Source of the DNA: a virus
Strand: one strand, 5' to 3'
Length of the DNA: 64,000 bases
Virus record (IMG/VR): IMGVR_UViG_3300006871_000008
Location: 1-64,000 of that record
Shown: in pieces, positions 1 to 64,000 of the stretch
Position numbering within the stretch: position 1 is the first letter of the stretch
How the letters are laid out: every line of letters begins with the position of its first letter
Translations under genes and position numbers: made by a program
The notes under the pieces: model-generated
The model's database searches: none
What the model was told of the DNA's origin: nothing
What the model saw: the letters and a program-made list of their open reading frames with translations, nothing else

Positions 1-69
1 CATCACGACCCCTACAAGATGGATACGCCAGTAATACCGCTCAACCTCCTCCGGCTGCGCTTCAAGCAT
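1..69 (-). CDS. Partial unknown protein, N-terminal 23 codons
   Basis: An ATG start at 69 opens a frame that stays open to the left edge (MLEAQPEEVERYYWRIHLVG...). It overlaps the end of the preceding gene by 8 nt, the same tight packing seen through the whole leftward block. The visible residues are too few to assign a family, and the rest lies outside the window. Confidence 0.5.
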   Translation of the reverse strand, partial: MLEAQPEEVERYYWRIHLVGVVM

Positions 70-352
70 GTCCGAGCAAAGCCTTTGAATCCGGCTGAGC
101 GCACTGTACCCTATCCTCGCTGCGTTTGATACCCTGTCCTTTGCCATGACTATCCTCATAAGCCTGAATGTCGTTGTAAACCTGCGTACTAAGCGTTTCC
201 GCTAGGGTCGCTATAAGTCGGATGCGTTTGGCATACGGGCGGCAGGCCAGCGGCCCGGCTTGCGAAAGTTCCGCTGCTGCGGTCCATAACCGATCTAGCG
301 ATTGCATGACCGCACGCCGGTCAGACGGTGTAGAGTGTATTCTAGTCGCCAT
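62..352 (-). CDS. Unknown 96-aa protein
   Basis: The start ATG at 352 overlaps the stop codon of the upstream gene (ATGGCGACTAG), so the longer upstream reading is a shadow. The product begins MATRIHSTPSDRRAV, is alpha-helical in character (RLIATLAETLSTQVYNDIQAYE) and has a charged C-terminus. No recognised motif. The overlap suggests translational coupling with the acidic 221-aa protein upstream. Confidence 0.65.
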   Translation of the reverse strand: MATRIHSTPSDRRAVMQSLDRLWTAAAELSQAGPLACRPYAKRIRLIATLAETLSTQVYNDIQAYEDSHGKGQGIKRSEDRVQCAQPDSKALLGHA

Positions 353-1007
353 CGGCCCCGCCCGCCAAGGCCGCAATAGCCATATCTTTGTCCGCCTCAG
401 AAAGTTCGTCAGCGACCATCGGCTCGAAGATTTCCGTATCTTCGTCGTCATCGGCATCCCCACCCAATCTGTCGCCACCGTCGTATTGCTCATATAGCTT
501 CGCCTCAATCTGTTGAAGCACAACCGTTGCGAGAATCAACCGCTGAGCATACGGCTCAAGCGATTCAACCGTGTATTCGGTAAGATTCTCAATAACGTCA
601 GGCAGTATCTCAAGCGCCCCAACCAATTCCTCCATCATCTTCTGTTGTTTCAGTTGGGACGGACTATACCGCTTGGTCGCTTCCGCCGCTGGCGTCCCTG
701 GAACCGGATAATCTTGATCGCCGAGCATAGTCGATACCTCCCTTGTCCACGGCTTAGGTGGCAGAACCACCTTATCCGGGTGCGTGATTTGTGTCTGGTC
801 GGAGTTACCCGCACCACCCTTAATCCCTAGCTCTTTCGCCACTTGCCACACAAGCGGCCAATCCTTGCGGTCCCTGCCACCGCCCCGTAGCTCCCAAAAG
901 TGGTGCTTGTGCTTTGTGACGGTTGGATTGATTACGCCGCGAGCGGTCGCGTACTCTACAATGGCCGCAATGGACTCAGGACGTGCGTTTTCCTCACTAC
1001 TTAACAA
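342..1007 (-). CDS. Unknown 221-aa protein with acidic C-terminus
   Basis: The convincing protein runs from about residue INLLSSEENARPESIAAIVEYA onward; sequence further upstream in this frame is a shadow of the neighbouring gene. No ATG is available, so a TTG at 1007 with an AAGGGG motif about 10 nt upstream is the best start; this is uncertain. The middle is charged and aromatic (HHFWELRGGGRDRKDWP), and the C-terminus is very acidic (DADDDEDTEIFEP), as in phage DNA-mimic or scaffold-like proteins. It overlaps both neighbours. Function not recognised. Confidence 0.6.
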   Translation of the reverse strand: MLSSEENARPESIAAIVEYATARGVINPTVTKHKHHFWELRGGGRDRKDWPLVWQVAKELGIKGGAGNSDQTQITHPDKVVLPPKPWTREVSTMLGDQDYPVPGTPAAEATKRYSPSQLKQQKMMEELVGALEILPDVIENLTEYTVESLEPYAQRLILATVVLQQIEAKLYEQYDGGDRLGGDADDDEDTEIFEPMVADELSEADKDMAIAALAGGADGD

Positions 1008-1515
1008 GTTGATACGTCCCCTTCCGGTAGCTCGCGTTGCACAATTGGAATTTCTTGTCGTCGTAGGTAAGTTCGGCAGGATAGGCAGCCCGCCCCTTGA
1101 ACGTATAGAAGTCACGACCGCCACGGCTGACAATCTCGACTTGCGTGCCCGCAAATTCGGCTTGCAGCGCCTCAATGTTAGAACGCTGCACGGCCTCAAC
1201 ATCGTCAGTGGCAAGCGCTTCGATAGCTTCCACAAGTTGCTGCGAAAGTTCCTCTTGCGAATCTCTGGCAGTTTCGATAGCGATGGTACAGGTCTTAGCA
1301 ACCATACTAGCCCGATCTTCCTCGCTATCCTGCCCAAGCACGCAAAGCAAATGCGCGGCAAGTTTCATCTTGTCGTCAGGAACGTACACAGACGATATGG
1401 ATTCGTTTTTCCCGTCCGCCAGCGCCAACAGTCCCTTCGCTAGAAGCCCGAATTCTGATACGTGCCGGGCAGCCAGTTTATGCAGGAACAGCAGTAGTTT
1501 CCGACTTGTTCGCAT
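997..1515 (-). CDS. Unknown 172-aa protein
   Basis: The start is ATG 1515, preceded by a purine-rich GAAAGGGACGAAG ribosome binding site; a longer in-frame reading to 1563 lacks one. The product is helical (KLLLFLHKLAARHVSEFGLLAKGLLAL) with many acidic residues and no recognised motif. It overlaps the small membrane protein gene upstream by 38 nt and the next gene downstream by 11 nt, so the three are probably co-translated. Confidence 0.65.
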   Translation of the reverse strand: MRTSRKLLLFLHKLAARHVSEFGLLAKGLLALADGKNESISSVYVPDDKMKLAAHLLCVLGQDSEEDRASMVAKTCTIAIETARDSQEELSQQLVEAIEALATDDVEAVQRSNIEALQAEFAGTQVEIVSRGGRDFYTFKGRAAYPAELTYDDKKFQLCNASYRKGTYQLVK

Positions 1516-1651
1516 CTTCGTCCCTTTCGTTAGACTTGTCCAGGGGCCGTCTGCGTATGTCACTTGCTACTGCCAGCACAGCCGGCACAATCGTAGTGGC
1601 CGCTACACAGACGGCAATTTCCAGTGTTCCGCAGCAAATACAGGCAAGCAT
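1478..1651 (-). CDS. Small membrane protein, 57 aa
   Basis: A short frame directly behind a good promoter (1670-1697), with GAGGG 7 nt before its ATG. The N-terminus carries a cysteine-rich start (MLACICCG) followed by a hydrophobic segment of about 20 residues (residues 10-29), then a basic stop-transfer motif (SDIRRR) and a charged tail. A single-pass membrane protein is predicted. Function unknown. Confidence 0.55.
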   Translation of the reverse strand: MLACICCGTLEIAVCVAATTIVPAVLAVASDIRRRPLDKSNERDEDANKSETTAVPA

Positions 1652-1669
1652 TGTTTGGCCCTCAATTAC

Positions 1670-1697
1670 ATACTACCACGAACCGGCCCGAAGTCAA
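1670..1697 (-). promoter_or_regulatory. Sigma70-type promoter
   Basis: TTGACT (1697-1692), 16-bp spacer, TAGTAT (1675-1670). It drives the small membrane gene at 1651 and the following genes; the predicted leader is only about 11 nt and holds the GAGGG ribosome binding site. Confidence 0.7.
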
Positions 1698-2146
1698 GCA
1701 GCCCGCGCGACTTTCCGCCGCTTGGCTTTGCGGCGTGTCGCTGCTCCCTTGCGAGCGGCAGCCCTGCGGCGCTCAAACGTCTGCACGTCAACAAGTTCCA
1801 GCCACGGCTTGCCTTCCTCAAGGGGAATTGACTCGTAGCGCTTGTAACCCGTCGCCGGGTCAACAATGGACCGATACCCGCCGCCGATGGAAGTTTGCAC
1901 GCCACCACGATTAACGTAAAGTTTCGCACCATCCGGCGAAGCCAGACAGAACATAGCGTCGTGAATTTCATCACGACTAGGCGTATGCGTATTCTCGTAA
2001 CGGTCGAACGGCCTGCCCTCAGCCGGATTCGCCGGAATGCGCCGAGTGACAGTCAGCTTGTATCGAGTGCGCCACTCAAAATTGTTGAAGCTGCCAGAGA
2101 AGGTTTTGAGGAACTTGCCGGTTCTGCGGTCGCGGACTGCCAACAT
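1694..2146 (-). CDS. Basic protein, 150 aa, putative nucleic-acid binding
   Basis: Starts at ATG 2146 with GGAG six bases upstream inside the end of the previous gene. The N-terminal half looks like a folded beta-rich domain (LAVRDRRTGKFLKTFSGSFN). The last 30 residues are almost all Arg, Lys and Ala (RRKAKRRKVARAA), typical of a nucleic-acid-binding tail. No named family recognised. Its end overlaps the promoter of the downstream genes. Confidence 0.7.
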   Translation of the reverse strand: MLAVRDRRTGKFLKTFSGSFNNFEWRTRYKLTVTRRIPANPAEGRPFDRYENTHTPSRDEIHDAMFCLASPDGAKLYVNRGGVQTSIGGGYRSIVDPATGYKRYESIPLEEGKPWLELVDVQTFERRRAAARKGAATRRKAKRRKVARAA

Positions 2147-2148
2147 GC

Positions 2149-2406
2149 TTAACTCCAATCGTTCGGTGTAGGCCCGGTGTTAGCCATTTCACCGAGCAGG
2201 GCGTTTATATCGACTTGGCTGACAAAGACGTGCATACCGTTTGTAGGGTACGCTTTGCCACCGGCCCGCGCGACGAGCGCCAGGGCGGCATAGGCGGAAA
2301 GTTTGGTTTGACCGCCAGAATGGTCCCAAGAGCCAAGAGCCTCAAGTTCCCTCAAGGTCATCCAAGCACCCCCGTCGATAGGGTAGTAGTTGGGCGTTGG
2401 AATCAT
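2149..2406 (-). CDS. Unknown 85-aa protein
   Basis: Start ATG 2406 overlaps the stop of the 38-aa gene upstream (TAATG) and has GGGAGG upstream. The product starts MIPTPNYYPIDGGAWMTLRE and is mostly hydrophobic-alternating, with the phrase HSGGQTKLSAYAALALVARAGG. No motif recognised. Confidence 0.65.
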   Translation of the reverse strand: MIPTPNYYPIDGGAWMTLRELEALGSWDHSGGQTKLSAYAALALVARAGGKAYPTNGMHVFVSQVDINALLGEMANTGPTPNDWS

Positions 2407-2522
2407 TATTGCCCTCCCAGGACAAAGCAGGCGACGACGCCAGGATAGGCCCAAGCCTCAAATTCGCTTGCCGCTTCGAGTAGGCCGCGAGTACCATTGG
2501 CGAAGTGAACGTAAAACGACAT
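2406..2522 (-). CDS. Very small protein, 38 aa
   Basis: An ORF of 38 codons fills the gap between two genes exactly, with TAATG overlaps at both ends. The product MSFYVHFANGTRGLLEAASE... ends in a hydrophobic run (PGVVACFVLGGQ). The exact tiling, rather than similarity, supports it. Function unknown. Confidence 0.5.
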   Translation of the reverse strand: MSFYVHFANGTRGLLEAASEFEAWAYPGVVACFVLGGQ

Positions 2523-2851
2523 TACCAATTCTCCGGGTCGCGTAGTTCGTCTCGGCTGACAGAGTTTTCCTGCATAAAACGATTACGCAGGTAGTCCAAG
2601 ATAACTGTGTTGTGCGTGCTAAGCATGGGCGGCTTGCCCTTGCGGATTGTGTAGGTGCGAACGGTCGCAGCATCCTCGGCGCTCTCGAAAGCGTGCTTGT
2701 CGTCGGCGTGCTGCCATTGCTGCGCGGCGGCAATCAATGCCCGGTTCTCTGGCGTATCATCCATGAACATATCATTGCAACTCTCATTGCCCAACTTATC
2801 GGAAAGGCAATCAAGGAACGACGCCAGCATGATTGAGTCGGTTTTGGTCAT
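2522..2851 (-). CDS. Unknown 109-aa protein, leaderless
   Basis: The ATG at 2851 lies 6 nt after the -10 box of a TTGACG-16-TATAGT promoter, so the mRNA probably begins at the start codon. The product is MTKTDSIMLASFLDCLSDKL..., acidic in the middle and ending RDELRDPENW. It is the first gene of the small unit that ends at the left edge region. No family recognised. Confidence 0.7.
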   Translation of the reverse strand: MTKTDSIMLASFLDCLSDKLGNESCNDMFMDDTPENRALIAAAQQWQHADDKHAFESAEDAATVRTYTIRKGKPPMLSTHNTVILDYLRNRFMQENSVSRDELRDPENW

Positions 2852-2857
2852 ACGTCA

Positions 2858-2885
2858 ACTATACACCGTTTTGCTAGGGCGTCAA
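2858..2885 (-). promoter_or_regulatory. Promoter placed for a leaderless transcript
   Basis: TTGACG (2885-2880), 16-bp spacer, TATAGT (2863-2858), then 6 nt to the ATG at 2851. It overlaps the stop region of the gene at 2874-3101. Confidence 0.75.
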
Positions 2886-3101
2886 GTTTTTCATCGTCTT
2901 TGCAATCTCAATCAGGCGGGCGAATTTCAGCACCACCCCGACAAGCTGCGTAGCCGATTTGTCCCCGTCAGCGGCCCGAATGTCCAGCCCCTCAACCAGC
3001 GTGCAAAGGCGGACGTAGCTACCACCGCCATCCTCGCCGCCGAACGTCGATAGAATCAAGTCCATCGCGGCGTGCGTTTCAGGCTGGCAGCGTTCAAGCA
3101 T
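2874..3101 (-). CDS. Unknown 75-aa protein, leaderless
   Basis: The ATG at 3101 is 6 nt from the -10 box TAGAGT of its own promoter, with no ribosome binding site visible. The product MLERCQPETHAAMDLILSTF... is helical and neutral, with the phrase LVGVVLKFARLIEIAKTMKN at its end. It is a single-gene unit between two promoters. Function unknown. Confidence 0.65.
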   Translation of the reverse strand: MLERCQPETHAAMDLILSTFGGEDGGGSYVRLCTLVEGLDIRAADGDKSATQLVGVVLKFARLIEIAKTMKNLTP

Positions 3102-3107
3102 GTAAAT

Positions 3108-3135
3108 ACTCTACCATGCGCCGGCAAAAAGTCAA
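3108..3135 (-). promoter_or_regulatory. Promoter placed for a leaderless transcript
   Basis: TTGACT (3135-3130), 16-bp spacer, TAGAGT (3113-3108), then 6 nt to ATG 3101. It lies just downstream of the 13-bp inverted repeat at 3155-3207. Confidence 0.75.
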
Positions 3136-3154
3136 GCGGCCCGACAAAGATACC

Positions 3155-3207
3155 GACTATCGTGGTCACGACGGGCGGCACGGCCACGACCCTCGACCAC
3201 GATAGTC
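3155..3207. repeat. Perfect 13-bp inverted repeat, copy 1
   Basis: GACTATCGTGGTC (3155-3167) and its exact reverse complement (3195-3207) flank a 27-nt GC-rich loop in an intergenic region. A near-identical arrangement occurs at 6556-6609. It could be a protein-binding site pair or an RNA stem-loop. Confidence 0.75.
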
Positions 3208-3230
3208 AATATAATTGGTGCATACGCGCA

Positions 3231-3258
3231 AAAAGAAACCCGGCATAAAGCCGGGTTT
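3231..3258 (-). terminator. Intrinsic terminator after the amidotransferase gene
   Basis: A 9-bp perfect stem (AAACCCGGC / GCCGGGTTT, 3236-3258) with a 5-nt loop is followed on the minus strand by CTTTTT. It ends the unit 3320-5799. Confidence 0.85.
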
Positions 3259-3319
3259 CCCAGAGGAATCGGGCTAGGCCGGGTTAGCGGCACAGAGCAT
3301 GAAGCACACGTTCACCCGA

Positions 3320-4228
3320 TTAGTCGGCGTATTCGCCAACATACTCACGCCACGCATCTTGCCACCGCTCGTCGTAATCCGGCACGTCGTTCCAGGGGTC
3401 ACGGTCCTTCAAGCCCATAAGAGCGGCATACTCGCTGTCCGGGTCACTGGCCTCAAAGGGGTCAGAAGTCGCGGAATCGTGGTACTTGCCGCTGCCGGTA
3501 CTTGTGCCACTGTTCTTAAAGCCGATGTACCGGCCACGACCACCGCCCTGCGTGCGACTGTCCCATTCCATCCAGGCTCCCCGACACTCAAGAGCCTTCA
3601 AGTTGGCGGTGTCGATACCACCCGCCGCATTGATCGAAAGCCGCATTGTCTCGCCTTCGGTAAAGGCGTGATACTCGATATTGCCGAGCGCGGCCTTCAA
3701 ATGCTTGTAGTCGGACGAGAAGTAATAAACGTCGCCGACCTTGCAAATGGCAAGGCAGTTATTGTGGGCTTGCAGATACAGCCCGGCCCCGTCAGTCCAG
3801 ACAAGACCCCAATAACCGGAAACATCGCCAAGAGCCTTTTGATAATCACCCTCGGCTTGGTGGATAGCGTCGATCAAATACATAGAATCGACAGCGTAGG
3901 TAGTCGGCGCGCCGACGATACCATTGTGCGCCCCGACGATGTTACCGTAGCGGAACGGGTGGGCGTTCTCCCGCACGTTATGGCCCCGCGTGCCGTGGCG
4001 AGTGTGCCCGGCGACGAACCATAGGCCGTTGCCCTCAGCCCCGGCAAGGTATTTGTTCAGCTTGTTACCCGTCAAGGCGTCGATGGGCGATTGCGCCCGC
4101 TTCCAGATTTTGCCGTCGCTGCCGAAGAATCCGATTGCTTCGTTTCCGCGCTCCGCATTGGCGAGAGCGAGTGTACGAAGCGCACCGAAGTCAGCACCCT
4201 TACCGATTGAGCCGAAGATTCCACACAT
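3320..4228 (-). CDS. Class II glutamine amidotransferase (Ntn hydrolase)
   Basis: The protein begins MCGIFGSIGKG, so after methionine removal Cys2 is the N-terminal nucleophile of the class II glutaminase family, which releases ammonia from glutamine. Other family signatures follow: ERGNEAIGFF (residues 27-35), GHTRHGTRG (74-82) and AHNGIV (100-105). At 302 aa it is a stand-alone glutaminase domain without a synthase partner, except that the next gene upstream encodes an amidoligase. It has its own promoter (4309-4336), a leader of about 75 nt with an AAAGGAATAAACAGC ribosome binding site, and a terminator behind it. Ammonia supply to an amide-forming reaction is inferred. Confidence 0.9.
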   Translation of the reverse strand: MCGIFGSIGKGADFGALRTLALANAERGNEAIGFFGSDGKIWKRAQSPIDALTGNKLNKYLAGAEGNGLWFVAGHTRHGTRGHNVRENAHPFRYGNIVGAHNGIVGAPTTYAVDSMYLIDAIHQAEGDYQKALGDVSGYWGLVWTDGAGLYLQAHNNCLAICKVGDVYYFSSDYKHLKAALGNIEYHAFTEGETMRLSINAAGGIDTANLKALECRGAWMEWDSRTQGGGRGRYIGFKNSGTSTGSGKYHDSATSDPFEASDPDSEYAALMGLKDRDPWNDVPDYDERWQDAWREYVGEYAD

Positions 4229-4308
4229 GCTGTTTATTCCTTTGGATTGAGACTTGTTTTGGCAGACGGCTTACGGTCAACCCTTCGCCGTTGGCTGCCA
4301 CTAACTAC

Positions 4309-4336
4309 ATTATACACCGGCCCCGCCCGTTGTCAA
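4309..4336 (-). promoter_or_regulatory. Sigma70-type promoter for the amidotransferase
   Basis: TTGACA (4336-4331), 16-bp spacer, TATAAT (4314-4309). Unlike many neighbours it gives a leader of about 75 nt. It overlaps the final codons of the amidoligase gene. Confidence 0.8.
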
Positions 4337-5799
4337 CTTGCCAGCACAAGATTTTGCTCCGCAATCATCCGGTCGAACGAAGTTTCCGATTCTATCGGTT
4401 GCTTCATCTTTGCGGCCCGCTTCATGTAGTACGACCGGAGTGTGCCGTCATCGCTGATAATATCCATAATGGCGGCAAACTTCTGCACCACGGACTTACC
4501 GGCAAACAAGTCATAAACCTCACGCTCCGGCAGCTTCGCCAGAGCATCGACAAACCGCGTATGGATTTTAACCCAATTGGCGACTTTATCGTAGTTGGTG
4601 GTTCCGCTGTGTAAACGGATTTCAACGGTATGGTGGCGCTGGTATGCCTGCCAGTTGAGCCAGTGGTAACGGTCGTCCGTTCTTTCCAGAATGTAGTTGA
4701 AGCCCTGCCCGCGAATGTCGTCAACCGAATAGGGCAGACGGTCGCAGTAGGAATTTCCGGCACGTTTCTTACTAACGAACCTTGCCCAAACATCCTCAGT
4801 CGCCGTATAACCGACAGCGACGGAAGCAAGCTGAGCATTGTTAAGGTCGCCACAATCGACGTGAACGTGGTAGCCGCAAGAGCTATCGACGGTCCAATCG
4901 TGTTCTCTGCCAAAGGCACACAAGTTGGAAACGGCCTCAAGACCCTCATCACCCTGCAAGACGGGTGACACGAATTCCTTGCCGCTAGACAAGGAACCAT
5001 CGTACTTAACGCCAAAGGGCGTTTTACCCCGTAGCCCGCCGTGATGCCTGCAACCGGAAATTTCCAACTCGACACCGAATTTGCGTTTGCTGCCGACGTT
5101 ATCGAATGTAGTGCCATCGACACGCCGACCTTGCTCCCACTCCGCTTCGTCGTCATCTTCGTCACAGGGCGAGCAGTTGGCACAGTACGCATCGCCGTCG
5201 TACTCGTCGGTGTAGGCAACATCGTCAAAGATGATAGCCTGCCCGCAACCGCAGCAAGTGGTAAACCTGCCGCTAAAGCACTCAGAGCAATAAAGCGCGG
5301 CATCGCCAGCAATCGGAGAAGCCTGCAACGCTGTAGTTTCGGTTTCAGCGCCACAAGCGGAGCAATGCGAATACAGCGACATATAGCAAGCCTCACAATG
5401 CGGTAGGTAAGAATCTTCGGCGTAGAACTCGCTGCCGACAGCGGTTTCCCGCTCGCAGGCGGCACAAGCCACAAATCGCTCCCCGTAGCAATCGCGGCAA
5501 AATTCGTGGTTATCGGCACTAGCCCGGCGTTCCGTCACGTCGGTATGCTCGCCGCATCCGGTACAAACGATGTAGTCGATACCCTCGCGTGGTGCTTCGG
5601 TGGGCAAGCGGCCTACTGGTGGCAGCCCGGCAGTCGGCAGCCCGCAGCCCGGCAGGACGTGCTGGCGCTCTACCATCGGCATTAGGACCGTGGCGGCGTG
5701 CCAATCGCTAGTCCATTGTGCGGGTGACGGTGCTGGCCGCTCGCGGCGTGCATTGCGGCGACTTCGGCGTAGCTCTTGTGTGCGGCGTGAACGTGGCAT
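4333..5799 (-). CDS. Amidoligase (COOH-NH2 ligase) with zinc-binding N-terminus
   Basis: 488 aa. Residues 78-212 hold about four tandem Cys pairs (CTGC, CRDC, CAAC, CEAC, CSAC, CSEC, CGC, CANC), a treble-clef or LIM-like zinc array. Residues 241-470 match the amidoligase family related to glutamine synthetase: FGVELEISG (241-249), KYDGSLSSGKEFVSPVL (265-281), CGYHVHVDCG (308-317) and VEIRLHSGTTNYDKVANWVK near 385-405. These enzymes join a carboxylate to an amine using ATP. The N-terminus is very basic. The amidotransferase gene follows, as in other amidoligase operons described by comparative genomics. The ATG is leaderless. Substrate unknown. Confidence 0.85.
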   Translation of the reverse strand: MPRSRRTQELRRSRRNARRERPAPSPAQWTSDWHAATVLMPMVERQHVLPGCGLPTAGLPPVGRLPTEAPREGIDYIVCTGCGEHTDVTERRASADNHEFCRDCYGERFVACAACERETAVGSEFYAEDSYLPHCEACYMSLYSHCSACGAETETTALQASPIAGDAALYCSECFSGRFTTCCGCGQAIIFDDVAYTDEYDGDAYCANCSPCDEDDDEAEWEQGRRVDGTTFDNVGSKRKFGVELEISGCRHHGGLRGKTPFGVKYDGSLSSGKEFVSPVLQGDEGLEAVSNLCAFGREHDWTVDSSCGYHVHVDCGDLNNAQLASVAVGYTATEDVWARFVSKKRAGNSYCDRLPYSVDDIRGQGFNYILERTDDRYHWLNWQAYQRHHTVEIRLHSGTTNYDKVANWVKIHTRFVDALAKLPEREVYDLFAGKSVVQKFAAIMDIISDDGTLRSYYMKRAAKMKQPIESETSFDRMIAEQNLVLAS

Positions 5800-5805
5800 A
5801 ACTAC

Positions 5806-5833
5806 ACTATAACCTATCGCGTCGTGTTGTCAA
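5806..5833 (-). promoter_or_regulatory. Promoter placed for a leaderless transcript
   Basis: TTGACA (5833-5828), 16-bp spacer, TATAGT (5811-5806), then 6 nt to the amidoligase ATG. The -35 box begins 2 nt after the 3' end of tRNA-Gly. Confidence 0.8.
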
Positions 5834-5834
5834 G

Positions 5835-5906
5835 AGGCACTTGTTGGAATCGGACCAACTTAGCCCGGTTGGAAACCGGGAACATCGCCAGCAATGTTTA
5901 AGTGCC
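5835..5906 (-). tRNA. tRNA-Gly(UCC)
   Basis: A 72-nt cloverleaf on the minus strand: acceptor GGCACTT/AAGTGCC, D stem ACAT/ATGT, anticodon stem CCCGG/CCGGG around loop TTTCCAA (anticodon TCC), T stem GTTGG/CCAAC around TCCGATT, discriminator U73 as usual for tRNA-Gly. CCA is not encoded. Position 8 is A rather than the usual U, and the T loop starts TC instead of TT, so the folding is slightly atypical. Confidence 0.85.
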
Positions 5907-5911
5907 AAAAG

Positions 5912-6010
5912 TTGCAGGGCGGGGAGTCGAACCCCGATAGCGGCGCGCTCGCGCTGTCCTTGTCCGGTGTTTACGACCTTGCGGTTCGCACCCTATTAGA
6001 CGACCCTGCC
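5912..6010 (-). tRNA. Degenerate or atypical tRNA-like element
   Basis: On the minus strand a strong T arm (CGGGG-TTCGACT-CCCCG) and an acceptor-like helix (GCAGGG with CCCTGC) enclose 99 nt, long enough for a type II tRNA with a GCGC/GCGC variable-arm hairpin. No good 5-bp anticodon stem is visible; the best candidate loop is CGTAAAC (anticodon TAA, Leu) with only three pairs and G instead of U at position 33. Pair 1-72 is G-A. It may be a decayed tRNA-Leu, or an RNA that only borrows the tRNA ends. Confidence 0.35.
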
Positions 6011-6019
6011 ATGTTTGCC

Positions 6020-6205
6020 TTAGTTGCGGAAGTACCGGGACAGGGCGAATAGCGCGATGCCGACCGCCGACAAGTCACGGAACGCAAAACCCTGCAAGTA
6101 GGGCGAAACGGCAAGATAGTTGCTCGCCAGCCAAACCATGCCAGGGACGATAACCGACGCTGCCAGCAAAATGCCGACAATGTGCGCGAAAGTGGCCTTC
6201 GCCAT
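6020..6205 (-). CDS. Small membrane protein, 61 aa
   Basis: MAKATFAHIVGILLAASVIVPGMVWLASNYLAV... has one clear hydrophobic segment (residues 7-29) and a second weaker one (about 40-55), so one or two membrane passes. Its promoter at 6251-6278 gives a leader of about 40 nt with a CGGAG ribosome binding site. The gene ends 9 nt before the tRNA-like element, so the tRNAs may be processed from this transcript. Function unknown. Confidence 0.7.
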   Translation of the reverse strand: MAKATFAHIVGILLAASVIVPGMVWLASNYLAVSPYLQGFAFRDLSAVGIALFALSRYFRN

Positions 6206-6250
6206 AAACGTACTCCGATGTTGAGAAGTGGAAAGTTTCGACTACACTCC

Positions 6251-6278
6251 ATTATACCGCGCTTTGGTCCGTTGTCAA
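6251..6278 (-). promoter_or_regulatory. Promoter embedded in the 3' end of the upstream gene
   Basis: TTGACA (6278-6273), 16-bp spacer, TATAAT (6256-6251). The -35 reads as Leu-Thr of the upstream gene and the TAA inside TATAAT is that gene's stop codon. Confidence 0.8.
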
Positions 6279-6458
6279 ATAATACCGCACAACGGCCAGC
6301 TTCCAAGCGTCAATTGCGTTCTCGCTGCCGTCGTCGTGCCGCACGATAACATCGTCCCGCTCGCGGTCCAGCCCGATTACGGTCACGCCGCAAGGCGCAC
6401 CGTCTGCACGGTTGTACCGCTGGCCTACTTGAATGTTGTGGCGGTCGATGTTGCTCAT
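6252..6458 (-). CDS. Unknown 68-aa protein, leaderless
   Basis: MSNIDRHNIQVGQRYNRADGAPCGVTVIG... looks like a small beta-barrel domain (VGQRY...VTVIGLDRERDDVIVRHDDG). A similar opening pattern, basic KVGQRLAYPVRKGSR, is seen in the 72-aa protein at 18289-18507. The ATG is 6 nt from a TATGAT -10 box. The last codons encode the promoter of the next gene. Function unknown. Confidence 0.7.
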   Translation of the reverse strand: MSNIDRHNIQVGQRYNRADGAPCGVTVIGLDRERDDVIVRHDDGSENAIDAWKLAVVRYYLTTDQSAV

Positions 6459-6464
6459 ACGCCA

Positions 6465-6492
6465 ATCATATCATGCCCGGCCCGGTTGTCAA
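6465..6492 (-). promoter_or_regulatory. Promoter placed for a leaderless transcript
   Basis: TTGACA (6492-6487), 16-bp spacer, TATGAT (6470-6465), then 6 nt to ATG 6458. Confidence 0.8.
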
Positions 6493-6525
6493 ATCGGCCC
6501 GCAAAGATTTCCGTTGACCTTGTAA

Positions 6526-6657
6526 CTAGGGCGCACGCGAAAGCCAATAATGCCAACTGTCGTGGTCATGCCGTTCGCTGGCGTGGGCCTCCGTCTTGAC
6601 CACGATAGTCAATAATCTTAATATAGTCGATACAATTAGGATAGTCGCTACAATCAT
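6526..6657 (-). CDS. Possible 43-aa membrane peptide
   Basis: MIVATILIVSTILRLLTIVVKTEA... would be a one-pass membrane peptide. A GGAG motif precedes the ATG but only 2 nt away, too close for normal use. The frame also runs through the inverted repeat, so the apparent coding may be incidental. Confidence 0.25.
   Translation of the reverse strand: MIVATILIVSTILRLLTIVVKTEAHASERHDHDSWHYWLSRAP
6556..6609. repeat. 13-bp inverted repeat, copy 2
   Basis: ACTGTCGTGGTCA (6556-6568) pairs with TGACCACGATAGT (6597-6609) with one mismatch that would be a G-U pair in RNA. The loop is 28 nt. The arm sequence is the same as at 3155-3207, with one substitution. Confidence 0.75.
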
Positions 6658-6739
6658 AACTCCGCATTAGTAGCGAAATTTCCGGGCCTGAAAATTATTC
6701 AATTCGGGCCTTGCGAGGGCGGCGCACAATATGCGCATG

Positions 6740-6772
6740 AAAAAACCCGACCGCCTTACGAGCGATTCGGGC
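6740..6772 (-). terminator. Intrinsic terminator
   Basis: A CCCGA/TCGGG stem (6746-6750 with 6767-6771, extended inside by CGC/GCG) is followed on the minus strand by TTTTTT. It ends the unit 6830-7242. Confidence 0.8.
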
Positions 6773-6829
6773 TTTTGCTTCGCCACAGCGATTGCCGCAG
6801 CATTGATAAGCACTGGCTTACGACCGCAC

Positions 6830-7066
6830 TTATACGGGCAGCTTGCGGATAAGGAACTTCTCGCCGACTTGCGTAACGGTGTAAAGGTCCGAGTTATCCT
6901 CAAAGTACGCGATAGCGGTGTCCGGGTAAACTGGCAATCCTGCCAGCCCCGACGCCAGCCCCATCACGTCCGACAACTCCGCGACGTTCAACTCGGTCAT
7001 GGCAACCGCCAGGGCTTCGCGGACACGCTGGCCCACCGGGGAACGATGTTCAAGTAATGCGCTCAT
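6830..7066 (-). CDS. Unknown 78-aa protein
   Basis: MSALLEHRSPVGQRVREALAVAMTELNVAELSDVMGLASGL... starts after an AAAGGGA ribosome binding site and overlaps the stop of the upstream gene (ATGA). It appears helical at first and beta-like at the end (DLYTVTQVGEKFLIRKLPV). No family recognised. Confidence 0.7.
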   Translation of the reverse strand: MSALLEHRSPVGQRVREALAVAMTELNVAELSDVMGLASGLAGLPVYPDTAIAYFEDNSDLYTVTQVGEKFLIRKLPV

Positions 7067-7242
7067 GTTCTAAATCCCTTTCGTTTTCGTTTTGGCCGAT
7101 CTTTCTTGAATCGGGAATTAAGTCGCCTGCCAAGAGGCGACACTAAATCAAACCCGAAAAGCGTGGCAGGATTCCGTGCAGGCTTCCCGCCGTCAACTTC
7201 GTACATCACAAATTCGCCCAACTTGGGCCGTTTTCCAGGCAT
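7063..7242 (-). CDS. Small basic protein, 59 aa
   Basis: The start is ATG 7242 behind GGGAGAAACAAAACA, a version of a leader motif also used at 21287 and 39569. The product MPGKRPKLGEFVMYEVDGGK... has a short beta-type N-terminus and a strongly basic C-terminus (RFKKDRPKRKRKGFRT), suggesting nucleic-acid binding. Function unknown. Confidence 0.65.
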   Translation of the reverse strand: MPGKRPKLGEFVMYEVDGGKPARNPATLFGFDLVSPLGRRLNSRFKKDRPKRKRKGFRT

Positions 7243-7290
7243 TGTTTTGTTTCTCCCAGGCCCGCCCACAAGGTCGAGCCATCTATAGGT

Positions 7291-7319
7291 ATTGTATCAT
7301 AAGGCGGGCCTCTTGTCAA
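7291..7319 (-). promoter_or_regulatory. Sigma70-type promoter
   Basis: TTGACA (7319-7314), 17-bp spacer, TACAAT (7296-7291). Leader of about 40 nt to ATG 7242. Confidence 0.75.
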
Positions 7320-7342
7320 GTTTCTCAGTAGAAAAACTTGGA

Positions 7343-7388
7343 GCGCTAAGCGCCGGCAAGCGCTAAGCGCCGGCAAGCGCTAAGCGCC
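7343..7388. repeat. Tandem 17-bp repeat, about 2.7 copies
   Basis: The unit GCGCTAAGCGCCGGCAA occurs twice in full and a third time partially. Each unit contains the palindrome GCGCT-A-AGCGC. The array lies between the promoter at 7291-7319 and the preceding gene, and its right end forms the last codons of the gene at 7380-7820. Confidence 0.85.
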
Positions 7389-7820
7389 GTCAGCCGGTGG
7401 CGTCGGAATTTCTATTACATTCGGTGCAATCGGCACGCCCGGCTTGAGCAAGCGCCGCTTCTCTTTAGGCAACTTCTCCCGGTTCAACTTCTCCGGGTCG
7501 TCGCTGTTGGTCGTCCATGATTCGTGGTAAGTGCCGCAGCGCACGGTGCGGTAGGCTTCGTGGCCCTCGAATACGTCGTGCCAGTCCAGCCTGTAGCCGC
7601 CGTTCTGCCAGTCTCGTTTCGGAAGCGCTCGGATATGTCGCTGTGTCCGATAGTCCAAGACGCGGAATCCTTCTGGCGTGTCAATCCAGAATATAAGCTG
7701 GTCACACTGATAGCTGCAATCGTCGTCAGCGTACAGGTGATTCAACTCGATAATGTCAACGGTGTCGCGGCGTGTGCCGCTCGGCTGCGGCACTATTGAA
7801 AGTAGTAGCAGCGCGATCAT
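7380..7820 (-). CDS. Unknown 146-aa protein with hydrophobic N-terminus
   Basis: MIALLLLSIVPQPSGTRRD... opens with a short hydrophobic run that could be an anchor or weak signal peptide. It is followed by an acidic, aromatic domain (YADDDCSYQCDQLIFWIDTP, YRLDWHDVFEGHEAYR) and a charged tail rich in Lys and Pro. The ATGA overlap with the upstream gene fixes the start. The stop codon lies in the tandem repeat. Function unknown. Confidence 0.65.
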   Translation of the reverse strand: MIALLLLSIVPQPSGTRRDTVDIIELNHLYADDDCSYQCDQLIFWIDTPEGFRVLDYRTQRHIRALPKRDWQNGGYRLDWHDVFEGHEAYRTVRCGTYHESWTTNSDDPEKLNREKLPKEKRRLLKPGVPIAPNVIEIPTPPADGA

Positions 7821-8032
7821 GCCATTAAATCCTTGAGAAACTCGAAAGCGCGGAACTTGATAGTGTTTGTGGCCTCAAGCACCACTTGGACCGACACAAC
7901 TTTGGCAGCCGGTACGTTCTCTTTGGGCACGTTGCGCGTGCTAATACCAGTCTGCCCCAACGTGCAGGACAAGTAGCCGGTGTCGGTGTGATACTCGAAA
8001 TTGTACGGGCCTATAGACCAAAACTTATCCAT
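7817..8032 (-). CDS. Unknown 71-aa protein
   Basis: Begins MDKFWSIGPYNFEYHTDTGYLSC after a GGGGCGAAGA purine-rich stretch and overlaps the upstream stop codon. Alternating hydrophobic residues suggest a small beta sandwich. No motif recognised. Confidence 0.65.
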   Translation of the reverse strand: MDKFWSIGPYNFEYHTDTGYLSCTLGQTGISTRNVPKENVPAAKVVSVQVVLEATNTIKFRAFEFLKDLMA

Positions 8033-8318
8033 TCTTCGCCCCATTGAACATAATCCAAGTGAAACCGCTGCCTACGTCGTCATCGGTCGTGCCGATAACC
8101 ATGTAGCGCCCATCGGGGAAGTCGATGATGCGGCCAAACGATGCCTCACCATGCGAAGCGCGGCAATACGGGGCCAGCAACTCCACGATTTTAGCGCCCA
8201 CTTCAACCGGGATGGGAGTATCGAATTGTGTCCATTCCCGCTGCGTATTCTCTACACACTCGCGGGCCATATGACTGTCGCGGGTCGATACGCCGTGGAT
8301 GCAAGTTTCAGGTGGCAC
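8025..8318 (-). CDS. Unknown protein, 97 aa
   Basis: A GTG at 8318 overlapping the upstream stop gives MPPETCIHGVSTRDSHMARECVEN..., which has a CxHG...C pattern (residues 6, 8 and 21) that might bind a metal. An internal ATG (residue 17) is an alternative start. The C-terminal part (YMVIGTTDDDVGSGFTWIMF) is beta-rich. Function unknown. Confidence 0.55.
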   Translation of the reverse strand: MPPETCIHGVSTRDSHMARECVENTQREWTQFDTPIPVEVGAKIVELLAPYCRASHGEASFGRIIDFPDGRYMVIGTTDDDVGSGFTWIMFNGAKNG

Positions 8319-8853
8319 GGCCTGTTTCCTTCTCGTAGAGTTTCAGAACGCGGGTCAACTCGCTACGCTTGTGCGGCGTGCCGCCAAAATTCATTTGCAG
8401 ATACCACGCCAGCACTTCGCGGCGGGTGCGAAGCTGATTGACGTTAAACAGCAAGTCAAGATTTGCCATACGTGGCTTGTCCGTGTACTCGCGGTAATAG
8501 CTGCCAAACACCTTTAGCTCGTTCGCGATGAACAGGCGAAACGACTCGATGCGCTGCTTGCCGTCAACTAGAACAAAGTCGCCAGTGTAGTCTCGCTGCC
8601 AACCGGGATGGTTGAAGTAAATGATGCGGCCAGTCTTGCCGCCGCTGAACCAGTATTCGAGCCATGCGACTCTCTGCCGCTTTGTCCAGACGTGCGGGCG
8701 TTGGAAGTCCGGGTCAAGATTCAGCTTGCCTTCGCTGTCCTTCTGATGCCGCTCAATCCACGGCATGATGTAGTCAAAGGGTATGTTGACTTGATAATCG
8801 CCATCGCGGATGCGCTGCGGAATGTCGGTGAACTTCGTGATTTTCTTGCTCAT
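8308..8853 (-). CDS. DUF262-like protein (ParB/GmrS N-domain fold)
   Basis: 181 aa from ATG 8853. The central stretch has the DUF262 signature: LDPDFQRPHVWTKRQRVAWL, a variable loop, then a hydrophobic strand and FVLVDGKQRIESFRLFI. Family members are ParB-related and occur in GmrSD-type restriction systems, where this domain hydrolyses NTP. Here it stands alone without the HNH (DUF1524) half, so its role is unclear; a DNA-acting or anti-restriction role is possible. It overlaps both neighbours by a few nt. Confidence 0.8.
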   Translation of the reverse strand: MSKKITKFTDIPQRIRDGDYQVNIPFDYIMPWIERHQKDSEGKLNLDPDFQRPHVWTKRQRVAWLEYWFSGGKTGRIIYFNHPGWQRDYTGDFVLVDGKQRIESFRLFIANELKVFGSYYREYTDKPRMANLDLLFNVNQLRTRREVLAWYLQMNFGGTPHKRSELTRVLKLYEKETGRAT

Positions 8854-9176
8854 TTCGCAGGCTCCCGCACAAAGTTTGGTAGCCCGCACGCCTCAACGAT
8901 CAGGCGGCGCATCCAACTGGCCCGCCGCCCTCGGCGTCGATAGTTGCCCGCAGCCGTGTAGAAGTCATTGACGTTGGTTGGACTCTCGCGCTCGAACCGC
9001 TCAGCCGCATATTGTCGCGTTTCTTTCGGGTGACGCAGTTGGGCGACAAGGTAGTAAATCGGCTGATCTGTCCCGTATCGCTCGCCGATAATCGCTCCGC
9101 CGTCATTGTACCGAAATGGCACGCCCTCATTGCGAAGCTGTTTGACGTGCCGCAGTATGTCTTTGAATCGTACCAT
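8850..9176 (-). CDS. Unknown 108-aa basic protein, leaderless
   Basis: MVRFKDILRHVKQLRNEGVPFRYNDGGAIIGERYG... has a helical basic N-terminus, then a YNDGG turn and an Arg-rich segment (YRRRGRRASWMRRLI). The ATG is 6 nt from the -10 box and no ribosome binding site is present. It leads the unit that includes the DUF262 gene. Confidence 0.7.
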   Translation of the reverse strand: MVRFKDILRHVKQLRNEGVPFRYNDGGAIIGERYGTDQPIYYLVAQLRHPKETRQYAAERFERESPTNVNDFYTAAGNYRRRGRRASWMRRLIVEACGLPNFVREPAK

Positions 9177-9182
9177 AAAACA

Positions 9183-9210
9183 ATCCTATCACGCCGTTTA
9201 GGTTTGTCAA
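9183..9210 (-). promoter_or_regulatory. Promoter placed for a leaderless transcript
   Basis: TTGACA (9210-9205), 16-bp spacer, TAGGAT (9188-9183), then 6 nt to ATG 9176. Confidence 0.8.
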
Positions 9211-9620
9211 GCGCCTGTCCCGGTAATCAACAACTTGAGTTGCTGACGCACGACTTTCTCACTTGGCGAGGGTATGCAGCCGCCGATGGTTACAAGGAAT
9301 TCAACGGCTTCGTGGGATAGTTGGCCCAAGATTCCGGCGAGCGTCCGGTCGATGGAGTTTCTGTCACCAGCGGTAAGGTTCGCATCGTGGATACACTTAC
9401 CCTTGTTGACATAACCGAATCGACCGGCCCCAACTTCCATCTTCAACTTGGCATCGGCCACGTTCTCGGCTTCGGTCGCCCAAAATGTTTCGACCTTGCC
9501 AACGATACCACCCAGGCCGGGGTTGTCGCAGCAAATGAATTTGTCGTGACCGATGCGCTCGACCCAAAACGCATCTTTGGACGACTTGCCCGGCCACGCA
9601 ACTAACATGAATCTACGCAT
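9207..9620 (-). CDS. Unknown 137-aa protein
   Basis: MRRFMLVAWPGKSSKDAFWVERIGHDKFICCDNPG... starts in an overlap with the upstream stop codon (ATGCGTAG). It has a glycine-rich stretch (NPGLGGIVGKVETFWATEAE) and no recognised catalytic motif. Its final codons overlap the next promoter. Confidence 0.65.
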   Translation of the reverse strand: MRRFMLVAWPGKSSKDAFWVERIGHDKFICCDNPGLGGIVGKVETFWATEAENVADAKLKMEVGAGRFGYVNKGKCIHDANLTAGDRNSIDRTLAGILGQLSHEAVEFLVTIGGCIPSPSEKVVRQQLKLLITGTGA

Positions 9621-9924
9621 AGTGCTTAATCCTCACGTTCGCTGAAACCAGATAAAACATGACCGCCAGTTGGTCGTAGAACTTCGCCGTCATATCGGCG
9701 ATACGCTCTATCTCTGGCTCGGTCGCCACAATCCGAACGGGTATCATTCGCTCGGCGAATAGCTGCCCGTCTGGCGCGACCCATTGACCTTTGACGGGTG
9801 GCAAGACCGTCAAGCCGCCAGTAATCCGGCGTACTTGGCTGTCCCATTCCCGGTGGCAGCGTGTCCGAATCGGTCGCCCGTTGTTTCTCACGCATGGTAC
9901 AAGTATCTCCCAAACAGCTTTCAT
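9613..9924 (-). CDS. Unknown 103-aa protein
   Basis: MKAVWEILVPCVRNNGRPIRTRCHREWDSQVRRI... is basic in the first half and hydrophobic-helical at the end (MTAKFYDQLAVMFYLVSANV). It overlaps both neighbours by a few bases. No family recognised. Confidence 0.65.
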   Translation of the reverse strand: MKAVWEILVPCVRNNGRPIRTRCHREWDSQVRRITGGLTVLPPVKGQWVAPDGQLFAERMIPVRIVATEPEIERIADMTAKFYDQLAVMFYLVSANVRIKHYA

Positions 9925-10214
9925 AGGGGCAGCACCGCCGTCAGTCTTGAATCGTGGAAGGCGATAACGCCGCTATGTCCGAAGTCGTAGATAAAATCGT
10001 GCTTGCGGGCAATGGCGTGCATTAAGCCAAGCGCGTTGTTTAGGTCGGAGCGTCGGTTAATACCGAAGGCTGGCACAAGGTCCGACGTGATGTAGCCAAG
10101 CCGCCCGGTATTCGGGTCATGCAGGTAAAGCACGCCGTCCGCGACTTGCAGAATCAGCCCGAATCGGCTGCATGTCCGCACGAACGCTACGATCAGTTTG
10201 CCTAGATCAGTCAT
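9921..10214 (-). CDS. Unknown 97-aa protein
   Basis: Two consecutive ATGs (10217, 10214) overlap the upstream stop. The second is chosen because GGAG lies 7 nt before it. The product MTDLGKLIVAFVRTCSRFGLILQVADGVLYLHDP... looks like a compact alpha/beta domain. Function unknown. Confidence 0.65.
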   Translation of the reverse strand: MTDLGKLIVAFVRTCSRFGLILQVADGVLYLHDPNTGRLGYITSDLVPAFGINRRSDLNNALGLMHAIARKHDFIYDFGHSGVIAFHDSRLTAVLPL

Positions 10215-10551
10215 CATTTGGCTCCAATCCCAATTCCCGGCTGACGAGTTTCCGAATCCACTTTTGACGGGGCGAGTGTTGCCGTCGCCCTGGCCGTTTG
10301 CAGGCCCGCGTGAAGTCCCGAAAGTTGTTGGGGTCGAGTGGGAAGCAGGACATGCCACGCATCCGTGACGACCGCAGGCCCGGCCTATTGTGGACGACCC
10401 GCATGATCGCTACAATCGGTTCAATCCCTCGACGGGCACGGGCGCTCAATCGCCCGCTGATAGTGCCACCGTCAAGCGACCACTGATAGCGGTCTTTGAC
10501 TTCCCGCAACGCGCGGAGAAGGTGAGCGACGGTGAGTATTGGCATTTGCAT
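10207..10551 (-). CDS. Unknown basic 114-aa protein, leaderless
   Basis: MQMPILTVAHLLRALREVKDRYQWSLDGGTISGRLSARARRG... is highly basic, with LDPNNFRDFTRACKRPGRR near its end; a nucleic-acid-binding role is possible. The ATG sits 6 nt from TAGGAT without a ribosome binding site. Confidence 0.65.
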   Translation of the reverse strand: MQMPILTVAHLLRALREVKDRYQWSLDGGTISGRLSARARRGIEPIVAIMRVVHNRPGLRSSRMRGMSCFPLDPNNFRDFTRACKRPGRRQHSPRQKWIRKLVSRELGLEPNDD

Positions 10552-10557
10552 ACAACA

Positions 10558-10585
10558 ATCCTATCATGCCTACGCACCTTGTCAA
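10558..10585 (-). promoter_or_regulatory. Promoter placed for a leaderless transcript
   Basis: TTGACA (10585-10580), 16-bp spacer, TAGGAT (10563-10558), then 6 nt to ATG 10551. Confidence 0.8.
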
Positions 10586-10586
10586 G

Positions 10587-11105
10587 CTAAACCGGCAAGC
10601 CTTGGACGAACTTGGACTGAATTTCCTCCCGGTCGGGCGGCAAAGCCGTTAAGTCCACTGGCAGGTTCAACCGCTCCGGCGACGGAATCCAAAGTGTCTG
10701 GCCGTTTCGATGCTCATGCCGCGAGCTAAGGCCGTACAACTCCCCGACGCACAGAGCGTCTAAGGCCCGGCGTCCCCGGCGTGTGAGCGTTTGCAGCATC
10801 GCTAGTCGGTGATAATGCGGCAGCCAGACCAGCAATTCCAATCCGTCCAGTACCGGCTTGCCGTTCAGCTTAAACTCGACAAGCCGATTCCACACTTCCA
10901 ACTCCCCGCAGCGGGCGGTCACGTACTGATTGTAGTACGGGTCGAAGTACGACATTACGTTGCGAGTCAGCAAGTGCAGAATCTTGAAGCGGTTGAGCGG
11001 CGTCTTTTCACCAACATACGTCACCATGAACCACTGGCCCGCCGTGGCGAAACGCTGGCGCACAGGAGCGCTGTTCGGTTGTGCAAGCCGGATTATGGGC
11101 AGCAT
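10587..11105 (-). CDS. Unknown 172-aa protein
   Basis: Starts at ATG 11105 overlapping the upstream stop (a longer in-frame reading is a shadow). MLPIIRLAQPNSAPVRQRFATAGQWFMVTYVGEKTPLNRFK... has aromatic-rich segments (SYFDPYYNQYVTARCGELEVW) and an arginine cluster (TRRGRRALDAL). No named family recognised. Confidence 0.65.
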   Translation of the reverse strand: MLPIIRLAQPNSAPVRQRFATAGQWFMVTYVGEKTPLNRFKILHLLTRNVMSYFDPYYNQYVTARCGELEVWNRLVEFKLNGKPVLDGLELLVWLPHYHRLAMLQTLTRRGRRALDALCVGELYGLSSRHEHRNGQTLWIPSPERLNLPVDLTALPPDREEIQSKFVQGLPV

Positions 11106-11491
11106 GGTATTGGCTCCAAGTAGGCGGTCGGAATCGGCAGCCCGCACGCCGCCATCGTCCGCTGTTGTTGCGTTTGTGGCGCTGGCCGCGTTTTCGGGTT
11201 GAGCCAGTAATTCGGCGGCGGCACTTTGTCCAGCCAGAGCAGCGCACCGTGAACACCAATCGCCACGATACGATTCTCGGACTCGATACGCAGTTGCACG
11301 GTCGGGTCTTTGACGTATTCGACAATGACTTCGTGGACTCGCTTGCGGGAGTGAACCACGCACGCCGTCGTTTCCTCGAAGTATTGGATATTGCCCACGC
11401 CCGACTTGAGCGTGCGAACCACGACCCGGAATACGGGCGGGATGATCGGTGGCAATTCGTAGTTGCTCATTTGCGTTGCTGTTGGGGTCAT
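11093..11491 (-). CDS. Unknown 132-aa protein of the VPPPNYW pair
   Basis: Starts at ATG 11491 two bases after the upstream stop codon. It shares a C-terminal domain with the protein at 13072-13827: here RIESENRIVAIGVHGALLWL followed by DKVPPPNYW, there FRVENDCGKIVGIQAHGEILWL followed by ANVPPPNYW. The first part also matches loosely (PVFRVVVRTLKSG / NSYRLVVREMIYN). This is an intragenomic duplication. The tail is rich in Pro and Gln. Function unknown. Confidence 0.7.
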   Translation of the reverse strand: MTPTATQMSNYELPPIIPPVFRVVVRTLKSGVGNIQYFEETTACVVHSRKRVHEVIVEYVKDPTVQLRIESENRIVAIGVHGALLWLDKVPPPNYWLNPKTRPAPQTQQQRTMAACGLPIPTAYLEPIPCCP

Positions 11492-11492
11492 A

Positions 11493-11921
11493 TTAGCCAC
11501 CACCGTCGCCGTACTCGATTGTCTGCACGACGTTGCCTTCGCCATCCAACTGAAATCCGAGGTTGCTGAGGGGGCCGTGCATGAAACCAGCCGTGAGTCG
11601 TCGCTGGTGGCCGAATACGTCACAGAGGGATGCGAAAAACCTAAGATCGTCGCCCCACGCCGTTCGCGTCGAAGTCTCTTGCGGGTTGTCGTATTGGTAT
11701 TTGAGGCAATAGGCTTCAAGGTGGACTCGGACAGGGTTGAGGCCGTTGATGCAGAAGTCAAGTCGGCACTGAGTTTTGAATTGTCGTTCATGGATTAAGA
11801 TACTTTCAAGAATCTCCCGCAGTCCCAATTCGTTTGACGGCTTCGGCTGGATGCACAGCACAAGCTGCCAGTGCCGCATATCTTCGGCACTGAGTTTCGT
11901 GTCAAGGAAGTGATTGCTCAT
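11493..11921 (-). CDS. Unknown 142-aa protein, leaderless
   Basis: MSNHFLDTKLSAEDMRHWQLVLCIQPKPSNELGLREILESI... is an apparent alpha/beta protein ending in a glycine-rich acidic tail (IEYGDGGG). The ATG is 6 nt from TAAGAT. No recognised family. Confidence 0.7.
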   Translation of the reverse strand: MSNHFLDTKLSAEDMRHWQLVLCIQPKPSNELGLREILESILIHERQFKTQCRLDFCINGLNPVRVHLEAYCLKYQYDNPQETSTRTAWGDDLRFFASLCDVFGHQRRLTAGFMHGPLSNLGFQLDGEGNVVQTIEYGDGGG

Positions 11922-11927
11922 ACACTA

Positions 11928-11955
11928 ATCTTACCACGCCGTTACAGCTTGTCAA
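11928..11955 (-). promoter_or_regulatory. Promoter placed for a leaderless transcript
   Basis: TTGACA (11955-11950), 16-bp spacer, TAAGAT (11933-11928), then 6 nt to ATG 11921. It overlaps the last codons of the upstream gene. Confidence 0.8.
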
Positions 11956-12493
11956 CCCACCAGCAAACTTTTCCACAACTGTTGTGCGGCAAAGACTTTA
12001 CGATGCGGGCACGGTACTGATACGTCTTGACGTAGGGCGGTTCGTCACTCGTCAACCAGTCGGTATCGCCCTCCCGCTGCCGACGTTGTTGGACAAGCGC
12101 GTTGCGTACCTTAACCGCTCCGGCCCACCACGGCAAATACAAATCGGGATACCAGCCGCTATAACTCACCGATTCAGCAGGACGGACGCGAGTGGTAATA
12201 TCCCTGCACTCAATCATCCACCAGAACGGCTCTGTTGGCTTATCGTTCCATCGGCGAGAGTCGATGGCGTTTTGGATTCGCGTGCGTCGTGGCCCTAGCT
12301 CGCAGTCTTGCGTGCGAGTCGAACCAGTCCACTCGACACCGCAGTACGGGCAGAACTTCCAAACGGCGGTGAACGCCCCATCATGGGTGTAGCCCGGCCA
12401 GCTACGCCCCTCCCATTGCTTGTAGCAATTCAAGCACTGGTAGAGCGCACAGCCGTCGTCAGTGTAATGGACGTATCGCCACTTTGGAATCAT
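11942..12493 (-). CDS. Zinc-ribbon protein, 183 aa
   Basis: A CLNC (residues 20-23) and CPYC (48-51) pair near the N-terminus forms a rubredoxin-like zinc ribbon (ALYQCLNCYKQWEG...WKFCPYCGVEWTG). The rest is tryptophan-rich (EPFWWMIECRD, LPWWAGAVKVR) with no catalytic signature. It overlaps the upstream gene by an ATGA junction. Function unknown; zinc ribbons of this kind usually bind nucleic acid or protein. Confidence 0.7.
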   Translation of the reverse strand: MIPKWRYVHYTDDGCALYQCLNCYKQWEGRSWPGYTHDGAFTAVWKFCPYCGVEWTGSTRTQDCELGPRRTRIQNAIDSRRWNDKPTEPFWWMIECRDITTRVRPAESVSYSGWYPDLYLPWWAGAVKVRNALVQQRRQREGDTDWLTSDEPPYVKTYQYRARIVKSLPHNSCGKVCWWVDKL

Positions 12494-12714
12494 TCTTTCA
12501 CTTCCACCACGTCAAAGGAAGGTACTCGCGCTCCATTGTCTAACCAGAGCGTGTAATACGGGTCTGCCTCTGCGAATCCTTGATGGTATTCCGCAGAAGC
12601 GACTCGCGCTGTCACCAGCTTCGGAGTTATGTCTAACACAAAATCGCCATTTGCCCTACGAACCGCAACTGTATCCGGCTTGCCAGCATAGGCTACTAAA
12701 GTTCCACGTTTCAT
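12490..12714 (-). CDS. Unknown 74-aa protein
   Basis: MKRGTLVAYAGKPDTVAVRRANGDFVLDITPKLVTAR... starts in an ATGA overlap and looks like a small beta-barrel. It lies directly behind the cyclotransferase-like gene. No motif recognised. Confidence 0.65.
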   Translation of the reverse strand: MKRGTLVAYAGKPDTVAVRRANGDFVLDITPKLVTARVASAEYHQGFAEADPYYTLWLDNGARVPSFDVVEVKE

Positions 12715-13079
12715 CGACGCCACACTCCGCTCTTGATTTCAACGCCGCTTAGTCGCCCGACGTGATTGGCGATGTAGGCCCACACGTCAATCGTGTCGCC
12801 CTTCTGGTCATGCACTATTACCCGCTCGCGGGTGTAAAGGCCACGATTCACACCCTCGATAACGTCGAGATAGTTCAGAATGTCGTCGTCAACGCGATAC
12901 ACTTCGCCCGTCACTTCGATACCCTTCTCTGACCGCACAAGGGCCGGGAACGCACCCAGGTCAACCAGCTTGAACGCCGCAGGCGTCTTGTAGTTGCCGA
13001 CGTAGGTGCAGCCCTGGATAACGTAATGAAGCGCGAAGTCGGCTTTAAGCGTGCCGTATGCAAACAGTAGTTCAGTCAT
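12711..13079 (-). CDS. Gamma-glutamylcyclotransferase-like (GGCT/AIG2 fold)
   Basis: 122 aa from ATG 13079 (overlap with the upstream stop). It begins MTELLFAYGTLKADFALH, the YGTL signature of the GGCT/AIG2 fold, and continues with GNYKTPAAFKLVDLGAFPAL and VTGEVYRVDDDILNYLDVIEG, which match the family order; the Glu of GEVYRV lies where the family keeps a conserved acidic residue. Such enzymes release 5-oxoproline from gamma-glutamyl amines or peptides. The amidoligase and amidotransferase 7 kb away make a shared gamma-glutamyl pathway attractive, but this is inference. Confidence 0.85.
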   Translation of the reverse strand: MTELLFAYGTLKADFALHYVIQGCTYVGNYKTPAAFKLVDLGAFPALVRSEKGIEVTGEVYRVDDDILNYLDVIEGVNRGLYTRERVIVHDQKGDTIDVWAYIANHVGRLSGVEIKSGVWRR

Positions 13080-13827
13080 TGTTGGCCCATCCTCCCGCCA
13101 TGCAGATTTCGGGTTCTGGCTGCTCCGGTGCTGGCGGCTTCGGCGGCGCAGGCTTGCCCCAATAGTTCGGCGGCGGGACGTTCGCCAGCCATAAAATTTC
13201 GCCGTGGGCCTGGATTCCCACAATCTTGCCGCAATCGTTTTCAACCCGGAATTGAGACTCGTCTGTGTACGCAGCCTTAATGTCCTTGAAGCACTTGATG
13301 CAAGTCCCAAGTGTTCCAGCTTCCAACACCATATCGACCGGCTTCATTCCAGCGCCGGTATCGTTGTAAATCATTTCACGGACGACCAGCCGGTAGGAAT
13401 TGGGCGGCGGGGCAACGTAATTGCCCGCACCCTTGCACCAGCCGCACTGTTCCGTCACTATGTAGCCCATCGAACTTGACACGTACTCCATCTTACCCTT
13501 GTTGCCCTTACATTTCGGGCAAACGTCAAAGGTCTGGTAATACGCCTGCAAGTAATGCGGCTCCCCGGCTTCCTTCATACGCTCCCGCCAGTGCCGCACA
13601 ACTCCAATCGACCAGTTGATATGGCCGCTGATTAGTTGGTACGTACCGATTGGAGCGTATATGCCATCTTCACCGAGTTTGCTGATCGTGCGAGCATCCT
13701 TTAGATAGGTCGTGCCGCGAAGCTGGCTGTACGCCGCTTTGATTGCGTTGGTGATACTGTCGTAGCTCCCGGTCGATACGCAGAGCGAATCGGTGACGAG
13801 ATACGGTAGTCTGTTGTTATTTTCCAT
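13072..13827 (-). CDS. DnaJ-type zinc-finger protein, 251 aa
   Basis: Two CxxCxGxG-like motifs (CPKCKGNKG and CGWCKGAG, around residues 102-140) form a half DnaJ zinc finger. The C-terminal domain is shared with 11093-11491 and ends VPPPNYW followed by a Pro-rich tail (KPAPPKPPAPEQPEP). The ATG is 6 nt from TATAAT and lacks a ribosome binding site; the -35 is the weak TTGCGG. No J domain is present, so this is not a co-chaperone in the usual sense. Confidence 0.7.
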   Translation of the reverse strand: MENNNRLPYLVTDSLCVSTGSYDSITNAIKAAYSQLRGTTYLKDARTISKLGEDGIYAPIGTYQLISGHINWSIGVVRHWRERMKEAGEPHYLQAYYQTFDVCPKCKGNKGKMEYVSSSMGYIVTEQCGWCKGAGNYVAPPPNSYRLVVREMIYNDTGAGMKPVDMVLEAGTLGTCIKCFKDIKAAYTDESQFRVENDCGKIVGIQAHGEILWLANVPPPNYWGKPAPPKPPAPEQPEPEICMAGGWANND

Positions 13828-13830
13828 AGC

Positions 13831-14238
13831 TCAATTATAGCTCGACTCTCCGAATCCGCAAGTCGGAATCTCACCGCCCGCGAAAACTGACACAATAAGG
13901 AACACGCCCGCCCCAATTTGGACTGCCAACTCTCCGCCGATAGGTGGCTGCGGCAGCGGCGTATCGTTCTGGATGGCGATGTTGAAGTAGCCGATAGACA
14001 GGGTAATCAGGTCCATCAGCTTTACTTCCATGCTCGGTTCTAGCGGGTCGCCGCCTTCCGCTATCCGCTGCTGGTAAATCTCTTTTAACTGGTAAAACCG
14101 CTGTTCAAGGAACCATAGCATGTTGCTAAGTTCCGTCATGCGGATACCGTAAAATTCCCATCCGACCGCATGGTTGACTAGCTCGATGCGGTACTTTGCG
14201 ATGGGGACGACTTGCGGCTCTCGCGGCTCAAGGTACAT
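13831..14238 (-). CDS. Unknown 135-aa protein with C-terminal hydrophobic segment
   Basis: MYLEPREPQVVPIAKYRIELV... begins inside the previous gene (61-nt overlap) with GAGG 5 nt before the ATG. Residues 30-60 are likely a coiled helix (MLWFLEQRFYQLKEIYQQRIAE). A hydrophobic stretch near the end (IGAGVFLIVSVFAGG) may contact membrane. The extreme 3' end holds the promoter of the next gene. Confidence 0.6.
   Translation of the reverse strand: MYLEPREPQVVPIAKYRIELVNHAVGWEFYGIRMTELSNMLWFLEQRFYQLKEIYQQRIAEGGDPLEPSMEVKLMDLITLSIGYFNIAIQNDTPLPQPPIGGELAVQIGAGVFLIVSVFAGGEIPTCGFGESSYN
13834..13861 (-). promoter_or_regulatory. Promoter placed for a leaderless transcript, weak -35
   Basis: TTGCGG (13861-13856), 16-bp spacer, TATAAT (13839-13834), then 6 nt to ATG 13827. 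It lies within the coding 3' end of the upstream gene. Confidence 0.65.
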
Positions 14239-14555
14239 TTCATCCTCACTTTGCTGCCTTGCGGGTATCGCATGGCTCGCTGTTTCAGGAACTTGTTATC
14301 TTGGGTGGCCCCACGCCCGCCTGCTTCGCGGGCATAAAGCCAGAAAACGTCATCGGTAGGCGTCATGGCGTACAGCTTTTCGGTACACCATACGTCGCCC
14401 CGGAACATGCGGACGGTGGCGTAAATTCCAGCTTCGTTGATTTCCAACTCAAAGCTGTCATTGCCAATCGTCTTGCGGAAGCGGGCCGTATCGCCTTTAC
14501 GCTCATACACTACCGTCTTGCCGCCTCCCTGTATTTTTTGTATGTAGGTCATCAT
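14178..14555 (-). CDS. Unknown 125-aa protein
   Basis: Two ATGs (14555, 14552) overlap the upstream stop codon. MMTYIQKIQGGGKTVVYERKGDTARFRKTIGNDSFELEIN... is beta-rich for about 90 residues, then basic and Ser-rich where it overlaps the next gene. Function unknown. Confidence 0.6.
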   Translation of the reverse strand: MMTYIQKIQGGGKTVVYERKGDTARFRKTIGNDSFELEINEAGIYATVRMFRGDVWCTEKLYAMTPTDDVFWLYAREAGGRGATQDNKFLKQRAMRYPQGSKVRMKCTLSRESRKSSPSQSTASS

Positions 14556-15163
14556 TCGATACTCGCATCGCGTGCAGCTTGGCACGATTCGCAGTCGCAG
14601 TAGTCGTCGTTCCAATCGTCGTTGCCGTCGTCATTCGGCTCGTCCGAATCTTCGTCGGACTCCAAGCGAACGCCTTGCTCATATTGCGCCTTGGCTTCCT
14701 CGACGGGCCAGTAAAATACCTTCTCGTCGTCCGGGTCACGCTCAAAGCCAAACTTGGCGTAGTGGTCCGGGTCTTGCCGGGCCAGAATCGCACGGTGCGA
14801 ATTGTGCATGGCGTCCAGCTTGAGGAAGTCCGGCGTCGTGCGGCGGGACATTTGACCGCCACGCCGACGAAACCAATCTTCCCGGTTGTCCAGCCTGTCT
14901 CGGATGGGGTCTTGCTTGCCGGTTCGGGCCTCATACTCGTCGCACAACGCCCGCCCATACTCAACCAACGATAGCGGGCAATACTGCCAAACTTTCTTCG
15001 GCGGCGAGTTATACATGAAGTGGTCGCCGCGAGTCGGATGATTGCGTCCGCTGAGCATGTAAAGAACTTCCATCACGTCATGCCGCTGTTTGGTCAGCCG
15101 CTTGAGGGTGAAGCACTTAGCGCACTCGGCGTAGTTATCGAAGGGCAGGTAGATTCGGCTCAT
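14552..15163 (-). CDS. Pyrimidine-dimer-glycosylase-like protein, copy 1, with acidic tail
   Basis: 203 aa. The layout matches the neighbouring gene and the MSMEG_6728 / Pyr_excise family: opening IYLPFDNYAECAKCFTLKRL, then NHPTRGDHFMY, EYGRALCDEYE and a NSHRAILARQDPDHYAKFGF segment. A DSDEPNDDGNDDWNDD acidic stretch and a CDCESC motif extend the C-terminus beyond the family length. Family members related to T4 endonuclease V cut DNA at UV-induced pyrimidine dimers; activity here is inferred. Leaderless. Confidence 0.6.
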   Translation of the reverse strand: MSRIYLPFDNYAECAKCFTLKRLTKQRHDVMEVLYMLSGRNHPTRGDHFMYNSPPKKVWQYCPLSLVEYGRALCDEYEARTGKQDPIRDRLDNREDWFRRRGGQMSRRTTPDFLKLDAMHNSHRAILARQDPDHYAKFGFERDPDDEKVFYWPVEEAKAQYEQGVRLESDEDSDEPNDDGNDDWNDDYCDCESCQAARDASIE

Positions 15164-15169
15164 AAAAGA

Positions 15170-15197
15170 ATCCTATCACAGATTACGCCGTTGTCAA
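15170..15197 (-). promoter_or_regulatory. Promoter placed for a leaderless transcript
   Basis: TTGACA (15197-15192), 16-bp spacer, TAGGAT (15175-15170), then 6 nt to ATG 15163. It overlaps the end of the upstream glycosylase-like gene. Confidence 0.8.
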
Positions 15198-15812
15198 CCG
15201 GCCCGGCCAAACATAAGGGATTTCGTCTCGGTCGTTCACGTCCCAATCGAAGGCACGATAGTAGTTATGCGGGATGGCGTAGCCAAGCGAGCGTACCCGT
15301 TCCTCAAGTTCGACAATATCCTCAAGCTGAGCGTCCCGCATAGCGGGCAGACCATCCTCAAGCAGCCACCCCTCGACGCAAGCACGCCTGCCATTCGCCA
15401 GACGGATGCCCTCAGCCCGCAGCATTTCCTTGACGGCAATTGCTAGGGCGTCCTTCCGGCCCTTGAACAAAAGCCGCGAGCGGTGCGAGCGGTGGTATTC
15501 ATTGTCGCCTAACCACGGCGGCTCCGTGCTGGTTGGCATAATGTCGTGGCGCTCTAGCAACTGGTACGCCCGCGACTCCACGTTGTCAAGGCAGCCGCGA
15601 CACCGCCATTCGGTGCAGATTGCGGAGATATACATGGCAAGCTGGTATTCATGCCCTCGCCACTGCGCGATAACAGGGTGATTTGGCCCGGCGCGGACGC
15701 CGATCAGTATTTCAAGAATCTGATACCCCTCGCTACGCTGCTTCCCAAGGCGTTGCTTGTCCAGGGAGGCGGCAGTCATGCGGAAATCGGGCACTGGCAG
15801 GAAGGTTTGCAT
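15183..15812 (-). CDS. Pyrimidine-dimer-glycosylase-like protein (MSMEG_6728 family), copy 2
   Basis: 209 aa. MQTFLPVPDFRMTAASLDKQRLGKQRSE is the characteristic N-terminus of the MSMEG_6728 / pyrimidine dimer DNA glycosylase family, followed by NHPVIAQWRGHEYQLAMY and an EYHRSHRSRLLFKG motif. The family is expected to act in repair of UV-damaged DNA. It carries about 60 extra C-terminal residues. Its promoter has its -35 box inside a terminator hairpin, and the start is leaderless. Confidence 0.8.
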   Translation of the reverse strand: MQTFLPVPDFRMTAASLDKQRLGKQRSEGYQILEILIGVRAGPNHPVIAQWRGHEYQLAMYISAICTEWRCRGCLDNVESRAYQLLERHDIMPTSTEPPWLGDNEYHRSHRSRLLFKGRKDALAIAVKEMLRAEGIRLANGRRACVEGWLLEDGLPAMRDAQLEDIVELEERVRSLGYAIPHNYYRAFDWDVNDRDEIPYVWPGRLTTA

Positions 15813-15818
15813 ACACCA

Positions 15819-15847
15819 ATACTACAACGAAAAAGGCCCGGCGTCAA
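15819..15847 (-). promoter_or_regulatory. Promoter overlapping a terminator
   Basis: TTGACG (15847-15842), 17-bp spacer, TAGTAT (15824-15819), then 6 nt to ATG 15812. The -35 box spans the loop and first stem bases of the terminator hairpin at 15833-15859. Confidence 0.75.
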
Positions 15848-15859
15848 GCGCCGGGCCTT
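15828..15859 (-). terminator. Intrinsic terminator after the exonuclease unit
   Basis: An 11-bp perfect GC-rich stem (15833-15843 with 15849-15859), loop CTTGA, followed on the minus strand by further T residues (TTTTT overlapping the stem foot). It ends the unit 15941-18899 and upstream. Confidence 0.85.
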
Positions 15860-15940
15860 AAATTCCCCTACCACTATGGCTCGCGGTAGGCTGGCGGATT
15901 CAGGGTTGTGCAGACTTTGGCCCTATAATCCCTACAGTCG

Positions 15941-16513
15941 TTACAACGGGACACCATACCGGCATCGAAGCGAAGTCGCTACTGCGATAGCGTCCGCAAC
16001 CGCTTCGTGGGTAATTTGGTGCTGTTGTCCGGCCCGTCGCAAGCAGTCAGCTAGGCTTGGCGGGACTTCATCAATCGTCGGGTCGAAATATGCCATACCG
16101 GGGTCTAGGAAGCGGTACTTGAATTTCATCGTGGACATAAAACCGCTCAAGCGCCGCAGGAAGCCGAAGTCGAAGCCACCAAAGTTCTTGCCCGCGATAA
16201 GCAGGCTCTTGGCCTTCATATCCCACCCGCATTGCTTGACCCAGGACGCCAGGACCGGCACAACGTCGTCGGCGCAGTTGTAGCTGAAACCCTCCGGCGT
16301 CTCGGCCAAGCGCCCAAGAATCTTGCCATTCAGGTTAAGCGCGAACGGCTCCCCGACGTACAGCTTGTGGCGAACGTAGGTGTGAAACGTCGGACACTCT
16401 TTGAGCGGTCGGTCAAGGAAATCGAACACGCCGCCAATTTCAATAATCTGGCAAGTGTCCGGGTCTAGGCCGGTCGTTTCAATGTCAAGACTAAGATACG
16501 GCTGCCACTTCAT
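15941..16513 (-). CDS. DEDDh 3'-5' exonuclease (DnaQ/RNase T-like)
   Basis: 190 aa with the three exonuclease motifs: SLDIETTGLD (residues 8-17), NFGGFDFGFL (about 109-118) and HEAVADAIAVA near the C-terminus, giving the D-E-D-H-D metal site. These enzymes remove 3' nucleotides from DNA or RNA with two metal ions. No polymerase or helicase domain is fused. It overlaps the upstream gene by 23 nt. A second DEDDh protein is at 46237-46905. Confidence 0.85.
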   Translation of the reverse strand: MKWQPYLSLDIETTGLDPDTCQIIEIGGVFDFLDRPLKECPTFHTYVRHKLYVGEPFALNLNGKILGRLAETPEGFSYNCADDVVPVLASWVKQCGWDMKAKSLLIAGKNFGGFDFGFLRRLSGFMSTMKFKYRFLDPGMAYFDPTIDEVPPSLADCLRRAGQQHQITHEAVADAIAVATSLRCRYGVPL

Positions 16514-17000
16514 CGGGCGGTCCTTTCACTTGCGGGTTGTCTGGAAGAATCAGAATGTTGGAATCGCGGACCAGTAGCGGTGTCGTCTGGATATTGAGCC
16601 AGATTCGCCGTTGGCCTTCGATGTAATTGCCGGTCGCCAAGACGATCACTTCGTCGCAAACGGCCTGAGCGCTGTAGTCGGTATCCCGAAAGAATCTCTT
16701 GTACTCAAACAGAGTCTCGTTCGGGATGGGGTAGAATGTCAGCTTCTCGTCCGGGTGCTGCGCCAGGGCAGCCTCCAAGTCGGTGATAAAGCCGCCGACC
16801 ACCGGGGCCAGGAAGCCTTGAATCAGGTCGTTTCGCTTGCACGGATACGGGACGCGGGACGCTGCAAAGAACCAGTCAGTCTCGCCCTTAACCCAAGCGC
16901 GCGACTCCCCTGCCGGATTCAGCCGGTTCTTGAACACACGTTTGATTTGTTGGGCAGCGTAGCCAGCGGACCATTCAACGAGTCTTTGCATAACAGTCAT
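16491..17000 (-). CDS. Unknown 169-aa protein
   Basis: The start ATG 17000 is preceded by GAGGAAACAA, close to the recurrent GGAGAAACAA leader. MTVMQRLVEWSAGYAAQQIKRVFKNRL... is alpha/beta without a recognised motif; IQTTPLLVRDSNILILPDN suggests a beta core. Function unknown. Confidence 0.65.
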   Translation of the reverse strand: MTVMQRLVEWSAGYAAQQIKRVFKNRLNPAGESRAWVKGETDWFFAASRVPYPCKRNDLIQGFLAPVVGGFITDLEAALAQHPDEKLTFYPIPNETLFEYKRFFRDTDYSAQAVCDEVIVLATGNYIEGQRRIWLNIQTTPLLVRDSNILILPDNPQVKGPPDEVAAVS

Positions 17001-17011
17001 TTGTTTCCTCT

Positions 17012-17707
17012 CTAAAAGCGGCAGTCTTGACAAAACCCATCACGCAGCTTTCCATGCTCGACCCACCACGCACAATGGTTGCAGCGACATAGGCCCATGT
17101 CGGCCATTACCGCCTCAACTTCTGGCATAGGTGCTTTACCAGTGGGGATGCCGAGCGCCATCATAGCGCCAGCCACGGTTGTCGGCGTGCCTTCGAGCAT
17201 CCGTCGAATCGACTGATACTCGCTGTACGTCAGCTTAGTATCCTCGGCCTTTTCGGACACGCCACGGGTATTGCGGGACAAGCGAGCCTCTAAGTTGAGG
17301 CTTGCGGACTTGGCTGATGCTTCGCTTGAGTCCTTTGGCTTTCCCGCACGCAGGGCATTTACGATCTTCTCCCGGCGTGGGTTCGAGTTCTTCCGTTGTG
17401 TGCCCGCACTTGCAGGCGTATTCATAGAGAGGCATGTTTCTTTCCTGTGTTTTTCACAAGCGGCTTGTGCGGCCTTCAAGGTCTTAAAGCGCTTGTGTGG
17501 TTCAACAAAATAACTCCAAACGTCGCCGTTTGGCTGCTTGCGTTTCACGCTGGCTTGATAGTGCGGTGGTGGCACGGTGACGCCGTAGTATTCCTCACGA
17601 AAAGTTATCTCGTAAGTCTCGTCAGCGCCCCGGTTGCCAGTCCAAACTTTGGCCCGACCGCCCTTGCGTTCCTTCCAATAGCCGTGTGTCCAAACGATAG
17701 GATTCAT
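17012..17707 (-). CDS. Unknown 231-aa protein with C-terminal zinc ribbon
   Basis: The frame is open for 231 codons. Residues 1-90 look folded (MNPIVWTHGYWKERKGGRAKVWTG...). Residues 92-157 overlap the nested FmdB-like gene and are low-complexity Ser/Lys/Arg-rich. Residues 158-231 again look like real protein and end in CRCNHCAWWVEHGKLRDGFC followed by QDCRF, a four-cysteine ribbon. It could be one protein with a disordered linker, or two genes whose frames happen to be fused. Function unknown. Confidence 0.55.
   Translation of the reverse strand: MNPIVWTHGYWKERKGGRAKVWTGNRGADETYEITFREEYYGVTVPPPHYQASVKRKQPNGDVWSYFVEPHKRFKTLKAAQAACEKHRKETCLSMNTPASAGTQRKNSNPRREKIVNALRAGKPKDSSEASAKSASLNLEARLSRNTRGVSEKAEDTKLTYSEYQSIRRMLEGTPTTVAGAMMALGIPTGKAPMPEVEAVMADMGLCRCNHCAWWVEHGKLRDGFCQDCRF
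17235..17435 (-). CDS. FmdB-like zinc-ribbon protein nested in another frame
   Basis: 66 aa. MPLYEYACKCGHTTEELEPT... CPACGKAKGLKRSISQV has the hallmark FmdB zinc-ribbon layout (MPLYEYxCxCG...CPxCG...R..S.V). AGGA is placed 7 nt before the ATG. The whole gene lies inside the 231-codon frame 17012-17707, so this stretch of DNA may be read in two frames. FmdB-like proteins are small putative regulators. Confidence 0.8.
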   Translation of the reverse strand: MPLYEYACKCGHTTEELEPTPGEDRKCPACGKAKGLKRSISQVRKPQLRGSLVPQYPWRVRKGRGY

Positions 17708-18051
17708 GCTTCGACCTTGACTGGTTTGTTGCCCTGGACTTCGTGCATGAAGTCAATGAGCATATCCCACTTCGTCTCGAACGCCTCGAAACGAAACACC
17801 TTGTCAAGCATGAATGTCCGCAAAGACGCCTTGTACCATTGCTCTTGTGCCGGTGGCCCGCCCCAAAACAAAAGGCGAACCTTGTCGGCAGGAGCGTCCA
17901 GGGAGTTTAAGTCCCTGAACAGCCGGTGCATTTGGTCAACGGTACGCCATTGCCCGGCGTACTCGACGTGTTCCTTGCCCTCGCCGAAACCGCTAATCAC
18001 GTCAAGGGCATCCCCAATGCTAATCGGTCCCGTCTTGCTTTGCAGTAGCAT
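17704..18051 (-). CDS. Unknown 115-aa protein
   Basis: MLLQSKTGPISIGDALDVISGFGEGKEHVEYAGQWRTVDQMHRLFRD... starts 8 nt after AGGA within the end of the upstream gene (32-nt overlap). It looks helical with several Trp residues. No family recognised. An internal promoter at 18114-18142 could drive it. Confidence 0.65.
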   Translation of the reverse strand: MLLQSKTGPISIGDALDVISGFGEGKEHVEYAGQWRTVDQMHRLFRDLNSLDAPADKVRLLFWGGPPAQEQWYKASLRTFMLDKVFRFEAFETKWDMLIDFMHEVQGNKPVKVEA

Positions 18052-18292
18052 CTACGCCTTCCTGTAGTTGGGGAATCTCAAATCGGCATTTGCGGACATG
18101 CTCGACACCTTTAATTGTAACCCGCGTTCCATAGGGTGTCAAGCCGGTGAGTATCCAAATATCGCCGGACTGCTCAAGTCCTATAACCTGCATAGTCCGC
18201 AATTTGAATTTCTCCCCTTCAACCTCTATAATCTGCACGCTATCGCCGCATTGAAACGGCGTGCCGTCGCAGTCAACGGGCGGGAAACTCAT
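18020..18292 (-). CDS. Unknown 90-aa protein
   Basis: MSFPPVDCDGTPFQCGDSVQIIEVEGEKFKLRTMQVIGLE... starts at ATG 18292 in an ATGA-type overlap. Alternating strands suggest a small SH3-like barrel. Its coding sequence contains a sigma70-type promoter. Confidence 0.65.
   Translation of the reverse strand: MSFPPVDCDGTPFQCGDSVQIIEVEGEKFKLRTMQVIGLEQSGDIWILTGLTPYGTRVTIKGVEHVRKCRFEIPQLQEGVDATAKQDGTD
18114..18142 (-). promoter_or_regulatory. Internal promoter
   Basis: TTGACA (18142-18137), 17-bp spacer, TACAAT (18119-18114), inside the 90-aa gene and about 60 nt before the ATG at 18051. Confidence 0.6.
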
Positions 18293-18507
18293 TTCGGCGT
18301 CCCTTCTGGCAGAATTACGATGCGTTCCAGTGACGTAATCTTGACCGACCGGCCTTCGGGATTGCGGGCGTGGACGGTGTAGCCGCCTGCGCCATTCACA
18401 ATACCCTCGACACGCGCGGTGCAAAGCCACATGCGCGACCCCTTACGAACGGGATACGCGAGTCGTTGGCCGACCTTGATTTCGCGGCCAGTAACATCAG
18501 TTGCCAT
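18289..18507 (-). CDS. Unknown 72-aa protein, barrel-like
   Basis: MATDVTGREIKVGQRLAYPVRKGSRMWLCTARVEGIVNG... starts after GGAG in an overlap with the upstream stop. The KVGQRLAYPVRKGSR opening resembles the 68-aa protein at 6252-6458, so the two may be distant paralogues. Function unknown. Confidence 0.65.
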   Translation of the reverse strand: MATDVTGREIKVGQRLAYPVRKGSRMWLCTARVEGIVNGAGGYTVHARNPEGRSVKITSLERIVILPEGTPK

Positions 18508-18748
18508 TTCGTTCTCCAATCGCGTCTTTAAGTGCCCGATACAACAAGTCGAAGGCTAGTAGGCACTGGCGAGGAAAATCCTCGACTCGCCCCGACTTCC
18601 ACAACTTGCCACCGGCATCGTACAGCCGGTAGTTATAGTTTCCCTTTGTCTTTGACCCGGTGGCGTCGTTGGCAATCTCAGCCACGCCAAGCGTCCGCTT
18701 AGCGGCTTTCGAGCCAAACGGCCATATCTCAACGGTTACTCTGAGCAT
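18497..18748 (-). CDS. Unknown 83-aa protein
   Basis: MLRVTVEIWPFGSKAAKRTLGVAEIANDATGSKTKGNYNYRLYDAGG... is a small basic alpha/beta protein, a common phage accessory type (starts with a strand ending PFG, then a basic loop). It overlaps both neighbours. Function unknown. Confidence 0.7.
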   Translation of the reverse strand: MLRVTVEIWPFGSKAAKRTLGVAEIANDATGSKTKGNYNYRLYDAGGKLWKSGRVEDFPRQCLLAFDLLYRALKDAIGERNGN

Positions 18749-18899
18749 CGACAGCCTCCCGCAGCAGTCGGTGTAACTGCTCGTCAGTGATTTGGTCCTT
18801 GGCGTTCATACACCAAGCGCAAGCTGGCATACCCTCGAAGTAGAATTGCGGAGTGTTGGTATGCACTTCGCCGCAGTCCGCACACTCTACTATTCGCAT
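18729..18899 (-). CDS. Small zinc-ribbon protein, 56 aa
   Basis: MRIVECADCGEVHTNTPQFYFEGMPACAWCMNAKDQ... carries CADC and CAWC pairs (residues 6-9 and 27-30), a four-cysteine ribbon, followed by a charged helix. It exactly fills the gap between the methyltransferase and the 83-aa gene with overlaps on both sides. Function unknown. Confidence 0.6.
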   Translation of the reverse strand: MRIVECADCGEVHTNTPQFYFEGMPACAWCMNAKDQITDEQLHRLLREAVDAQSNR

Positions 18900-19651
18900 C
18901 GCCGTAGCCTCCCGCCCACGACTTCGTACATGGGCACGTTATTCTCTTTGCAAATGCGGCGGCAATAGTTCCTGCTTAGCTCAATCAGGGTGCATGAGAA
19001 GCCAAGCGCCTTGGCGACTCGCAGGGTAGTGCCTGTGCCGCCGAACGGGTCAAGGACTTTGCCGCCGCGCGGCGTAGTGAACCTAAGCGCCCGATCAACC
19101 AGCCCTTCGTGTAGCTGTGTTGGATGCCAAGTCCGGCGCTGAGCGCTGTTGCCGGTCACTCGCGGGAAGTCCCACACGTCGCCGGGCACACGCCCGCCTT
19201 TAGCGGCCCGCTTGTCGCCGTTCAATTGACGCCAAGATGGAACCTTGATTCTGGATGGATAGAGCGGCGCTCGCTTATGCCGCAGCCGCAGCAGAGGGCG
19301 GTGATTGTTGGCACAGTCCCCGCCACGATATTGCCCGAACGTGAAGGTCTGGACAAACGGCTTCATTTCGACGTTGTTAAGCGCCGGGTCGGGGTTCTCG
19401 ATTAGCTCATGCTTGTACCGAATGTCGTGCCGCGAGTTGTACGACACCCACACGGTCTTGGATACTTCCAGCAGCCGGGCGGTCGTATCGACCAGCCACT
19501 CGGCGTACTCGGCATCACTAGCCCAACGGTCCTTGAACACGTCGTAGTTCAGCTTGATACCGTCTGGCGGGTCTGCAAAGCAAGTGTCAAACTCGCCGAC
19601 CAGCGGGAGCGCATCTTCTGCACGGGCGCAAATGACTCGGTACTTGCTCAC
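18890..19651 (-). CDS. DNA methyltransferase (amino-MTase, beta-class order)
   Basis: 253 aa from GTG 19651 (GTGA overlap, GGAG 9 nt upstream). Near the N-terminus FADPPDGIKLNYD is the DPPY-type catalytic motif IV. Near the C-terminus VLDPFGGTGTTLRVAKALGF is the SAM-binding motif I, and WHPTQLHEGLVDRALR precedes it. Catalytic motif before SAM motif is the beta-class order. It should methylate N4-C or N6-A in DNA. No restriction enzyme is adjacent, so an orphan protective enzyme is likely. Confidence 0.85.
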   Translation of the reverse strand: MSKYRVICARAEDALPLVGEFDTCFADPPDGIKLNYDVFKDRWASDAEYAEWLVDTTARLLEVSKTVWVSYNSRHDIRYKHELIENPDPALNNVEMKPFVQTFTFGQYRGGDCANNHRPLLRLRHKRAPLYPSRIKVPSWRQLNGDKRAAKGGRVPGDVWDFPRVTGNSAQRRTWHPTQLHEGLVDRALRFTTPRGGKVLDPFGGTGTTLRVAKALGFSCTLIELSRNYCRRICKENNVPMYEVVGGRLRRCE

Positions 19652-19971
19652 TTCATTCGGCTCCGAACGTCTGTCAGGACTTCCTGCAACGTCCAATAGT
19701 GCTTCATCTTCATCCCCGCCATCGACTTAAAGCGGCGGAAGATAGACACAGCCTGCTCCCACTTGCTGTCAAACAGCGGAATGATGCGGTTTGGTGGCGG
19801 CGGTTGATTCGCCGGATAGCCGTCCCGCATATTGATTGTCTCGATAGTGCCATCGAACAGCCACCAGCGGCCCACAGCATACAGGCCCCAACAGGAGTAG
19901 AACGGCACGTAGCGCAGCCAGCGGTACGTCTTAATGTACCACGGCTGGAATTGATAACGGTCATCTTTCAT
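19648..19971 (-). CDS. Unknown 107-aa membrane-associated protein
   Basis: MKDDRYQFQPWYIKTYRWLRYVPFYSCWGLYAVGRWWLFDGT... has an aromatic-rich hydrophobic stretch (about residues 15-40) likely to associate with membrane. The ATGA junction with the upstream gene favours ATG 19971; ATG 19986 is an alternative. Function unknown. Confidence 0.6.
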   Translation of the reverse strand: MKDDRYQFQPWYIKTYRWLRYVPFYSCWGLYAVGRWWLFDGTIETINMRDGYPANQPPPPNRIIPLFDSKWEQAVSIFRRFKSMAGMKMKHYWTLQEVLTDVRSRMK

Positions 19972-20075
19972 TGGATACCATTCCATCCATTAGCCGCCAG
20001 CCACGCAACCAGTGCATAGATGGCGGCGACTGTGAACGCACAACCCGCGAGGAAGCCGAGAATGAATCTTACCAC
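19968..20075 (-). CDS. Small transmembrane protein, 35 aa
   Basis: Starting with GTG 20075 in a GTGGTAA overlap, MVRFILGFLAGCAFTVAAIYALVAWLAANGWNGIQ is one hydrophobic helix with little else. It tiles exactly between two genes (ATGA at its end). A single-span membrane peptide is predicted; such genes can act in lysis, but nothing proves it here. Confidence 0.55.
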   Translation of the reverse strand: MVRFILGFLAGCAFTVAAIYALVAWLAANGWNGIQ

Positions 20076-20497
20076 GGAATCCTCGACGAGTAAATGATGC
20101 AGTAGTACGTCCCACCAATACCATCGGCCTTGCCGATTCCGTAGTATTTGAATGGGCCGTTATAGTTGCCAAGGTGTTCGCTTGAACGGAACCAAATAGC
20201 GTAAGCGCCGTCAAGCGATTGAGCAAAGGCCACGTTCTCAGCCAGCACACCGTACAGCTTGACGTGCTGTTGCAGGTCTGTATGCAACAACGTCTTGTTT
20301 GTAGCCATTCGCTCGGCTAACTCTTGAGCGATAGCTGCAAGCTGAATGTTGCGTTGCCGGTGCTTGTCCATTTCCTCATATCTGACGTTGGGAGCAAGCG
20401 TCTGAACATGCTCCATCGTCTTTGGTTCGGCTTCCGCAGGGCGGGCCTGTGCGGCGCAGCCGCACAGAAATGCGAGGGCAAGTAAGGCGTACTTCAC
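20069..20497 (-). CDS. Predicted lipoprotein, 142 aa
   Basis: Start GTG 20497 after AAAGGA. The N-terminus VKYALLALAFLCGCAAQARPAEAEP is a lipoprotein signal with lipobox LCGC, predicting lipid attachment at the second Cys and export. The mature part is helical and charged. It sits in a run of membrane and exported proteins (19.6-22.9 kb). A spanin-like or superinfection-exclusion role is possible but not shown. Confidence 0.7.
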   Translation of the reverse strand: MKYALLALAFLCGCAAQARPAEAEPKTMEHVQTLAPNVRYEEMDKHRQRNIQLAAIAQELAERMATNKTLLHTDLQQHVKLYGVLAENVAFAQSLDGAYAIWFRSSEHLGNYNGPFKYYGIGKADGIGGTYYCIIYSSRIPW

Positions 20498-20718
20498 GAC
20501 AATTCCTTTCCACGTAGGCGCTGAATACCGTGCCGGGTCTTGCGGAGCAAGAACAGCGGCAGGAACGCAAGCGCGATTGAGAGTTGAAAGAGAAGCCAAC
20601 ACGGAACGACAAACGCGGCACAGAGCCACGCGAGGAAGCCAAGCAGCAAAGGCCGCTCAACCACCATCCGTGAGGCTTCAAGATACGATTCGTTTATATA
20701 GCGACGGTAGAGTTTCAC
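20494..20718 (-). CDS. Membrane protein, 74 aa
   Basis: GTG start 20718 overlaps the NDP kinase stop (GTGA). A long hydrophobic stretch (LLLGFLAWLCAAFVVPCWLLFQLSIALAFLPLFLL in the middle, enough for one long or two short helices) is followed by a basic tail (RKTRHGIQRLRGKE). Its size and topology would suit a holin, but there is no endolysin next to it. Confidence 0.65.
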   Translation of the reverse strand: MKLYRRYINESYLEASRMVVERPLLLGFLAWLCAAFVVPCWLLFQLSIALAFLPLFLLRKTRHGIQRLRGKELS

Positions 20719-21092
20719 AGATTCGGCTCCCAAAGATTGACTTCGTAGCGGGCGGACTCCACACCATCGGACGTGTGAATGAGATTGCGAGGGCCGACGC
20801 CGCCGTACTTCGCCCGCAGCGACAATGCTCGCTCGCGGGCCAAATGGACAGCATCAACACCGCCGACAATCATGGCAAACACTTGGCCGCTGCTCATATG
20901 CGCGACCAGTCGCTCGTAGAAGTCCTTGCCCTTGTGTTCCTGATAATGGAAGCCCCAAATATCCCGGAACGGGGTGAACAGCCGGGCCTTGACGGGCGAG
21001 AAGCATAGCTCGCTGAGTAGCGGCAGCATCAGGCCACGCTCGATGGCGTCCGGCTTCAACAGGACAAAGGTTTTCTCGAACAGTGCGCTCAT
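20715..21092 (-). CDS. ndk: Nucleoside diphosphate kinase
   Basis: 125 aa, close to the usual NDPK length. KTFVLLKPDAIERGL (residues 7-21) is the N-terminal signature with Lys13. FYERLVAHMSSGQVFAMIVGG follows, and RNLIHTSDGVESARYEV contains the catalytic His106 of the conserved NxIHxSDxxExAxxE motif. The enzyme transfers phosphate from NTPs to NDPs and dNDPs. Phage copies are uncommon. With the dNMP kinase at 44487 it would complete dNTP supply from dNMPs. Confidence 0.9.
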   Translation of the reverse strand: MSALFEKTFVLLKPDAIERGLMLPLLSELCFSPVKARLFTPFRDIWGFHYQEHKGKDFYERLVAHMSSGQVFAMIVGGVDAVHLARERALSLRAKYGGVGPRNLIHTSDGVESARYEVNLWEPNL

Positions 21093-21095
21093 GGC

Positions 21096-21287
21096 TTAGA
21101 ACTTCCAATCTCCAAAGGTGTCGGCGAGCGCCGCGATATGCCAGATGTACAGAACGATGTACGCCACTATCGCGGTGTAAAAGGCCGCAAGACTGAACGG
21201 AAACGGATTCCCGTAAAGCCATGCGATCAGGTACGGCATCGACGCAAACAGCGTCGTAATCTGAAAGGCATTGAACACTCGTAACAT
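21096..21287 (-). CDS. Membrane protein, 63 aa, two predicted spans
   Basis: ATG 21287 is preceded by the leader GGAGAAACAA. MLRVFNAFQITTLFASMPYLIAWLYGNPFPFSLAAFYTAIVAYIVLYIWHIAALADTFG... has two hydrophobic segments (about 9-28 and 34-53). Function unknown. A terminator-like hairpin lies just upstream. Confidence 0.7.
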   Translation of the reverse strand: MLRVFNAFQITTLFASMPYLIAWLYGNPFPFSLAAFYTAIVAYIVLYIWHIAALADTFGDWKF

Positions 21288-21305
21288 TTGTTTCTCCAAA
21301 AGGGG

Positions 21306-21331
21306 AGGCCCCTGGCCGAAGCCAGGGGCCT
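21306..21331 (-). terminator. Strong hairpin behind the protease gene
   Basis: An 11-bp perfect stem (AGGCCCCTGGC with GCCAGGGGCCT) capped by a TTCG tetraloop on the minus strand, followed by CCCCTTTT. The T run is displaced, so it may act as a terminator or as an mRNA stabiliser. Confidence 0.6.
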
Positions 21332-21352
21332 ACAGCACACACCGGGCAGCGC

Positions 21353-22405
21353 TTACTTCGTAAACAGCGAACGCAGAATCGAACCGCCAGCAGGCGTCGG
21401 CTTCTGATTGTTGTTAATGACTCCGGCAGCAAAACCCTTCTCGAAGGCGATTGCTTCCGGTGTCTGACCGATCAGGAAGGGATAGGCTTCCTCGTCCGAG
21501 TCGCCGTGTGCGGGTTTCCTATCCGCAGCGGCAGCCTTGAACGTGGCTCCCGTATCCTCAACCTTGATCTTGGAAATCTCGTCCAGAGACGGCAGCTTGA
21601 CTTCGGGGTTAATGGCCCACTCAACTCCGGTTTTCTTGGCCCAACCGACTAGGCGGCGGGCAGGGACCGTGAAGTTGAATTGCTCGCCAGCACCACGAAC
21701 CAACATGCCGACGTATCGACCGTCGCTCTTGAGAAACACGCCGCCACCAGACGAACCGGGAAAGGCAGTCACGGTAGTCTGGTCGAAGATGACGCCGTTG
21801 GCTCCCAGGTCTAGCACGCGACCGATTTGGGACACAACGCCTGTAGTCAACGAGTTGCTACCGACTTGGCCCAAGAGACTGCCGACGTGGTACAACTCAG
21901 TGCCAATTGGCGGGATGGCTTCGTCCAGATAGAAGCTGGTCGTAATGTTCTCGCCGACGTAGTTCTTACGCCGAATGAGAAGCAGCGCCAAATCCTCGCC
22001 TTGACTCGCGTTGCTATAGCGAACCACGCGGGCGTTGAACTTCATTTCGCCGATGCGTCGGCCTTCCTCGGTGAATTCGCGGACCACTTCGGCATCCTCG
22101 AATTCGACCAACAGGCGGGGCGTGCCGCTATCCGGGTCAATGACGCTACGGGTTTTCTTCAAGCCGTCAACAACGTGTGCCGCCGTCCAGACGAACGTGA
22201 CGGTATCGCCGCCGTCCAGCTTGCGGGTGAACAACGTGCCTGAGCCTTGCGAGCGGCCAGCGCGGATTGTTACCGACGTGTCTTGCAAAGTTTGTACGAC
22301 GCCGCCAGTGGTCGGGGCGGTGGGACCGCCCTGGCCGAAGGCCGACGTAACCGACAGTGCCAGCGCAACTACGGTAGCTGCGATGCTAGTGAGAATCAGC
22401 TTCAT
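21353..22405 (-). CDS. Exported trypsin-like serine protease (S1 family)
   Basis: 350 aa from ATG 22405 (AAGGA upstream). Residues 1-26 are a Sec signal peptide ending AFGQG. The protease core shows the triad His77 (WTAAHVVDG), Asp138 (GEDLALLLI) and Ser219 (FPGSSGGGV). No PDZ domain is visible; about 100 C-terminal residues are of unknown fold. It would act outside the cytoplasm. An exported protease is unusual on a phage and could alter the host envelope or block other phages. Confidence 0.85.
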   Translation of the reverse strand: MKLILTSIAATVVALALSVTSAFGQGGPTAPTTGGVVQTLQDTSVTIRAGRSQGSGTLFTRKLDGGDTVTFVWTAAHVVDGLKKTRSVIDPDSGTPRLLVEFEDAEVVREFTEEGRRIGEMKFNARVVRYSNASQGEDLALLLIRRKNYVGENITTSFYLDEAIPPIGTELYHVGSLLGQVGSNSLTTGVVSQIGRVLDLGANGVIFDQTTVTAFPGSSGGGVFLKSDGRYVGMLVRGAGEQFNFTVPARRLVGWAKKTGVEWAINPEVKLPSLDEISKIKVEDTGATFKAAAADRKPAHGDSDEEAYPFLIGQTPEAIAFEKGFAAGVINNNQKPTPAGGSILRSLFTK

Positions 22406-22712
22406 TCGTGGGTTCCTTCGATTCAAGGGATTGTTTACCGAACGCCGCCAGCAACATTGCGGGCGGGACTTGCTCGCGGTTTACAATGGCCGTTAATACC
22501 ATCGTAAGCCGCCTGATTGCAACGACTAACGCCGCAGGCGAGCGTGTGTTAGCGTCATAAAGTTGCACGTCTTGTTTGACCGTCACCCCTAACGCTTGGC
22601 ACACTTCGCCAGTCGCCGTGAGTAGGTGGCGGGAAACGTCTGCGTCCTTCAAAGCATTGAAGGCCGCGATTGCGGACTCTTTGTTGTTTGGCTGTTGTTG
22701 ATTGTCTGCCAT
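22386..22712 (-). CDS. Unknown 108-aa protein
   Basis: MADNQQQPNNKESAIAAFNALKDADVSRHLLTATGEVCQALGVTVKQ... is helical with a Gln/Asn-rich N-terminus and no recognised family. It overlaps the protease start by 20 nt, so the two are probably translated together. Confidence 0.65.
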   Translation of the reverse strand: MADNQQQPNNKESAIAAFNALKDADVSRHLLTATGEVCQALGVTVKQDVQLYDANTRSPAALVVAIRRLTMVLTAIVNREQVPPAMLLAAFGKQSLESKEPTNEADSH

Positions 22713-22724
22713 GTAATCCTCGGC

Positions 22725-22877
22725 TTAGCCTACAATGTAGGGCATATCGTCTTTGCCGTATGCCATCAGGCCGAATACAACGCCGACTGCGAACACCGCG
22801 AAAGCGGTGAAGCCAGACAGTCCGGTGTGCGGACACAATGGAGCGAGCATCAACACGGTTGGAATCACGTACTTCAT
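22725..22877 (-). CDS. Small membrane protein, 50 aa
   Basis: ATG 22877 has GGAG 6 nt upstream. MKYVIPTVLMLAPLCPHTGLSGFTAFAVFAVGVVFGLMAYGKDD... contains two hydrophobic segments (3-14 and 23-40). It fills a gap otherwise free of genes. Function unknown. Confidence 0.6.
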   Translation of the reverse strand: MKYVIPTVLMLAPLCPHTGLSGFTAFAVFAVGVVFGLMAYGKDDMPYIVG

Positions 22878-22930
22878 TGGTATCTCCGATTAGTTGAACG
22901 GTTGATCGGACGCGAGTTAGGGGTAGCGAA

Positions 22931-23422
22931 TCATGGTGGTGCTTCCTTTATGAAGAAAAGGCCCTCAATCGGCGTACCGCAATCATCAAACGCTGCCTGC
23001 ATGATGCCGCCCTTGGGCGGAACCTTCCAGCCGGTTGCTTTCAGGAAGTTGCACGCGATAAGGTTGTTAATGGGAACGATGCACGTTGCCCGCTTCATGC
23101 GCTTGTCTCGCATCAAACGGTCAATCCATCCCACCATCGACTTGCCTAAGCCTTGTCGCCGATACTTTGGCGTGACTGACAATCGCAGCACTTTTAACTG
23201 GCTGCCATCAATCTCATAGGCAGTGAAGGCGATGGGAAGGGAATGTCTCGTAATACAGATTGCGTTTTGAGCCGGGTCATTGGCGAGTTTACGCCAATCT
23301 TCCAAGTCCCAAGCGTTGTCGTAGCCCTTTACATCAATCTGCATCAAATGAACAGTGTCTTGCGGTTCAGCATTTCGTAAGTGCAAACTCACGTTAGTTT
23401 TCCACCATTGCAACGGGTTCAT
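22931..23422 (-). CDS. GNAT-family N-acetyltransferase
   Basis: 163 aa from ATG 23422. Motif A LSVTPKYRRQGLGKSMVGWI (acetyl-CoA binding, R/Q-x-x-G-x-G/A) and the following VPINNLIACNFLKATGWKV motif are typical of RimI-like GNATs. These enzymes move acetyl from acetyl-CoA to an amine. The substrate is unknown. The gene overlaps its upstream neighbour by 29 nt. Confidence 0.8.
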   Translation of the reverse strand: MNPLQWWKTNVSLHLRNAEPQDTVHLMQIDVKGYDNAWDLEDWRKLANDPAQNAICITRHSLPIAFTAYEIDGSQLKVLRLSVTPKYRRQGLGKSMVGWIDRLMRDKRMKRATCIVPINNLIACNFLKATGWKVPPKGGIMQAAFDDCGTPIEGLFFIKEAPP

Positions 23423-23660
23423 TCGTGTTCTCAATGCTCACTACGGGCGACGTTGACCGGGCCTTCCCGAACAACTTTCCATCCCAAAAGATATTGAGCC
23501 GCTCCCCAACAACCGGCCCATCAATTCGGATGAAGTTACGCCACTCGCCGTCAGCCGCATTCTTGGACACAGTTGAGGCGTCCCCGGTCACACGCCGGGC
23601 ACGTAAATGTACTAGGTCAACTTCGTAAATCGACCCGGTTTCGGTAGTCACTCGAAGCAT
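23394..23660 (-). CDS. Unknown 88-aa protein
   Basis: MLRVTTETGSIYEVDLVHLRARRVTGDAS... starts within the final codons of the NifU-like gene. It is a beta-rich small protein whose opening (MLRVTTETGSIYEVDL) is common among phage accessory proteins. Function unknown. Confidence 0.65.
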   Translation of the reverse strand: MLRVTTETGSIYEVDLVHLRARRVTGDASTVSKNAADGEWRNFIRIDGPVVGERLNIFWDGKLFGKARSTSPVVSIENTNEPVAMVEN

Positions 23661-24103
23661 TGTTTTAGCGCCTTCAATGGAAGTAGGCAGCAACCCAGGC
23701 GCACCGGGATTGGCGTGCCTTCGTACAGGGCCAGCATGTCGGCGGGCGTCAGCCGGGCCACTTGAGCGAGCGACTTGCCGATCAAGGACTCACAGAGCAT
23801 TTCCGCTCCGGCTTCGCACAGCACGCACGCACGGCCACTATGCCTTGCATCCACAATTATACCATCGGTCGGGAGAATGTCAAGTTTCACCACGTCCCCG
23901 CAGCTAGGATTCTCGGCTTCGCCGTAAACGGCAATCGGCAACAGCCCGTCAATACTGCCACGATGCTTCTGATTCTCCCAAGCCGCAATGATCTTTTCTT
24001 CGTTCACGCCGGTTTTAGTCCTATTCGGAAGTGGTGTCGGCTTCGGGCCTTCCGTGTGAATAGCCCGATAAACCATTCGGAACATCGTGTCGCCAGGAAT
24101 CAT
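23648..24103 (-). CDS. IscU/NifU/SufU-like iron-sulfur scaffold homologue
   Basis: 151 aa. The three conserved cysteine regions of the family are in order: ENPSCGDVVKLDI (Cys68, Asp70), ARHSGRACVLCEAGAEMLCE (Cys93) and RLGCCLLPLKAL (Cys138 after Arg135). A GKSL segment (109-112) lies between them as in SufU. The family assembles Fe-S clusters or, for zinc SufU, relays sulfur. The extra cysteines (96, 104, 139) are unusual. No cysteine desulfurase is nearby, so it would depend on host enzymes. An internal promoter lies at 23856-23883. Confidence 0.8.
   Translation of the reverse strand: MIPGDTMFRMVYRAIHTEGPKPTPLPNRTKTGVNEEKIIAAWENQKHRGSIDGLLPIAVYGEAENPSCGDVVKLDILPTDGIIVDARHSGRACVLCEAGAEMLCESLIGKSLAQVARLTPADMLALYEGTPIPVRLGCCLLPLKALKQCFE
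23856..23883 (-). promoter_or_regulatory. Internal promoter in the NifU-like gene
   Basis: TTGACA (23883-23878), 16-bp spacer, TATAAT (23861-23856), within coding sequence. It could supply extra transcription of 23394-23660 and the acetyltransferase. Confidence 0.65.
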
Positions 24104-25077
24104 CGGGTGACTTCAAGGAAGTATCGGCCTTCGGGAGTGTCCTGCGTGATGGCTGAGGCTTGAGCGTCCAGCAACTCGCATCGCTCACGGCTTTCCTCAA
24201 CCGTCAAGTCGGTGAAGATATGATTGTTCTCGATTGCTTTCCAAGCGGCTTGATACCGCTGGCTAAGTCCACGCTGCCAAGCGCCCGACACGCGGGCGGA
24301 GAAGGCGGCAACACGCAGCAACGGCTGCTGGTCTGCGACCGGCTTGGCAACGATTTGGTGAACAGCCATAACCACGTTCTCGTCGCCTACAGGCTCGCCA
24401 AGCATCCAGGCGTAGGTCGATAGTTGATCGGCCCACTCGATATTGCTTTCTTCAAGGAAGCCTTCGTGGATTGTGAGGCCGCGATGATCGACCGCCCGGT
24501 ATTCGGGATGGGGGTTGCCTGCCCCTCGACTCGGCTTCGCACGGTCAGCGGTCCAGCCGTCCGCAACCAGTGAATAATACTTGCAGGGACTCGTCGGATA
24601 CTTGGAGCAGTAGCCATTGACTTTCCAATCGAAAATGACGTGAACGCCGCACTTGTGGAAGAATCGGCAGTCTGGCTTGCCAAGCAGCGGCACGCCGTCG
24701 ATCACTTGCTCAATCTCAAACTCGAATTGCGGCGGACGGTCGCTCTCTTGCAGCAAAGCGTCAAGAGCCGCGAACGCACCGGATTGAACGTAGGAGTCGA
24801 AGATATACTTCCCGGCGTCAACCGCGAAGTCCCGATTGTGCGGCTCGACCGACCGGGTGAACAGGTAATCGAACGTGTACTTCTCGTCACGCCGGGCAAA
24901 GGCCCTCCAATACAACTCCGACTTGCAGTAGGCATCGAAGGCCGACCCCACACTCATTGGGGGCGTCTGCGGAATCTTCGGCGGGCGATTCTCACAGAGA
25001 TATGTCAAATAGAATTCGTCTCGATTTTCCTCGAAACGACCCAACGACGACGGACTGAGGAACTTCGGCTTTCGCAT
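24100..25077 (-). CDS. PD-(D/E)XK nuclease (RecB/Cas4-like)
   Basis: 325 aa. The N-terminus LSPSSLGRFEENRDEFYLTY is the typical motif I region of RecB-type nucleases. LLGKPDCRFFHKCGVHVIFDWKV carries the catalytic D...DWK, and IEWADQLSTYAWML the QxxxY motif. These metal-dependent nucleases resect DNA ends in recombination. A host recombination partner gene is not next to it. It leads a unit with its own promoter and is translationally coupled to the NifU-like gene. Confidence 0.85.
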   Translation of the reverse strand: MRKPKFLSPSSLGRFEENRDEFYLTYLCENRPPKIPQTPPMSVGSAFDAYCKSELYWRAFARRDEKYTFDYLFTRSVEPHNRDFAVDAGKYIFDSYVQSGAFAALDALLQESDRPPQFEFEIEQVIDGVPLLGKPDCRFFHKCGVHVIFDWKVNGYCSKYPTSPCKYYSLVADGWTADRAKPSRGAGNPHPEYRAVDHRGLTIHEGFLEESNIEWADQLSTYAWMLGEPVGDENVVMAVHQIVAKPVADQQPLLRVAAFSARVSGAWQRGLSQRYQAAWKAIENNHIFTDLTVEESRERCELLDAQASAITQDTPEGRYFLEVTR

Positions 25078-25106
25078 TAAATGGCTCCGGTAAAGGCTAT
25101 ATCCTT

Positions 25107-25135
25107 ATTATAGCCGATACAGTCGATCTTGTCAA
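25107..25135 (-). promoter_or_regulatory. Sigma70-type promoter
   Basis: TTGACA (25135-25130), 17-bp spacer, TATAAT (25112-25107). Leader of about 25 nt to the nuclease ATG at 25077. Confidence 0.8.
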
Positions 25136-25145
25136 TACCTATTCC

Positions 25146-25742
25146 CTACAATCCTTGTGCCCCGCGCGGTACGTGGGTAAGCGGGTTGTCCGACCCCGCT
25201 CCCAGGGGGACGTAGCTAGGAAACTGCTGAGTCTCACCCCAAGGCCCCTTGTATCGCAGGGCGTCCACCCAGGCTTCGTGACAGGCTTTGACCCACTTGG
25301 CATCTTCCAGGGCATTATGCTTTGTACCATCCTGCTTGGGTCGAATAAAGGCCGGGTCACGGTCTAGCTCTTGCCGCAAGTCCAAAGGCCGCTTGGGGAA
25401 GTGGGCCGGTCGCCCGATCATTGGGCCGTAAAGCTGGCACAGCGCCACCCAATCGTAGGCCGGATACCAGCCCCAAATCTCCGGCGATTCCGCCTTGTCC
25501 CATAGGCCAGGACCGTGCAGGAAATCCGACACTTCGGCGGCTATTACCGCCCTTGATTTACGGACCAGTCGGCTCGGTATATGAGCAAGAACGCGACTGC
25601 GTAGCCAATCAGTTGCCCGGCTTTCATCAAACTCGCCAGAGACAGCATAGTATTCTTTCCCGTCTTGATTGACGATGCCGATACTGATTAAGTCGATGGA
25701 CTTGCCATCATCCAGAAACTCAGTGTCGAAGTAGAATCTCAT
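25146..25742 (-). CDS. 3'-5' exoribonuclease-like protein (Rv2179c type)
   Basis: 198 aa. MRFYFDTEFLDDGKSIDLISIGIV has the D-E pair of an RNase H-fold exonuclease with the characteristic TEFLDDG-x-x-IDLISIGIV text of the Rv2179c-like family, and the C-terminal half has KHNALEDAKW with the final H...D residues. Activity on RNA is known for family members; use here in mRNA turnover is inferred. Confidence 0.8.
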   Translation of the reverse strand: MRFYFDTEFLDDGKSIDLISIGIVNQDGKEYYAVSGEFDESRATDWLRSRVLAHIPSRLVRKSRAVIAAEVSDFLHGPGLWDKAESPEIWGWYPAYDWVALCQLYGPMIGRPAHFPKRPLDLRQELDRDPAFIRPKQDGTKHNALEDAKWVKACHEAWVDALRYKGPWGETQQFPSYVPLGAGSDNPLTHVPRGAQGL

Positions 25743-25942
25743 TTCTTACCCCACAGCCACCAGTTACGGAAAGCCAGCAGGCAGAACACGACGCAGATAA
25801 AGCATAGTTCGGTCTGGCCGGTTTCCCAAGCTACCAGTGTGTATAGCGCTTCGCCCGCGATGCTGAACAGGAAGGCGTTACGCCACTTGTAGCCAATGAG
25901 CCACAAGCCAAGGACGATCAGAATGTTGGCAATCCAAAGCAT
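25739..25942 (-). CDS. Membrane protein, 67 aa
   Basis: MLWIANILIVLGLWLIGYKWRNAFLFSIAGEALYTLVAWETGQTELCFICVVFCLLAFRNWWLWGKK has three hydrophobic segments. The GYKWRNAFLFSIAGEALYT text faintly recalls NMN-transporter PnuC repeats, but the protein is far too short for one. GGAG lies 5 nt before the ATG; a GTG 6 nt further up is an alternative start. Confidence 0.65.
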   Translation of the reverse strand: MLWIANILIVLGLWLIGYKWRNAFLFSIAGEALYTLVAWETGQTELCFICVVFCLLAFRNWWLWGKK

Positions 25943-25944
25943 TG

Positions 25945-26283
25945 TCACTCCGGGAATTGAGGGGTGTAGAGAGTCGGGCCGCTATCCCGCGCGAAGCGAC
26001 TTAGCGCATCGAGCAGCGACGTTGCAGCAGGATTGTGACGCAAGTAAATTGTTCCGTTCGGATTGGGCCTGCCCAACGCTTGCAATTCTTGGAAGCACTG
26101 GATTGCGTGTGTGGAGACTAGCAAATCGCTGTCATACAATCGCAGCAGGCAGAGCCGTACTAGCGTCCGACAAGGGCCGGGATAGTCCTTGTGAACGTAG
26201 TGGCACTGGTCCGAACCGTCGTATGAAATACACAGCGACGGCGGCGTGCCTTCCGGGTCGTAGCTAAGAATGTCAAACTGCAT
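25945..26283 (-). CDS. Unknown 112-aa protein
   Basis: Starts at ATG 26283 overlapping the upstream stop. MQFDILSYDPEGTPPSLCISYDGSDQCHYVHKDYPGPCRTLVRLCLLRLYDSD... looks like a folded alpha/beta domain with several Cys residues. No family recognised. Confidence 0.65.
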   Translation of the reverse strand: MQFDILSYDPEGTPPSLCISYDGSDQCHYVHKDYPGPCRTLVRLCLLRLYDSDLLVSTHAIQCFQELQALGRPNPNGTIYLRHNPAATSLLDALSRFARDSGPTLYTPQFPE

Positions 26284-26563
26284 GGTTCTCAAATCCCGCG
26301 CGCTGTGGCGCTCCGTGGTGTTCCATAGCAGACACCCCAAGGGCCGCTATCTTTCTCAGCAAATCGCACTTCTCTGTCACTTGCTCTTTATCGCCGGTTG
26401 TGGCGGCAAGCACTTTCAACTTACCCACGTACACGTCTAGGTACAGGGCGAATTCATCAATCGTTCGACCCTTACGGTGGCCGGCGTCACTACCCCACCG
26501 ATAGTCCTGATACGCACGCTCTGTGTCGATTGCTTCATACACTTGCTGGCGAGTTGCTGACAT
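26273..26563 (-). CDS. Unknown 96-aa phage protein with ERAYQDYRWG motif
   Basis: MSATRQQVYEAIDTERAYQDYRWGSDAGHRKGRTIDEFALYL... is a helical protein. The ERxYQDxxWG phrase followed by a helical bundle recurs in small phage proteins of MazG-like appearance, but metal-binding EExxE motifs are not evident. RBS GGAGAGCAAC precedes the ATG. Function not assigned. Confidence 0.65.
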   Translation of the reverse strand: MSATRQQVYEAIDTERAYQDYRWGSDAGHRKGRTIDEFALYLDVYVGKLKVLAATTGDKEQVTEKCDLLRKIAALGVSAMEHHGAPQRAGFENHAV

Positions 26564-26786
26564 TGTTGCTCTCCGGGGTATAAGTCATAACGCCCCAACC
26601 CTTTTCGACAAACGACCGATACCAAACGGTCTGTCGGAACGTGGGTTGAGTCATGGCGACGACCTTACCGTAAGGCCACGCCTTCATCCAGTCGTTGATT
26701 AGCCGCACAACCATATCGTCCGGGGCTTCGTAAAAGCCAGTCGGCCCGTCGTGCGTTAGCTCTTGATAGAATAGCAGGACTGTCAT
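26535..26786 (-). CDS. Unknown 83-aa protein
   Basis: MTVLLFYQELTHDGPTGFYEAPDDMVVRLINDWMKAWPYGKVVAM... starts in an overlap with the ligase stop and overlaps the next gene by 29 nt. Alpha/beta character, no motif recognised. Confidence 0.65.
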   Translation of the reverse strand: MTVLLFYQELTHDGPTGFYEAPDDMVVRLINDWMKAWPYGKVVAMTQPTFRQTVWYRSFVEKGWGVMTYTPESNNVSNSPASV

Positions 26787-27850
26787 TCCTCGGCCCTCAC
26801 TCGAAAGTAGCGGGCCTCTTTAGGCAGACCCTTGTTCGTGAACCGGCCACAATAGGTGAACGTGATTTGTTGTCCTAGTTTGAAATGCTTGCCAAGGAAA
26901 TCGGCAGGCATGTCAACCCCAGGATGCTCAGAGGCGAACGCCGTCATTGCGGGCGTGGCAAACTCTCGTTCGGCATCGTTCAGGCCGGAAAGTTCCAGCC
27001 GCTTCCCGCCGTAGTCTAGGATGAGCGCACCGATCTTGCCCAGGTGCTTCGACCCCTTACCCGTCTTGCGGCCCGACGTGAAGCCGACCAGTACGCCTTC
27101 GGCGTCGTCGAGTGGCTTGTACTTTAGGACGTTGCGGCTCCGCTTCGGCTCGTAGCAAGTGTGCGGGTGACGAACAACCAGCCCCTCGCCGCCAGCCGAC
27201 GTGACTTTGCGGAACAGCCCATCGAGTTGCTTGCGTGCCCGTTCTTCGTCAAGGTCCAGCTTCGTCTGATGGTGCAAATAGATGCGCCCCTCGGATTCAA
27301 GATTCTCGTTGAGAAACACCAGCGTTTCCTCGAACGTCGCTTCGGGCGGCGTCGATACATACTCGGCCAGGATGGAGTCGTCAATCGAATTCTTCATCCA
27401 AGCCTCAATATCCGAGAAGCTGATATTCTTCTGGAAGTTGGGGTCGTTGATTCGGCGTGTCTTGAACACCGAAGGCAACGGTGGCGAATCAAAGACGGCA
27501 TAGCTTACCGCCTTCCACGCTTCCGGGTCAGCTTCGTGTTCGCCGAGTACCGACCGGCCTTCCTCAAGAGAGTTGGCGTATAGTTCGCCGTCGAGAGGAA
27601 AGCAAGGAAGCTGGTTCAAGAACCAGTCCGGTGCTGCAATCACGTTGCCGTAGCGGGACCACAGACCCGTCGCCACCGGCTTATATGACTTGTCAAGATT
27701 GGCCCACGGCACAGCGGGAGTCGCCCGGTCGCGGGTCAGTCCGCCGTCCCAAAAGCAGCGTGTGCCATCCAGCTTCTCGCTGGCGTACCACCCCGCCACT
27801 TCGTATCGGTCGGCTTCGTATTTGTGTGCTAGTTGAAGGAACGCTGACAT
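26783..27850 (-). CDS. ATP-dependent DNA ligase
   Basis: 355 aa. Motif I ASEKLDGTR supplies the adenylated Lys26; PLDGELY is motif III, GGEGLVVR motif IV and VLKYKPL motif V. The C-terminal part (EGVLVGFTSGRKTGKGSKHLG, then TFTYCGRFTNKG...RYFRVR) is the OB-fold domain. It seals nicks in double-stranded DNA and would join Okazaki fragments with the phage polymerase. An insertion of about 100 residues lies between motif III and motif IV. Confidence 0.9.
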   Translation of the reverse strand: MSAFLQLAHKYEADRYEVAGWYASEKLDGTRCFWDGGLTRDRATPAVPWANLDKSYKPVATGLWSRYGNVIAAPDWFLNQLPCFPLDGELYANSLEEGRSVLGEHEADPEAWKAVSYAVFDSPPLPSVFKTRRINDPNFQKNISFSDIEAWMKNSIDDSILAEYVSTPPEATFEETLVFLNENLESEGRIYLHHQTKLDLDEERARKQLDGLFRKVTSAGGEGLVVRHPHTCYEPKRSRNVLKYKPLDDAEGVLVGFTSGRKTGKGSKHLGKIGALILDYGGKRLELSGLNDAEREFATPAMTAFASEHPGVDMPADFLGKHFKLGQQITFTYCGRFTNKGLPKEARYFRVRAEE

Positions 27851-27853
27851 TGA

Positions 27854-28822
27854 TTAGAACCTTGTGCTTTCTTCGTCGATGAAGGTCATTGCCACGTCAC
27901 CACCACGGACTTGCAGGCGCTCGGACGGGACCACACCGCCCACCCTCAAACGGGCGGTACGATCTTCGGCTTGCCGTCGAGGGCCAGGAAATTCCGGGCG
28001 GCTGCGTCGTGGGCGGCGCTGCACGGCATTAGCCGCACGCTGTCCACGGTCGCTATCGGGTGCTGATGTTCCGCACTGAGGCACGGTGCGTCGGCGGGCA
28101 TCACGCACGCCATCCATTCGAGCCGAAGCGGCTCTGGCTCGCATTTCCGGCGTAGCCATTGCCCGCCTGAATTCCTTGCTGGTCATAGCCTGTCGCAACG
28201 TGTCATCGTCCGCGATAGCGAGCAGCAATTGGTATTGCTCCGCACCGCCAGACAGCAACTTCGCCGACAGACGACGACGCCCATCAACTTGTGCAGCGTA
28301 AAAGTGTTCCGTGCTGCCTCTATGCCGCCGCAATTCGTGAGTGTACTCTGCTTCGGTCAGCATCCGGTGAACCATCAACTCGCCCGACCGAACCCTAAAC
28401 GTGAAAATTCTCCGCTGCCCATCTTGCACGCCATCCTCAAGGAATACTTCAACCGCCCCGACAGTTGCGGCATCCGTGTACGGGCCAGGAATCTCGTAGA
28501 GAATCTGGCATTGGGTGTAGCCCTGATTATACAGCGCTTGTTCAGCTTTCTCAATAGAGAAGGTTCGCAGAACCGCCGCCGCCTGTTGCGTGCCGCGAAC
28601 AGATCGGGCCGACGTAAAGGTAATTGTGTGAGCATTGGCTACCGGCTGTGGCATTTGTTCCTCGCGGTCTAAATCTGACCAATTGCCCCACGAATTCGAG
28701 AAGCCGCGATATGCGCGTGCTGCTTCGGCGAGGGTTTGGGCTTGAGCCTGAAACGCATTTCTGGCTTCCTCCCAAGCAGGGTTATGTTGGATTGTAAATT
28801 CGAGTGTTTGTTCGCTTGGCAT
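27854..28822 (-). CDS. Unknown 322-aa protein, leaderless
   Basis: ATG 28822 is 6 nt after TATAAT. The N-terminal half appears helical (PAWEEARNAFQAQAQTLAEAARAYRG), and HAQ-type motifs are absent. Residues 90-230 look folded (TFSIEKAEQALYNQGYTQCQILYEI). The last 90 residues are Arg/Pro-rich and low complexity, ending DVAMTFIDEESTRF. No family recognised. It leads the ligase unit. Confidence 0.65.
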   Translation of the reverse strand: MPSEQTLEFTIQHNPAWEEARNAFQAQAQTLAEAARAYRGFSNSWGNWSDLDREEQMPQPVANAHTITFTSARSVRGTQQAAAVLRTFSIEKAEQALYNQGYTQCQILYEIPGPYTDAATVGAVEVFLEDGVQDGQRRIFTFRVRSGELMVHRMLTEAEYTHELRRHRGSTEHFYAAQVDGRRRLSAKLLSGGAEQYQLLLAIADDDTLRQAMTSKEFRRAMATPEMRARAASARMDGVRDARRRTVPQCGTSAPDSDRGQRAANAVQRRPRRSRPEFPGPRRQAEDRTARLRVGGVVPSERLQVRGGDVAMTFIDEESTRF

Positions 28823-28828
28823 ATCTGA

Positions 28829-28856
28829 ATTATACACCATTACCCGCCGCTGTCAA
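28829..28856 (-). promoter_or_regulatory. Promoter placed for a leaderless transcript
   Basis: TTGACA (28856-28851), 16-bp spacer, TATAAT (28834-28829), then 6 nt to ATG 28822. Confidence 0.85.
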
Positions 28857-28860
28857 GAGA

Positions 28861-29001
28861 TTATTTTCTCTTGACAACGGGGCGAAGCTGCTCGGCTTTG
28901 CGTCGAATTGGGTCAGACTTGGGGCGTTGGATTGGCACTAAGCCAAGCATAACGCTCACTCGCTGCGCCCGTTTGGACGGCCTGCGTCGTTTCGGTTTCA
29001 T
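28861..29001 (-). CDS. Small basic protein, 46 aa
   Basis: ATG 29001 overlaps the sigma factor stop (ATGA) and has GGAAAGGAAG upstream. MKPKRRRPSKRAQRVSVMLGLVPIQRPKSDPIRRKAEQLRPVVKRK is one third Lys or Arg. It could bind DNA or RNA polymerase beside the sigma factor; its real function is unknown. Confidence 0.65.
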   Translation of the reverse strand: MKPKRRRPSKRAQRVSVMLGLVPIQRPKSDPIRRKAEQLRPVVKRK

Positions 29002-29657
29002 TGTGGCTTCCTTTCCGGCAGAAGGACTTTCAGGCGTTCATGCAAATCCTGCCGTATCACTTGCACCGTCTGTCGGCTATAACCTAACTCCGCTCCAATC
29101 TCGTCGTCGGTATAGCCTTCGACTCGAAGCCTAACAATGTTAGCTTCAAGTTCTGATTGTACTACGCTGTCGATCATTTCTTCGACAGGGCTAATTTCTT
29201 CCAGCACGCCGGAGTCAATCAGCCTTTCGTTTTCGGCATCGTCATACACGCGAGTTGGTATTGCCTTGCCTCGCCGTTCTGAGCGGCTTGGGACTTTAAC
29301 AGTCGGCAATGACTCGATGTAATCCGTAATAGCCCGGTGTATGAAGGCTGCGATAATGGCCTGCGGATTGTCGTTTCCGTCTGGCGGTTCGCGTAGCTTC
29401 TCCACCCCATCGGCCAGCCCGACCATAGCGGCGCTCACAAAGTCGTCAACAAATCGCCGGCTCTTGAATAGCGCGACGTATTGCCCGACAATCGTGAGGG
29501 CGAGGGCCAAGTGGCCTTTCACTAATTGCTGTCCCGCCAACTTCCGGCCCTTACGATGCCGCTCGATTAACTCAACGGTATCTTCCTCGCTGAGTGAAAT
29601 CGTCTCAGCCCACAAAGGGTGCTGGAAGGACACGGCTTGTATCTTAGTGAAACCCAT
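28998..29657 (-). CDS. RNA polymerase sigma-70 family factor
   Basis: 219 aa. Residues 45-90 (LVKGHLALALTIVGQYVALF, then RRFVDDFVSAAMVGLADGVE) match sigma region 2, and residues 175-212 (LRVEGYTDDEIGAELGYSRQ, then TVQVIRQDLHERL) match the region 4 helix-turn-helix. Region 1.1 and most of region 3 are missing, as in small alternative factors. It would direct host RNA polymerase to phage promoters, possibly the late tail genes that lack TTGACA/TATAAT sites. The start is leaderless. Confidence 0.85.
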   Translation of the reverse strand: MGFTKIQAVSFQHPLWAETISLSEEDTVELIERHRKGRKLAGQQLVKGHLALALTIVGQYVALFKSRRFVDDFVSAAMVGLADGVEKLREPPDGNDNPQAIIAAFIHRAITDYIESLPTVKVPSRSERRGKAIPTRVYDDAENERLIDSGVLEEISPVEEMIDSVVQSELEANIVRLRVEGYTDDEIGAELGYSRQTVQVIRQDLHERLKVLLPERKPQ

Positions 29658-29663
29658 TGCTCA

Positions 29664-29691
29664 ATTATACCACCTTCTCGGAATCTGTCAA
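29664..29691 (-). promoter_or_regulatory. Promoter of the sigma gene, embedded in the upstream gene end
   Basis: TTGACA (29691-29686), 16-bp spacer, TATAAT (29669-29664), then 6 nt to ATG 29657. TTGACA encodes Leu-Thr and the TAA in the -10 box is the stop of the upstream gene. Confidence 0.85.
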
Positions 29692-30186
29692 ATGGTGTAG
29701 AAGATATGCGTAGGAAGGTGTAAACGTACCATCCCAAAGTGGTACAGGCTCGTTACAGGCGGAATCGAAGCGCAGCCATAGGTCGCCATCGAACGCGCAG
29801 GCATGACCAATTCCTACATTCGTTATACCCGCTATAACCGCTCGCTGGCCCCTCAGCATGTCCATAAACGCTGCCACGTTCCCGTCCTTGTAGATTATGG
29901 GGAACATATTGCGTCCATCCGTGGTCGTGATGGGGTTGATTTGCAATTCCGTGACCGAGATACCAAAGCCAAGCGCGGCCCGAATCAACTCTTGCGGGTG
30001 GAAGCCACGCCGACGTGTCGGGTCGGGCAGGTACTCGAATATGATTTGGCTGCCATCGTGTCCAATGGCGGCAACCCATTCTTCATACGGGATGCCGGTC
30101 GCCATTGAGAACGAAGTCGGCAGGCAGCCCCAAGCTACCGGGGACTTCCTAAGCGCGATATGGGGCCAGGGTTTAATCGTCGGCAC
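29665..30186 (-). CDS. Cysteine-peptidase-like protein (papain/C39-like fold)
   Basis: 173 aa, GTG start overlapping the upstream stop. AWGCLPTSFSMATGIPYEEW (residues 18-37) resembles the Cys-containing helix of papain-like or C39-like peptidases (xCxPTSxxM), and GIGHACAFDGDLWLRFDSA near residues 126-144 resembles the catalytic His strand followed by D. Such proteins in phages can be peptidases or amidases. The fold is inferred only from these two motifs. Confidence 0.55.
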   Translation of the reverse strand: MPTIKPWPHIALRKSPVAWGCLPTSFSMATGIPYEEWVAAIGHDGSQIIFEYLPDPTRRRGFHPQELIRAALGFGISVTELQINPITTTDGRNMFPIIYKDGNVAAFMDMLRGQRAVIAGITNVGIGHACAFDGDLWLRFDSACNEPVPLWDGTFTPSYAYLLHHLTDSEKVV

Positions 30187-30574
30187 TATTCAAATCCTCC
30201 ACAAGATTCTTGGCCCGCTTAGCATCCTCGGTCCACTTGTCTTTCCAGTACGACTTCCAATTGGGCGGGCCGAATAGCTTGTCGTACTCGTCCTTGTTCG
30301 CGGCGGTCAAAATCCAAATCCCTACACCGAAGCTGTCCCACAGCGGCCACTTGATTCGTTGTGCGGGAGTGAACGTGTACCGCTCCGGGTTCTTAACGTC
30401 AACCCATCGAGTCCCATACTTGGCGTGCGCAAGATACAGGTCGGGGAACCCGACCTGATAGATATTACCGTTGGTGACTTCAACGCACCACTCCCGCACA
30501 GACAAATACTCAATGAGCATTTGCTGAATATGCCACTCTGGTCCGTGGCGATTACGGAAGCGAAATGGGTTCAT
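30173..30574 (-). CDS. VRR-NUC-like PD-(D/E)XK nuclease
   Basis: 133 aa. GPEWHIQQMLIEYLSVREW gives the leading Glu helix; NGNIYQVGFPDLYLAHAKYG and TRWVDVKNPERYTFTPAQ give the G-x-PD and D-x-K catalytic pair with the trailing Q. This is the compact phage VRR-NUC type, which cleaves branched or structured DNA in recombination and repair. Confidence 0.8.
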   Translation of the reverse strand: MNPFRFRNRHGPEWHIQQMLIEYLSVREWCVEVTNGNIYQVGFPDLYLAHAKYGTRWVDVKNPERYTFTPAQRIKWPLWDSFGVGIWILTAANKDEYDKLFGPPNWKSYWKDKWTEDAKRAKNLVEDLNSADD

Positions 30575-30762
30575 GCCCGCACTGGCTCCATGATGTTCTC
30601 GATTGTGAGCAGCCTACCCACAAGGGACACCACCGGGGCTGTCGCCCAATCCGTCATCTTCCTCTGGCTTGCGAGCGCTCGGATTTGCTTGTCCGTCAGA
30701 GCGCTCAGCCACTCTCCGCGAAGGCTGGTCGTCGCGGCGTTCGAGCGGGGGTTGTTCGCCAT
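30571..30762 (-). CDS. Unknown 63-aa protein overlapping its neighbour by 149 nt
   Basis: ATG 30762 follows AAAGGGA with a 5-nt spacer. MANNPRSNAATTSLRGEWLSALTDKQIRALASQRKMTDWATAPVVSLVGRLL... is a plausible helical protein. Most of it overlaps the 3' end of the upstream gene in another frame. Function unknown. Confidence 0.6.
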   Translation of the reverse strand: MANNPRSNAATTSLRGEWLSALTDKQIRALASQRKMTDWATAPVVSLVGRLLTIENIMEPVRA

Positions 30763-30973
30763 AAAGTTCCCTTTCAAGTCTGTTGATGGCAATGAGTGTA
30801 TGCAACTCCATCATTCGCGCGTGCGAACGCATGAAGTCACAAATGGATTTGTACGCTAATGCTTCTGCCGGGGCCAGTGGAATATCCTGGCCGATGCGCG
30901 TGCAGTAATTATCCGCCAGCATTATGAAGCGGATAATTTTCATCTGCACGGCAGCTTGTTCGTCCATGTACAT
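30614..30973 (-). CDS. Unknown 119-aa protein
   Basis: ATG 30973 overlaps the polymerase stop codon (TGATG). MYMDEQAAVQMKIIRFIMLADNYCTRIGQDIPLAPAEAL... is helical for 75 residues; the last 45 are charged and disordered-looking (QPPLERRDDQPSRRVAERSD) and overlap the next gene. Function unknown. Confidence 0.6.
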   Translation of the reverse strand: MYMDEQAAVQMKIIRFIMLADNYCTRIGQDIPLAPAEALAYKSICDFMRSHARMMELHTLIAINRLERELYGEQPPLERRDDQPSRRVAERSDGQANPSARKPEEDDGLGDSPGGVPCG

Positions 30974-33366
30974 CAGTGAGTATCCGCCCAGGATGAAAGG
31001 TTCTTGCCCCACGATATACCGATCAACGGAACCTTGGGGCGATAGGATTCGACGGTGGACTTAACGATGCTGTCCACTTCGTCTGCATATTCCGGCTTCG
31101 TCACCGACAGGATTTCGTCATGCACGTTAAGCGGTGCAACAATCCACTCGCCGATACCAACGGGCTGCAAATCCCAAACATTGCGCTCGACGTGCTTCGT
31201 AATCTCTGCTCCACCTGACTGAATGACATGGTTGGCTGCGGCCCGCATCGCGGCAGCCTGAATCTGGAACGCTGCTCCATAGATTGCAGACGCCGTAGCG
31301 CCACTAGCAGTTTGTACGCGGTCACGTCGCATCACCTTTAAGGTACATTTTCGGAAAGACTCTGGCGGGTTCTGCGCCAACTGGAACAGCACCGCGCAGA
31401 TTTTGTTTTCGAGCGTGAAATAGCGGCGGAAGCCAAGCAGAGACTCGACGTAATCAGCCGGGTCTTGCCAAGTAATCTCCGTTCCGATGCCCCCGTCCTG
31501 CCGCATCGAGCAAAACATATCAAAGATTTTCTTGCGGGCGACAGCAATCATCGGGTAGCGGTTGAGGAACGCGATGTACGCCTTCTCTGCCGTCACCCCA
31601 TCGACGCCTAGCTTTCGACTAATCGTGCCGTAGTCGCCGCCGTAAATCAAGGCGAACACCGCTTGCTTACCGTTCGAGTAGTACGTCGTGAATGTCGAGG
31701 GCGTGGGCCTCATGTCCCGCCCCTCGGCTTTGGCCGCAGCTTCCTCGGCTGCCGCAGCGGCGGCTTCGGCCTTAACGCCATTGACAATTTCTTCGTATGT
31801 ATGCCCGTACAGGAACGCTGCCATTTCAGCGTGAATCTTCCGGCCCGTTTCCAAGTCCTTGCGGAGTTGCGGGTCGTTGTAGCAGGCGTCAGCCAGCGTA
31901 ACCTCGAAGCTGCTAAAGTCACCGCCGCACAGAATGTACCCCTCGCCCGCGAGCGGGAAGCGACCACGCACCCATGCCTCGCGTTTGATGCCTTGCGGGT
32001 TCAATCCGTCAGCACCAGACATACGGGACGAGAGCGTACCAATGACGTTGAGACTCGCATGGAAGCGGCCCGCCGTCAGCAGCTTGTCGTATAGCTCGAC
32101 TTCCTTTACAGCCTTACGACCATCCAGCACTTCGCTGGCCCGCTCGGCTGCCTTGTGCTTGCCAGTGCCACCGCATAACTCGCAGTCGGCTTGGGGCGGG
32201 CAAGTCTTGCCGGTGTTATCGTAGCAGCAGTCGCACGGCCAGTGAGCAATCTTTTCCAGCATGACCTTGCCGGTCGTGTCTCGAATGGTCGTCGTAAACT
32301 CGGACTCGTCCATGACTTCCCGCAGGTAGGCCCGCGCATCACCGGGCGAGAGCGGCTTGCCCACAGTCCGGCGAGAAGCGGAAGTCCGCAATTCCTTCAA
32401 GCCTTCAATGTCGATATTGAAGCCACGCCAACGGACGGCGGCGACCATGCAGGCTAACACGCTGTCGTCGTCGCCAAGTTCGGGCGAACCCCAATGCCGG
32501 TCCAGTCCCTCGGTGTACACAACGTCCTTACGGGCGTACTCGCGGGCCTTCTCATGCGTGGCCCAATGTTCGATATGATATTTGATCTTGCCGGGCCAAG
32601 TGCGGCCCTTAAACACGCCGTCGTTGTCATACACGTTCCATGTATCCGACCGCTCGCTAATGGCGGTGCAGTACGGGGCGTAGCCTAACTCAATCGGCAA
32701 GTGCTTGCGGTCAACTTCGATTTCCGAGAAGTGCGTGGTGTCTTTAATGCCCAAAGCGTGTTCCGCCAGAAACTTCAAACCGCCTGCCGGATGAAACTTG
32801 AGAACAATATCCTTGAAGTCGGGATTGATGCCCGTCCGGTCGATGTTCGGAATGTCGTACACGTTCCAGCGAGGGGCAGACTTGTCGTGTCGGCGAGCGA
32901 AGTAGATGCCGTCGATTTCGACACGCTGCTCAAGTTCCTCGGCGAGTTGGTACGCCAGTACGGTTGGCACACGCCGGATGCGAATATCCTCGCGTGCCAT
33001 GAGGGATTGGTACGGGCCTTTGCGAGAGTAAAGCAAAAGGTCCAAGGCGGACGCAGGCTTCACGCACGGCCCATCGCGGCCCGTCGCCTCAGCTTCGCCA
33101 ATATCGTTGATGATGTTCTCTGGAATCAGGTGGCGTGGGAATTGCCGCAAGATGGTGTAAGTCTTGCAGATATGGAACCAGTCAAACACCAGATTGAATC
33201 CAACGACACCATGCTCGCAAATCCACTCGATAAGGTCAAGGGTTTCACCAACGGTGTGCTTCCAGATTTCATACAGCACAATCTCGCCGCCTTCTACCTT
33301 GTACTGTAGAATCACAGGCAGGCCGTACAAGCCGCACGTTTCGGAATCAAGCCAGATTCGTTTCAT
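30973..33366 (-). CDS. Family A DNA polymerase (Pol I-like)
   Basis: 797 aa. An N-terminal 3'-5' exonuclease begins MKRIWLDSETCGL (Asp7, Glu9), with GFNLVFDWFHI (56-66) as the next motif. The polymerase carries motif A GGDFSSFEVTLADA (Asp483), motif B KQAVFALIYGGDYG (567-580) and motif C VHDEIL near 753. Odd points: a six-cysteine cluster at 378-398 (CDCC, C, C..C) before the thumb or palm, and an alanine-rich insertion at 533-548 between motifs A and B. It is the main phage replicase candidate. Confidence 0.95.
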   Translation of the reverse strand: MKRIWLDSETCGLYGLPVILQYKVEGGEIVLYEIWKHTVGETLDLIEWICEHGVVGFNLVFDWFHICKTYTILRQFPRHLIPENIINDIGEAEATGRDGPCVKPASALDLLLYSRKGPYQSLMAREDIRIRRVPTVLAYQLAEELEQRVEIDGIYFARRHDKSAPRWNVYDIPNIDRTGINPDFKDIVLKFHPAGGLKFLAEHALGIKDTTHFSEIEVDRKHLPIELGYAPYCTAISERSDTWNVYDNDGVFKGRTWPGKIKYHIEHWATHEKAREYARKDVVYTEGLDRHWGSPELGDDDSVLACMVAAVRWRGFNIDIEGLKELRTSASRRTVGKPLSPGDARAYLREVMDESEFTTTIRDTTGKVMLEKIAHWPCDCCYDNTGKTCPPQADCELCGGTGKHKAAERASEVLDGRKAVKEVELYDKLLTAGRFHASLNVIGTLSSRMSGADGLNPQGIKREAWVRGRFPLAGEGYILCGGDFSSFEVTLADACYNDPQLRKDLETGRKIHAEMAAFLYGHTYEEIVNGVKAEAAAAAAEEAAAKAEGRDMRPTPSTFTTYYSNGKQAVFALIYGGDYGTISRKLGVDGVTAEKAYIAFLNRYPMIAVARKKIFDMFCSMRQDGGIGTEITWQDPADYVESLLGFRRYFTLENKICAVLFQLAQNPPESFRKCTLKVMRRDRVQTASGATASAIYGAAFQIQAAAMRAAANHVIQSGGAEITKHVERNVWDLQPVGIGEWIVAPLNVHDEILSVTKPEYADEVDSIVKSTVESYRPKVPLIGISWGKNLSSWADTH

Positions 33367-33548
33367 CGTGCAAACTCTCCCAATTCCCGCAGCACGTCTT
33401 TGGCCCGTTGCAGCCGGTCAAGCAGCCTCTCGGTCGGTCTGCGATTCAGTCGGTAGCACACAAGCAGGTTGCTTTGTGCGTCGGCCAACTCTTTCCAGGC
33501 GTCCAACTTTCGATTGTCGGCTGGTTCGTGTTCAGTCATTAGTCCCAT
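33363..33548 (-). CDS. Unknown 61-aa protein, leaderless
   Basis: The first ATG after the -10 box (7 nt) gives MGLMTEHEPADNRKLDAWKELADAQSNLLVCYRLNRRPTERLLDRLQRAKDVLREL..., a charged helical, coiled-coil-like protein; MTEHEP at 33539 is an alternative start. It overlaps the polymerase start by an ATGA junction, so its translation may feed the polymerase. Confidence 0.65.
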   Translation of the reverse strand: MGLMTEHEPADNRKLDAWKELADAQSNLLVCYRLNRRPTERLLDRLQRAKDVLRELGEFAR

Positions 33549-34380
33549 CAGTTTTATTATACCACAGGTCGGCACAATTGTCAATAGCGGAATCCAAGTC
33601 CTTTTCGGAAAGTTTGCCAGCGGCCCAGGCTAACGCCCAAGTCCAGGGGCCTTCTCCAATCTGGTCAGTTATCTCAACCATCTTAGCCAGCATTTCCGCC
33701 CGGCTCTTTCGGCCCTTCCCATCCATCATATCCATCCGTGGCCGCAATCGCCTGTGGTGTGTCTTTGGCGAGACGTAGTTCTTGGCAAACTCCCGAAACT
33801 CCCGCAGCTTGCGTAGTTGTTCTTCGGGCGGCAGACGTGACAGCCGCATAATATCGCCAGCTTCCAATTCGCGGGATATAGCAGCATCCTGAATTTCTTT
33901 GGGCATCTGCACCAGCGCTAGCCGCAAATGTACCCATCCCTTCGATTTCTTTAGGCGGCGGCAAATTTCGCTGGCGGACGTACCTGCCGGGAACATTTTG
34001 GATATGGCGGTGGCTTGTTGCATCACCGTCAAGTCAACCCGCTCGATATTCTCGATTAGATTCCGTTCGCGGGCTTCCTGCTCGCTTAATCCGGTGACGA
34101 GAAAGGCAGGAACAACTTTCCACCCAAGTACGCGGGTGACAGCGGCGAACCGTCGAAAGCCGACAATGAGCCGGTACTGAAACGGGGCTGGTAAACCGGC
34201 CAGCACGTCGCTTGCCGGTTGTACTTGTGGCGGCGTTTGTAGCTCGTCCGCTTCGATTTCTTGAGCCAACTCAAGAATCGACTGCTCCGTGAAATCTCCA
34301 CGGCTGTTCCAGTCGGAATCGACATACACAAGTTCCGCAGGAACGTCGATGATTTTGTATTCATTGCTTAGCTTAGGCAT
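33532..34380 (-). CDS. ParB-like protein
   Basis: 282 aa from ATG 34380. A ParB N-terminal domain is visible (ELVYVDSDWNSRGDF, YRLIVGFRRFAAVTRVLGWK, RNLIENIERVDLTVMQQATA), followed by a helix-turn-helix-like region (TSASEICRRLKKSKGWVHLR). The GFRR and ENIxR motifs are the ParB CTP/DNA motifs. No ParA is visible, so a transcription or DNA-organising role is more likely than partition. Its 3' end contains the promoter at 33556-33584. Confidence 0.85.
   Translation of the reverse strand: MPKLSNEYKIIDVPAELVYVDSDWNSRGDFTEQSILELAQEIEADELQTPPQVQPASDVLAGLPAPFQYRLIVGFRRFAAVTRVLGWKVVPAFLVTGLSEQEARERNLIENIERVDLTVMQQATAISKMFPAGTSASEICRRLKKSKGWVHLRLALVQMPKEIQDAAISRELEAGDIMRLSRLPPEEQLRKLREFREFAKNYVSPKTHHRRLRPRMDMMDGKGRKSRAEMLAKMVEITDQIGEGPWTWALAWAAGKLSEKDLDSAIDNCADLWYNKTDGTND
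33556..33584 (-). promoter_or_regulatory. Promoter within the 3' end of the ParB-like gene
   Basis: TTGACA (33584-33579), 17-bp spacer, TATAAT (33561-33556), 7 nt to the ATG at 33548. It is placed to drive the DNA polymerase unit. Confidence 0.8.
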
Positions 34381-34553
34381 CCGTAGTACAGCCCGTAATA
34401 GAAGCCGAACCCAATAGCCCCGGCCACAGTAAGCAGGGCGCACGCCAACCGAACGAAAGCACACTTCGACTGGCCCAAATAGAACAAGGCTGCCACCCAT
34501 ATCAGGGATAGCAGCCCGCAGTTAAGCCATGTCGGGAAAAGTTCAAAGACCAT
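34368..34553 (-). CDS. Membrane protein, 61 aa
   Basis: MVFELFPTWLNCGLLSLIWVAALFYLGQSKCAFVRLACALLTVAGAIGFGFYYGLYYGCLS has two hydrophobic helices separated by a basic turn. It overlaps both neighbours. Function unknown. Confidence 0.65.
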   Translation of the reverse strand: MVFELFPTWLNCGLLSLIWVAALFYLGQSKCAFVRLACALLTVAGAIGFGFYYGLYYGCLS

Positions 34554-34995
34554 AATCAGGATTGACGTAGAGTGTTACATGAGGAATCAGGGAGTCGCCC
34601 GCCATGACCGCGAGTGGGCTATCAAAGCGTGAACGTGTGATTTCAAGGTACTGGTCCAGCCGGGCCTGATATGTTCCCTCACCGTCCACCCTTGGCCGAG
34701 TTTCGTACTGCGGCGGCAAGTAATCGTAGGCGTCTCGAACCGCCGTGACTTGCCCAACTATTCGCAAGGCTCGCGTTGCTGGCGATTTCGTGTAGATGCA
34801 CAGCTTCGCCGGTTGGCCGGGCGTTCGGTCAATAACGATCAGCGGGTTCTTCGTCTGGTAAAGATTGCCTTCCGTGTCGATCAGCAGCGGCACGATATTG
34901 TACAAGTTGAACGGGTCAGCAAACAGCTTACGAGAAAACACCTTCAAGTCCAACTCGGACGCGAATTGATGCAGCGGCTTGTTGAAGCGATACAC
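34543..34995 (-). CDS. Unknown 150-aa protein
   Basis: MYRFNKPLHQFASELDLKVFSRKLFADPFNLYNIVPLLIDTEGN... is an alpha/beta protein with a Tyr-rich centre (DAYDYLPPQYETRPRVDG). It has no recognised catalytic motif. It starts within the coding tail region next to the 63-aa gene. Confidence 0.65.
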   Translation of the reverse strand: MYRFNKPLHQFASELDLKVFSRKLFADPFNLYNIVPLLIDTEGNLYQTKNPLIVIDRTPGQPAKLCIYTKSPATRALRIVGQVTAVRDAYDYLPPQYETRPRVDGEGTYQARLDQYLEITRSRFDSPLAVMAGDSLIPHVTLYVNPDYGL

Positions 34996-34996
34996 G

Positions 34997-35188
34997 TTAC
35001 TTACCCCGGTTCACGTAGGCGTCTCGTCGATACTCACCTTCCGATACGAAAAGTTGCTCATGCACAGGAGCAGGGACGAAGGTTGGTTTCAGCACGTCGA
35101 AGTGCAACTCGTCCCAGGCGTCGAGGCGGTCTTTCGCATCCAACTGAAACTGCCGCTGACGCCACTTCTCGTAATCCAAGGTACTCAT
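34997..35188 (-). CDS. Unknown 63-aa protein
   Basis: MSTLDYEKWRQRQFQLDAKDRLDAWDELHFDVLKPTFVPAPVHEQ... is a charged helical protein overlapping the phosphoesterase stop by an ATGA junction. No motif recognised. Confidence 0.65.
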   Translation of the reverse strand: MSTLDYEKWRQRQFQLDAKDRLDAWDELHFDVLKPTFVPAPVHEQLFVSEGEYRRDAYVNRGK

Positions 35189-36645
35189 TCTGCACCGCTC
35201 ATTTCCTGAACCAATCCTTCCTCTGAGGAAAGGTCGATCTTGTACCGCTTCGGCCCGGCCAATTCGTCAGCCGACCGCAGCTTCACCGGCAGTCGCCAAG
35301 TCACGCCGTACTTCTCGTTGACGCCGTGGATTAGTTGTTGAGGCTCGGTGAAGCCAGAGAAGCGATTGAAACAGTAAGCATCGGTGGCGGGCCAAGGTCC
35401 GTTAACAATCAACTCGCCGTCCATGTCACCGATGTTACCCGGCTTGTGGAAGTGGCCGCACACGAAGTATCGGACGCGAGCGGACTGGCTCGCGGTATAA
35501 TTGAGAGCCATCAGTCGGCCAGCACGCCGCTGTAGGCCGTACCACGGAATGCCCATCGACGAGTTAATGTCGTCGCCGTGGGCAATCTGGAAGCCGATGC
35601 CTTCAATGACCACGTTCGCAGCGAAGGCGTCGGGAATGTTGAAGGACACGTTCTCAAGATCACGGCAGTACATGCGGGCTGTCTCGGCAACGAGATAGTC
35701 CCAATTGTTCCATGCACCGTGATAGTCTTTCTTCTGCGACCGACGACCGTGGTTGCCGGGGACGTACACAATGTCCACGACCGGGATGAAGGCTGCAATG
35801 TCCCGAATCATCAGGGCGTGCAGTTGGCCGATGGCAAGCGAGTTGCGGAATTGATTGCGGAAGGTGGACCGCTCGACCGCTCCATGAATCTCGCCGCTGG
35901 TATGGTCGCCGTAGGCCAGGATGGTTGCTCGATGAAAGCGGAAGTTGCTGAGGGTCGTCTGCGTCCACCTTAGAATTGAATCGACGTAGTTCTCGGCTCG
36001 ACGGCATGACACCCAAAAGTTGTAATTCTCAAGACCACCGCATTCGTGCGGGTGTACTACTTGATCGTGATGCCCGTCAGAAAGGTGAATGACAAGATGC
36101 TCGTCAATCAGGTCGCGGGTCGGGAGGCCGACCGGGCGCTGTGGCGGCAGGCCATTCATCGCCACGATGCGTGGCTCCAACTCCGACACGATGGCTTTGA
36201 ACAAGCCGTGTTCCCGGCTCGCAGCGGACAGTGCCGCCTTTGTCTGCCGCAACTCCGACTTGTAGTGAACAATGTCCGACTCCAACTCCACGACTCGCGT
36301 ATCGGTCGGGTCGAAGCCCTCGCTGCTCCCCTTCACGGCGGCTGGCGTCGGCTGGTCGGAAGCGACCGCGAAATCAGGGGCCTTGCTGCGATAGCCCTTT
36401 GCCTTCTCGACTGTGATGTATTTATTGTTGCCCTTAGCGACAAAGGTGATAACCACCTTGAGATTCGCCAAGACTTCGGCGTTCGCCCGCACGCGAGCGG
36501 CAAACTGACCAGCGGACGTGGGCGACATTGTGCCGTACCCTAACGCACTGGATAGTTCGGTGGTCGTGCCCTTAAAGCCGGTGGCTGCAAGAGCGTAAAG
36601 GTGAGCGGCTAATGCCGGGTCGGGTACTTGAACGGGTTTGGGCAT
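35185..36645 (-). CDS. Calcineurin-like metallophosphoesterase with winged-helix N-terminus
   Basis: 486 aa. Residues 1-100 look like a helix-turn-helix domain (GFKGTTTELSSALGYGTMSP, then TSAGQFAARVRANAEVL). Around 190-450 the phosphoesterase signatures appear: LVIHLSDGHHDQ, ILAYGDHTSG, YVPGNHGRRS, FQIAHGDDIN and YFVCGHFHKPG. Metal-bound His and Asp residues are present. The GD-x(40)-GNH spacing is longer than usual. It could act on nucleic acids (Mre11-like) or nucleotides. Leader about 22 nt. Confidence 0.85.
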   Translation of the reverse strand: MPKPVQVPDPALAAHLYALAATGFKGTTTELSSALGYGTMSPTSAGQFAARVRANAEVLANLKVVITFVAKGNNKYITVEKAKGYRSKAPDFAVASDQPTPAAVKGSSEGFDPTDTRVVELESDIVHYKSELRQTKAALSAASREHGLFKAIVSELEPRIVAMNGLPPQRPVGLPTRDLIDEHLVIHLSDGHHDQVVHPHECGGLENYNFWVSCRRAENYVDSILRWTQTTLSNFRFHRATILAYGDHTSGEIHGAVERSTFRNQFRNSLAIGQLHALMIRDIAAFIPVVDIVYVPGNHGRRSQKKDYHGAWNNWDYLVAETARMYCRDLENVSFNIPDAFAANVVIEGIGFQIAHGDDINSSMGIPWYGLQRRAGRLMALNYTASQSARVRYFVCGHFHKPGNIGDMDGELIVNGPWPATDAYCFNRFSGFTEPQQLIHGVNEKYGVTWRLPVKLRSADELAGPKRYKIDLSSEEGLVQEMSGAE

Positions 36646-36673
36646 CGTGGGTTCCTTTTGGGCCTATACCATT

Positions 36674-36702
36674 ATTATAACCGATACGCTCGGTTTTGTC
36701 AA
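36674..36702 (-). promoter_or_regulatory. Sigma70-type promoter
   Basis: TTGACA (36702-36697), 17-bp spacer, TATAAT (36679-36674). Gives a leader with AAAAGGA before the ATG at 36645. It overlaps the helicase stop codon. Confidence 0.8.
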
Positions 36703-38645
36703 TAGTCGTAATCCGTGTTAACCACGTCGAGAACATTCCTAAACTCGCCCATCGACATAAGTTCGAGGCGGCGATTGTCCTTGAGGATTTCGTACACCCG
36801 GTCATCAGACGGCAGGTGAAAAATATCCACAATGGTTGCTCCCTTCGCATAGTCCATGCCGGGCCGATGGATACGATCTTCGGCCTGCGCACGATACTCT
36901 GGATTGAAGTCGTTGGAGTAGAACACGACCATTGACGATTCGGTAAGCGTCAACCCGACGCCACCGCTGCCAGGGTGCGCTATAAACGCCACCCGGCGTG
37001 TTTCCTCGGTGTCTGATAAGTCCGCCCATAAGTCGAGGGCGTCCCGCTTGATCGGTGAACCGTCCGGTCCAATGACCGACCAGCCGCGCCCGTCAACTCG
37101 AATGACGGTCCAGTTTTCTTTCTGTGCCAACTCGCAGCACTGGTCGATAGCCCCGGTGAACCCGGCGAAGATTACGATGCGGCCCTGCTCATCACACTCG
37201 TCGAGCAAGTCCTTCAACACGTCGATCTTGGGGGACGGAACCCGCAAGGCAACGCGAACCATGTTGTCAATTTCACCGTTGCCGTTGCACGTCGGGCACA
37301 GAATAGTGCGCTCGATAAGCGCCTCTTGTAGTTCCGGGTCAAGGAAATCTATCTGCGAGAATACGCGATCTTCGTCAGCCGGATCAACCCATTGCTTGAC
37401 TTCCTTGCGGCCCTCACAGTGCGGGCAAGTTTTCTTACCGTGCGGTTCCTCGCGGTATTGAAAGCCGTCACTCAACTCCCGCAGCAGCGTCATGCCGGTC
37501 ACGGTATTGGGCGAAGTCTCGAATATCGTTTTCGCGGCTCGCAGAATGGATGGCTTGGGCTGGCAGCGAATCTGGCGATAGTGCTTATCCGGTAAGTCGA
37601 GGCAGTCTTTCTTGGACTTGATAACGACCAGCCCTCGCAGCCGCTCGTACAACAATTCGACTTCGTTGACAGACTCTTGGAACGGATGGTAGTCCTTGCC
37701 AATGACCATCGCCGCCACTTTGTCGTGTGCTTCGTATTCGGCGTAGTGCCCGCACAGATTGCATTTGCGGGTGTCGTCCCGCCAGCCGACTTGCTTCCAG
37801 AACTTCTGGCCTTCGAGCGTAGTGACTTGCTCCATGAACGCCAGCCGCCGTTGGAACGACGAAGGCGAGCCTTCCCGCAGGAAGCCGGGGCAGGCCACTT
37901 CCGCCTGATGCCACCAATCGACGGGCGACTTCGGCGAAGGCGTACCGGACATTTCAATCACGAAGGAATCGTAGCCCCAATGACTACGCATGTTCGTAGC
38001 AAGATGGAACGCCGAGATTGACCGCTTTGTGCTGGCGGTCTTAATTCGTTGTGACTCGTCAAGTACCACGCCATGCGGCGGGGCCGTGCCGGGCGTCCAG
38101 TTAGCAATTAGCTTGACCAAACCTTCGTAGGTCATAAGCGTAGGACTGACACGGCTTTCCCACTTGCGTAGCTCGCGCTCGACCGCCTTCAATGCGGCAC
38201 GCGGGGCGACCCACCACCAGTCGGGATGGCCCGACCGCTCGGCGACTTCAATCGCAGAGAGAGTCTTACCCAGGCCCATTTCCGCCGCCCAAAGCTGGTA
38301 GTGGTACGTCAGACCGCAGTTGGTCATATCGCATTGGTGCAGCATCAGCGGACGGTCGTAGGAGAATTCCTTAACCGGCTGCTCGAACCACTCATACGGA
38401 TTCTCACCTTGCAACCATGCCAGTTGAAAGCGATTGCGTTCGCAGTCAAGGATGGACCAAATCTTTCGTGGGTGCGGGTCGCGGCCATGCCAGCGAGCGT
38501 CCGCCATCGACTTGATTTCATCCATGATGGCTTTGTTGTACCGGAATTGAAACTCAATCCGGTCCCCGTTCAAAGTCATTTGAACCGGGTAGCGATAGTT
38601 CCCAACTTGCAACTTGACTGTCTGTGTCAGTGGTTCATCGACCAT
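36699..38645 (-). CDS. SNF2-family helicase/translocase
   Basis: 648 aa from ATG 38645. Motif I EMGLGKT, motif II VLDESQ, and C-terminal IVIFAGFTGAIDQC and RVAFIAHPGSGGVGLTLTES, then AEDRIHRPGM (motif VI) are SNF2-like. Two Cys clusters (CNLCGHYAE and CPHCEGRKE plus CPTCNGNGE) form zinc-binding insertions between the motor halves. It would move along double-stranded DNA in replication or recombination. It overlaps the upstream gene by a few bases. Confidence 0.9.
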   Translation of the reverse strand: MVDEPLTQTVKLQVGNYRYPVQMTLNGDRIEFQFRYNKAIMDEIKSMADARWHGRDPHPRKIWSILDCERNRFQLAWLQGENPYEWFEQPVKEFSYDRPLMLHQCDMTNCGLTYHYQLWAAEMGLGKTLSAIEVAERSGHPDWWWVAPRAALKAVERELRKWESRVSPTLMTYEGLVKLIANWTPGTAPPHGVVLDESQRIKTASTKRSISAFHLATNMRSHWGYDSFVIEMSGTPSPKSPVDWWHQAEVACPGFLREGSPSSFQRRLAFMEQVTTLEGQKFWKQVGWRDDTRKCNLCGHYAEYEAHDKVAAMVIGKDYHPFQESVNEVELLYERLRGLVVIKSKKDCLDLPDKHYRQIRCQPKPSILRAAKTIFETSPNTVTGMTLLRELSDGFQYREEPHGKKTCPHCEGRKEVKQWVDPADEDRVFSQIDFLDPELQEALIERTILCPTCNGNGEIDNMVRVALRVPSPKIDVLKDLLDECDEQGRIVIFAGFTGAIDQCCELAQKENWTVIRVDGRGWSVIGPDGSPIKRDALDLWADLSDTEETRRVAFIAHPGSGGVGLTLTESSMVVFYSNDFNPEYRAQAEDRIHRPGMDYAKGATIVDIFHLPSDDRVYEILKDNRRLELMSMGEFRNVLDVVNTDYDY

Positions 38646-39180
38646 TCTTCGGCCCCTCAAGTCTAAATGTTCCGTCCGGCATGGAGTAGCGATGGTACGC
38701 TGCCCACACTTCGCCAAGGCCCAACTTCTCGAACCAGAGGCTCAACTTGTTGAACACGTAGCGCAGGTCGGTCGTTGCCGCTTCGCCGCAGCCGACCGCC
38801 ACGGCATCCCGCCACTCGGCGAGTGTGCCAGAGATAATGTACACAGGCCGGTCAAAGTCGTGATAAGCGAGCGTCAACGCGAGTCCTGTATTCAGCAACA
38901 TGACTTCCTCGAACACCCCCGGCTGCGAGATAACAAGGAACGAATAATGGAAGTGCCGCTGGACCGCATGAGAATTTTGCAACGCCTTGACAGCGTTGGG
39001 GTGTTGGCCTTCCGCCGCTGAGAGTTGAATGACTGCCTTCGCCGCTTCGGTAAACTGGCGGTTGGACGAATCCAAAACGGCGGACGGACTCACGCCATGA
39101 ATCTTGGCGAGAAGCGTGAGTAGGGTTGAATGATCGGCCTGCGTTTGATGCAGGGGCATTACTTCGGCGATTGCTGCCAT
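38635..39180 (-). CDS. Unknown 181-aa protein
   Basis: MAAIAEVMPLHQTQADHSTLLTLLAKIHGVSPSAVLDSSN... has a C-terminal half (RPVYIISGTLAEWRDAVAVG, then LRYVFNKLSLWFEKLGLGEVW) of alpha/beta type. A faint likeness to flavin-dependent thymidylate synthase text (ISGxLxxWR) is not supported by the catalytic RHR motif. A promoter lies about 30 nt upstream. Function unknown. Confidence 0.6.
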   Translation of the reverse strand: MAAIAEVMPLHQTQADHSTLLTLLAKIHGVSPSAVLDSSNRQFTEAAKAVIQLSAAEGQHPNAVKALQNSHAVQRHFHYSFLVISQPGVFEEVMLLNTGLALTLAYHDFDRPVYIISGTLAEWRDAVAVGCGEAATTDLRYVFNKLSLWFEKLGLGEVWAAYHRYSMPDGTFRLEGPKNGR

Positions 39181-39569
39181 TCTTGCGTCCGTACCAAAAG
39201 TGTCAGTTGCATTTTATCCGACCCGACGCCGTGTGTCAAGGCCACGACGAAGATTCCCATGACCTGTGCCCGCGAAATGGCTTGTCCTGGGAAACGGTCT
39301 TGCAACTCCGGGTAGCTAAACTCAACGCATTCAAACCCGTCCGGGTAATCGGCCTTAATACCGGCTGCAATCTGGCCGACCGTCGCATTGACCCACGACT
39401 TGTATTCGCGGTCGCTGCTCAATGTCGTTGAGTGAAGATACTCTCGCGTTGGACGGGATGCGACCCTAGCTGCTCTGCGCGGGTATTGCTCCCGCATCAG
39501 CAAGTCGCTAAGTGTCGCCCCGGTATAAATCGAGGCATCGCGTGCTGTGTCTTTAGTCGATGCAGGCAT
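39159..39569 (-). CDS. Unknown 136-aa protein
   Basis: ATG 39569 follows GGAGAAACAA, which begins 3 nt after the end of tRNA-Ile. MPASTKDTARDASIYTGATLSDLLMREQYPRRAARVASRPTREYL... has an Arg-rich N-terminus and a folded C-terminal half (GFECVEFSYPELQDRFPGQA, QLTLLVRTQEWQ). Its transcript probably includes the tRNA. Function unknown. Confidence 0.65.
   Translation of the reverse strand: MPASTKDTARDASIYTGATLSDLLMREQYPRRAARVASRPTREYLHSTTLSSDREYKSWVNATVGQIAAGIKADYPDGFECVEFSYPELQDRFPGQAISRAQVMGIFVVALTHGVGSDKMQLTLLVRTQEWQQSPK
39211..39239 (-). promoter_or_regulatory. Promoter within the upstream gene
   Basis: TTGACA (39239-39234), 17-bp spacer, TAAAAT (39216-39211), about 30 nt before ATG 39180. 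Confidence 0.65.
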
Positions 39570-39581
39570 TTGTTTCTCCAA

Positions 39582-39655
39582 TCGGGGAAGTCGGACTCGA
39601 ACCGACGACCTTCGCAGTATCAGTGCGATGCTCTAACCAACTGAGCTACTCCCCA
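39582..39655 (-). tRNA. tRNA-Ile(GAU)
   Basis: A 74-nt complete cloverleaf on the minus strand: acceptor TGGGGAG/TTCCCCG with two G-U pairs, D stem GCTC/GAGC, anticodon stem TCGCA/TGCGA with loop CTGATAC (anticodon GAT), T arm GTCGG-TTCGAGT-CCGAC, discriminator A. CCA is not encoded. It lies between two protein genes and is followed 3 nt later by the ribosome binding site of the next gene, so it must be cut out of a polycistronic transcript. Confidence 0.95.
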
Positions 39656-39662
39656 ATAAAGT

Positions 39663-39687
39663 GCCGCCCCGCAAATGCGTGGGCGGC
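39663..39687 (-). terminator. Hairpin between gene and tRNA
   Basis: GCCGCCC/GGGCGGC (39663-39669 with 39681-39687) with extra pairs inside; the minus-strand tail ACTTTATT is only weakly T-rich. It may attenuate transcription into the tRNA or guide processing. Confidence 0.45.
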
Positions 39688-39742
39688 TAAACTGGTTCTT
39701 AACGGTTGGCACTCGTAAACCAGACCTTCCAGCAGACCCGTA

Positions 39743-40423
39743 TTACCGGGCACGCCGTCCTTTCGCTGCGGCAGGCTTGACTTCCTCTCGCCCACCTTCG
39801 TTGTCGCTCTTGAAGAACTTTTCGACTTGCGCCTTAAATTCCTCAAGTCCGGGAGCGTTCGTAAACGGCGTTGAACACTTCGTCGCCACCGGGGCGTGCC
39901 ACGAATACCGCTTCTCAATGAAGCGAACACTCATGGTAATCGGGCGAATACCCGTTTCCTCGGTCGGCAGCATCTTGCCTGCCTCACGCCGGGCCGAAGC
40001 ACCAGCCGCGAAGTAGGTATAGAACTTGCCGGTGGACCGCTCGAACACCAGAAACTCCACGCCGTACATGCAGCCAGAATCCTCGACGGTATCCGCCTGC
40101 TCTTTAATCCGCTTGAATTCGGCGGATTCGGGGTCGTGGGCCGCAACCGGCGTCTCGCCGTTGGTATCAAGGGCCTTGGCGCGGGCCGCAGCAACGAGTA
40201 CGTCGATGCGCTCGCCTAGTTCCTCAATATCCTCGCCGCTATTCCGGGGGATTCCATAGTGCCCGGCACGAATCTTGTTCTGTTTCGCGGCGCTCGACGT
40301 ACCCTGAAACAACTGGATACGCTCAAGATAGTCCCCCGCTTTGGTCAACTCGGCCAGCACCTTTGCCGGCGCAGCGATGGAACCAATCTGGCTAAGGGAC
40401 GGAAGGGTAGCAATTGCGCTCAT
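39743..40423 (-). CDS. Unknown 226-aa protein, possible DNA-binding replication protein
   Basis: MSAIATLPSLSQIGSIAAPAKVLAELTKAGDYLERIQLFQGTSSAAKQNKIRAGHYGI... The central part (GVEFLVFERSTGKFYTYFAA, PITMSVRFIEKRYSWHAPVA) is beta-rich and the C-terminus is charged (KPAAAKGRRAR). Layout and place in the replication block suit a phage single-strand-binding protein, but there is no motif to prove it. GAGGAAAAG precedes the ATG. Confidence 0.6.
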   Translation of the reverse strand: MSAIATLPSLSQIGSIAAPAKVLAELTKAGDYLERIQLFQGTSSAAKQNKIRAGHYGIPRNSGEDIEELGERIDVLVAAARAKALDTNGETPVAAHDPESAEFKRIKEQADTVEDSGCMYGVEFLVFERSTGKFYTYFAAGASARREAGKMLPTEETGIRPITMSVRFIEKRYSWHAPVATKCSTPFTNAPGLEEFKAQVEKFFKSDNEGGREEVKPAAAKGRRAR

Positions 40424-40432
40424 GTCTTTTCC

Positions 40433-41362
40433 TCACTGAATGATTGAACTTGAAAAGGGAAATGTCGGCATGTCGCCTGCACGTTTTGACCTTGCCTTTC
40501 GTCGGCGGGCGTCGGCTTCCTCGATTTGTTGCTGCTTCCGCCCGGCCACAAGCCGCTGGTGCTGGACGGATTCAGGGTCAAGGCGTAATGCCCACGCTAC
40601 TCCCAAACGGAAGGCGTCGGCTTTGGTCACGCATTGAGGGTCTAATACTATTGTATCAGCTATGCTCGGTTTGTCAAGAGCCGCCTTTAATACTCTGATC
40701 GGGCGGACGCTGGCTACCGGCTGAAATACGGGCGGTTCCGGGTCGATCTTCCCGGATGCAAGTCGTTGGTGGTACGCCCTTAACAGTGGCATGACCTTGG
40801 CCCGTAACTCGCTAGTTGTAAGCATCGCGGCATCTTCGCGGAATTGTGTCTGCCAGGACTTCGGACAACAGGAAAGGATGAAGGCCGATTGTAGATTTAT
40901 GCGGCCTGAGTCAACGTCCCGCTGTATTACTTCAATCAGTTTGAGCAGCTTGAGTTGGTCTTTGACCCACCCGGTCGGCTTGCATAATACCCCTGCAAGG
41001 TAGCCCACAGTCCACTCAGGGTGGCGGGCGGCAAGGCGGCGAATCGCGGCAGCGTACTCGGCTGGCTTGGGGTGGACGGATACGGCGTTGGCCTTAATCC
41101 CAACGATCATAGCCTCATCGTCACCAATGCCCTCAAAGATTTCGACGGGAACGGTCGGCCATTCTAAGTCTTTGGCGATGCAGTAGCGATGCAGCCCGTC
41201 GAGAATTTCGTACTTGCCGTCTGCCCGTTTGCGTGTTAGAATAGGACGCATCCAGTTGCTTGTACGGATGGCGTCACGAAGCTGCTCGTATTCGAGGCAA
41301 GTCGTGTCGGCGAACCGCATAGCGATTTCGCTCTCCATGATTAGTTCAATTGGAACGTCCAT
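40433..41362 (-). CDS. ParB-like protein, second copy
   Basis: 309 aa. The ParB-type N-domain is seen in LRDAIRTSNWMRPILTRKRA, GLHRYCIAKDLEWPTVPVEI and the following helices, then a helix-turn-helix-like region (WTVGYLAGVLCKPTGWVKDQ). The first motif is GLHR instead of G-x-R-R, so CTP binding is uncertain. The second phage ParB-like protein at 33532 differs strongly. An internal promoter lies at 40650-40677. Leaderless start. Role in regulation or segregation is inferred. Confidence 0.75.
   Translation of the reverse strand: MDVPIELIMESEIAMRFADTTCLEYEQLRDAIRTSNWMRPILTRKRADGKYEILDGLHRYCIAKDLEWPTVPVEIFEGIGDDEAMIVGIKANAVSVHPKPAEYAAAIRRLAARHPEWTVGYLAGVLCKPTGWVKDQLKLLKLIEVIQRDVDSGRINLQSAFILSCCPKSWQTQFREDAAMLTTSELRAKVMPLLRAYHQRLASGKIDPEPPVFQPVASVRPIRVLKAALDKPSIADTIVLDPQCVTKADAFRLGVAWALRLDPESVQHQRLVAGRKQQQIEEADARRRKARSKRAGDMPTFPFSSSIIQ
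40650..40677 (-). promoter_or_regulatory. Internal promoter in the second ParB-like gene
   Basis: TTGACA (40677-40672), 16-bp spacer, TACAAT (40655-40650), about 230 nt before ATG 40423. Confidence 0.65.
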
Positions 41363-41368
41363 AGTTCT

Positions 41369-41396
41369 ATTATACCACGGATAACGATTGTGTCAA
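41369..41396 (-). promoter_or_regulatory. Promoter placed for a leaderless transcript
   Basis: TTGACA (41396-41391), 16-bp spacer, TATAAT (41374-41369), then 6 nt to ATG 41362. It starts the leftward early block. Confidence 0.85.
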
Positions 41397-41695
41397 TAGT
41401 GTGGCGAAAAATCATCACGATAAGTTAGCGAGGCAACATGAATACGCGGTGTACGGGTGCTATCGGCTAACCAGCGAAAGTCGCAACTACAAATCGAGTT
41501 GCGACTTGGAAAGTTAGGAGTTAGCCAGTTAGTCTTAAAATATTGCTCTGTAGGGAGAGTTGAATATAGGGTAGAATATTTTAAGCGCTATATAGGATGA
41601 TATTGAAGGGGGTGACTAACTAACTGCTAACTTTGCCCGCAACCCTCGACGACCAAAGAGTTTGTGGCGACTTTGCCCAAAATGCCGACTAACCA

Positions 41696-41724
41696 TTGAC
41701 AAACGCCCCTACATCCCTTATACT
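41696..41724 (+). promoter_or_regulatory. Rightward promoter, leaderless uORF
   Basis: TTGACA (41696-41701), 17-bp spacer, TATACT (41719-41724), then 6 nt to the uORF ATG at 41731. Confidence 0.8.
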
Positions 41725-41730
41725 AAGAGT

Positions 41731-41799
41731 ATGCCCGTAATCCGTAACTATCAATGCCCAAGGACCGCCCCCGATGAATGTCACCGAAGTTATCCGTAA
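41731..41799 (+). CDS. Upstream ORF, 22 aa, overlapping the primase start
   Basis: MPVIRNYQCPRTAPDECHRSYP begins 6 nt after the -10 box, like the leaderless genes. It ends 26 nt inside the primase gene in another frame. The AAGGA ribosome binding site of the primase lies within it. It may be a translational-coupling leader peptide, or the leaderless promoter may simply sit before an incidental ATG. Confidence 0.45.
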   Translation: MPVIRNYQCPRTAPDECHRSYP

Positions 41800-44446
41800 C
41801 TTCCTGAACAACCACACCCATCCAGATTTAGCAGCACTTTACGACCCCGGCATGGAAGTTCAAGTTATGGCCTCGCCCGAAGGCGGCGAGCAAGTTGAAG
41901 GCAAGAAAGCCTGGACCGATGGGGTCAACACTTGGTTCAATTTCCGAATCCCGAAAAACGCTAAGACCATTCCCGAATTCAAGGAATGGCAGCTACAGTG
42001 GCCGCTCGCAGTCCACGCCCTCGCTATTGGCATGACGGGCTGGAACTTCGCCGAACGCAAGTCGATGCACGTTGCCTACGACTTCGACGCCATTTGCGGC
42101 TCGTCCCATCTTGGGACTGGCATCACACAAGAGGAACTTGATCGAGTACGAGAGGCTGCCCAAGCAATTCCTTGGGTGGAAACTCGCAAATCGACTGGCG
42201 GTGGGGGACTCCATTTACGGGTGCATTTGGGCAAGGGCATCCCCACCGCCAATCATACAGAACATGCCGCACTAGGACGTGCTGTGCTTGGCATGATGAG
42301 CGCTGAGGCGGGATTCGACTTCTCCGCTGGCGTGGATATTTGCGGCGGCAACATGTGGGTGTGGCATCGCAAGATGAACGCCACGAATCAAGGACTCAAG
42401 CTGCTGACGCCCCGCAAGCACGACCTGCTTGAAGTGCCGGAAAACTGGCGGGACCATATCGAAGTCGTGAGCCGGAAGCGGCGTAAGGTCCGCGTGCCCG
42501 GTCTGCCGGAGTCGGCGCAGGACAAGCTGATGGCTTTGTCCGAGTCCACGAAGTCGGCCCCACTTGACGACGGGCATCATCGCCTCATGGATTGGCTTGC
42601 TGAGAACGGCCATACGTGCGTGTGGGAAGCTGACCACGGCTTGCTGAGAACGCATACGGCGTCGTTGGCAGAAGCACACACGGCTCTTAATCTGCTTGGC
42701 ACGTTCAACACGCTGGCGACTGGACGCGAGCAGGGCGACCACAACTGCTACTGCTACCCCAAGCCCGAAGGTGCGTGGCGAGTCGTCCGGTATAGCGAAG
42801 GCGCACGCGAGTCCGATACGTGGATTCAGGAAGGTGGCTGGACCTACTGCTACTACAATCAGCCTAACGATTTCCGCACGACCGCCATCGCTAAGGGCGG
42901 TATCCGCGACGAAGATGGTGGCTTCGTGTTTCCCTCAATGACGGTTGCCGGTGAAGTAGCTAAGTTGCTTGGGGCGAAGCTGGACATGAACGGGGCGCTG
43001 GCAACTCGCCAGACTAAGCTACGTGTCAGCAAGGATGGTGTTGGCATAGTCGTCGAAGTCAAGTCGGAGAAGGGCGATACTGAGACTGACAAGGCGGGCT
43101 TCATTGAGAAGGGTCGGACGCTCCGCAAAGTGCTGCGTGCAGACCTACCACAAATCCCGTCCGAGACAACCAACTTCGATAGTAAGTACCGCTATTTGAT
43201 TACGCCAAACCGTTCACCGGCTGGTTGGGTGCTGCACAACTCCCAGGAAGGTTGGTGTGGCACGAACAAGGACAACGTAATCTCGGTGCTGATGAACAAT
43301 GGACTATCGGCTTCCGACTCCAAGGCTGCAACCGGGCAGATTATCGAGGATGGCTGGACCATTACGAATATGCCATTTGGGCCAGAGTATCCAGGCGGTC
43401 GTCGCTGGAACAAGGACGCCGCCACCTTTCGATTCAAGCCTGCCGATGAAGATGAATTGCCGCATCCGCATTGGGACAAGATTCTCGCCCACTGTGGTCG
43501 TGGCTTGAATGAGGCTGTGCGGAAAGACGCATGGTGCAGGCAATACTCCATTACGACCGGCTCTCAATATTTGCTGTATTGGGTTGCGTCGATGATGCAG
43601 CATCCTACTGAGCCGCTGCCATATTTGTTCTTCTATTCAGAGCCATATCAAAACTGCGGCAAGTCCAGCTTCCACGAAGCAATCAACTTGCTAATGACAA
43701 AGGGCGTAATTCGTGCCGATCAAGCCTTGCAGTCGCAAGGGAACTTCAACGGGGAATTGCTCGGAGCAATCCTATGCGTCGTCGAGGAAACCGATCTATC
43801 GAAGGCTGGCGGGCGTGTGTACGAGAAGATGAAGGATTGGGTTACGGGCCGCGAATTGAATCTGCATACGAAGGGCGTTACGCCTTACATGATTCAAAAC
43901 ACGACGCATTGGATTCAATGCTCGAATATGCAACGGGCCTGCCCGGTGTTCGATGGTGACACGCGCGTTACTATGGTTCAATTCTACCCCTTTGCAAAAG
44001 ATCAGGAAATACCTTGGCCGGAGTTGAAGGTCAAGTTAGAGGAAGAAGCGCCGGCATTTCTGCGAACGCTCCTTGACACGCATATCCCGCAGTCCAACGG
44101 TCGCTTGCGGATTCCCGCCATCGAGACTGAGGATAAGCAACGGGCAGTCGAGTTGACCCGCGACGAGTTGCAAACTTTCATCGCGGAGCATTGCTTCTAC
44201 GTCCCTGGATACAAGACTGAGTTTAGCGTGTTCTACGAATCCTTCATGGAAACTCTCGGCATCGCTGAGCGTGTGAAATGGACGAAGAACAAAGTCTCGT
44301 CGGCTATGCCGCCGAAGTTCCCTCGCGGGACCGGAACGGCGAATAAACTGTTCGTCGGCAATCTTAGCTTGACCGAAGTTGAGCCGGAACCCGGCGCTTC
44401 ACCGCTTATGCGGAATGAAAAGAAACACCTTGTCCCAATCGTTTAG
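41774..44446 (+). CDS. Primase-helicase (AEP primase plus D5-type superfamily 3 helicase)
   Basis: 890 aa. The N-terminus is an archaeo-eukaryotic primase/primpol domain: VAYDFDAICG (Asp103, Asp105), STGGGGLHLRVHL (His147) and DICGGNMWVWHRKM are the three active-site motifs. The C-terminus is an SF3/D5-like ATPase: SEPYQNCGKSS (Walker A, about residue 621) and ILCVVEETD (Walker B, about 667). It should prime and unwind at the origin. AAGGA lies 9 nt before the ATG. No zinc-finger D5N region is obvious. Confidence 0.9.
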   Translation: MNVTEVIRNFLNNHTHPDLAALYDPGMEVQVMASPEGGEQVEGKKAWTDGVNTWFNFRIPKNAKTIPEFKEWQLQWPLAVHALAIGMTGWNFAERKSMHVAYDFDAICGSSHLGTGITQEELDRVREAAQAIPWVETRKSTGGGGLHLRVHLGKGIPTANHTEHAALGRAVLGMMSAEAGFDFSAGVDICGGNMWVWHRKMNATNQGLKLLTPRKHDLLEVPENWRDHIEVVSRKRRKVRVPGLPESAQDKLMALSESTKSAPLDDGHHRLMDWLAENGHTCVWEADHGLLRTHTASLAEAHTALNLLGTFNTLATGREQGDHNCYCYPKPEGAWRVVRYSEGARESDTWIQEGGWTYCYYNQPNDFRTTAIAKGGIRDEDGGFVFPSMTVAGEVAKLLGAKLDMNGALATRQTKLRVSKDGVGIVVEVKSEKGDTETDKAGFIEKGRTLRKVLRADLPQIPSETTNFDSKYRYLITPNRSPAGWVLHNSQEGWCGTNKDNVISVLMNNGLSASDSKAATGQIIEDGWTITNMPFGPEYPGGRRWNKDAATFRFKPADEDELPHPHWDKILAHCGRGLNEAVRKDAWCRQYSITTGSQYLLYWVASMMQHPTEPLPYLFFYSEPYQNCGKSSFHEAINLLMTKGVIRADQALQSQGNFNGELLGAILCVVEETDLSKAGGRVYEKMKDWVTGRELNLHTKGVTPYMIQNTTHWIQCSNMQRACPVFDGDTRVTMVQFYPFAKDQEIPWPELKVKLEEEAPAFLRTLLDTHIPQSNGRLRIPAIETEDKQRAVELTRDELQTFIAEHCFYVPGYKTEFSVFYESFMETLGIAERVKWTKNKVSSAMPPKFPRGTGTANKLFVGNLSLTEVEPEPGASPLMRNEKKHLVPIV

Positions 44447-44449
44447 GAC

Positions 44450-44477
44450 TTGACACCCAACCCTTTCGTGCTATAAT
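44450..44477 (+). promoter_or_regulatory. Promoter overlapping a ribosome binding site
   Basis: TTGACA (44450-44455), 16-bp spacer, TATAAT (44472-44477), directly followed by GGAGG and an ATG 9 nt after the -10 box. Transcription would start at about the ATG, losing the GGAGG, so longer transcripts from the primase promoter would use it. Confidence 0.75.
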
Positions 44478-44486
44478 GGAGGCAGT

Positions 44487-45077
44487 ATGAGTCTGATCGT
44501 AGCTTTTGGACACCGGAAACGGACTGGCAAAGACACGGCGGCACAAATGCTAACGCAGCATTTGACCCGCCTTGCTCCCGAATTGAAAGTGGAGCAAGTC
44601 AGTTTTGCCACGAAGTTGAAGGAAGTGTCCTACGAGTTGTTCAAGTGGGGCGGCTTGCAGCCGGGGGCCTTCTACGAGATTGAGGCCAACGCCCACCTGC
44701 GCGAAGTCGTGCTGCCGTTGATTGGTAAGACGCCTCGCCAGATTTGGATTGAAGTGGGCAACTTCATGCGGCAGGTTCACCCCGAAGTGTGGATTAAGAA
44801 CGCCCTATTTGTTGACGCCGACGTTATCATTGTCCGCGACATGCGGTACTTCAATGAGGCGGGCGAAGTTGAGGGTCGAGGCGGTCTGCGGTACAAGATG
44901 ATTCGTAACTCAGCACCGATCAGCAATGACGTTGCCGACTGCAATCTCGACACCTACGACCGTTGGACTGAATTGGTTTACAACAACGGCAGTCTGGACG
45001 ATCTTGATTCCAAGGTCGAATCCCTTGCCAACCGTGTCATTGAGTTGAGCTATGCCAGCACTACGCGAGCCGGATAA
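44487..45077 (+). CDS. Deoxynucleoside monophosphate kinase
   Basis: 196 aa. The P-loop GHRKRTGKDTAAQML (residues 8-22) and the following CTT-like helix are typical of T4 gp1-like dNMP kinases; VDADVIIVRDMRYFNEAGEV contains the Walker B and LID region. It phosphorylates dNMPs for DNA synthesis. With NDK at 20715 it would supply dNTPs. It has its own promoter and overlaps the next gene by 26 nt. Confidence 0.85.
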   Translation: MSLIVAFGHRKRTGKDTAAQMLTQHLTRLAPELKVEQVSFATKLKEVSYELFKWGGLQPGAFYEIEANAHLREVVLPLIGKTPRQIWIEVGNFMRQVHPEVWIKNALFVDADVIIVRDMRYFNEAGEVEGRGGLRYKMIRNSAPISNDVADCNLDTYDRWTELVYNNGSLDDLDSKVESLANRVIELSYASTTRAG

Positions 45078-45768
45078 CGACCGTCAATTCTTCGCCCTTG
45101 CATCGAGTGATGCAGGGGCGTGGCTTGAGCGTGCAGTAGTTCCTACGCAGTCGGAAGCCTGCGAGCAGGAACTTACGCGCATGACCGGGGAAGCACCGCA
45201 AACCTTTGCTCAGATAGCCTCGCGCTATAGTCGTCGCTTTGAGACAAGAATCGCGGAACAAATATACCGGGAGCATGAAGCTGCTCGTTGGTGGCTGCCG
45301 GATATGGGCCGCAATTGGGGCTACACAGAAACGCTCACAATGGATGGAGACTTCGGAAGGATAATCATTCCGAGCCGCCGTCGTAATTTGATCGTGCCCC
45401 ACGCATCGTATGAAACTCGAATGACTGTGAACAGCGACGGACGTAATACGTTCGAGGCCAGATACCCGGACGGGGCCGAACTTAACCTTCGGATTTGGCC
45501 GGATACAATCTATGGCCTTTACGTCGGCGGGGTTCGCAATTCTCATTACGTTTCACAGCCAGACTACCGCTTCATTCTCGGCGAATTACAAGCCGGGCGT
45601 GGCGAGCGTATTATGATGCGTGAGCCAGTGGACTTCCGACGAATGATGACTCGCGGGGAGTTGACGGAGTATGAGCCGCCGCGAACAACCGCCTACGAAC
45701 CAACAGCCTACGAACTTCCTTCGGCAGCCCGACAGGATTCACACTTCCTAATCTTGAGGCAAATATGA
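45052..45768 (+). CDS. Unknown 238-aa protein
   Basis: MPALREPDNDRQFFALASSDAGAWLERAVVPTQSEACEQELTRM... lies between the dNMP kinase and Nudix genes with overlaps on both sides. The middle (YETRMTVNSDGRNTFEARYP, LNLRIWPDTIYGLYVGGV) looks beta-rich, and the tail repeats AYEPTAYELP. No family recognised. Confidence 0.65.
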   Translation: MPALREPDNDRQFFALASSDAGAWLERAVVPTQSEACEQELTRMTGEAPQTFAQIASRYSRRFETRIAEQIYREHEAARWWLPDMGRNWGYTETLTMDGDFGRIIIPSRRRNLIVPHASYETRMTVNSDGRNTFEARYPDGAELNLRIWPDTIYGLYVGGVRNSHYVSQPDYRFILGELQAGRGERIMMREPVDFRRMMTRGELTEYEPPRTTAYEPTAYELPSAARQDSHFLILRQI

Positions 45769-46250
45769 TGCAGTACGTGTTGGTCTTTCCGCATTGTCCA
45801 GTTTTCAATGGGCCGGACGTGCATGACGTGATGCTGATTCGCAAGGCCAAACCGGAATGGCAGAAGGGCCGCTTGAATCTAGTCGGCGGGAAGGTCGAGC
45901 CGGGTGAGTCTTTCGATCAAGCCGCCGTGCGGGAGTTTATCGAGGAAACCGGCCTCGACTGCTACAACTTTCAGCGGGCCGGGACTATTCGCTCCGACCG
46001 CAGCGGCTTCGTCCTTGGAGTTTATACCTGCGACACGGTATGGGCGGAAATAAAGTCCGAGCCACTTGAGAAGGTGGACTGGTTTGTTTGGGAGGAAGTG
46101 CGAACCGACCGGGCGCTAATGGATAATTTGCGCGTAGTCATACCCCTGCTCCTCGCAGGCATGACTGGTTGGGAGTTAATTCACGGACGAGACGACGCCG
46201 GCCACGAAATCTGCAAGATTGAATGGGAGCCTGCGCATGTTGCCGTATGA
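45765..46250 (+). CDS. Nudix hydrolase
   Basis: 161 aa. The Nudix box is GGKVEPGESFDQAAVREFIEETGL (GX5EX7REUXEEXGU fits exactly, near residues 43-66, with E63 and E64). Nudix enzymes hydrolyse nucleoside diphosphates linked to another moiety, often cleaning modified dNTPs. The opening QYVLVFPHCPVFNGPD suggests a MutT-like fold. It overlaps both neighbours. Confidence 0.9.
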   Translation: MMQYVLVFPHCPVFNGPDVHDVMLIRKAKPEWQKGRLNLVGGKVEPGESFDQAAVREFIEETGLDCYNFQRAGTIRSDRSGFVLGVYTCDTVWAEIKSEPLEKVDWFVWEEVRTDRALMDNLRVVIPLLLAGMTGWELIHGRDDAGHEICKIEWEPAHVAV

Positions 46251-46905
46251 ACAACAGCCAGCCAACATGAACGGCAACGTACTCGTTGCTATTGATGTTG
46301 AGACAACAGGGCGGCTCGCCGGGTTCCATGAGATTGTGCAGATTGGAATTCAGCCACTAGACAGTGATTATCGGCCACTCGCCGGAGCGAGGCCGTTCTA
46401 CCATAGCATCCGGCCAGAACACCCGGAGCGGGCTGAGTCAGAAGCAATGAAAGTGAGCGGTCTTAGCCTAGATGATCTTCGACTTGCGCCAGACCAATTC
46501 CAAGTTTCGGATTGGCTGGCGAATTGGGTCAGCGACCTTCGGCTTCCGTTCCAAAGGTCGCTTGTGCCACTCGCCCACAATTGGGCTTACGAGAAAGGGT
46601 TTCTTACCGACTGGTTGGGGTTAGAGGATTTCGGTAAGTATTTCTTCTCGCACCCGCGCGACACACTGACTTCTGCTCTTTTCATTAACGACATTGCCGT
46701 GGCTCACGGTATGCGAGTCCCATTCCGGCTTGTCAATCTTCCGTTCCTGTGTGAGTTGTACGGAATCCCACACAAGCACGCTCACGATGCCTTGGCCGAT
46801 TCAATCTCAACCGCCGAGCTATACCGACGTTTGATTCTGAGTTTCGCCGATGGTACTGTGTTTACTCTTGCCGAAGCGGGCAACTCTGGCAATCCTCAAT
46901 CTTGA
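46237..46905 (+). CDS. DEDDh exonuclease, second copy
   Basis: 222 aa from ATG 46237 with GGGAG upstream. VAIDVETTGRL (motif I), LAHNWAYEKGFLTDWL (motif II) and HAHDALADSISTAELYRRL (motif III His and Asp) form the exonuclease site. A stand-alone proofreading-like or RNase T-like enzyme; compare 15941-16513, which is only distantly related. It converges with the leftward gene at 46862, overlapping it by 44 nt. Confidence 0.85.
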   Translation: MLPYEQQPANMNGNVLVAIDVETTGRLAGFHEIVQIGIQPLDSDYRPLAGARPFYHSIRPEHPERAESEAMKVSGLSLDDLRLAPDQFQVSDWLANWVSDLRLPFQRSLVPLAHNWAYEKGFLTDWLGLEDFGKYFFSHPRDTLTSALFINDIAVAHGMRVPFRLVNLPFLCELYGIPHKHAHDALADSISTAELYRRLILSFADGTVFTLAEAGNSGNPQS

Positions 46906-47221
46906 GGATTTGTCCAAGCAGCGGGCAGTCGGCACAACCGCAAGTCATCTTGATATTGTAGGAACCACACCGCTTCAATTGGAGCGTGCGATTCAGGAAC
47001 TTGCAAGCAGGCCACAATGGGATGAACCGCCACGCATTGCCAGGGTCACGGTTGTAGCCTTCGATTGGAGGCGGTGGCTCAAAGCCTTTCTTCGGGTAGA
47101 TGATCGACCCGTCTGGCATGAGTCGCCCCTTGGCGAAGCTGGTCTGTCGAGGGGCATGGGTCACGGCTCGTCGCCTCCGTTTAAGTTCGTCGCACGGCAC
47201 GCATTCAACTTCGTTCGGCAT
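46862..47221 (-). CDS. Cysteine-rich zinc-ribbon protein, 119 aa
   Basis: ATG 47221 with GGAG upstream. MPNEVECVPCDELKRRRRAVTHAPRQ... and CGCADCPLLGQ...CQSCPLRQE carry CxxC pairs and a basic N-terminus. Pro-rich PPPPIEGY lies in the middle. It is the last gene of the leftward late block and overlaps the exonuclease gene tail to tail. Function unknown. Confidence 0.6.
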   Translation of the reverse strand: MPNEVECVPCDELKRRRRAVTHAPRQTSFAKGRLMPDGSIIYPKKGFEPPPPIEGYNRDPGNAWRFIPLWPACKFLNRTLQLKRCGSYNIKMTCGCADCPLLGQILKIEDCQSCPLRQE

Positions 47222-47222
47222 G

Positions 47223-47789
47223 TCATGCTCCGTAGATAGTATCCACCAGCCCAAGTTCCTTTGCTTCCTTGGCCGAGAGGATTAGGTCGGCTGCGCATTT
47301 CTTCCGCCAAAAGCTAATTGGCCTGCCCGACCGCTCAGCGTATATCTCGTACATACGCTTTTGAGTTTTCTTGGAATACTCCGCCCAATTCTGGAAGGTT
47401 GTCGGAATGTCATTGACCCTGGACTCGTAACCATCGTGGACCATGACGGTTGCGTTCGGGTAGATGATGCGCTGATCGGCAGCTTGCAAAATGATGCTGC
47501 CCATTGACATAGCTGAGCCAACCACGTAGATAGTGATTGGACAGGGACAGGCTTTGATAGAGTCATACACGGCCATGCCGTTAAACCAACACCCGCCGAA
47601 GCTATTGAGATATATCGTAATCTCTTTATCTTGAGCGGCGTTCGCCAGCATATGCAGGGCTTTTACAGCAAACTCCGATGTTCGCTGATTCACCCCATCT
47701 TCCTTATCGTCTCCTATGTAAACTGTGCGCGACTCAACATGAATGTCGTAGTCGTAGAACCTATCAATACTCTCACGAACGAGTTTCAT
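47223..47789 (-). CDS. ClpP-like serine protease
   Basis: 188 aa with the ClpP catalytic triad: Ser95 (GSAMSMG), His118 (VMVHDG) and an Asp in KKCAADLIL near 167. The oxyanion-site LNSFGGCWFNGMAVYD is also present. Phage ClpP-like proteins often act as head maturation proteases, but this gene is next to tail and zinc genes rather than a capsid gene. It is 119-aa-gene coupled and starts behind CGAGGATAAA. Confidence 0.85.
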   Translation of the reverse strand: MKLVRESIDRFYDYDIHVESRTVYIGDDKEDGVNQRTSEFAVKALHMLANAAQDKEITIYLNSFGGCWFNGMAVYDSIKACPCPITIYVVGSAMSMGSIILQAADQRIIYPNATVMVHDGYESRVNDIPTTFQNWAEYSKKTQKRMYEIYAERSGRPISFWRKKCAADLILSAKEAKELGLVDTIYGA

Positions 47790-47800
47790 TTTATCCTCGA

Positions 47801-50767
47801 TTACGGGACGGGTTCGCTGTGGAAACCTTCGAGTGACCTATCTTCCTCTTTTGGCTCCGTGCAAGGTTGACCGAAGTTATCGCTGTCGGGGTCTTCGTCA
47901 ATTCCAAGATCAGTACACCCACCGAGCAGCCACGTATCCTCTTTGCCAACAACCCATCCATGACCATCGCTGCGTGCGGTGATTTCTTGCTGCTTCGTGT
48001 TCAAGAATGTATCTGCCATCACCTTTGAGTTGAACGTGTACTGTTCAATCTTGGATGGATCGCCGTTCGCCAAGTCGCCAGTATCGCCAGCAGTCGTGCC
48101 AAAGGAATGGTCAGGTTGCTTGATAACTAGCGACGGGATGATGTAGCGGACTGTCACTACGCAGGTGCAATTTCCGCCGACCTTATCCGGCAACTTTTTC
48201 TTTGCTGCATCTTCTGTGGCATCATCATTGCCCGCAGCATCCTTGGCTTCCTCAGCCGTTTGCTGAGCATTGAACGCCGCCTGCTGTGCGTTATCAGCTT
48301 TCCGCTCCACACGCTGAACGTAGGAGTTGGTAATCATCCCGTTAGACACCGGGGAAGTCTTCGTGCTAACCGGGCCAGTCGCGTCCTGCGGGGCCTTTGG
48401 CGTCGGCTTGGTATCGCCCTTATCCGAAGGTTTCTTGTCACCACGGTCATTATGCGGGCACAAGGTAGGCTGGACTAGCGACGTGTTCGAGCAATCAAAC
48501 TCGACATTGAAGCTAGGCGCACCGGGATTGTTGGGTGACAGCGGGTGTCCAGGTGGCGCAATCGTATGGAAGTTGGGAGCCTTATTCCGGCTCTGCCAAG
48601 AGTTCTGTTCTTCCTCAAGAGTCGGGAAGATCGTCTGCTCGTCAATGTCGGCAGGCCACGCAAAGTTGTAAGGTGTTCGCGTGCCAGCTTTGCAAGGTGT
48701 CCACAACTCAAAGTCAACCGTGTGGTCGTTAGAGTTGTAGTTAGCCTTCTCGACGATACACTTCACTGTGCCATCGGCAACATCGGGCAACGTAATGCTC
48801 ATGCAGTCAAAGGACTCAAAATTCAACTTGTTCACAAGAGTCTTGAACTGCGCTCGCCGCCAAGTATTTGACTTGCGGATCATCCAGAAGGTAGCGGTCT
48901 TTTGGACTAGCTCAAAGATATTGAAGCAGTAGAAGTCATAGTCCAAAGGATGCGTGCCGTAGTCTGGGACATTGCGTGCCCGCAAGATCAGCAGGTTATC
49001 TTTGTTGACTGCGTAATCAGACTTCCAGTGTGCAATGAACTTTGTCACCAAATCTTCGGTGGAAGTATGGACGATTTTTAGCGAGTTAGGCATCACGTCC
49101 GATTCGGTCAGCATACCATCAGCATCCGGCTCAAGGGCCAGATACCGAAGAAAGAATTTGTTGTCTTTCAACCACAACGCACAACGAGCCTGGAAGGCAA
49201 TTTCCTCCAAGACGTTGATGAGACTCTTTCGCTCAAGTAGAGCGAAGTGCATTGGATAATTGTCAATCAGGTCACGCACGTCATCGAAGCTAACAGTGTC
49301 GGTGTCATAGTCAGTGTACGTGTCGATGAACCATTCGATAATGTCCACCGTGTTCGGACCAACTGACGACGTGAGGGTGACGTAAATATCATCCTCCCAT
49401 CCACCACCCTCTTTTAGATTCTGTGTGCTGAGAGCCTGATTCAAAACGATTTCGGTGACGCCGGTGTAGCCGGTGTAGTCCGTTTCTCGAACAGTATAGT
49501 ATTCAGGTGGCACGGTATAAAGGGACCGCAAGCCGTCGATTGTACGGAAGGCTGCCACGCGAAGAACGGTCGATGGAAGCAAATTGGCGATGTACACGAT
49601 TTTCTTGTCGGCATTCATCGTCACCCGCGAGCCACCATTCGCCCAAAAGAAACTGGTTGAGTCAGCAGCATTGTATTTAGCCCAACTTAGCTTCGAGCCA
49701 GCAGCATTAACAGTCTGTGGATTTCCAGCGGCATCGACCGAAGCATTCTCTGTCGTAGAGCCTTGGGAGTAGGCGGGTGGTCCGCACTTGCTCTCAATCT
49801 CTTTCTGTGTGTCTGACTTCCTGACACGCCCATGCCCATCATTCTCAGGATGGACTCGCCCGGTGATGGTGAAGATTTCGCCATTCATCTTGCCAGTGAA
49901 TAACCCATTCTTAATGTTGAGCGTGATAGTCGTGTTCTGCGGGAATAAGCTGCCACCAAAGACACGGACGGGACTGTACTCAGCCGCCTTTTGTTCTTTC
50001 AACTCCAACTTCAACCGCTCTAACTCCGTGCATTTCTGCTGAGCGCAACTGGCATCTTCGCAATACTGCGGCGTATAGATTAGACCACCACCGGGGGAAG
50101 TGGCGATGGTTGTTGAGTAGCCGCAAATACTAGATGGGCAGGTTAGTTTCTTGGCAAGGTCAATACGGTGTTCCAGCGTAAAGTCATGGATGCCCGTGCC
50201 ATCTGCCAGGATACCTTGCCGCACTGAATCGACACGTAGGGCCGGGACATTGGCAACCGTGCCAAAGCACAGAGGCCACGGCTTGCCGATTAGAGTTTCG
50301 GGCGGATTCGGAAATGCACCTTCCTCGATTGAGAAGCCAACTTCAATATCCTCAATCTTAGACACAACATCGAATCGCAACGTCCTGTCGCCCTCATCCC
50401 ACTCGATAGGTGAGTTGAGTACGCCCTGAAATATCAGGAACTTATCGTCAAGGCTCATGCCTTGGAACCACTGATACACCCAACACTTTTTCTTGTGCGG
50501 GTCAGTAGAGTCTAGGATTGTCTTGAGTTCGCCGCTAGGGTCATTCAGGCTCACACTAATCTGCTGTGACTGCGAGCCACCCGACACCCCAATAACATCA
50601 TCCAGTCCACTTACATCATGGATGACACCCTTCACACCGGGCGCTTCTTTATCACCATAGGCAATGCGAGGCCCACCCGTCACCCATTGAACCTCAATGA
50701 TGACGACTGGCTCGGTCCCTAAGCGGGTTGCCAATTTGTCGAGGGCACTAGAACTTAGATTGCGCAT
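47801..50767 (-). CDS. Large tail-tip or baseplate protein
   Basis: 988 aa. The N-terminal part (EVQWVTGGPRIAYGDKEAPG, SVSLNDPSGELKTILDSTDP) and the central large beta-rich part are typical of phage tail-tip or central-fibre proteins that come after the tape measure gene. A CPSSIC, CEDASCAQQKC cysteine group lies near residue 190-230. A coiled coil (VERKADNAQQAAFNAQQTAE) is near the C-terminus. It would take part in the distal tail complex and host contact; assignment is by position and size. Confidence 0.7.
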   Translation of the reverse strand: MRNLSSSALDKLATRLGTEPVVIIEVQWVTGGPRIAYGDKEAPGVKGVIHDVSGLDDVIGVSGGSQSQQISVSLNDPSGELKTILDSTDPHKKKCWVYQWFQGMSLDDKFLIFQGVLNSPIEWDEGDRTLRFDVVSKIEDIEVGFSIEEGAFPNPPETLIGKPWPLCFGTVANVPALRVDSVRQGILADGTGIHDFTLEHRIDLAKKLTCPSSICGYSTTIATSPGGGLIYTPQYCEDASCAQQKCTELERLKLELKEQKAAEYSPVRVFGGSLFPQNTTITLNIKNGLFTGKMNGEIFTITGRVHPENDGHGRVRKSDTQKEIESKCGPPAYSQGSTTENASVDAAGNPQTVNAAGSKLSWAKYNAADSTSFFWANGGSRVTMNADKKIVYIANLLPSTVLRVAAFRTIDGLRSLYTVPPEYYTVRETDYTGYTGVTEIVLNQALSTQNLKEGGGWEDDIYVTLTSSVGPNTVDIIEWFIDTYTDYDTDTVSFDDVRDLIDNYPMHFALLERKSLINVLEEIAFQARCALWLKDNKFFLRYLALEPDADGMLTESDVMPNSLKIVHTSTEDLVTKFIAHWKSDYAVNKDNLLILRARNVPDYGTHPLDYDFYCFNIFELVQKTATFWMIRKSNTWRRAQFKTLVNKLNFESFDCMSITLPDVADGTVKCIVEKANYNSNDHTVDFELWTPCKAGTRTPYNFAWPADIDEQTIFPTLEEEQNSWQSRNKAPNFHTIAPPGHPLSPNNPGAPSFNVEFDCSNTSLVQPTLCPHNDRGDKKPSDKGDTKPTPKAPQDATGPVSTKTSPVSNGMITNSYVQRVERKADNAQQAAFNAQQTAEEAKDAAGNDDATEDAAKKKLPDKVGGNCTCVVTVRYIIPSLVIKQPDHSFGTTAGDTGDLANGDPSKIEQYTFNSKVMADTFLNTKQQEITARSDGHGWVVGKEDTWLLGGCTDLGIDEDPDSDNFGQPCTEPKEEDRSLEGFHSEPVP

Positions 50768-50776
50768 TGGACGCCT

Positions 50777-51190
50777 TTAGCAAGATTCAGGGGCCGGGGC
50801 AGATACCCGGACGCCTTCAAAGGTTAAGGTGATTGACTGGTCGGGGTCATAGCCACCGGGTAAACTGCGCAAACTGCCGGACTTGAATTCAAAGGGGTCG
50901 CCAGTTAGATACCCTTCCCACGTCTCGTTCTTGTGATTAACAAGTCGGATTTTGGCCCGGTAGTAGGAACGAATGAAAGCCCGTAGCTCTAACGCTTTCG
51001 GTCGTGCGAGGGTAAAAGTGTACGTCAACTCAGAGCGGTCATTGGACTTGACGTAGGAATAGAGTGTGCCGTCCATTGCTTGATAGAAGGTGGCCGAGTG
51101 CTTCGGTGTCTCACCATCCCCAAACTCCGGGTTCGGGAGAATGGTCATTGTGGTTGGCGTCGGCAACGGTGCTAATAGAATTACGCTCAT
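50777..51190 (-). CDS. Tail protein, 137 aa, related to the next gene's C-terminus
   Basis: MSVILLAPLPTPTTMTILPNPEFGDGETPKHSATFYQAMDGT... The region IRLVNHKNETWEGYLTGDPF...SITLTFEGVRV has the same pattern as REIGLLDWENRQWRGVIKTP...SITFEFQGEVV at the end of 51187-52359. Both are probably distal-tail beta-sandwich proteins. ATGA junctions link them. Confidence 0.65.
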   Translation of the reverse strand: MSVILLAPLPTPTTMTILPNPEFGDGETPKHSATFYQAMDGTLYSYVKSNDRSELTYTFTLARPKALELRAFIRSYYRAKIRLVNHKNETWEGYLTGDPFEFKSGSLRSLPGGYDPDQSITLTFEGVRVSAPAPESC

Positions 51191-52359
51191 ACAACCTCCC
51201 CTTGAAACTCAAAGGTGATGCTGCGATTGTGCCGACCTTGTTGTGTGATCTGTGCATCCGGCGTTTTGATTACGCCACGCCATTGACGGTTCTCCCAATC
51301 CAACAGACCAATCTCCCTGCCCAATGAGGCCATCATAAAGTTCTTCATGTCTGAAACTTGCTGCCCCGTTAGATTGTTGACGGTCAGATGCAAGGTTTGA
51401 GACTTCGGCCACTTTGGATCGGCAAAGATGATTAGTGAACCGCCACGCGATTCGCGTTTGATGCGATTGAAAGAAAGCACGTCGGAATTGTCCGGCTCAG
51501 GATTTCGCAACACCAGAACAATGTCCGACGTGGCATACGGATAAGTAAGTGTGAGAGTGGCATGTCCAAGTACCGGCGGTGTCGTCGAGGGTGCTGTGTA
51601 AGAGGGGTCGCCACCCGTACCCACGAAGGGTGTATAGTTCTTCGGGGTACATCGACTTTCAACAACGCCTATTGCCGATTGGGAAAAGGAAATGGCCGAG
51701 TTTACTGACCTTTTAAGGACGGCTGTATATGTTGCTTGACTATCAAAAGCAATTACGTGTGATACCTCATCGCCCTTCCCAACCGTGACTGCTTGCGTCA
51801 ATGCCAAGGTGCTGATGGCGATATTCTTTCGCTCAGCCGTACTGGTCAAAGACATAGTGGTGGTGGCAGAGGCCGGACGTGGCCGGCCTGCAACCGATGA
51901 CAACACCATTATCGAGGAAGCTGCTACTGTGAAGTCATGCGCTACACCCACAACTTGTACAAAGTTTAGTGGAGTAACTACTTCCTCGCTCTTGATATTC
52001 GAGATAATGTCCTGCTGGAAGTCTAGCGCGCTGCTTACGCTGCGAGCATAGTTCACTGTCTCAGTTGCGGTGGACGTGAATGCCAGGATACTGTTAATTG
52101 GGATCGTCGTATAGACCGCTGTATCCGTGAAGGCGAGTGTGGATGATGCCACACCAAAAGCATCGCGCTGGTATGTAGCGGACTGCGAGAAGCTGATAGC
52201 ACTGCTGACAAGGACTGGCTCATCTACCGCCGTGGCATCGCTAGTAAACGCCAGTACCGACTCTACGGACTGCTCCAAAGGATTGTCCGTAAGATCAATG
52301 CCAAGGGTTTCATTACCCCAAAGACTATCGGAAGTACCTAGCCGTCCTGTTAGCGACAT
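51187..52359 (-). CDS. Repeat-containing tail protein, 390 aa
   Basis: Residues 15-260 hold about eleven copies of a 20-25-residue motif of the form SxLAFTSTAT/AISFSQSAT, as in VLAFTSDATAV, AISFSQSATYQ, SILAFTSTATE, TTMSLTSTAER and STLALTQAVTV. Such short strand repeats build elongated fibre stems. The last 125 residues are shared with the next gene downstream. It probably forms a tail fibre stem with a baseplate-binding end. Confidence 0.65.
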   Translation of the reverse strand: MSLTGRLGTSDSLWGNETLGIDLTDNPLEQSVESVLAFTSDATAVDEPVLVSSAISFSQSATYQRDAFGVASSTLAFTDTAVYTTIPINSILAFTSTATETVNYARSVSSALDFQQDIISNIKSEEVVTPLNFVQVVGVAHDFTVAASSIMVLSSVAGRPRPASATTTMSLTSTAERKNIAISTLALTQAVTVGKGDEVSHVIAFDSQATYTAVLKRSVNSAISFSQSAIGVVESRCTPKNYTPFVGTGGDPSYTAPSTTPPVLGHATLTLTYPYATSDIVLVLRNPEPDNSDVLSFNRIKRESRGGSLIIFADPKWPKSQTLHLTVNNLTGQQVSDMKNFMMASLGREIGLLDWENRQWRGVIKTPDAQITQQGRHNRSITFEFQGEVV

Positions 52360-53288
52360 TATTCCTTACTCCAATGCAAGAGCCTTCCAATGCCCTCATG
52401 GGTATTGTTGGAGTTGGCAGAGACAAAGAATCCAACTTGATCGGGACCACCACTCATGTAGGTAGTCTTACCGAATGACTTAATGAGAATCCAATTCTTT
52501 CCGTCAATGCCTGTGTAGAATTTCAAGTTAGTGCCGTCATTCTCGATCTTCAACCACACCACGTCTAGGGTGAACCAGCGATTAGACGACTTCTCGGTGG
52601 TGAAGAATGACGTGCTGGTATTCCAGATTGAAACCTCAAGATTCATGTATGAGGAATCATTGGCAGGGATGCAATTGATGGCGTTTAGTTTGCCATCTGA
52701 ATTCTTCCGAAAGCAAAGGCCAAACCTGTTGGCACTTCCACTTTGGATACTCGGCATACAACAACGCCAAGCCGCGATGTACGCATAGGGAGTTGAGGGT
52801 GCTGAGCGATATAGGACGTGGGCATTGGTCCCACTTTCAACTGGATACCGCATTAAGATCGTGCCATTTTGATCTGTGGCTGAAGCGCTACCCTGATGGT
52901 CCCAGGTGAAATCACTGACAGCAAGAGCAGCCGTAGCTCCATCATTCATAATCTTGCCGAAGGGTCGCTCGGCAATCGAGGCCCCAAATATGGGGTGATA
53001 GTCCATACCCCGCCGCTTCAAGCTACCTGCGGTAAGGACAAGGCTGATTGCTAAGGCGTCGGCATGGGAGGCTGCCGTAGTTCCCTCATGCCCGCGCGTG
53101 ACCGTAAGCGTATTGCTGGAACGGGCCGTACAAAGCATTATCTCGCTCTGGCAGACGAGACGGAAATTTCCTGTTGAGGGAAACACTGAGCCATCCGTGA
53201 CAGTGATACTTGTAACACTGTTATTGATCGACCCATTTAGGGTCGTCGTTGCCAGAGATTTGATTTGTTCTTTTAGGGGTGCGGTCAC
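52359..53288 (-). CDS. Tail fibre-type protein, paralogue A
   Basis: 309 aa, GTG start 53288 in a GTGA overlap. First of three tandem paralogues: the N-terminus TTTLNGSINNSVTSITVTDG, then VFPSTGNFRLVCQSEIMLCT is a common tail-fibre attachment domain; the C-terminal WFTLDVVWLKIENDGTNLKF, then YTGIDGKNWILIKSFG is a ConA-like lectin (DUF1349-type) beta sandwich that may bind sugars. It ends LHWSKE. Confidence 0.75.
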   Translation of the reverse strand: MTAPLKEQIKSLATTTLNGSINNSVTSITVTDGSVFPSTGNFRLVCQSEIMLCTARSSNTLTVTRGHEGTTAASHADALAISLVLTAGSLKRRGMDYHPIFGASIAERPFGKIMNDGATAALAVSDFTWDHQGSASATDQNGTILMRYPVESGTNAHVLYRSAPSTPYAYIAAWRCCMPSIQSGSANRFGLCFRKNSDGKLNAINCIPANDSSYMNLEVSIWNTSTSFFTTEKSSNRWFTLDVVWLKIENDGTNLKFYTGIDGKNWILIKSFGKTTYMSGGPDQVGFFVSANSNNTHEGIGRLLHWSKE

Positions 53289-54223
53289 GATGCACGACTC
53301 CAATGAACCAGCCGGATATGGTTCGTTTCGCTGCCATTATCAGAATTGTTGCAGCCCCAGAATACTCGATTTGGCGCACCAGCCATGTGCGCGGTTCGGC
53401 TGGCCGAAGCAATTTGAATCCACTCCACACCATCCATGCTAATATAGAAAATCAGGTTGGTGTTGTTATCTTCCACCTTTAGCCAAACAACCGAGCCGAT
53501 AAACGTGATAGTAGTCTTTGCCAGCAAGTCAGTCGTGACTGTGGTGGCATTCGTCCACTGGTAAACTGCAACCTGTTTAGCACGGCCACCAGAGCGACTG
53601 TCAGCTTGAACAGCCAGCGTTGTCAACTTGCCTGTGCTGCTTTCCCGGAAGCCGAGGCAGAAGAACGCATAGTCAGGGCTACCTTCAACCGGCATGAGTG
53701 GTTGAAAGGCGGCGATGTAACTATACGGGGCCGAGGGTGCTGTGCGTTCGAGGATACGCACGTTGTCGCCAGAACTTGTTGTAGGGATAAGTAGGATCGT
53801 CCCATCTTCATCGGTCTTAGTGGACGACCCTTGATTCTGCCAAGTGAAATCTGTAGCCGCTAGTACGGTAACACCATCATCATCGACAAGCAGATTGAGC
53901 GGCAGCAGACTCGACCAACCCCACAGTGGAATGTTGTCGGCGGCAAGACGGTCATACCCATCGGCTGTAATGACTTGAAAGATTTTCTTGCCATCTGCGT
54001 GCGAGGCTGCGGTTGTTCCATCTTGCCCGCGAACAACAGTCAGGTTGTTGCTGGACCGGGCTGTGACCAGCATAATCTCGCTCTCGACCACAACGCGGAA
54101 GTTGCCCGTCGAGGGGTACACAGACCCATCCGTGACAGTCACGGTTGTAACGCTATTGTTGATCGCACCATTCAAGGTCGTCTCAGTAGCGTTCTTCGTT
54201 AGTTCTTTTGCAGGAGCGGTCAC
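53285..54223 (-). CDS. Tail fibre-type protein, paralogue B
   Basis: 312 aa, GTG start 54223. It has the same two-domain build as its neighbours, with the attachment domain TTLNGAINNSVTTVTVTDGS and the lectin-like domain VVWLKVEDNNTNLIFYISMD, ending VHWSRAS. The central receptor-facing region differs most between copies. An ammonia or sugar ligand is unknown. Confidence 0.75.
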   Translation of the reverse strand: MTAPAKELTKNATETTLNGAINNSVTTVTVTDGSVYPSTGNFRVVVESEIMLVTARSSNNLTVVRGQDGTTAASHADGKKIFQVITADGYDRLAADNIPLWGWSSLLPLNLLVDDDGVTVLAATDFTWQNQGSSTKTDEDGTILLIPTTSSGDNVRILERTAPSAPYSYIAAFQPLMPVEGSPDYAFFCLGFRESSTGKLTTLAVQADSRSGGRAKQVAVYQWTNATTVTTDLLAKTTITFIGSVVWLKVEDNNTNLIFYISMDGVEWIQIASASRTAHMAGAPNRVFWGCNNSDNGSETNHIRLVHWSRAS

Positions 54224-55158
54224 GATGCACGACTCCAATGCACCAGCCGGGCCAGTTGCTCGTAGGTGCTATTGTTGTAATTGTTGATGCCCCAAATGAT
54301 TCGATTAGGCCCACCAGCCATATGCCCTGTTCGGCTCTCCGTCTGGACCAATACCCACTCGATGCCATCGCCAACATAGAACTTTAAGTTGGTATTGTCA
54401 TCCTCAATCTTGAACCAAAGCAGATGATCGCAGAGTCCGTGGAATCGAACAGTCAAGCCTGTCCCGCTGAACGTGGTTGAATTGGTCCACTTGTAAGTTG
54501 ACAGCACCATGCCGTCAACCCAGAAGCCACCATTGTTTTGATTGCTCAAACAGATTGCACTCACCTTACTGGTGCTGCTCTCACGGAAGCCAAAGAACAC
54601 CAGTGGAATAGACCCGCTGCCAGGAATCAAGAGTGCGCGTAATGCTCCGATGTAGCTATATGGCGCTGATGGAGCGGTACGCTCTAAGATGCGAAGGTTC
54701 TCACCTGTCGCAGTCGGGGCACGCAGGAGAATGGTCCCGGCCTGATCTGTCTTTGATGCACTTCCTTGGTTCTGCCAAGTAAAGTCACTAGCCGCAAGGA
54801 TGGTGGAACCATCATCGGCGACCAGTTTGTTCAGAGCAGGTTGGCTCGAATATCCCCACAGCGGCACGTAGTCGGCATTGTACTGGTTAATGCTGGCATC
54901 GGTTAGGATCAGTGCAATCTTCGACAAGTCAGCGTGCGAGGCTCCCGACGTGCCCTCCTGACCGCGAACGACCGTGAGCGTGTTACTGGACCGTGCCGTG
55001 ACCAGCATAATCTCGCTTTCGCACTTCACGCGAAAGTTGCCGACCGAAGGAAACACGGAACCATCAGTCACCACGACGGACGTGGTGCTATTATTGATCG
55101 ACCCATTGAGGGTCGTCTGAGTCGAGTTGGCGAATTGCTCTTTTAGTGGCGCAGACAT
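54220..55158 (-). CDS. Tail fibre-type protein, paralogue C
   Basis: 312 aa from ATG 55158, just 4 nt after the terminator's T run. MSAPLKEQFANSTQTTLNGS opens directly with the shared attachment domain; the lectin-like domain (LLWFKIEDDNTNLKFYVGDG) ends VHWSRAS. All three copies share 40 percent or more by eye in the N-terminal 100 residues. Expression depends on read-through of the terminator or on a start I cannot see. Confidence 0.75.
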   Translation of the reverse strand: MSAPLKEQFANSTQTTLNGSINNSTTSVVVTDGSVFPSVGNFRVKCESEIMLVTARSSNTLTVVRGQEGTSGASHADLSKIALILTDASINQYNADYVPLWGYSSQPALNKLVADDGSTILAASDFTWQNQGSASKTDQAGTILLRAPTATGENLRILERTAPSAPYSYIGALRALLIPGSGSIPLVFFGFRESSTSKVSAICLSNQNNGGFWVDGMVLSTYKWTNSTTFSGTGLTVRFHGLCDHLLWFKIEDDNTNLKFYVGDGIEWVLVQTESRTGHMAGGPNRIIWGINNYNNSTYEQLARLVHWSRAS

Positions 55159-55161
55159 GGC

Positions 55162-55202
55162 CGTAAGAAAACAGCGGGGTAGGGAGTATCCCTACCCCGC
55201 TG
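55162..55202 (-). terminator. Strong intrinsic terminator in the tail block
   Basis: A 14-bp perfect stem (55172-55185 with 55189-55202) with a 3-nt loop is followed on the minus strand by TTTTCTT. It separates 55221-55811 from the three fibre paralogues. Confidence 0.9.
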
Positions 55203-55220
55203 GCTAAAGAGGAAAGCGAA

Positions 55221-55811
55221 TTAGCCGCTTACCGTGTAGGTGATTTTGAGAGTATCACCGTTAGAAACTGCAACAGTCGAGGCGAACGCAGCCGTCGCCC
55301 AGAGCGTGCCAGACGTGCCACCCTTCGTGTTGTTGCTTGTCACAAAGATGCCCTTGATCGTGGCCGTGGCATTGATTGTGAAGTCAACAGTGGACGAGTT
55401 GGTGATCGACCGGCTCGCAGCCGTACCTGCCGTCCACGTAGGACGATTGGCATTGCTGTAGGCTGTCGATTCAGTCCAACCGGCGTGGCTCGCCATTGTG
55501 TCCGCTGCGGCCAAAGCCGAGAAGCCGGAGTTGTCGATTAGGCCCAGATACCAAGTCGTAATCTGGGTTCCCGAATGGAAGTAGATTTCGAGGATGCTGT
55601 TAAGACCAACATCCACGATTCCATTGGGAATGGTAAACTGCGACAAGACCTGTCCATCGCGGATATGCTCAACGATGAATCGGCCCTTCATGTTCATTCG
55701 GGCCAGGGGCGGCGGGGCTTCCGCAGCAAAAGCCGGGGCAGAAGCAATGGTCGCACCATCACCACGCACCAACTCAAAGGCAACCGAATCTTCAAACGCT
55801 ACTTTGTTCAT
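55221..55811 (-). CDS. Tail-associated structural protein, 196 aa
   Basis: MNKVAFEDSVAFELVRGDGATIASAPAFAAEAPPPLARMNMKGRF... The rest (NGIVDVGLNSILEIYFHSGTQI, WYLGLIDNSGFSALAAADTM, a run of Thr/Ser/Ala beta strands ending DTLKITYTVSG) resembles phage tail fibre proteins seen beside tape measure and lectin genes. A strong terminator follows. Exact role unknown. Confidence 0.65.
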   Translation of the reverse strand: MNKVAFEDSVAFELVRGDGATIASAPAFAAEAPPPLARMNMKGRFIVEHIRDGQVLSQFTIPNGIVDVGLNSILEIYFHSGTQITTWYLGLIDNSGFSALAAADTMASHAGWTESTAYSNANRPTWTAGTAASRSITNSSTVDFTINATATIKGIFVTSNNTKGGTSGTLWATAAFASTVAVSNGDTLKITYTVSG

Positions 55812-55823
55812 GGTATCTCTCCG

Positions 55824-58800
55824 TTATGTTCTGAGACGAATGTTGCCTCGGCGGATTTCCCGGTTCAATGCCCGGCTAATATCGCGTCCGATGACTTCAC
55901 CAGTTTGACGATTACCCTGCGTGTTTACATTAACATCGCCAATGTTAAAGTTGGTGACAGGTCCACCAGCGGCCCTAAATACAGGTTGACGACCTGAGTT
56001 TATCGCAACCAACTGAGAAAAGAATTTCCGAGTTGATCGAGCGTTTACTACGAACTCACCCGGCGTTAGCATAGCCGGTACTGTATCAGTCCCGCGAGGC
56101 TTGAAGGGGCTTGGCCCACCGCCTGCAAGATACGCCGGAATGACACCACCCAAAGCCCGATACACTAGACCGCCAGTGGAGAATTCTTCTGCTCCACTGC
56201 CGCCGCCTCCCGCACGGGCTGCATTCAATTCGCGCTGAGCCGCCGCAGCATTACGCGCGGCCGCAGCTTCACTATTCAATTGGCCTGAGAGCGATGACGA
56301 AGCACTGCTGGCTGCACTGGCCGAAGTGGCGGCAGCCGATGTTGCCGATGCAAGAGCGCCTTCCTCAGTGGCAGCTTGGGATGTTGTGTTCAGCAACTCT
56401 TTAGCTGTGTTGAGTTGTCCTTCAACATTCGCACCCTGCTGCACTTGCTGATTTGCTTGCTGCAACTTGCTGGCATCTTGCACGTATTGTGCGATAGCTC
56501 CCGCCAGCGAACGATATGATTCCGACAACTTCGGATTCGAGGTTTCTGTTTCCTTACTCAATGCCAAAAATTGCTGAACAGCAGCCGTTGCAGCTTTTGT
56601 GTCACCGGACTCTGCGGCGGCAATTCCCTTTTGAGCAATCTCCAATGCCTTCTGATTGCCGATGACGGCATTGATGAATTGGTCGCTCAAGCCCGCTGTG
56701 ATGCCACTTGGATTGACAAGTTCACCAGCACCCGCTTTGAGTTTCTGTAAAACCTGTGTCACCGTTCCGGCATTGGTCTGCACACCTTGGGCTAGTTGCT
56801 TGAACTCAACTTCAATCTTAGCCAAGTCACGGACAACGGCATCCTTTGCAGTCGCCACGTTAGATTGCAACTCAGTCAGATTGGCCCCGGTCGAGATACC
56901 TTGCGTGGCCTGTTTCGCTCGTTGTACAATGGCCTTCTCAATTTTATCTAGGCCAGCACCTTGATTAAGCAGCTTCTCCGCATCCAATCCACTAGCCAAA
57001 GATAATTCGGTGAGTACCGGCTTGACCTTAATCTCAAACTCTTTGTTGTTCAAAGCAGCTTGCAGACTCGCCGCAGCACCCTCGAATGAAGTCTTAATAG
57101 AGACTTCCTTGCCCAACTGATCCGTCAGGGGCTTGCGAATATCTTTCAGCAAATCCCCGATGCCAAGTTTCTTAGCAAGGTCAGGATCGCCAGCTTTAGC
57201 CAACCGCTTCTGGATTTCCTCGGCAAGAGGAATGGCCTCGCGGAACTTAGCGATGCGTTCATCGTTGCTGAGTTTCTGGTCTTTGAGAGCGTCGTTTTGT
57301 AGCTTCTCGATTTGGGATTCGAGGGCTTTGATTTCCGCCAGATTTTGCTTCTGGCTGGCAAGTTCCTTTTGTGCGGTGGCCGCAGCTTCCTTTGCGAGAG
57401 CGGTCTTTCGCAACTCAGCACCGATCTGGTCGCCAAGCACGGCATTGATAGCATCTTCTGCCTGCTTCAAACGGGCACGGTCGCCAGCCTGCTTCGCCGT
57501 GTTGGCAGCAGATTCCGCAAGCGATGCAGCCTCTTGGCGAACGGCATCTGCCTGTTGCTTGGCCTGCACCGTGCCTTGGGCTTCAAGGTCATTGGCTTGC
57601 CGACGTAGGGCATTGATGCGGTTCAGGTCATTGAATACTTGCTGACCTTCGGGCAGACCTTGATTAGCTCGGTTGAATCGGTTTTGACCAACTGTGCGGG
57701 TTAGCTCGGTGATATTGGTAAACTGGTCCTGCTCGGCCTTGGCAGCGCCCTTGATTGCATCTTCTAACTTCCCGACGTAATCCTCATACGCCTTGATTCG
57801 GTCTTTCAACTGTGATCGAAGATTCTCGGTCACAAGTTGCTGAGACTTGATAGCATCCTGGGCGCTCTTGTTATAGAGAGCCTGGGCATCGGAGATAAAC
57901 TTTTGCAGGGCAGTTACGGACTTGTCCAACTCTTGCTTGCGGCCTTCCGCAATCAGTTGGTTTGCCTTCGTGGTATTTTCAGCATCCTTGCGGCGGGCCT
58001 CAGCACGGCCAGCAAATACATCGTCGAGAGCGGCCTTGGCCTTGTCACCTGCGCTACCTAGATCGGCAATGGCTTTGCCGAGAGCGATGACGCCAACAGT
58101 GATGGCGATGATCGGCCCGGTGGTAGCGATGAATGCTACGATGCCACGGCCAGCAGCTACAGCACCCGCCGCAACTTTGGCGAAGGATAGCGTGAGCAGT
58201 CCATTACCTGCGGCAAGTAGCGCGGCATTGAAGTTGGCCGCGAATAGATTGGCAGCATACACAGCAGCCGCAGCCGCCGCGATTTTGATTACGTTGGTCA
58301 ACCCGCCGAATGGGGCAGACAGTGCCGAGATTGCGGCCAAGGCATTACGGCCAATGTCCACAATAAACAGATTCTTGACCCGCTCTAAGTCTTGTTCTAC
58401 TTGCTTGGCATTCGTGTTGATGATGATGTTATTTTTCTGCTCAAGCAGATCAGCACCAACCGCCTTGATCTTGGCGAGGTTCTCGGCAGCGCGCTCAGCT
58501 TGATCGCCAGTCAATCCGATAACGCCGCGAGCAACGCGAATGTTCTCGGTCAGTTGCGTGATTTCAGAGGCCGTGTCACCAGAGATAGCTGTGATCTTTT
58601 CCAAGAACGGCAGGAACCCACCCGCTGCCTGGATGCCAGCTTCCGCCGTGCTAACTCCTAGCTCAGCAAACACCGCCTTCATTTCAGTTGTTGGCTTCAA
58701 CAGGCCACGGATCGTGTTGCCCAACAGGGTCATAGCCTCATCAGCCGGAACGCCCGTAACTGTGAGGGTAGCCAAGGCTGCCAGCACTTCGTCGATGCTA

Positions 58801-59867
58801 ACACCAACCTGCGCGGCCACGACGGTAACACGACCGAGAGAATCAGCAACTTGGTCCAGAGTGAATCGGCCCAAGTCAACGGCCTTAAACAACTTGCCAG
58901 AGATATTCGCCGCCTCAGACGTGGCAAGGTTGTAGGAATTCAGTACCGAGGAAATCGCATTAACGGCCTGTGGAGTTGTAGCCCCGGTCACGTTAGCCAA
59001 CTTCAATGCAGTCGCCAGCACGTCTGCACTTTCAGCAGCATTACCGATTTGATTCGACAGTAACTCATATTGTGCCGCTGCCACTTCTGTAACGGGCCGA
59101 CCGAATTCATCAGCCAGGGCACGAACCTGTTTGTTCAGTTGCTCAATGCCGCCGACTTCCGACCCGGCAATTGTCTGGATGCGGGCCAGGGTCTTTTCGT
59201 AAGTTACCGCAGCCGTCACGCCTTCGATCAGACCATTTGTAATTTTGCTGATCGCATTTGACAGTAAGTTGGCGGACACGACTGCCGCGAGGAACCCGGT
59301 ATTCAGGTTGCTCAGGAAGTTGCTGCCACCACCGCCAGCATTCTTAATACCATTCAGTTGCGTAATTAACTTCGCAATCTGAGCCTGTGGACCGACGAAG
59401 GCTGAACCCAAGTTGTTGCCGATGCTCTTAATCTGATTTGCAGTCAGACCGGCCCTTGCACCAACTTGGGAGATTTTCTGAATGAGGGCATTCGCCTGAT
59501 TGAGCGAATCGCCTGAAAGCCCTGCGGTTTCTCCGCCAAGGGACTTTTGAATTTTGATGGCGGAGGCTTGCTGAGTCCGCCGAGAAGCAGCCGCAGCCTC
59601 AGCAGCCGCAGCCTTCTGAGCGGAAGCCGCCGCCTGATCTTGGGCACGTTGCAAGCTGCCGAGAGTCTTAACAAGGTCCGTGACGGCCTTCGCATCCTGA
59701 TTGATGGAGCCGAGTAGATTCTGACCGGACTTGCTAAAGGCAGTATTGGCAGCCGCCGCAGCCTGCACGTTACGTGCATACTGGCTAAATAGGGAGCCGA
59801 GCGTTCGCAGCGTGCTAATCGCTTGCGAAGCATCTAACCCTAGCTTCTGTGTGATTTCATCTGCCAT
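55824..59867 (-). CDS. Tail tape measure protein
   Basis: 1347 aa, the longest gene here. The N-terminal 100-450 region has the phage tape measure core (AAVTYEKTLARIQTIAGSEV, VTEVAAAQYELLSNQIGNAA, ATTPQAVNAISSVLNSYNLA, MTLLGNTIRGLLKPTTEMKA). Ala/Gln/Lys-rich coiled coils fill the middle, and two hydrophobic segments lie near residues 530-620. At about 0.15 nm per residue it would set a tail length near 200 nm; that figure is family knowledge, not measured here. Confidence 0.95.
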   Translation of the reverse strand: MADEITQKLGLDASQAISTLRTLGSLFSQYARNVQAAAAANTAFSKSGQNLLGSINQDAKAVTDLVKTLGSLQRAQDQAAASAQKAAAAEAAAASRRTQQASAIKIQKSLGGETAGLSGDSLNQANALIQKISQVGARAGLTANQIKSIGNNLGSAFVGPQAQIAKLITQLNGIKNAGGGGSNFLSNLNTGFLAAVVSANLLSNAISKITNGLIEGVTAAVTYEKTLARIQTIAGSEVGGIEQLNKQVRALADEFGRPVTEVAAAQYELLSNQIGNAAESADVLATALKLANVTGATTPQAVNAISSVLNSYNLATSEAANISGKLFKAVDLGRFTLDQVADSLGRVTVVAAQVGVSIDEVLAALATLTVTGVPADEAMTLLGNTIRGLLKPTTEMKAVFAELGVSTAEAGIQAAGGFLPFLEKITAISGDTASEITQLTENIRVARGVIGLTGDQAERAAENLAKIKAVGADLLEQKNNIIINTNAKQVEQDLERVKNLFIVDIGRNALAAISALSAPFGGLTNVIKIAAAAAAVYAANLFAANFNAALLAAGNGLLTLSFAKVAAGAVAAGRGIVAFIATTGPIIAITVGVIALGKAIADLGSAGDKAKAALDDVFAGRAEARRKDAENTTKANQLIAEGRKQELDKSVTALQKFISDAQALYNKSAQDAIKSQQLVTENLRSQLKDRIKAYEDYVGKLEDAIKGAAKAEQDQFTNITELTRTVGQNRFNRANQGLPEGQQVFNDLNRINALRRQANDLEAQGTVQAKQQADAVRQEAASLAESAANTAKQAGDRARLKQAEDAINAVLGDQIGAELRKTALAKEAAATAQKELASQKQNLAEIKALESQIEKLQNDALKDQKLSNDERIAKFREAIPLAEEIQKRLAKAGDPDLAKKLGIGDLLKDIRKPLTDQLGKEVSIKTSFEGAAASLQAALNNKEFEIKVKPVLTELSLASGLDAEKLLNQGAGLDKIEKAIVQRAKQATQGISTGANLTELQSNVATAKDAVVRDLAKIEVEFKQLAQGVQTNAGTVTQVLQKLKAGAGELVNPSGITAGLSDQFINAVIGNQKALEIAQKGIAAAESGDTKAATAAVQQFLALSKETETSNPKLSESYRSLAGAIAQYVQDASKLQQANQQVQQGANVEGQLNTAKELLNTTSQAATEEGALASATSAAATSASAASSASSSLSGQLNSEAAAARNAAAAQRELNAARAGGGGSGAEEFSTGGLVYRALGGVIPAYLAGGGPSPFKPRGTDTVPAMLTPGEFVVNARSTRKFFSQLVAINSGRQPVFRAAGGPVTNFNIGDVNVNTQGNRQTGEVIGRDISRALNREIRRGNIRLRT

Positions 59868-60358
59868 CAGAAGGACCGCTTATCAAAATCGAAGAATTGT
59901 GTAAGGTCAGGAAGTTCGGCCTGTGCCGCAACTTGCAGAAATGCCTTTTTAGCCTGAGCCTCAAAGTTGTAGGGGCCGGGTGTTTTCAGGTGAATGCCCC
60001 AGATGCGGGCGTCAAAGAATTCGTTGATTATCAAATGCTTCAACGCTGTTTGGTATTCGATGGTCCACTTGCCATTGCCGCCTTCTAGGGTGGCTGAACT
60101 TTGTGATGCCCCTCTTGAGGATTGGTCGCTTTTGGCTTTACCGCGAGGCGCACCGATGGAGATTGGATGCTGTAGCAAGTGGGCCAGTGGCAAGACTGTA
60201 CCCACAGATTGACCGGCCCAAACTGGAACGATTCTGATGAACTCTGTTAGCCAAGCATCCCATGCCCGGAACAGTTGTCTTTGCATTTCATCGTCGATAG
60301 CCTTGATAGCTCCCGACGTGCTGAAATTCAACTCAGCAAAGAATCCTTCTAGTTTCAT
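59867..60358 (-). CDS. Tail assembly protein, 163 aa
   Basis: MKLEGFFAELNFSTSGAIKAIDDEMQRQLFRAWDAWLTEFIRIVPVWAGQ... overlaps the tape measure start and the chaperone extension stop by a few bases. It looks like a minor-tail or HK97 gp10-like alpha/beta protein, a type that may connect head and tail, but lies between chaperone and tape measure. Assignment is weak. Confidence 0.55.
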   Translation of the reverse strand: MKLEGFFAELNFSTSGAIKAIDDEMQRQLFRAWDAWLTEFIRIVPVWAGQSVGTVLPLAHLLQHPISIGAPRGKAKSDQSSRGASQSSATLEGGNGKWTIEYQTALKHLIINEFFDARIWGIHLKTPGPYNFEAQAKKAFLQVAAQAELPDLTQFFDFDKRSF

Positions 60359-60573
60359 AAGCCTGCTGCCTGACCCGTGGCCTCGATAATCTCAATATCT
60401 TCGTGGTCACGAACTTGAGAGTATGCTAGAAGTTGAGCCTGAACCCAGGGGTCATTATCATCCCACCGCCGCTTCACGTTGGGCGGTAGGATGCCAAGTC
60501 TTTCGCACGTGCGCCATATCGCATAGTGCATCGTCCGAAACTTCGGCCAGAGGACCGACTTTACACCTTCCCC
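60355..60573 (-). CDS. Tail assembly chaperone extension (T frame, by frameshift)
   Basis: The frame that overlaps the end of the chaperone gene continues as EGVKSVLWPKFRTMHYAIWR...NDPWVQAQLLAYSQVRDHEDI..., typical of the T portion of G/GT chaperones (Trp-Asp..., a Gln and Tyr-rich helix). An ATG at 60531 could start a 58-aa free protein, but no ribosome binding site is obvious. The GGGGAAG at 60567-60573 is the candidate slippery site for -1 shifting. Confidence 0.65.
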   Translation of the reverse strand, partial: GEGVKSVLWPKFRTMHYAIWRTCERLGILPPNVKRRWDDNDPWVQAQLLAYSQVRDHEDIEIIEATGQAAGL

Positions 60574-61022
60574 TGACCAGCTAAGAAAGCCTGTCGAGCA
60601 GCCTCCAACTTTGCTTCATCGAGAGCATTGGCTTGCAGAGCAAGACCAACGATCTTGTTGATTTCGATGATGGAGAACTTCGACTCTTGCAACTCGGTCA
60701 CATAGTTCGGCCACGTATCCGGCTTGAGCATGTCCACTGTTTCCCATTCCAACCCATCCGTAGCTTGCAGGGACTTGAGGATAATCCAGGCCATACGCCG
60801 CTCATTGTGCATATTGACAGCGGCCACGTAAGTCGGATCATCGGCAACGACTTCACGCCGATTGCGAACCACTCGAACAGGGGCCTTGGGTTCCAGACAC
60901 AACTTGTCAAACTCGTCATAGTCCAGAACAGCTTGAGCCTTGAACACAACCTCCCCATCACCGCGAGGAAGCACTAACACCGCAATGTTAGGGCATTCCA
61001 GCTTTTCACCATGAAACTTCAT
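60561..61022 (-). CDS. Tail assembly chaperone (G frame)
   Basis: 153 aa. MKFHGEKLECPNIAVLVLPRGDGEVVFKAQAVLDYDEFDK... is followed by a helical C-terminus (FSIIEINKIVGLALQANALD, then AARQAFLAG). It sits directly between the tail tube genes and the tape measure, the place of the lambda G/GT genes. Just before the stop, CAG-GGG-AAG-GTG-TAA allows a -1 slip into the T frame. Chaperones of this type bind the tape measure during tail assembly. Confidence 0.75.
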   Translation of the reverse strand: MKFHGEKLECPNIAVLVLPRGDGEVVFKAQAVLDYDEFDKLCLEPKAPVRVVRNRREVVADDPTYVAAVNMHNERRMAWIILKSLQATDGLEWETVDMLKPDTWPNYVTELQESKFSIIEINKIVGLALQANALDEAKLEAARQAFLAGQGKV

Positions 61023-61042
61023 TTTACGACTCCTGAGTTAGT

Positions 61043-61072
61043 AAAGGCCCCGCCCGCAATGGGCGGGGCTTT
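61043..61072 (-). terminator. Hairpin terminator after the tail tube genes
   Basis: AAAGCCCCGCCC paired with GGGCGGGGCCTTT (61061-61072 with 61043-61055, one bulged base), loop ATTGC, then ACT. It may partly separate the tail tube unit from the chaperone unit. Confidence 0.7.
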
Positions 61073-61084
61073 GTTGCTGAGAAC

Positions 61085-62128
61085 TTACACGCGAGACACG
61101 CCCGGCTCAACGGAATTACACTTTCCCGTCACGCTGATCGTGGCATCACGCAAGTTGAATTCGAGGCTCTCGTACCGGAAGTCCGGGAACGTGTAATCCT
61201 CATTCAACTCTGACCCGCAGGGCGGATCGTACACAACTTCAATGTCAATGGCGAACGGCTCGCACGGGTCGCTAGACGAACTAGCAATCGTGGAGGCTTC
61301 ACCTTGCTGCTTGAGGAAGTCGATAGGTGACGGAAGCCAAGCCCCGCCCGACCCATTCGTGTAGAACTCATACAGCAAATCCAGCTTCACTTCGACCGGC
61401 TGCTCATCGCCACGTCGAACCGTGTCTAGGTCGCCACGGTCACGGACGTAATCGAATTCGCGCTTCTCAGACCAAGTGAGATTGCCGTTACCAACCTTAA
61501 TCTCGATGCGAGCAGGCAGGAAGGTAATGTCGGCATTGTCAGCCGGGATTCCATCAGCCGTGGCAAAGGCCGGGCTGAACGTGATGATGCCGGTCGTGCC
61601 GCCCTGATTGAGCGTGCTGACCGTCACCGTATCGCCGCCACCCGACAAGTCCACGTCCGTAGCCGTCATTTGGGCGACGTTCGTGTTCAGGTAGGCTTGG
61701 GTAAACTTCACGATCCACTTGCCGGTCGCGGGCTTCGTCACAATCACGTCGCCAGGGGCGATGTTGGACAGAGCCTCAAGAGCCGTCTGCACGTCGCTCG
61801 CGCTCGCGTTATAGGCGATATTCGCGGTCGTTTGTGCGCTGAAAGTGAGGGTGAAGTTACCAGACGTGGCATCCACGGTAACAAGTTGGTTTTCGTTCTT
61901 GTCCGTGGCAGTCACGGTATAGAACGCTTGGGTCGAGCCGACCACCGAAAACCGTGCGCCAATTGGCACGACGGTTCCAGCATCCGGGAGGCTCGCCAAG
62001 TTGTCAATGTAAATCGACGTGTTACCATTGGCCGGTGCAGCCGGAGCGCCAGGTCCATTGACTTTGGCCGTGCCGGCAAAACCGTCCTTAAAGTAAATCG
62101 TCGTGTTACGAAGTTCAATTTGAGCCAT
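61085..62128 (-). CDS. Major tail tube protein, paralogue with extra domain
   Basis: 347 aa. It shares its first 17 residues (MAQIELRNTTIYFKDGFAG) and last 130 with 62154-62891, but has an insertion of about 110 residues (about residues 70-180) rich in Thr and Ala (TLTFSAQTTANIAYNASASD, MTATDVDLSGGGDTVTVSTL). The shared C-terminus (WSEKREFDYVRDRGDLDTVR, LEFNLRDATISVTGKCN) is a typical tail-tube fold. It may make a second or decorated tube ring. Confidence 0.7.
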   Translation of the reverse strand: MAQIELRNTTIYFKDGFAGTAKVNGPGAPAAPANGNTSIYIDNLASLPDAGTVVPIGARFSVVGSTQAFYTVTATDKNENQLVTVDATSGNFTLTFSAQTTANIAYNASASDVQTALEALSNIAPGDVIVTKPATGKWIVKFTQAYLNTNVAQMTATDVDLSGGGDTVTVSTLNQGGTTGIITFSPAFATADGIPADNADITFLPARIEIKVGNGNLTWSEKREFDYVRDRGDLDTVRRGDEQPVEVKLDLLYEFYTNGSGGAWLPSPIDFLKQQGEASTIASSSSDPCEPFAIDIEVVYDPPCGSELNEDYTFPDFRYESLEFNLRDATISVTGKCNSVEPGVSRV

Positions 62129-62153
62129 TGGCTTTTGTTCCTTTCAATCAGAA

Positions 62154-62891
62154 TTACGGGTCGCGGGACACGCTCGGCTCGACGGCATTACACTTGCCCG
62201 TCACGCTGATCGTGGCGTCCCGAAGATTGAACTCAAGGCTCTCGTAACGAAAATCCGGGAACGTGTAATTTTCGTTCGTTTCCGACCCGCACGGCGGATC
62301 GTAAATTACTTTCACGTCGATGGCAAACGGTTCGCAGGGGTCGCCAGACGAACTTGCCAGATTCGCAGCCTCATTGGCCCGTTTCAGGAAGTCAATGGGC
62401 GAGGGCAGCCAAGCACCGCCAGAGCCGTTCGTGTAGAACTCATACAGCAAGTCGATTTTTACTTCGACTGGCTGCTCATCCCCACGTCGAACAGTATCAA
62501 GATCGCCACGATCCCGAACGTAGTCAAATTCCCGCTTCTCCGACCACGTAAGATTCCCGTTACCAATCTTGATTTCGATTTGGGCCGGAAGGAACGTGAT
62601 CGCAGCATCATTGGCAACAGAACTTGCCAAGGCCGGGGTGAAAGTCAAACTGGTAGTCGGGGGACCGCCAGAGTGAGCAGTTACCGTGTGTACGGGCGTG
62701 CCAGTCTCACCAGCGATGGTGAACCGAACACCCTCAAACACTTCATTGCCGCTATCGGGCAGATTGGCAAGAGTGTCAATCGTGATGGTTGTGACACCAC
62801 TCATGTACCCTCCGCCATTGTTTACGGCTGCCGTGCCCGTAAAACCATCTTGCAGAAAGATGGTTGTATTACGAAGTTCAATTTGCGCCAT
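62154..62891 (-). CDS. Major tail tube protein, shorter paralogue
   Basis: 245 aa. MAQIELRNTTIFLQDGFTGTAAVNNGGGYMSGVTTITIDT... shares the N- and C-terminal parts with the neighbouring 347-aa protein, lacking the extra domain. The GDEQPVEVKIDLLYEFYTNG stretch fits a tube beta sandwich. Two tube genes in tandem are uncommon; one probably builds most of the tube. Confidence 0.7.
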   Translation of the reverse strand: MAQIELRNTTIFLQDGFTGTAAVNNGGGYMSGVTTITIDTLANLPDSGNEVFEGVRFTIAGETGTPVHTVTAHSGGPPTTSLTFTPALASSVANDAAITFLPAQIEIKIGNGNLTWSEKREFDYVRDRGDLDTVRRGDEQPVEVKIDLLYEFYTNGSGGAWLPSPIDFLKRANEAANLASSSGDPCEPFAIDVKVIYDPPCGSETNENYTFPDFRYESLEFNLRDATISVTGKCNAVEPSVSRDP

Positions 62892-62903
62892 AGAAAGGCT
62901 CCC

Positions 62904-63386
62904 TTAGTTTTGGAGACAGATTTGGAACTTTCCGCCAACCATAGATTCGCGGAGTCGAACATCCTCTTTGAGTTGACCGAAGTGCGAGATAAATCGCGGT
63001 TCGGACAAATCTTCTCTTAAAGAAAGACAGCCGAGGAAACTGCCGTCATCGTCCGGCCCATTGCCATGCTTGTAAACCTCAATTGGCCCCATCGCCGCGA
63101 AGAACACACCTGCGTTCTGGATGATGGTGTAAGCATTTTCCTCAGTCATATAGGACTGCAAGATGATGTTTACATTAAGGTCTAACTCAAAATAACCTTT
63201 GCTGACTTCTCGCGTCGTCGGGCCGTTGATGCGCAATTCAGCATGGTCAACTTGTCTAATCTTTTCCGAGGTTCGATCCTCGATCCCCTCGATTAGTAAG
63301 GGTATTTTGTTGTCGGTCGCCGTCGTCTTGAAGCGGTCAGCGATGCTAGCGAAAAGCCAGCGGGGCCAGTTTTTATCGGCGGGCAT
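62904..63386 (-). CDS. Probable tail terminator or completion protein
   Basis: 160 aa. MPADKNWPRWLFASIADRFKTTATDNKIPLLIEGIEDRTSEKIR... An alpha/beta core (YFELDLNVNIILQSYMTEEN, GKFQICLQN at the end) and the place just before the tail tube genes fit a tail terminator or connector protein. No sharp motif. Assignment is by position. Confidence 0.55.
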   Translation of the reverse strand: MPADKNWPRWLFASIADRFKTTATDNKIPLLIEGIEDRTSEKIRQVDHAELRINGPTTREVSKGYFELDLNVNIILQSYMTEENAYTIIQNAGVFFAAMGPIEVYKHGNGPDDDGSFLGCLSLREDLSEPRFISHFGQLKEDVRLRESMVGGKFQICLQN

Positions 63387-64000
63387 TAGTTCACCTGTAC
63401 CCCGACAGTTTGTTGTAAGTTCAACCCAGAGCTATTGACAGGCAAACCCCCAACGGTCTTAACAACCGTGTGGCTGCCAGAAAGGCCAAGGGAGTCTAAG
63501 AGTGTTTGCGGAAATTCACCTGCGGAGTTTGTGCTGACCGCAGCCGCCAACGGGAGGCTCTGAGTAACAAGAATGTCTTTGATTTCGTAGGCGGGCATCC
63601 CTGGCAGGTTCTTGACTGACACGATCCAACCGGCATCGGATTCAATCTTCTGCGCTGTCACCACGTCCCATCGTGAGCCTTGAAACACCAGATAATCTTC
63701 TGGCCGAATCTCGAATCCGCGAGGCAAATCGCGGGCGTCAATAAGCACGTCACGTTTAGCAGCGTCAAAGCCTGCCCCATAGACGAACTCTTTGTCGGCA
63801 GAGATAATGGAGATAGTCTTGACCTGATCGCGCGTGATATTGTATGGAAGGATTGGCGCTCGATGCACCGGATGCACTTCCTTCACAACAGTCTTATCAC
63901 CTGTTAGATGGTCAGTCTCACTGGACACCACTCGGTAAACGTCGATCCGGTCGCCGTACTGGCGCTTCAAGGCGTAGATATTGCGCCGGACGAATCGTTT
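63386..64000 (-). CDS. Partial connector or neck-region protein
   Basis: The frame stays open through KRFVRRNIYALKRQYGDRIDVYRVVSSETDHLTGDKTVVKEV to the right edge, so the true start lies beyond 64000. The NIYALKRQYGDRIDVYR opening followed by a beta-rich domain (VYGAGFDAAKRDVLIDARDL, RWDVVTAQKIESDAGWIVSV) resembles small head-closure or neck proteins that precede tail genes. Identity is tentative. Confidence 0.55.
   Translation of the reverse strand, partial: KRFVRRNIYALKRQYGDRIDVYRVVSSETDHLTGDKTVVKEVHPVHRAPILPYNITRDQVKTISIISADKEFVYGAGFDAAKRDVLIDARDLPRGFEIRPEDYLVFQGSRWDVVTAQKIESDAGWIVSVKNLPGMPAYEIKDILVTQSLPLAAAVSTNSAGEFPQTLLDSLGLSGSHTVVKTVGGLPVNSSGLNLQQTVGVQVN

Follow-up and report, generated by a model that had tools for sequence, protein, structure and literature searches.

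The window analysed here covers the initial 64 kb of an IMG/VR virus record of 90,844 bases, derived from an uncultured, long-tailed phage that encodes tape-measure, portal, terminase and capsid genes. Three open reading frames, all on the minus strand and with the boundaries first proposed for them, encode an amidoligase, a class II glutamine amidotransferase (GATase) and a gamma-glutamyl(amine) cyclotransferase (GGCT). The identities assigned to these enzymes in the original prediction were borne out by PHROG and Pfam matches and by intact active sites (Table 1). Taken together, their likely activities are the cleavage of glutamine and the formation or removal of gamma-glutamyl-type amide bonds. 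What is less usual in the set is the fusion of a zinc-finger array to the ligase. No amidoligase was seen in ten terminase relatives, mostly fragments, and the module is therefore probably not core to this phage group. The closest phage relative found by terminase (IMGVR_UViG_3300045256_000045, L131; 78% identity) is a 12 kb fragment with many packaging-region genes in common with the window phage.

Table 1. Position of the enzyme genes and associated features in the 64 kb window
Feature	Position	Strand	Basis or location
Class II glutamine amidotransferase (Ntn hydrolase), 302 aa	3320..4228	-	PHROG match, profile, model
GATase sigma-70-type promoter-like site, TTGACA-16-TATAAT, 12/12	4309..4336	-	Overlaps amidoligase stop codon
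Amidoligase_2 (PF12224) enzyme, 488 aa	4333..5799	-	Family match, motifs, model
Zinc array of the amidoligase	5173..5565	-	Sequence; model confidence about 74-91
Amidoligase sigma-70-type promoter-like site, TTGACA-16-TATAGT	5806..5833	-	Between tRNA-Gly gene and ATG
tRNA-Gly(TCC) gene	5834..5906	-	Next to amidoligase promoter-like site
GGACT/AIG2 gamma-glutamyl(amine) cyclotransferase, 122 aa	12711..13079	-	PF06094

The amidoligase matches Amidoligase_2 over residues 273-416 (E 8.9e-20, 72 bits for a cut-off of 22) as well as phrog_2443 (E 3e-27). Its layout combines a four-unit CxxC zinc array (residues 79-209) and a core of the glutamine-synthetase/YbdK fold (residues ~238-465) containing the family-invariant residues G242xE244xE246, D267xS269, E275, H311xH313, R346, Y378, N382 and E393xR395. 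All the residues invariant among 58 relatives are retained, G309 and R377 included, and alignments of these 58 amidoligases and of 14 others show that the GxExE, HxH and ExR motifs are invariant or nearly so. The predicted ATP and metal residues, whose absence had been named as one of two findings that would refute the interpretation, are thus kept. The AlphaFold2 model has a confident core (block means mostly 85-98), and a Foldseek search of the PDB matched it to YbdK, glutamine synthetase and gamma-glutamylmethylamide synthetase with a probability of 1.00 and TM-scores of 0.26-0.40; as these TM-scores are low, the fold assignment is based on the Foldseek probability combined with the motifs. 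Bifunctional gamma-glutamylcysteine/glutathione synthetases were matched as well, and the best viral structure match is the amidoligase of the Arthrobacter phage Salgado. The start codon is uncertain, with no obvious Shine-Dalgarno sequence and low model confidence over residues 1-70. Single-protein scans with the window amidoligase or GATase detected no close relatives in viral_contigs; an alignment-based scan found relatives of the amidoligase encoded on at least 514 viral stretches.

The GATase matches the phage GlmS-type family phrog_4736 (E 4.9e-16); a single-sequence Pfam search gave no match. A profile built from 34 relatives matched the GlmS glutaminase domain at 2.4e-27 and EgtC at 0.0039. 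At the structural level, the model matches GlmS (1xff) at 7e-12, PurF, and EgtC (4zfk/4zfl) at about 2e-8, the EgtC match being nearly as good as that to PurF-type enzymes. The residues characteristic of the class II enzymes are in place, namely the nucleophile C2 following the initiator Met, the oxyanion pair N102-G103 and the glutamine-binding R77 and D114, within the segments H75xR77xxT80, N88xHP, H101-N102-G103 and D114. The positions corresponding to glutamine binding and to the oxyanion hole in GlmS are conserved across the 34 proteins, and the C-terminal ~75 residues are predicted to be disordered.

The third enzyme matches the GGACT family (E 1.3e-22, 81 bits for a cut-off of 22.8), with the motif Y8-G9-T10-L11 and a catalytic-type E75 within LDVIEG. 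GGACT enzymes act on gamma-glutamyl amines. The start of this gene overlaps the stop of the gene at 13072-13827 and its stop overlaps the start of the gene at 12490-12723. It is located ~7 kb upstream of the amidoligase and GATase genes in transcription order, in another transcription unit, and its membership of the set in this phage is accordingly deduced from other genomes. Its proposed role as a partner is supported by its family and by its recurrence with the other two enzymes elsewhere, not by proximity here. The product of the overlapping gene at 13072-13827, which also contains a DnaJ-like CxxCxGxG zinc motif, has a C-terminal HGxxLWLxxVPPPNYW segment in common with that of the gene at 11093-11791.

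On the basis of these folds and residues, a glutamine-dependent mechanism of amide ligation is the reading favored here, with somewhat better than even confidence. Using its N-terminal cysteine, the class II GATase would free ammonia by hydrolysis of glutamine or of a different gamma-glutamyl amide; the amidoligase would phosphorylate a carboxylate with ATP and join the ammonia, or another amine, to produce an amide. The GGCT, judging from other phages, may remove gamma-glutamyl groups as 5-oxoproline, either to clear by-products or to edit the product. In GatCAB, MurT-GatD and AsnB/LtsA, a glutaminase partner similarly feeds ammonia to an ATP-dependent partner activating a carboxylate, and for MurT-GatD and LtsA the carboxylates are those of peptidoglycan. 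These systems differ from the window set in their glutaminase or ligase family.

The amidoligase and the GATase had been described as one module. They are indeed adjacent, but each gene is preceded by a near-perfect promoter-like site of its own (Table 1). The -10 regions of both sites (4303-4314 and 5800-5811) contain TATARTGTAGTT, which has just these two matches in the window for 0.14 expected. The record contains 20 sigma-70-type sites scoring at least 11/12, of which 18 fall within 0-45 kb; they are absent across the structural genes at 45-80 kb, and Markov shuffles of the first 16.6 kb gave none. The cassette genes belong to the non-structural genome half, which is rich in such sites, and this clustering suggests that they would be transcribed by the host RNA polymerase, early or in the middle of infection, before the structural genes. 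The amidoligase transcript would begin at the ATG or very near to it. The neighboring tRNA-Gly gene is probably not part of the cassette, as tRNAs were found near an amidoligase at only 2 other loci of the 60 scanned.

Several other genes of the window can be mentioned. The phage encodes a NifU-like Fe-S scaffold protein (23648-24103) and a nucleoside diphosphate kinase (20715-21092), together with a trypsin-like protease domain protein (PF13365; 21353-22426) in the non-structural block. Two neighboring genes (15183-15812 and 14552-15163) have pyrimidine dimer DNA glycosylase-like domains (PF03013). A short GmrSD_N/DUF262-type protein (8308-8889) has a weak likeness to the defence proteins NsnA and PD-T4-2_A. 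As for the cassette itself, a function as an anti-phage defence component was rejected, none of its three proteins (0/3) matching PADLOC.

The zinc array, which spans residues 79-209, consists of nine overlapping CxxC motifs forming four head-to-tail CxxC-x18-22-CxxC units (C79/82/101/104, C112/115/135/138, C146/149/171/174 and C182/185/206/209). Foldseek matches of the amidoligase model include two LIM proteins, LMO2 and LMO4. The canonical LIM ligand pattern (C-x2-C ... H-x2-C-x2-C ... C-x2-C/H/D) was not found, the ligands being all cysteines, and the array can be called LIM-like on structural grounds and marginally so by sequence. It was originally regarded as an additional odd part; such arrays recur in other phages and in Clostridia. 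Twelve of the array cysteines are common to the window protein, the gut phage MT839723 and the environmental phage MW202733. When genomes were scanned with the protein of the gut phage, 24 Clostridial loci were recovered; almost every one has six CxxC motifs and, immediately downstream, a GATase. Marine viral contigs combine a GATase with two amidoligases, one of which bears the array. The Oscillospiraceae/Clostridia loci (L026-L049), MT839723 and the marine contigs (L052-L081) resemble the window phage in having an N-terminal CxxC array on Amidoligase_2 with an adjoining GATase. These proteins are nevertheless far diverged from the window protein (about 16-30% overall identity). Unlike in the window phage, two amidoligases flank the GATase in the marine contigs, while in the Clostridial loci GGCT was not found within the DNA examined and a serine recombinase often adjoins the pair. 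This recombinase was assigned from its sequence to the serine site-specific recombinase family in 15/24 loci (e.g. L034:2083-2688), and its frequent proximity suggests that the Clostridial pair travels on mobile elements. In the marine clade (L052-L081, L118), an amidoligase of ~610 residues, the GATase and a zinc-array amidoligase of ~385 residues lie in a row, with GGCT elsewhere on most contigs.

When amidoligases with complete, uncut flanks were counted, taking at least four CxxC motifs as the definition of the zinc-array class, a GATase was adjacent (within 600 bases) to 41/41 zinc-array amidoligases versus 23/69 of those lacking the array. On a tree of the core domain the array requires three changes (a single origin is not rejected, p-AU 0.29) and its association with the GATase amounts to one to three independent contrasts, so that at most three lineages stand behind the 41/41 figure; the window amidoligase itself forms a long, unplaced branch. 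Zinc arrays of the LIM type commonly serve to dock proteins. This property, along with the LMO2/LMO4 structure match, is compatible with a modification of host or phage proteins, in which the ligase would amidate or peptide-tag protein carboxylates and the LIM-like array would recognise the protein. Protein tagging is, in addition, among the predictions made for amidoligases generally (Iyer et al. 2009, as cited in PMC6256558 and PMC4431377). This explanation is nonetheless improbable: the array is missing from most relatives within the amidoligase family, and the constant presence of an adjacent GATase where flanks are complete fits a docking of the GATase at least equally well. Within the amide-ligation mechanism preferred here, the array would probably dock the GATase or the substrate. 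A more specific proposal can be put forward tentatively, with a confidence well short of even: the zinc-array amidoligase and the GATase would be the two subunits of a single glutamine-dependent amidotransferase. The array would hold the glutaminase in place and assist the passage of ammonia to the GS-fold ligase, and the enzyme would serve phages and mobile elements of Clostridia to amidate carboxylates, either in the host envelope or on proteins.

The other finding named as refuting the interpretation, that the three genes never occur together elsewhere, does not hold either, since they recur in other phages. In the Arthrobacter phage Wheelbite, a member of the Laroyevirus group in which they are adjacent, gp92-94 are consecutively GGCT, amidoligase and GATase. 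In phage C75C1, a single gene (L011:9708-10604), 0.85 kb from the amidoligase, combines a class II GATase-like domain and a GGCT domain. All three families, plus further ligases, were found in LUZ24, HP1, MW202615, StenR_269 and Vibrio 275E43-1, and Bacillus and Geobacillus phages combine the amidoligase with GGCT. Among 50 amidoligase-bearing viral records, 25/50 have a GATase, 25/50 a GGCT and 18/50 both (Fisher p 0.004); given that this value becomes 0.13 once a single marine virus clade is removed, adjacency and fusion carry more weight than the test.

The C75C1 fusion, where two gamma-glutamyl-handling domains are united in one chain, also bears on a different explanation, a cycle in which a gamma-glutamyl unit serves as protecting group or carrier. 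The amidoligase would attach the gamma-carboxyl of glutamate to an amine, with no channelling of ammonia, and the group would later be removed by a GATase-fold amidohydrolase similar to EgtC or by the GGCT, in the manner of BtrG in butirosin biosynthesis. Such a cycle agrees with the matches of the amidoligase fold to YbdK and to the bifunctional gamma-glutamylcysteine/glutathione synthetases, with the nearly equal fit of the GATase model to EgtC and, slightly better, to PurF-type enzymes, and with the chemistry of the GGACT family on gamma-glutamyl amines. At the level of profiles, however, the GATase is far closer to GlmS than to EgtC, and neither GATase nor GGCT alone is obligatory, because many amidoligase phages possess a GATase alone or a GGCT alone. 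The cycle is considered unlikely, and ammonia-dependent amide ligation is retained as the preferred mechanism.

The combination as such is not new, being a phage cassette already in the literature (PMC5498523, PMC6256558, PMC11945000). In podoviruses of the RIO-1/HP1, LUZ24/PaP3 and phiEco32 types, this cassette includes an ATP-grasp enzyme and a PF14395-type ligase; these papers trace it to Hardies 2013 and Iyer 2009. The larger set goes by the name of peptidoglycan modification cassette (also module), with a possible role against superinfection, and its action on peptidoglycan is a published prediction (PMC5498523, PMC6256558, PMC11945000); no assay of any member of a phage cassette was found in the literature searched. 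The window phage resembles the RIO-1/LUZ24/phiEco32-type cassette by the presence of Amidoligase_2, class II GATase and GGCT on one genome, in its early/DNA-metabolism half. It differs from it by the 7 kb separating the GGCT from the other genes, by its zinc array and by its long-tailed morphology with a tape-measure gene. A hidden ATP-grasp or PF14395 partner was ruled out with positive controls: no ATP-grasp ligase was matched in the window phage record by a search that was positive in 7 podovirus-type records, and no PF14395-type COOH-NH2 ligase by a search that was positive in 5 reference records. As these two ligases were not found, the set is a reduced trio like that of Laroyevirus, not a full member of the podovirus cassette. 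The Arthrobacter cluster AL phages (Laroyevirus; PMC5513430) have the same three families, likewise lacking the ATP-grasp and PF14395 ligases; unlike in the window phage, their GGCT, amidoligase and GATase genes are consecutive and their amidoligase is devoid of the zinc array. In the open-access literature, no description associating an amidoligase, a LIM domain and a phage was found. The enzymes and the trio are therefore already known, and the new part is the zinc-array variant paired with a GATase, which was not found described.

What the set modifies can be approached from the same comparison. The most likely target would be the peptide part of the host peptidoglycan or of its precursor, for example by amidation of D-Glu or diaminopimelate, which would alter the envelope of the host while infection proceeds, perhaps as a protection from superinfection or from autolysins of the host. 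This target is proposed because it follows the published prediction and because wall precursors are available in the cytoplasm; as a specific assignment it is plausible and somewhat short of an even chance. DNA bases, one of the targets first envisaged, are the least likely. Their hypermodification by amide or gamma-glutamyl groups could be related to the nucleotide-metabolism genes of the phage, which comprise a dNMP kinase (44487-45077), the nucleoside diphosphate kinase cited above and a nucleoside deoxyribosyltransferase-like gene. Nothing in the genome, however, points to such a modification: neither a search with working controls nor Pfam scans detected a thymidylate synthase/hydroxymethylase-type gene, and for the nearest published cassettes the proposed target is the cell wall, which makes this explanation highly improbable.

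Phage amidoligase cassettes are widespread and have been predicted since 2009. The reduced trio, as well as the zinc-array ligase and GATase pair kept in phages and Clostridia, provides a small testable unit. Such units could reveal the product of these enzymes, and whether phages chemically remodel the wall of their host during infection.
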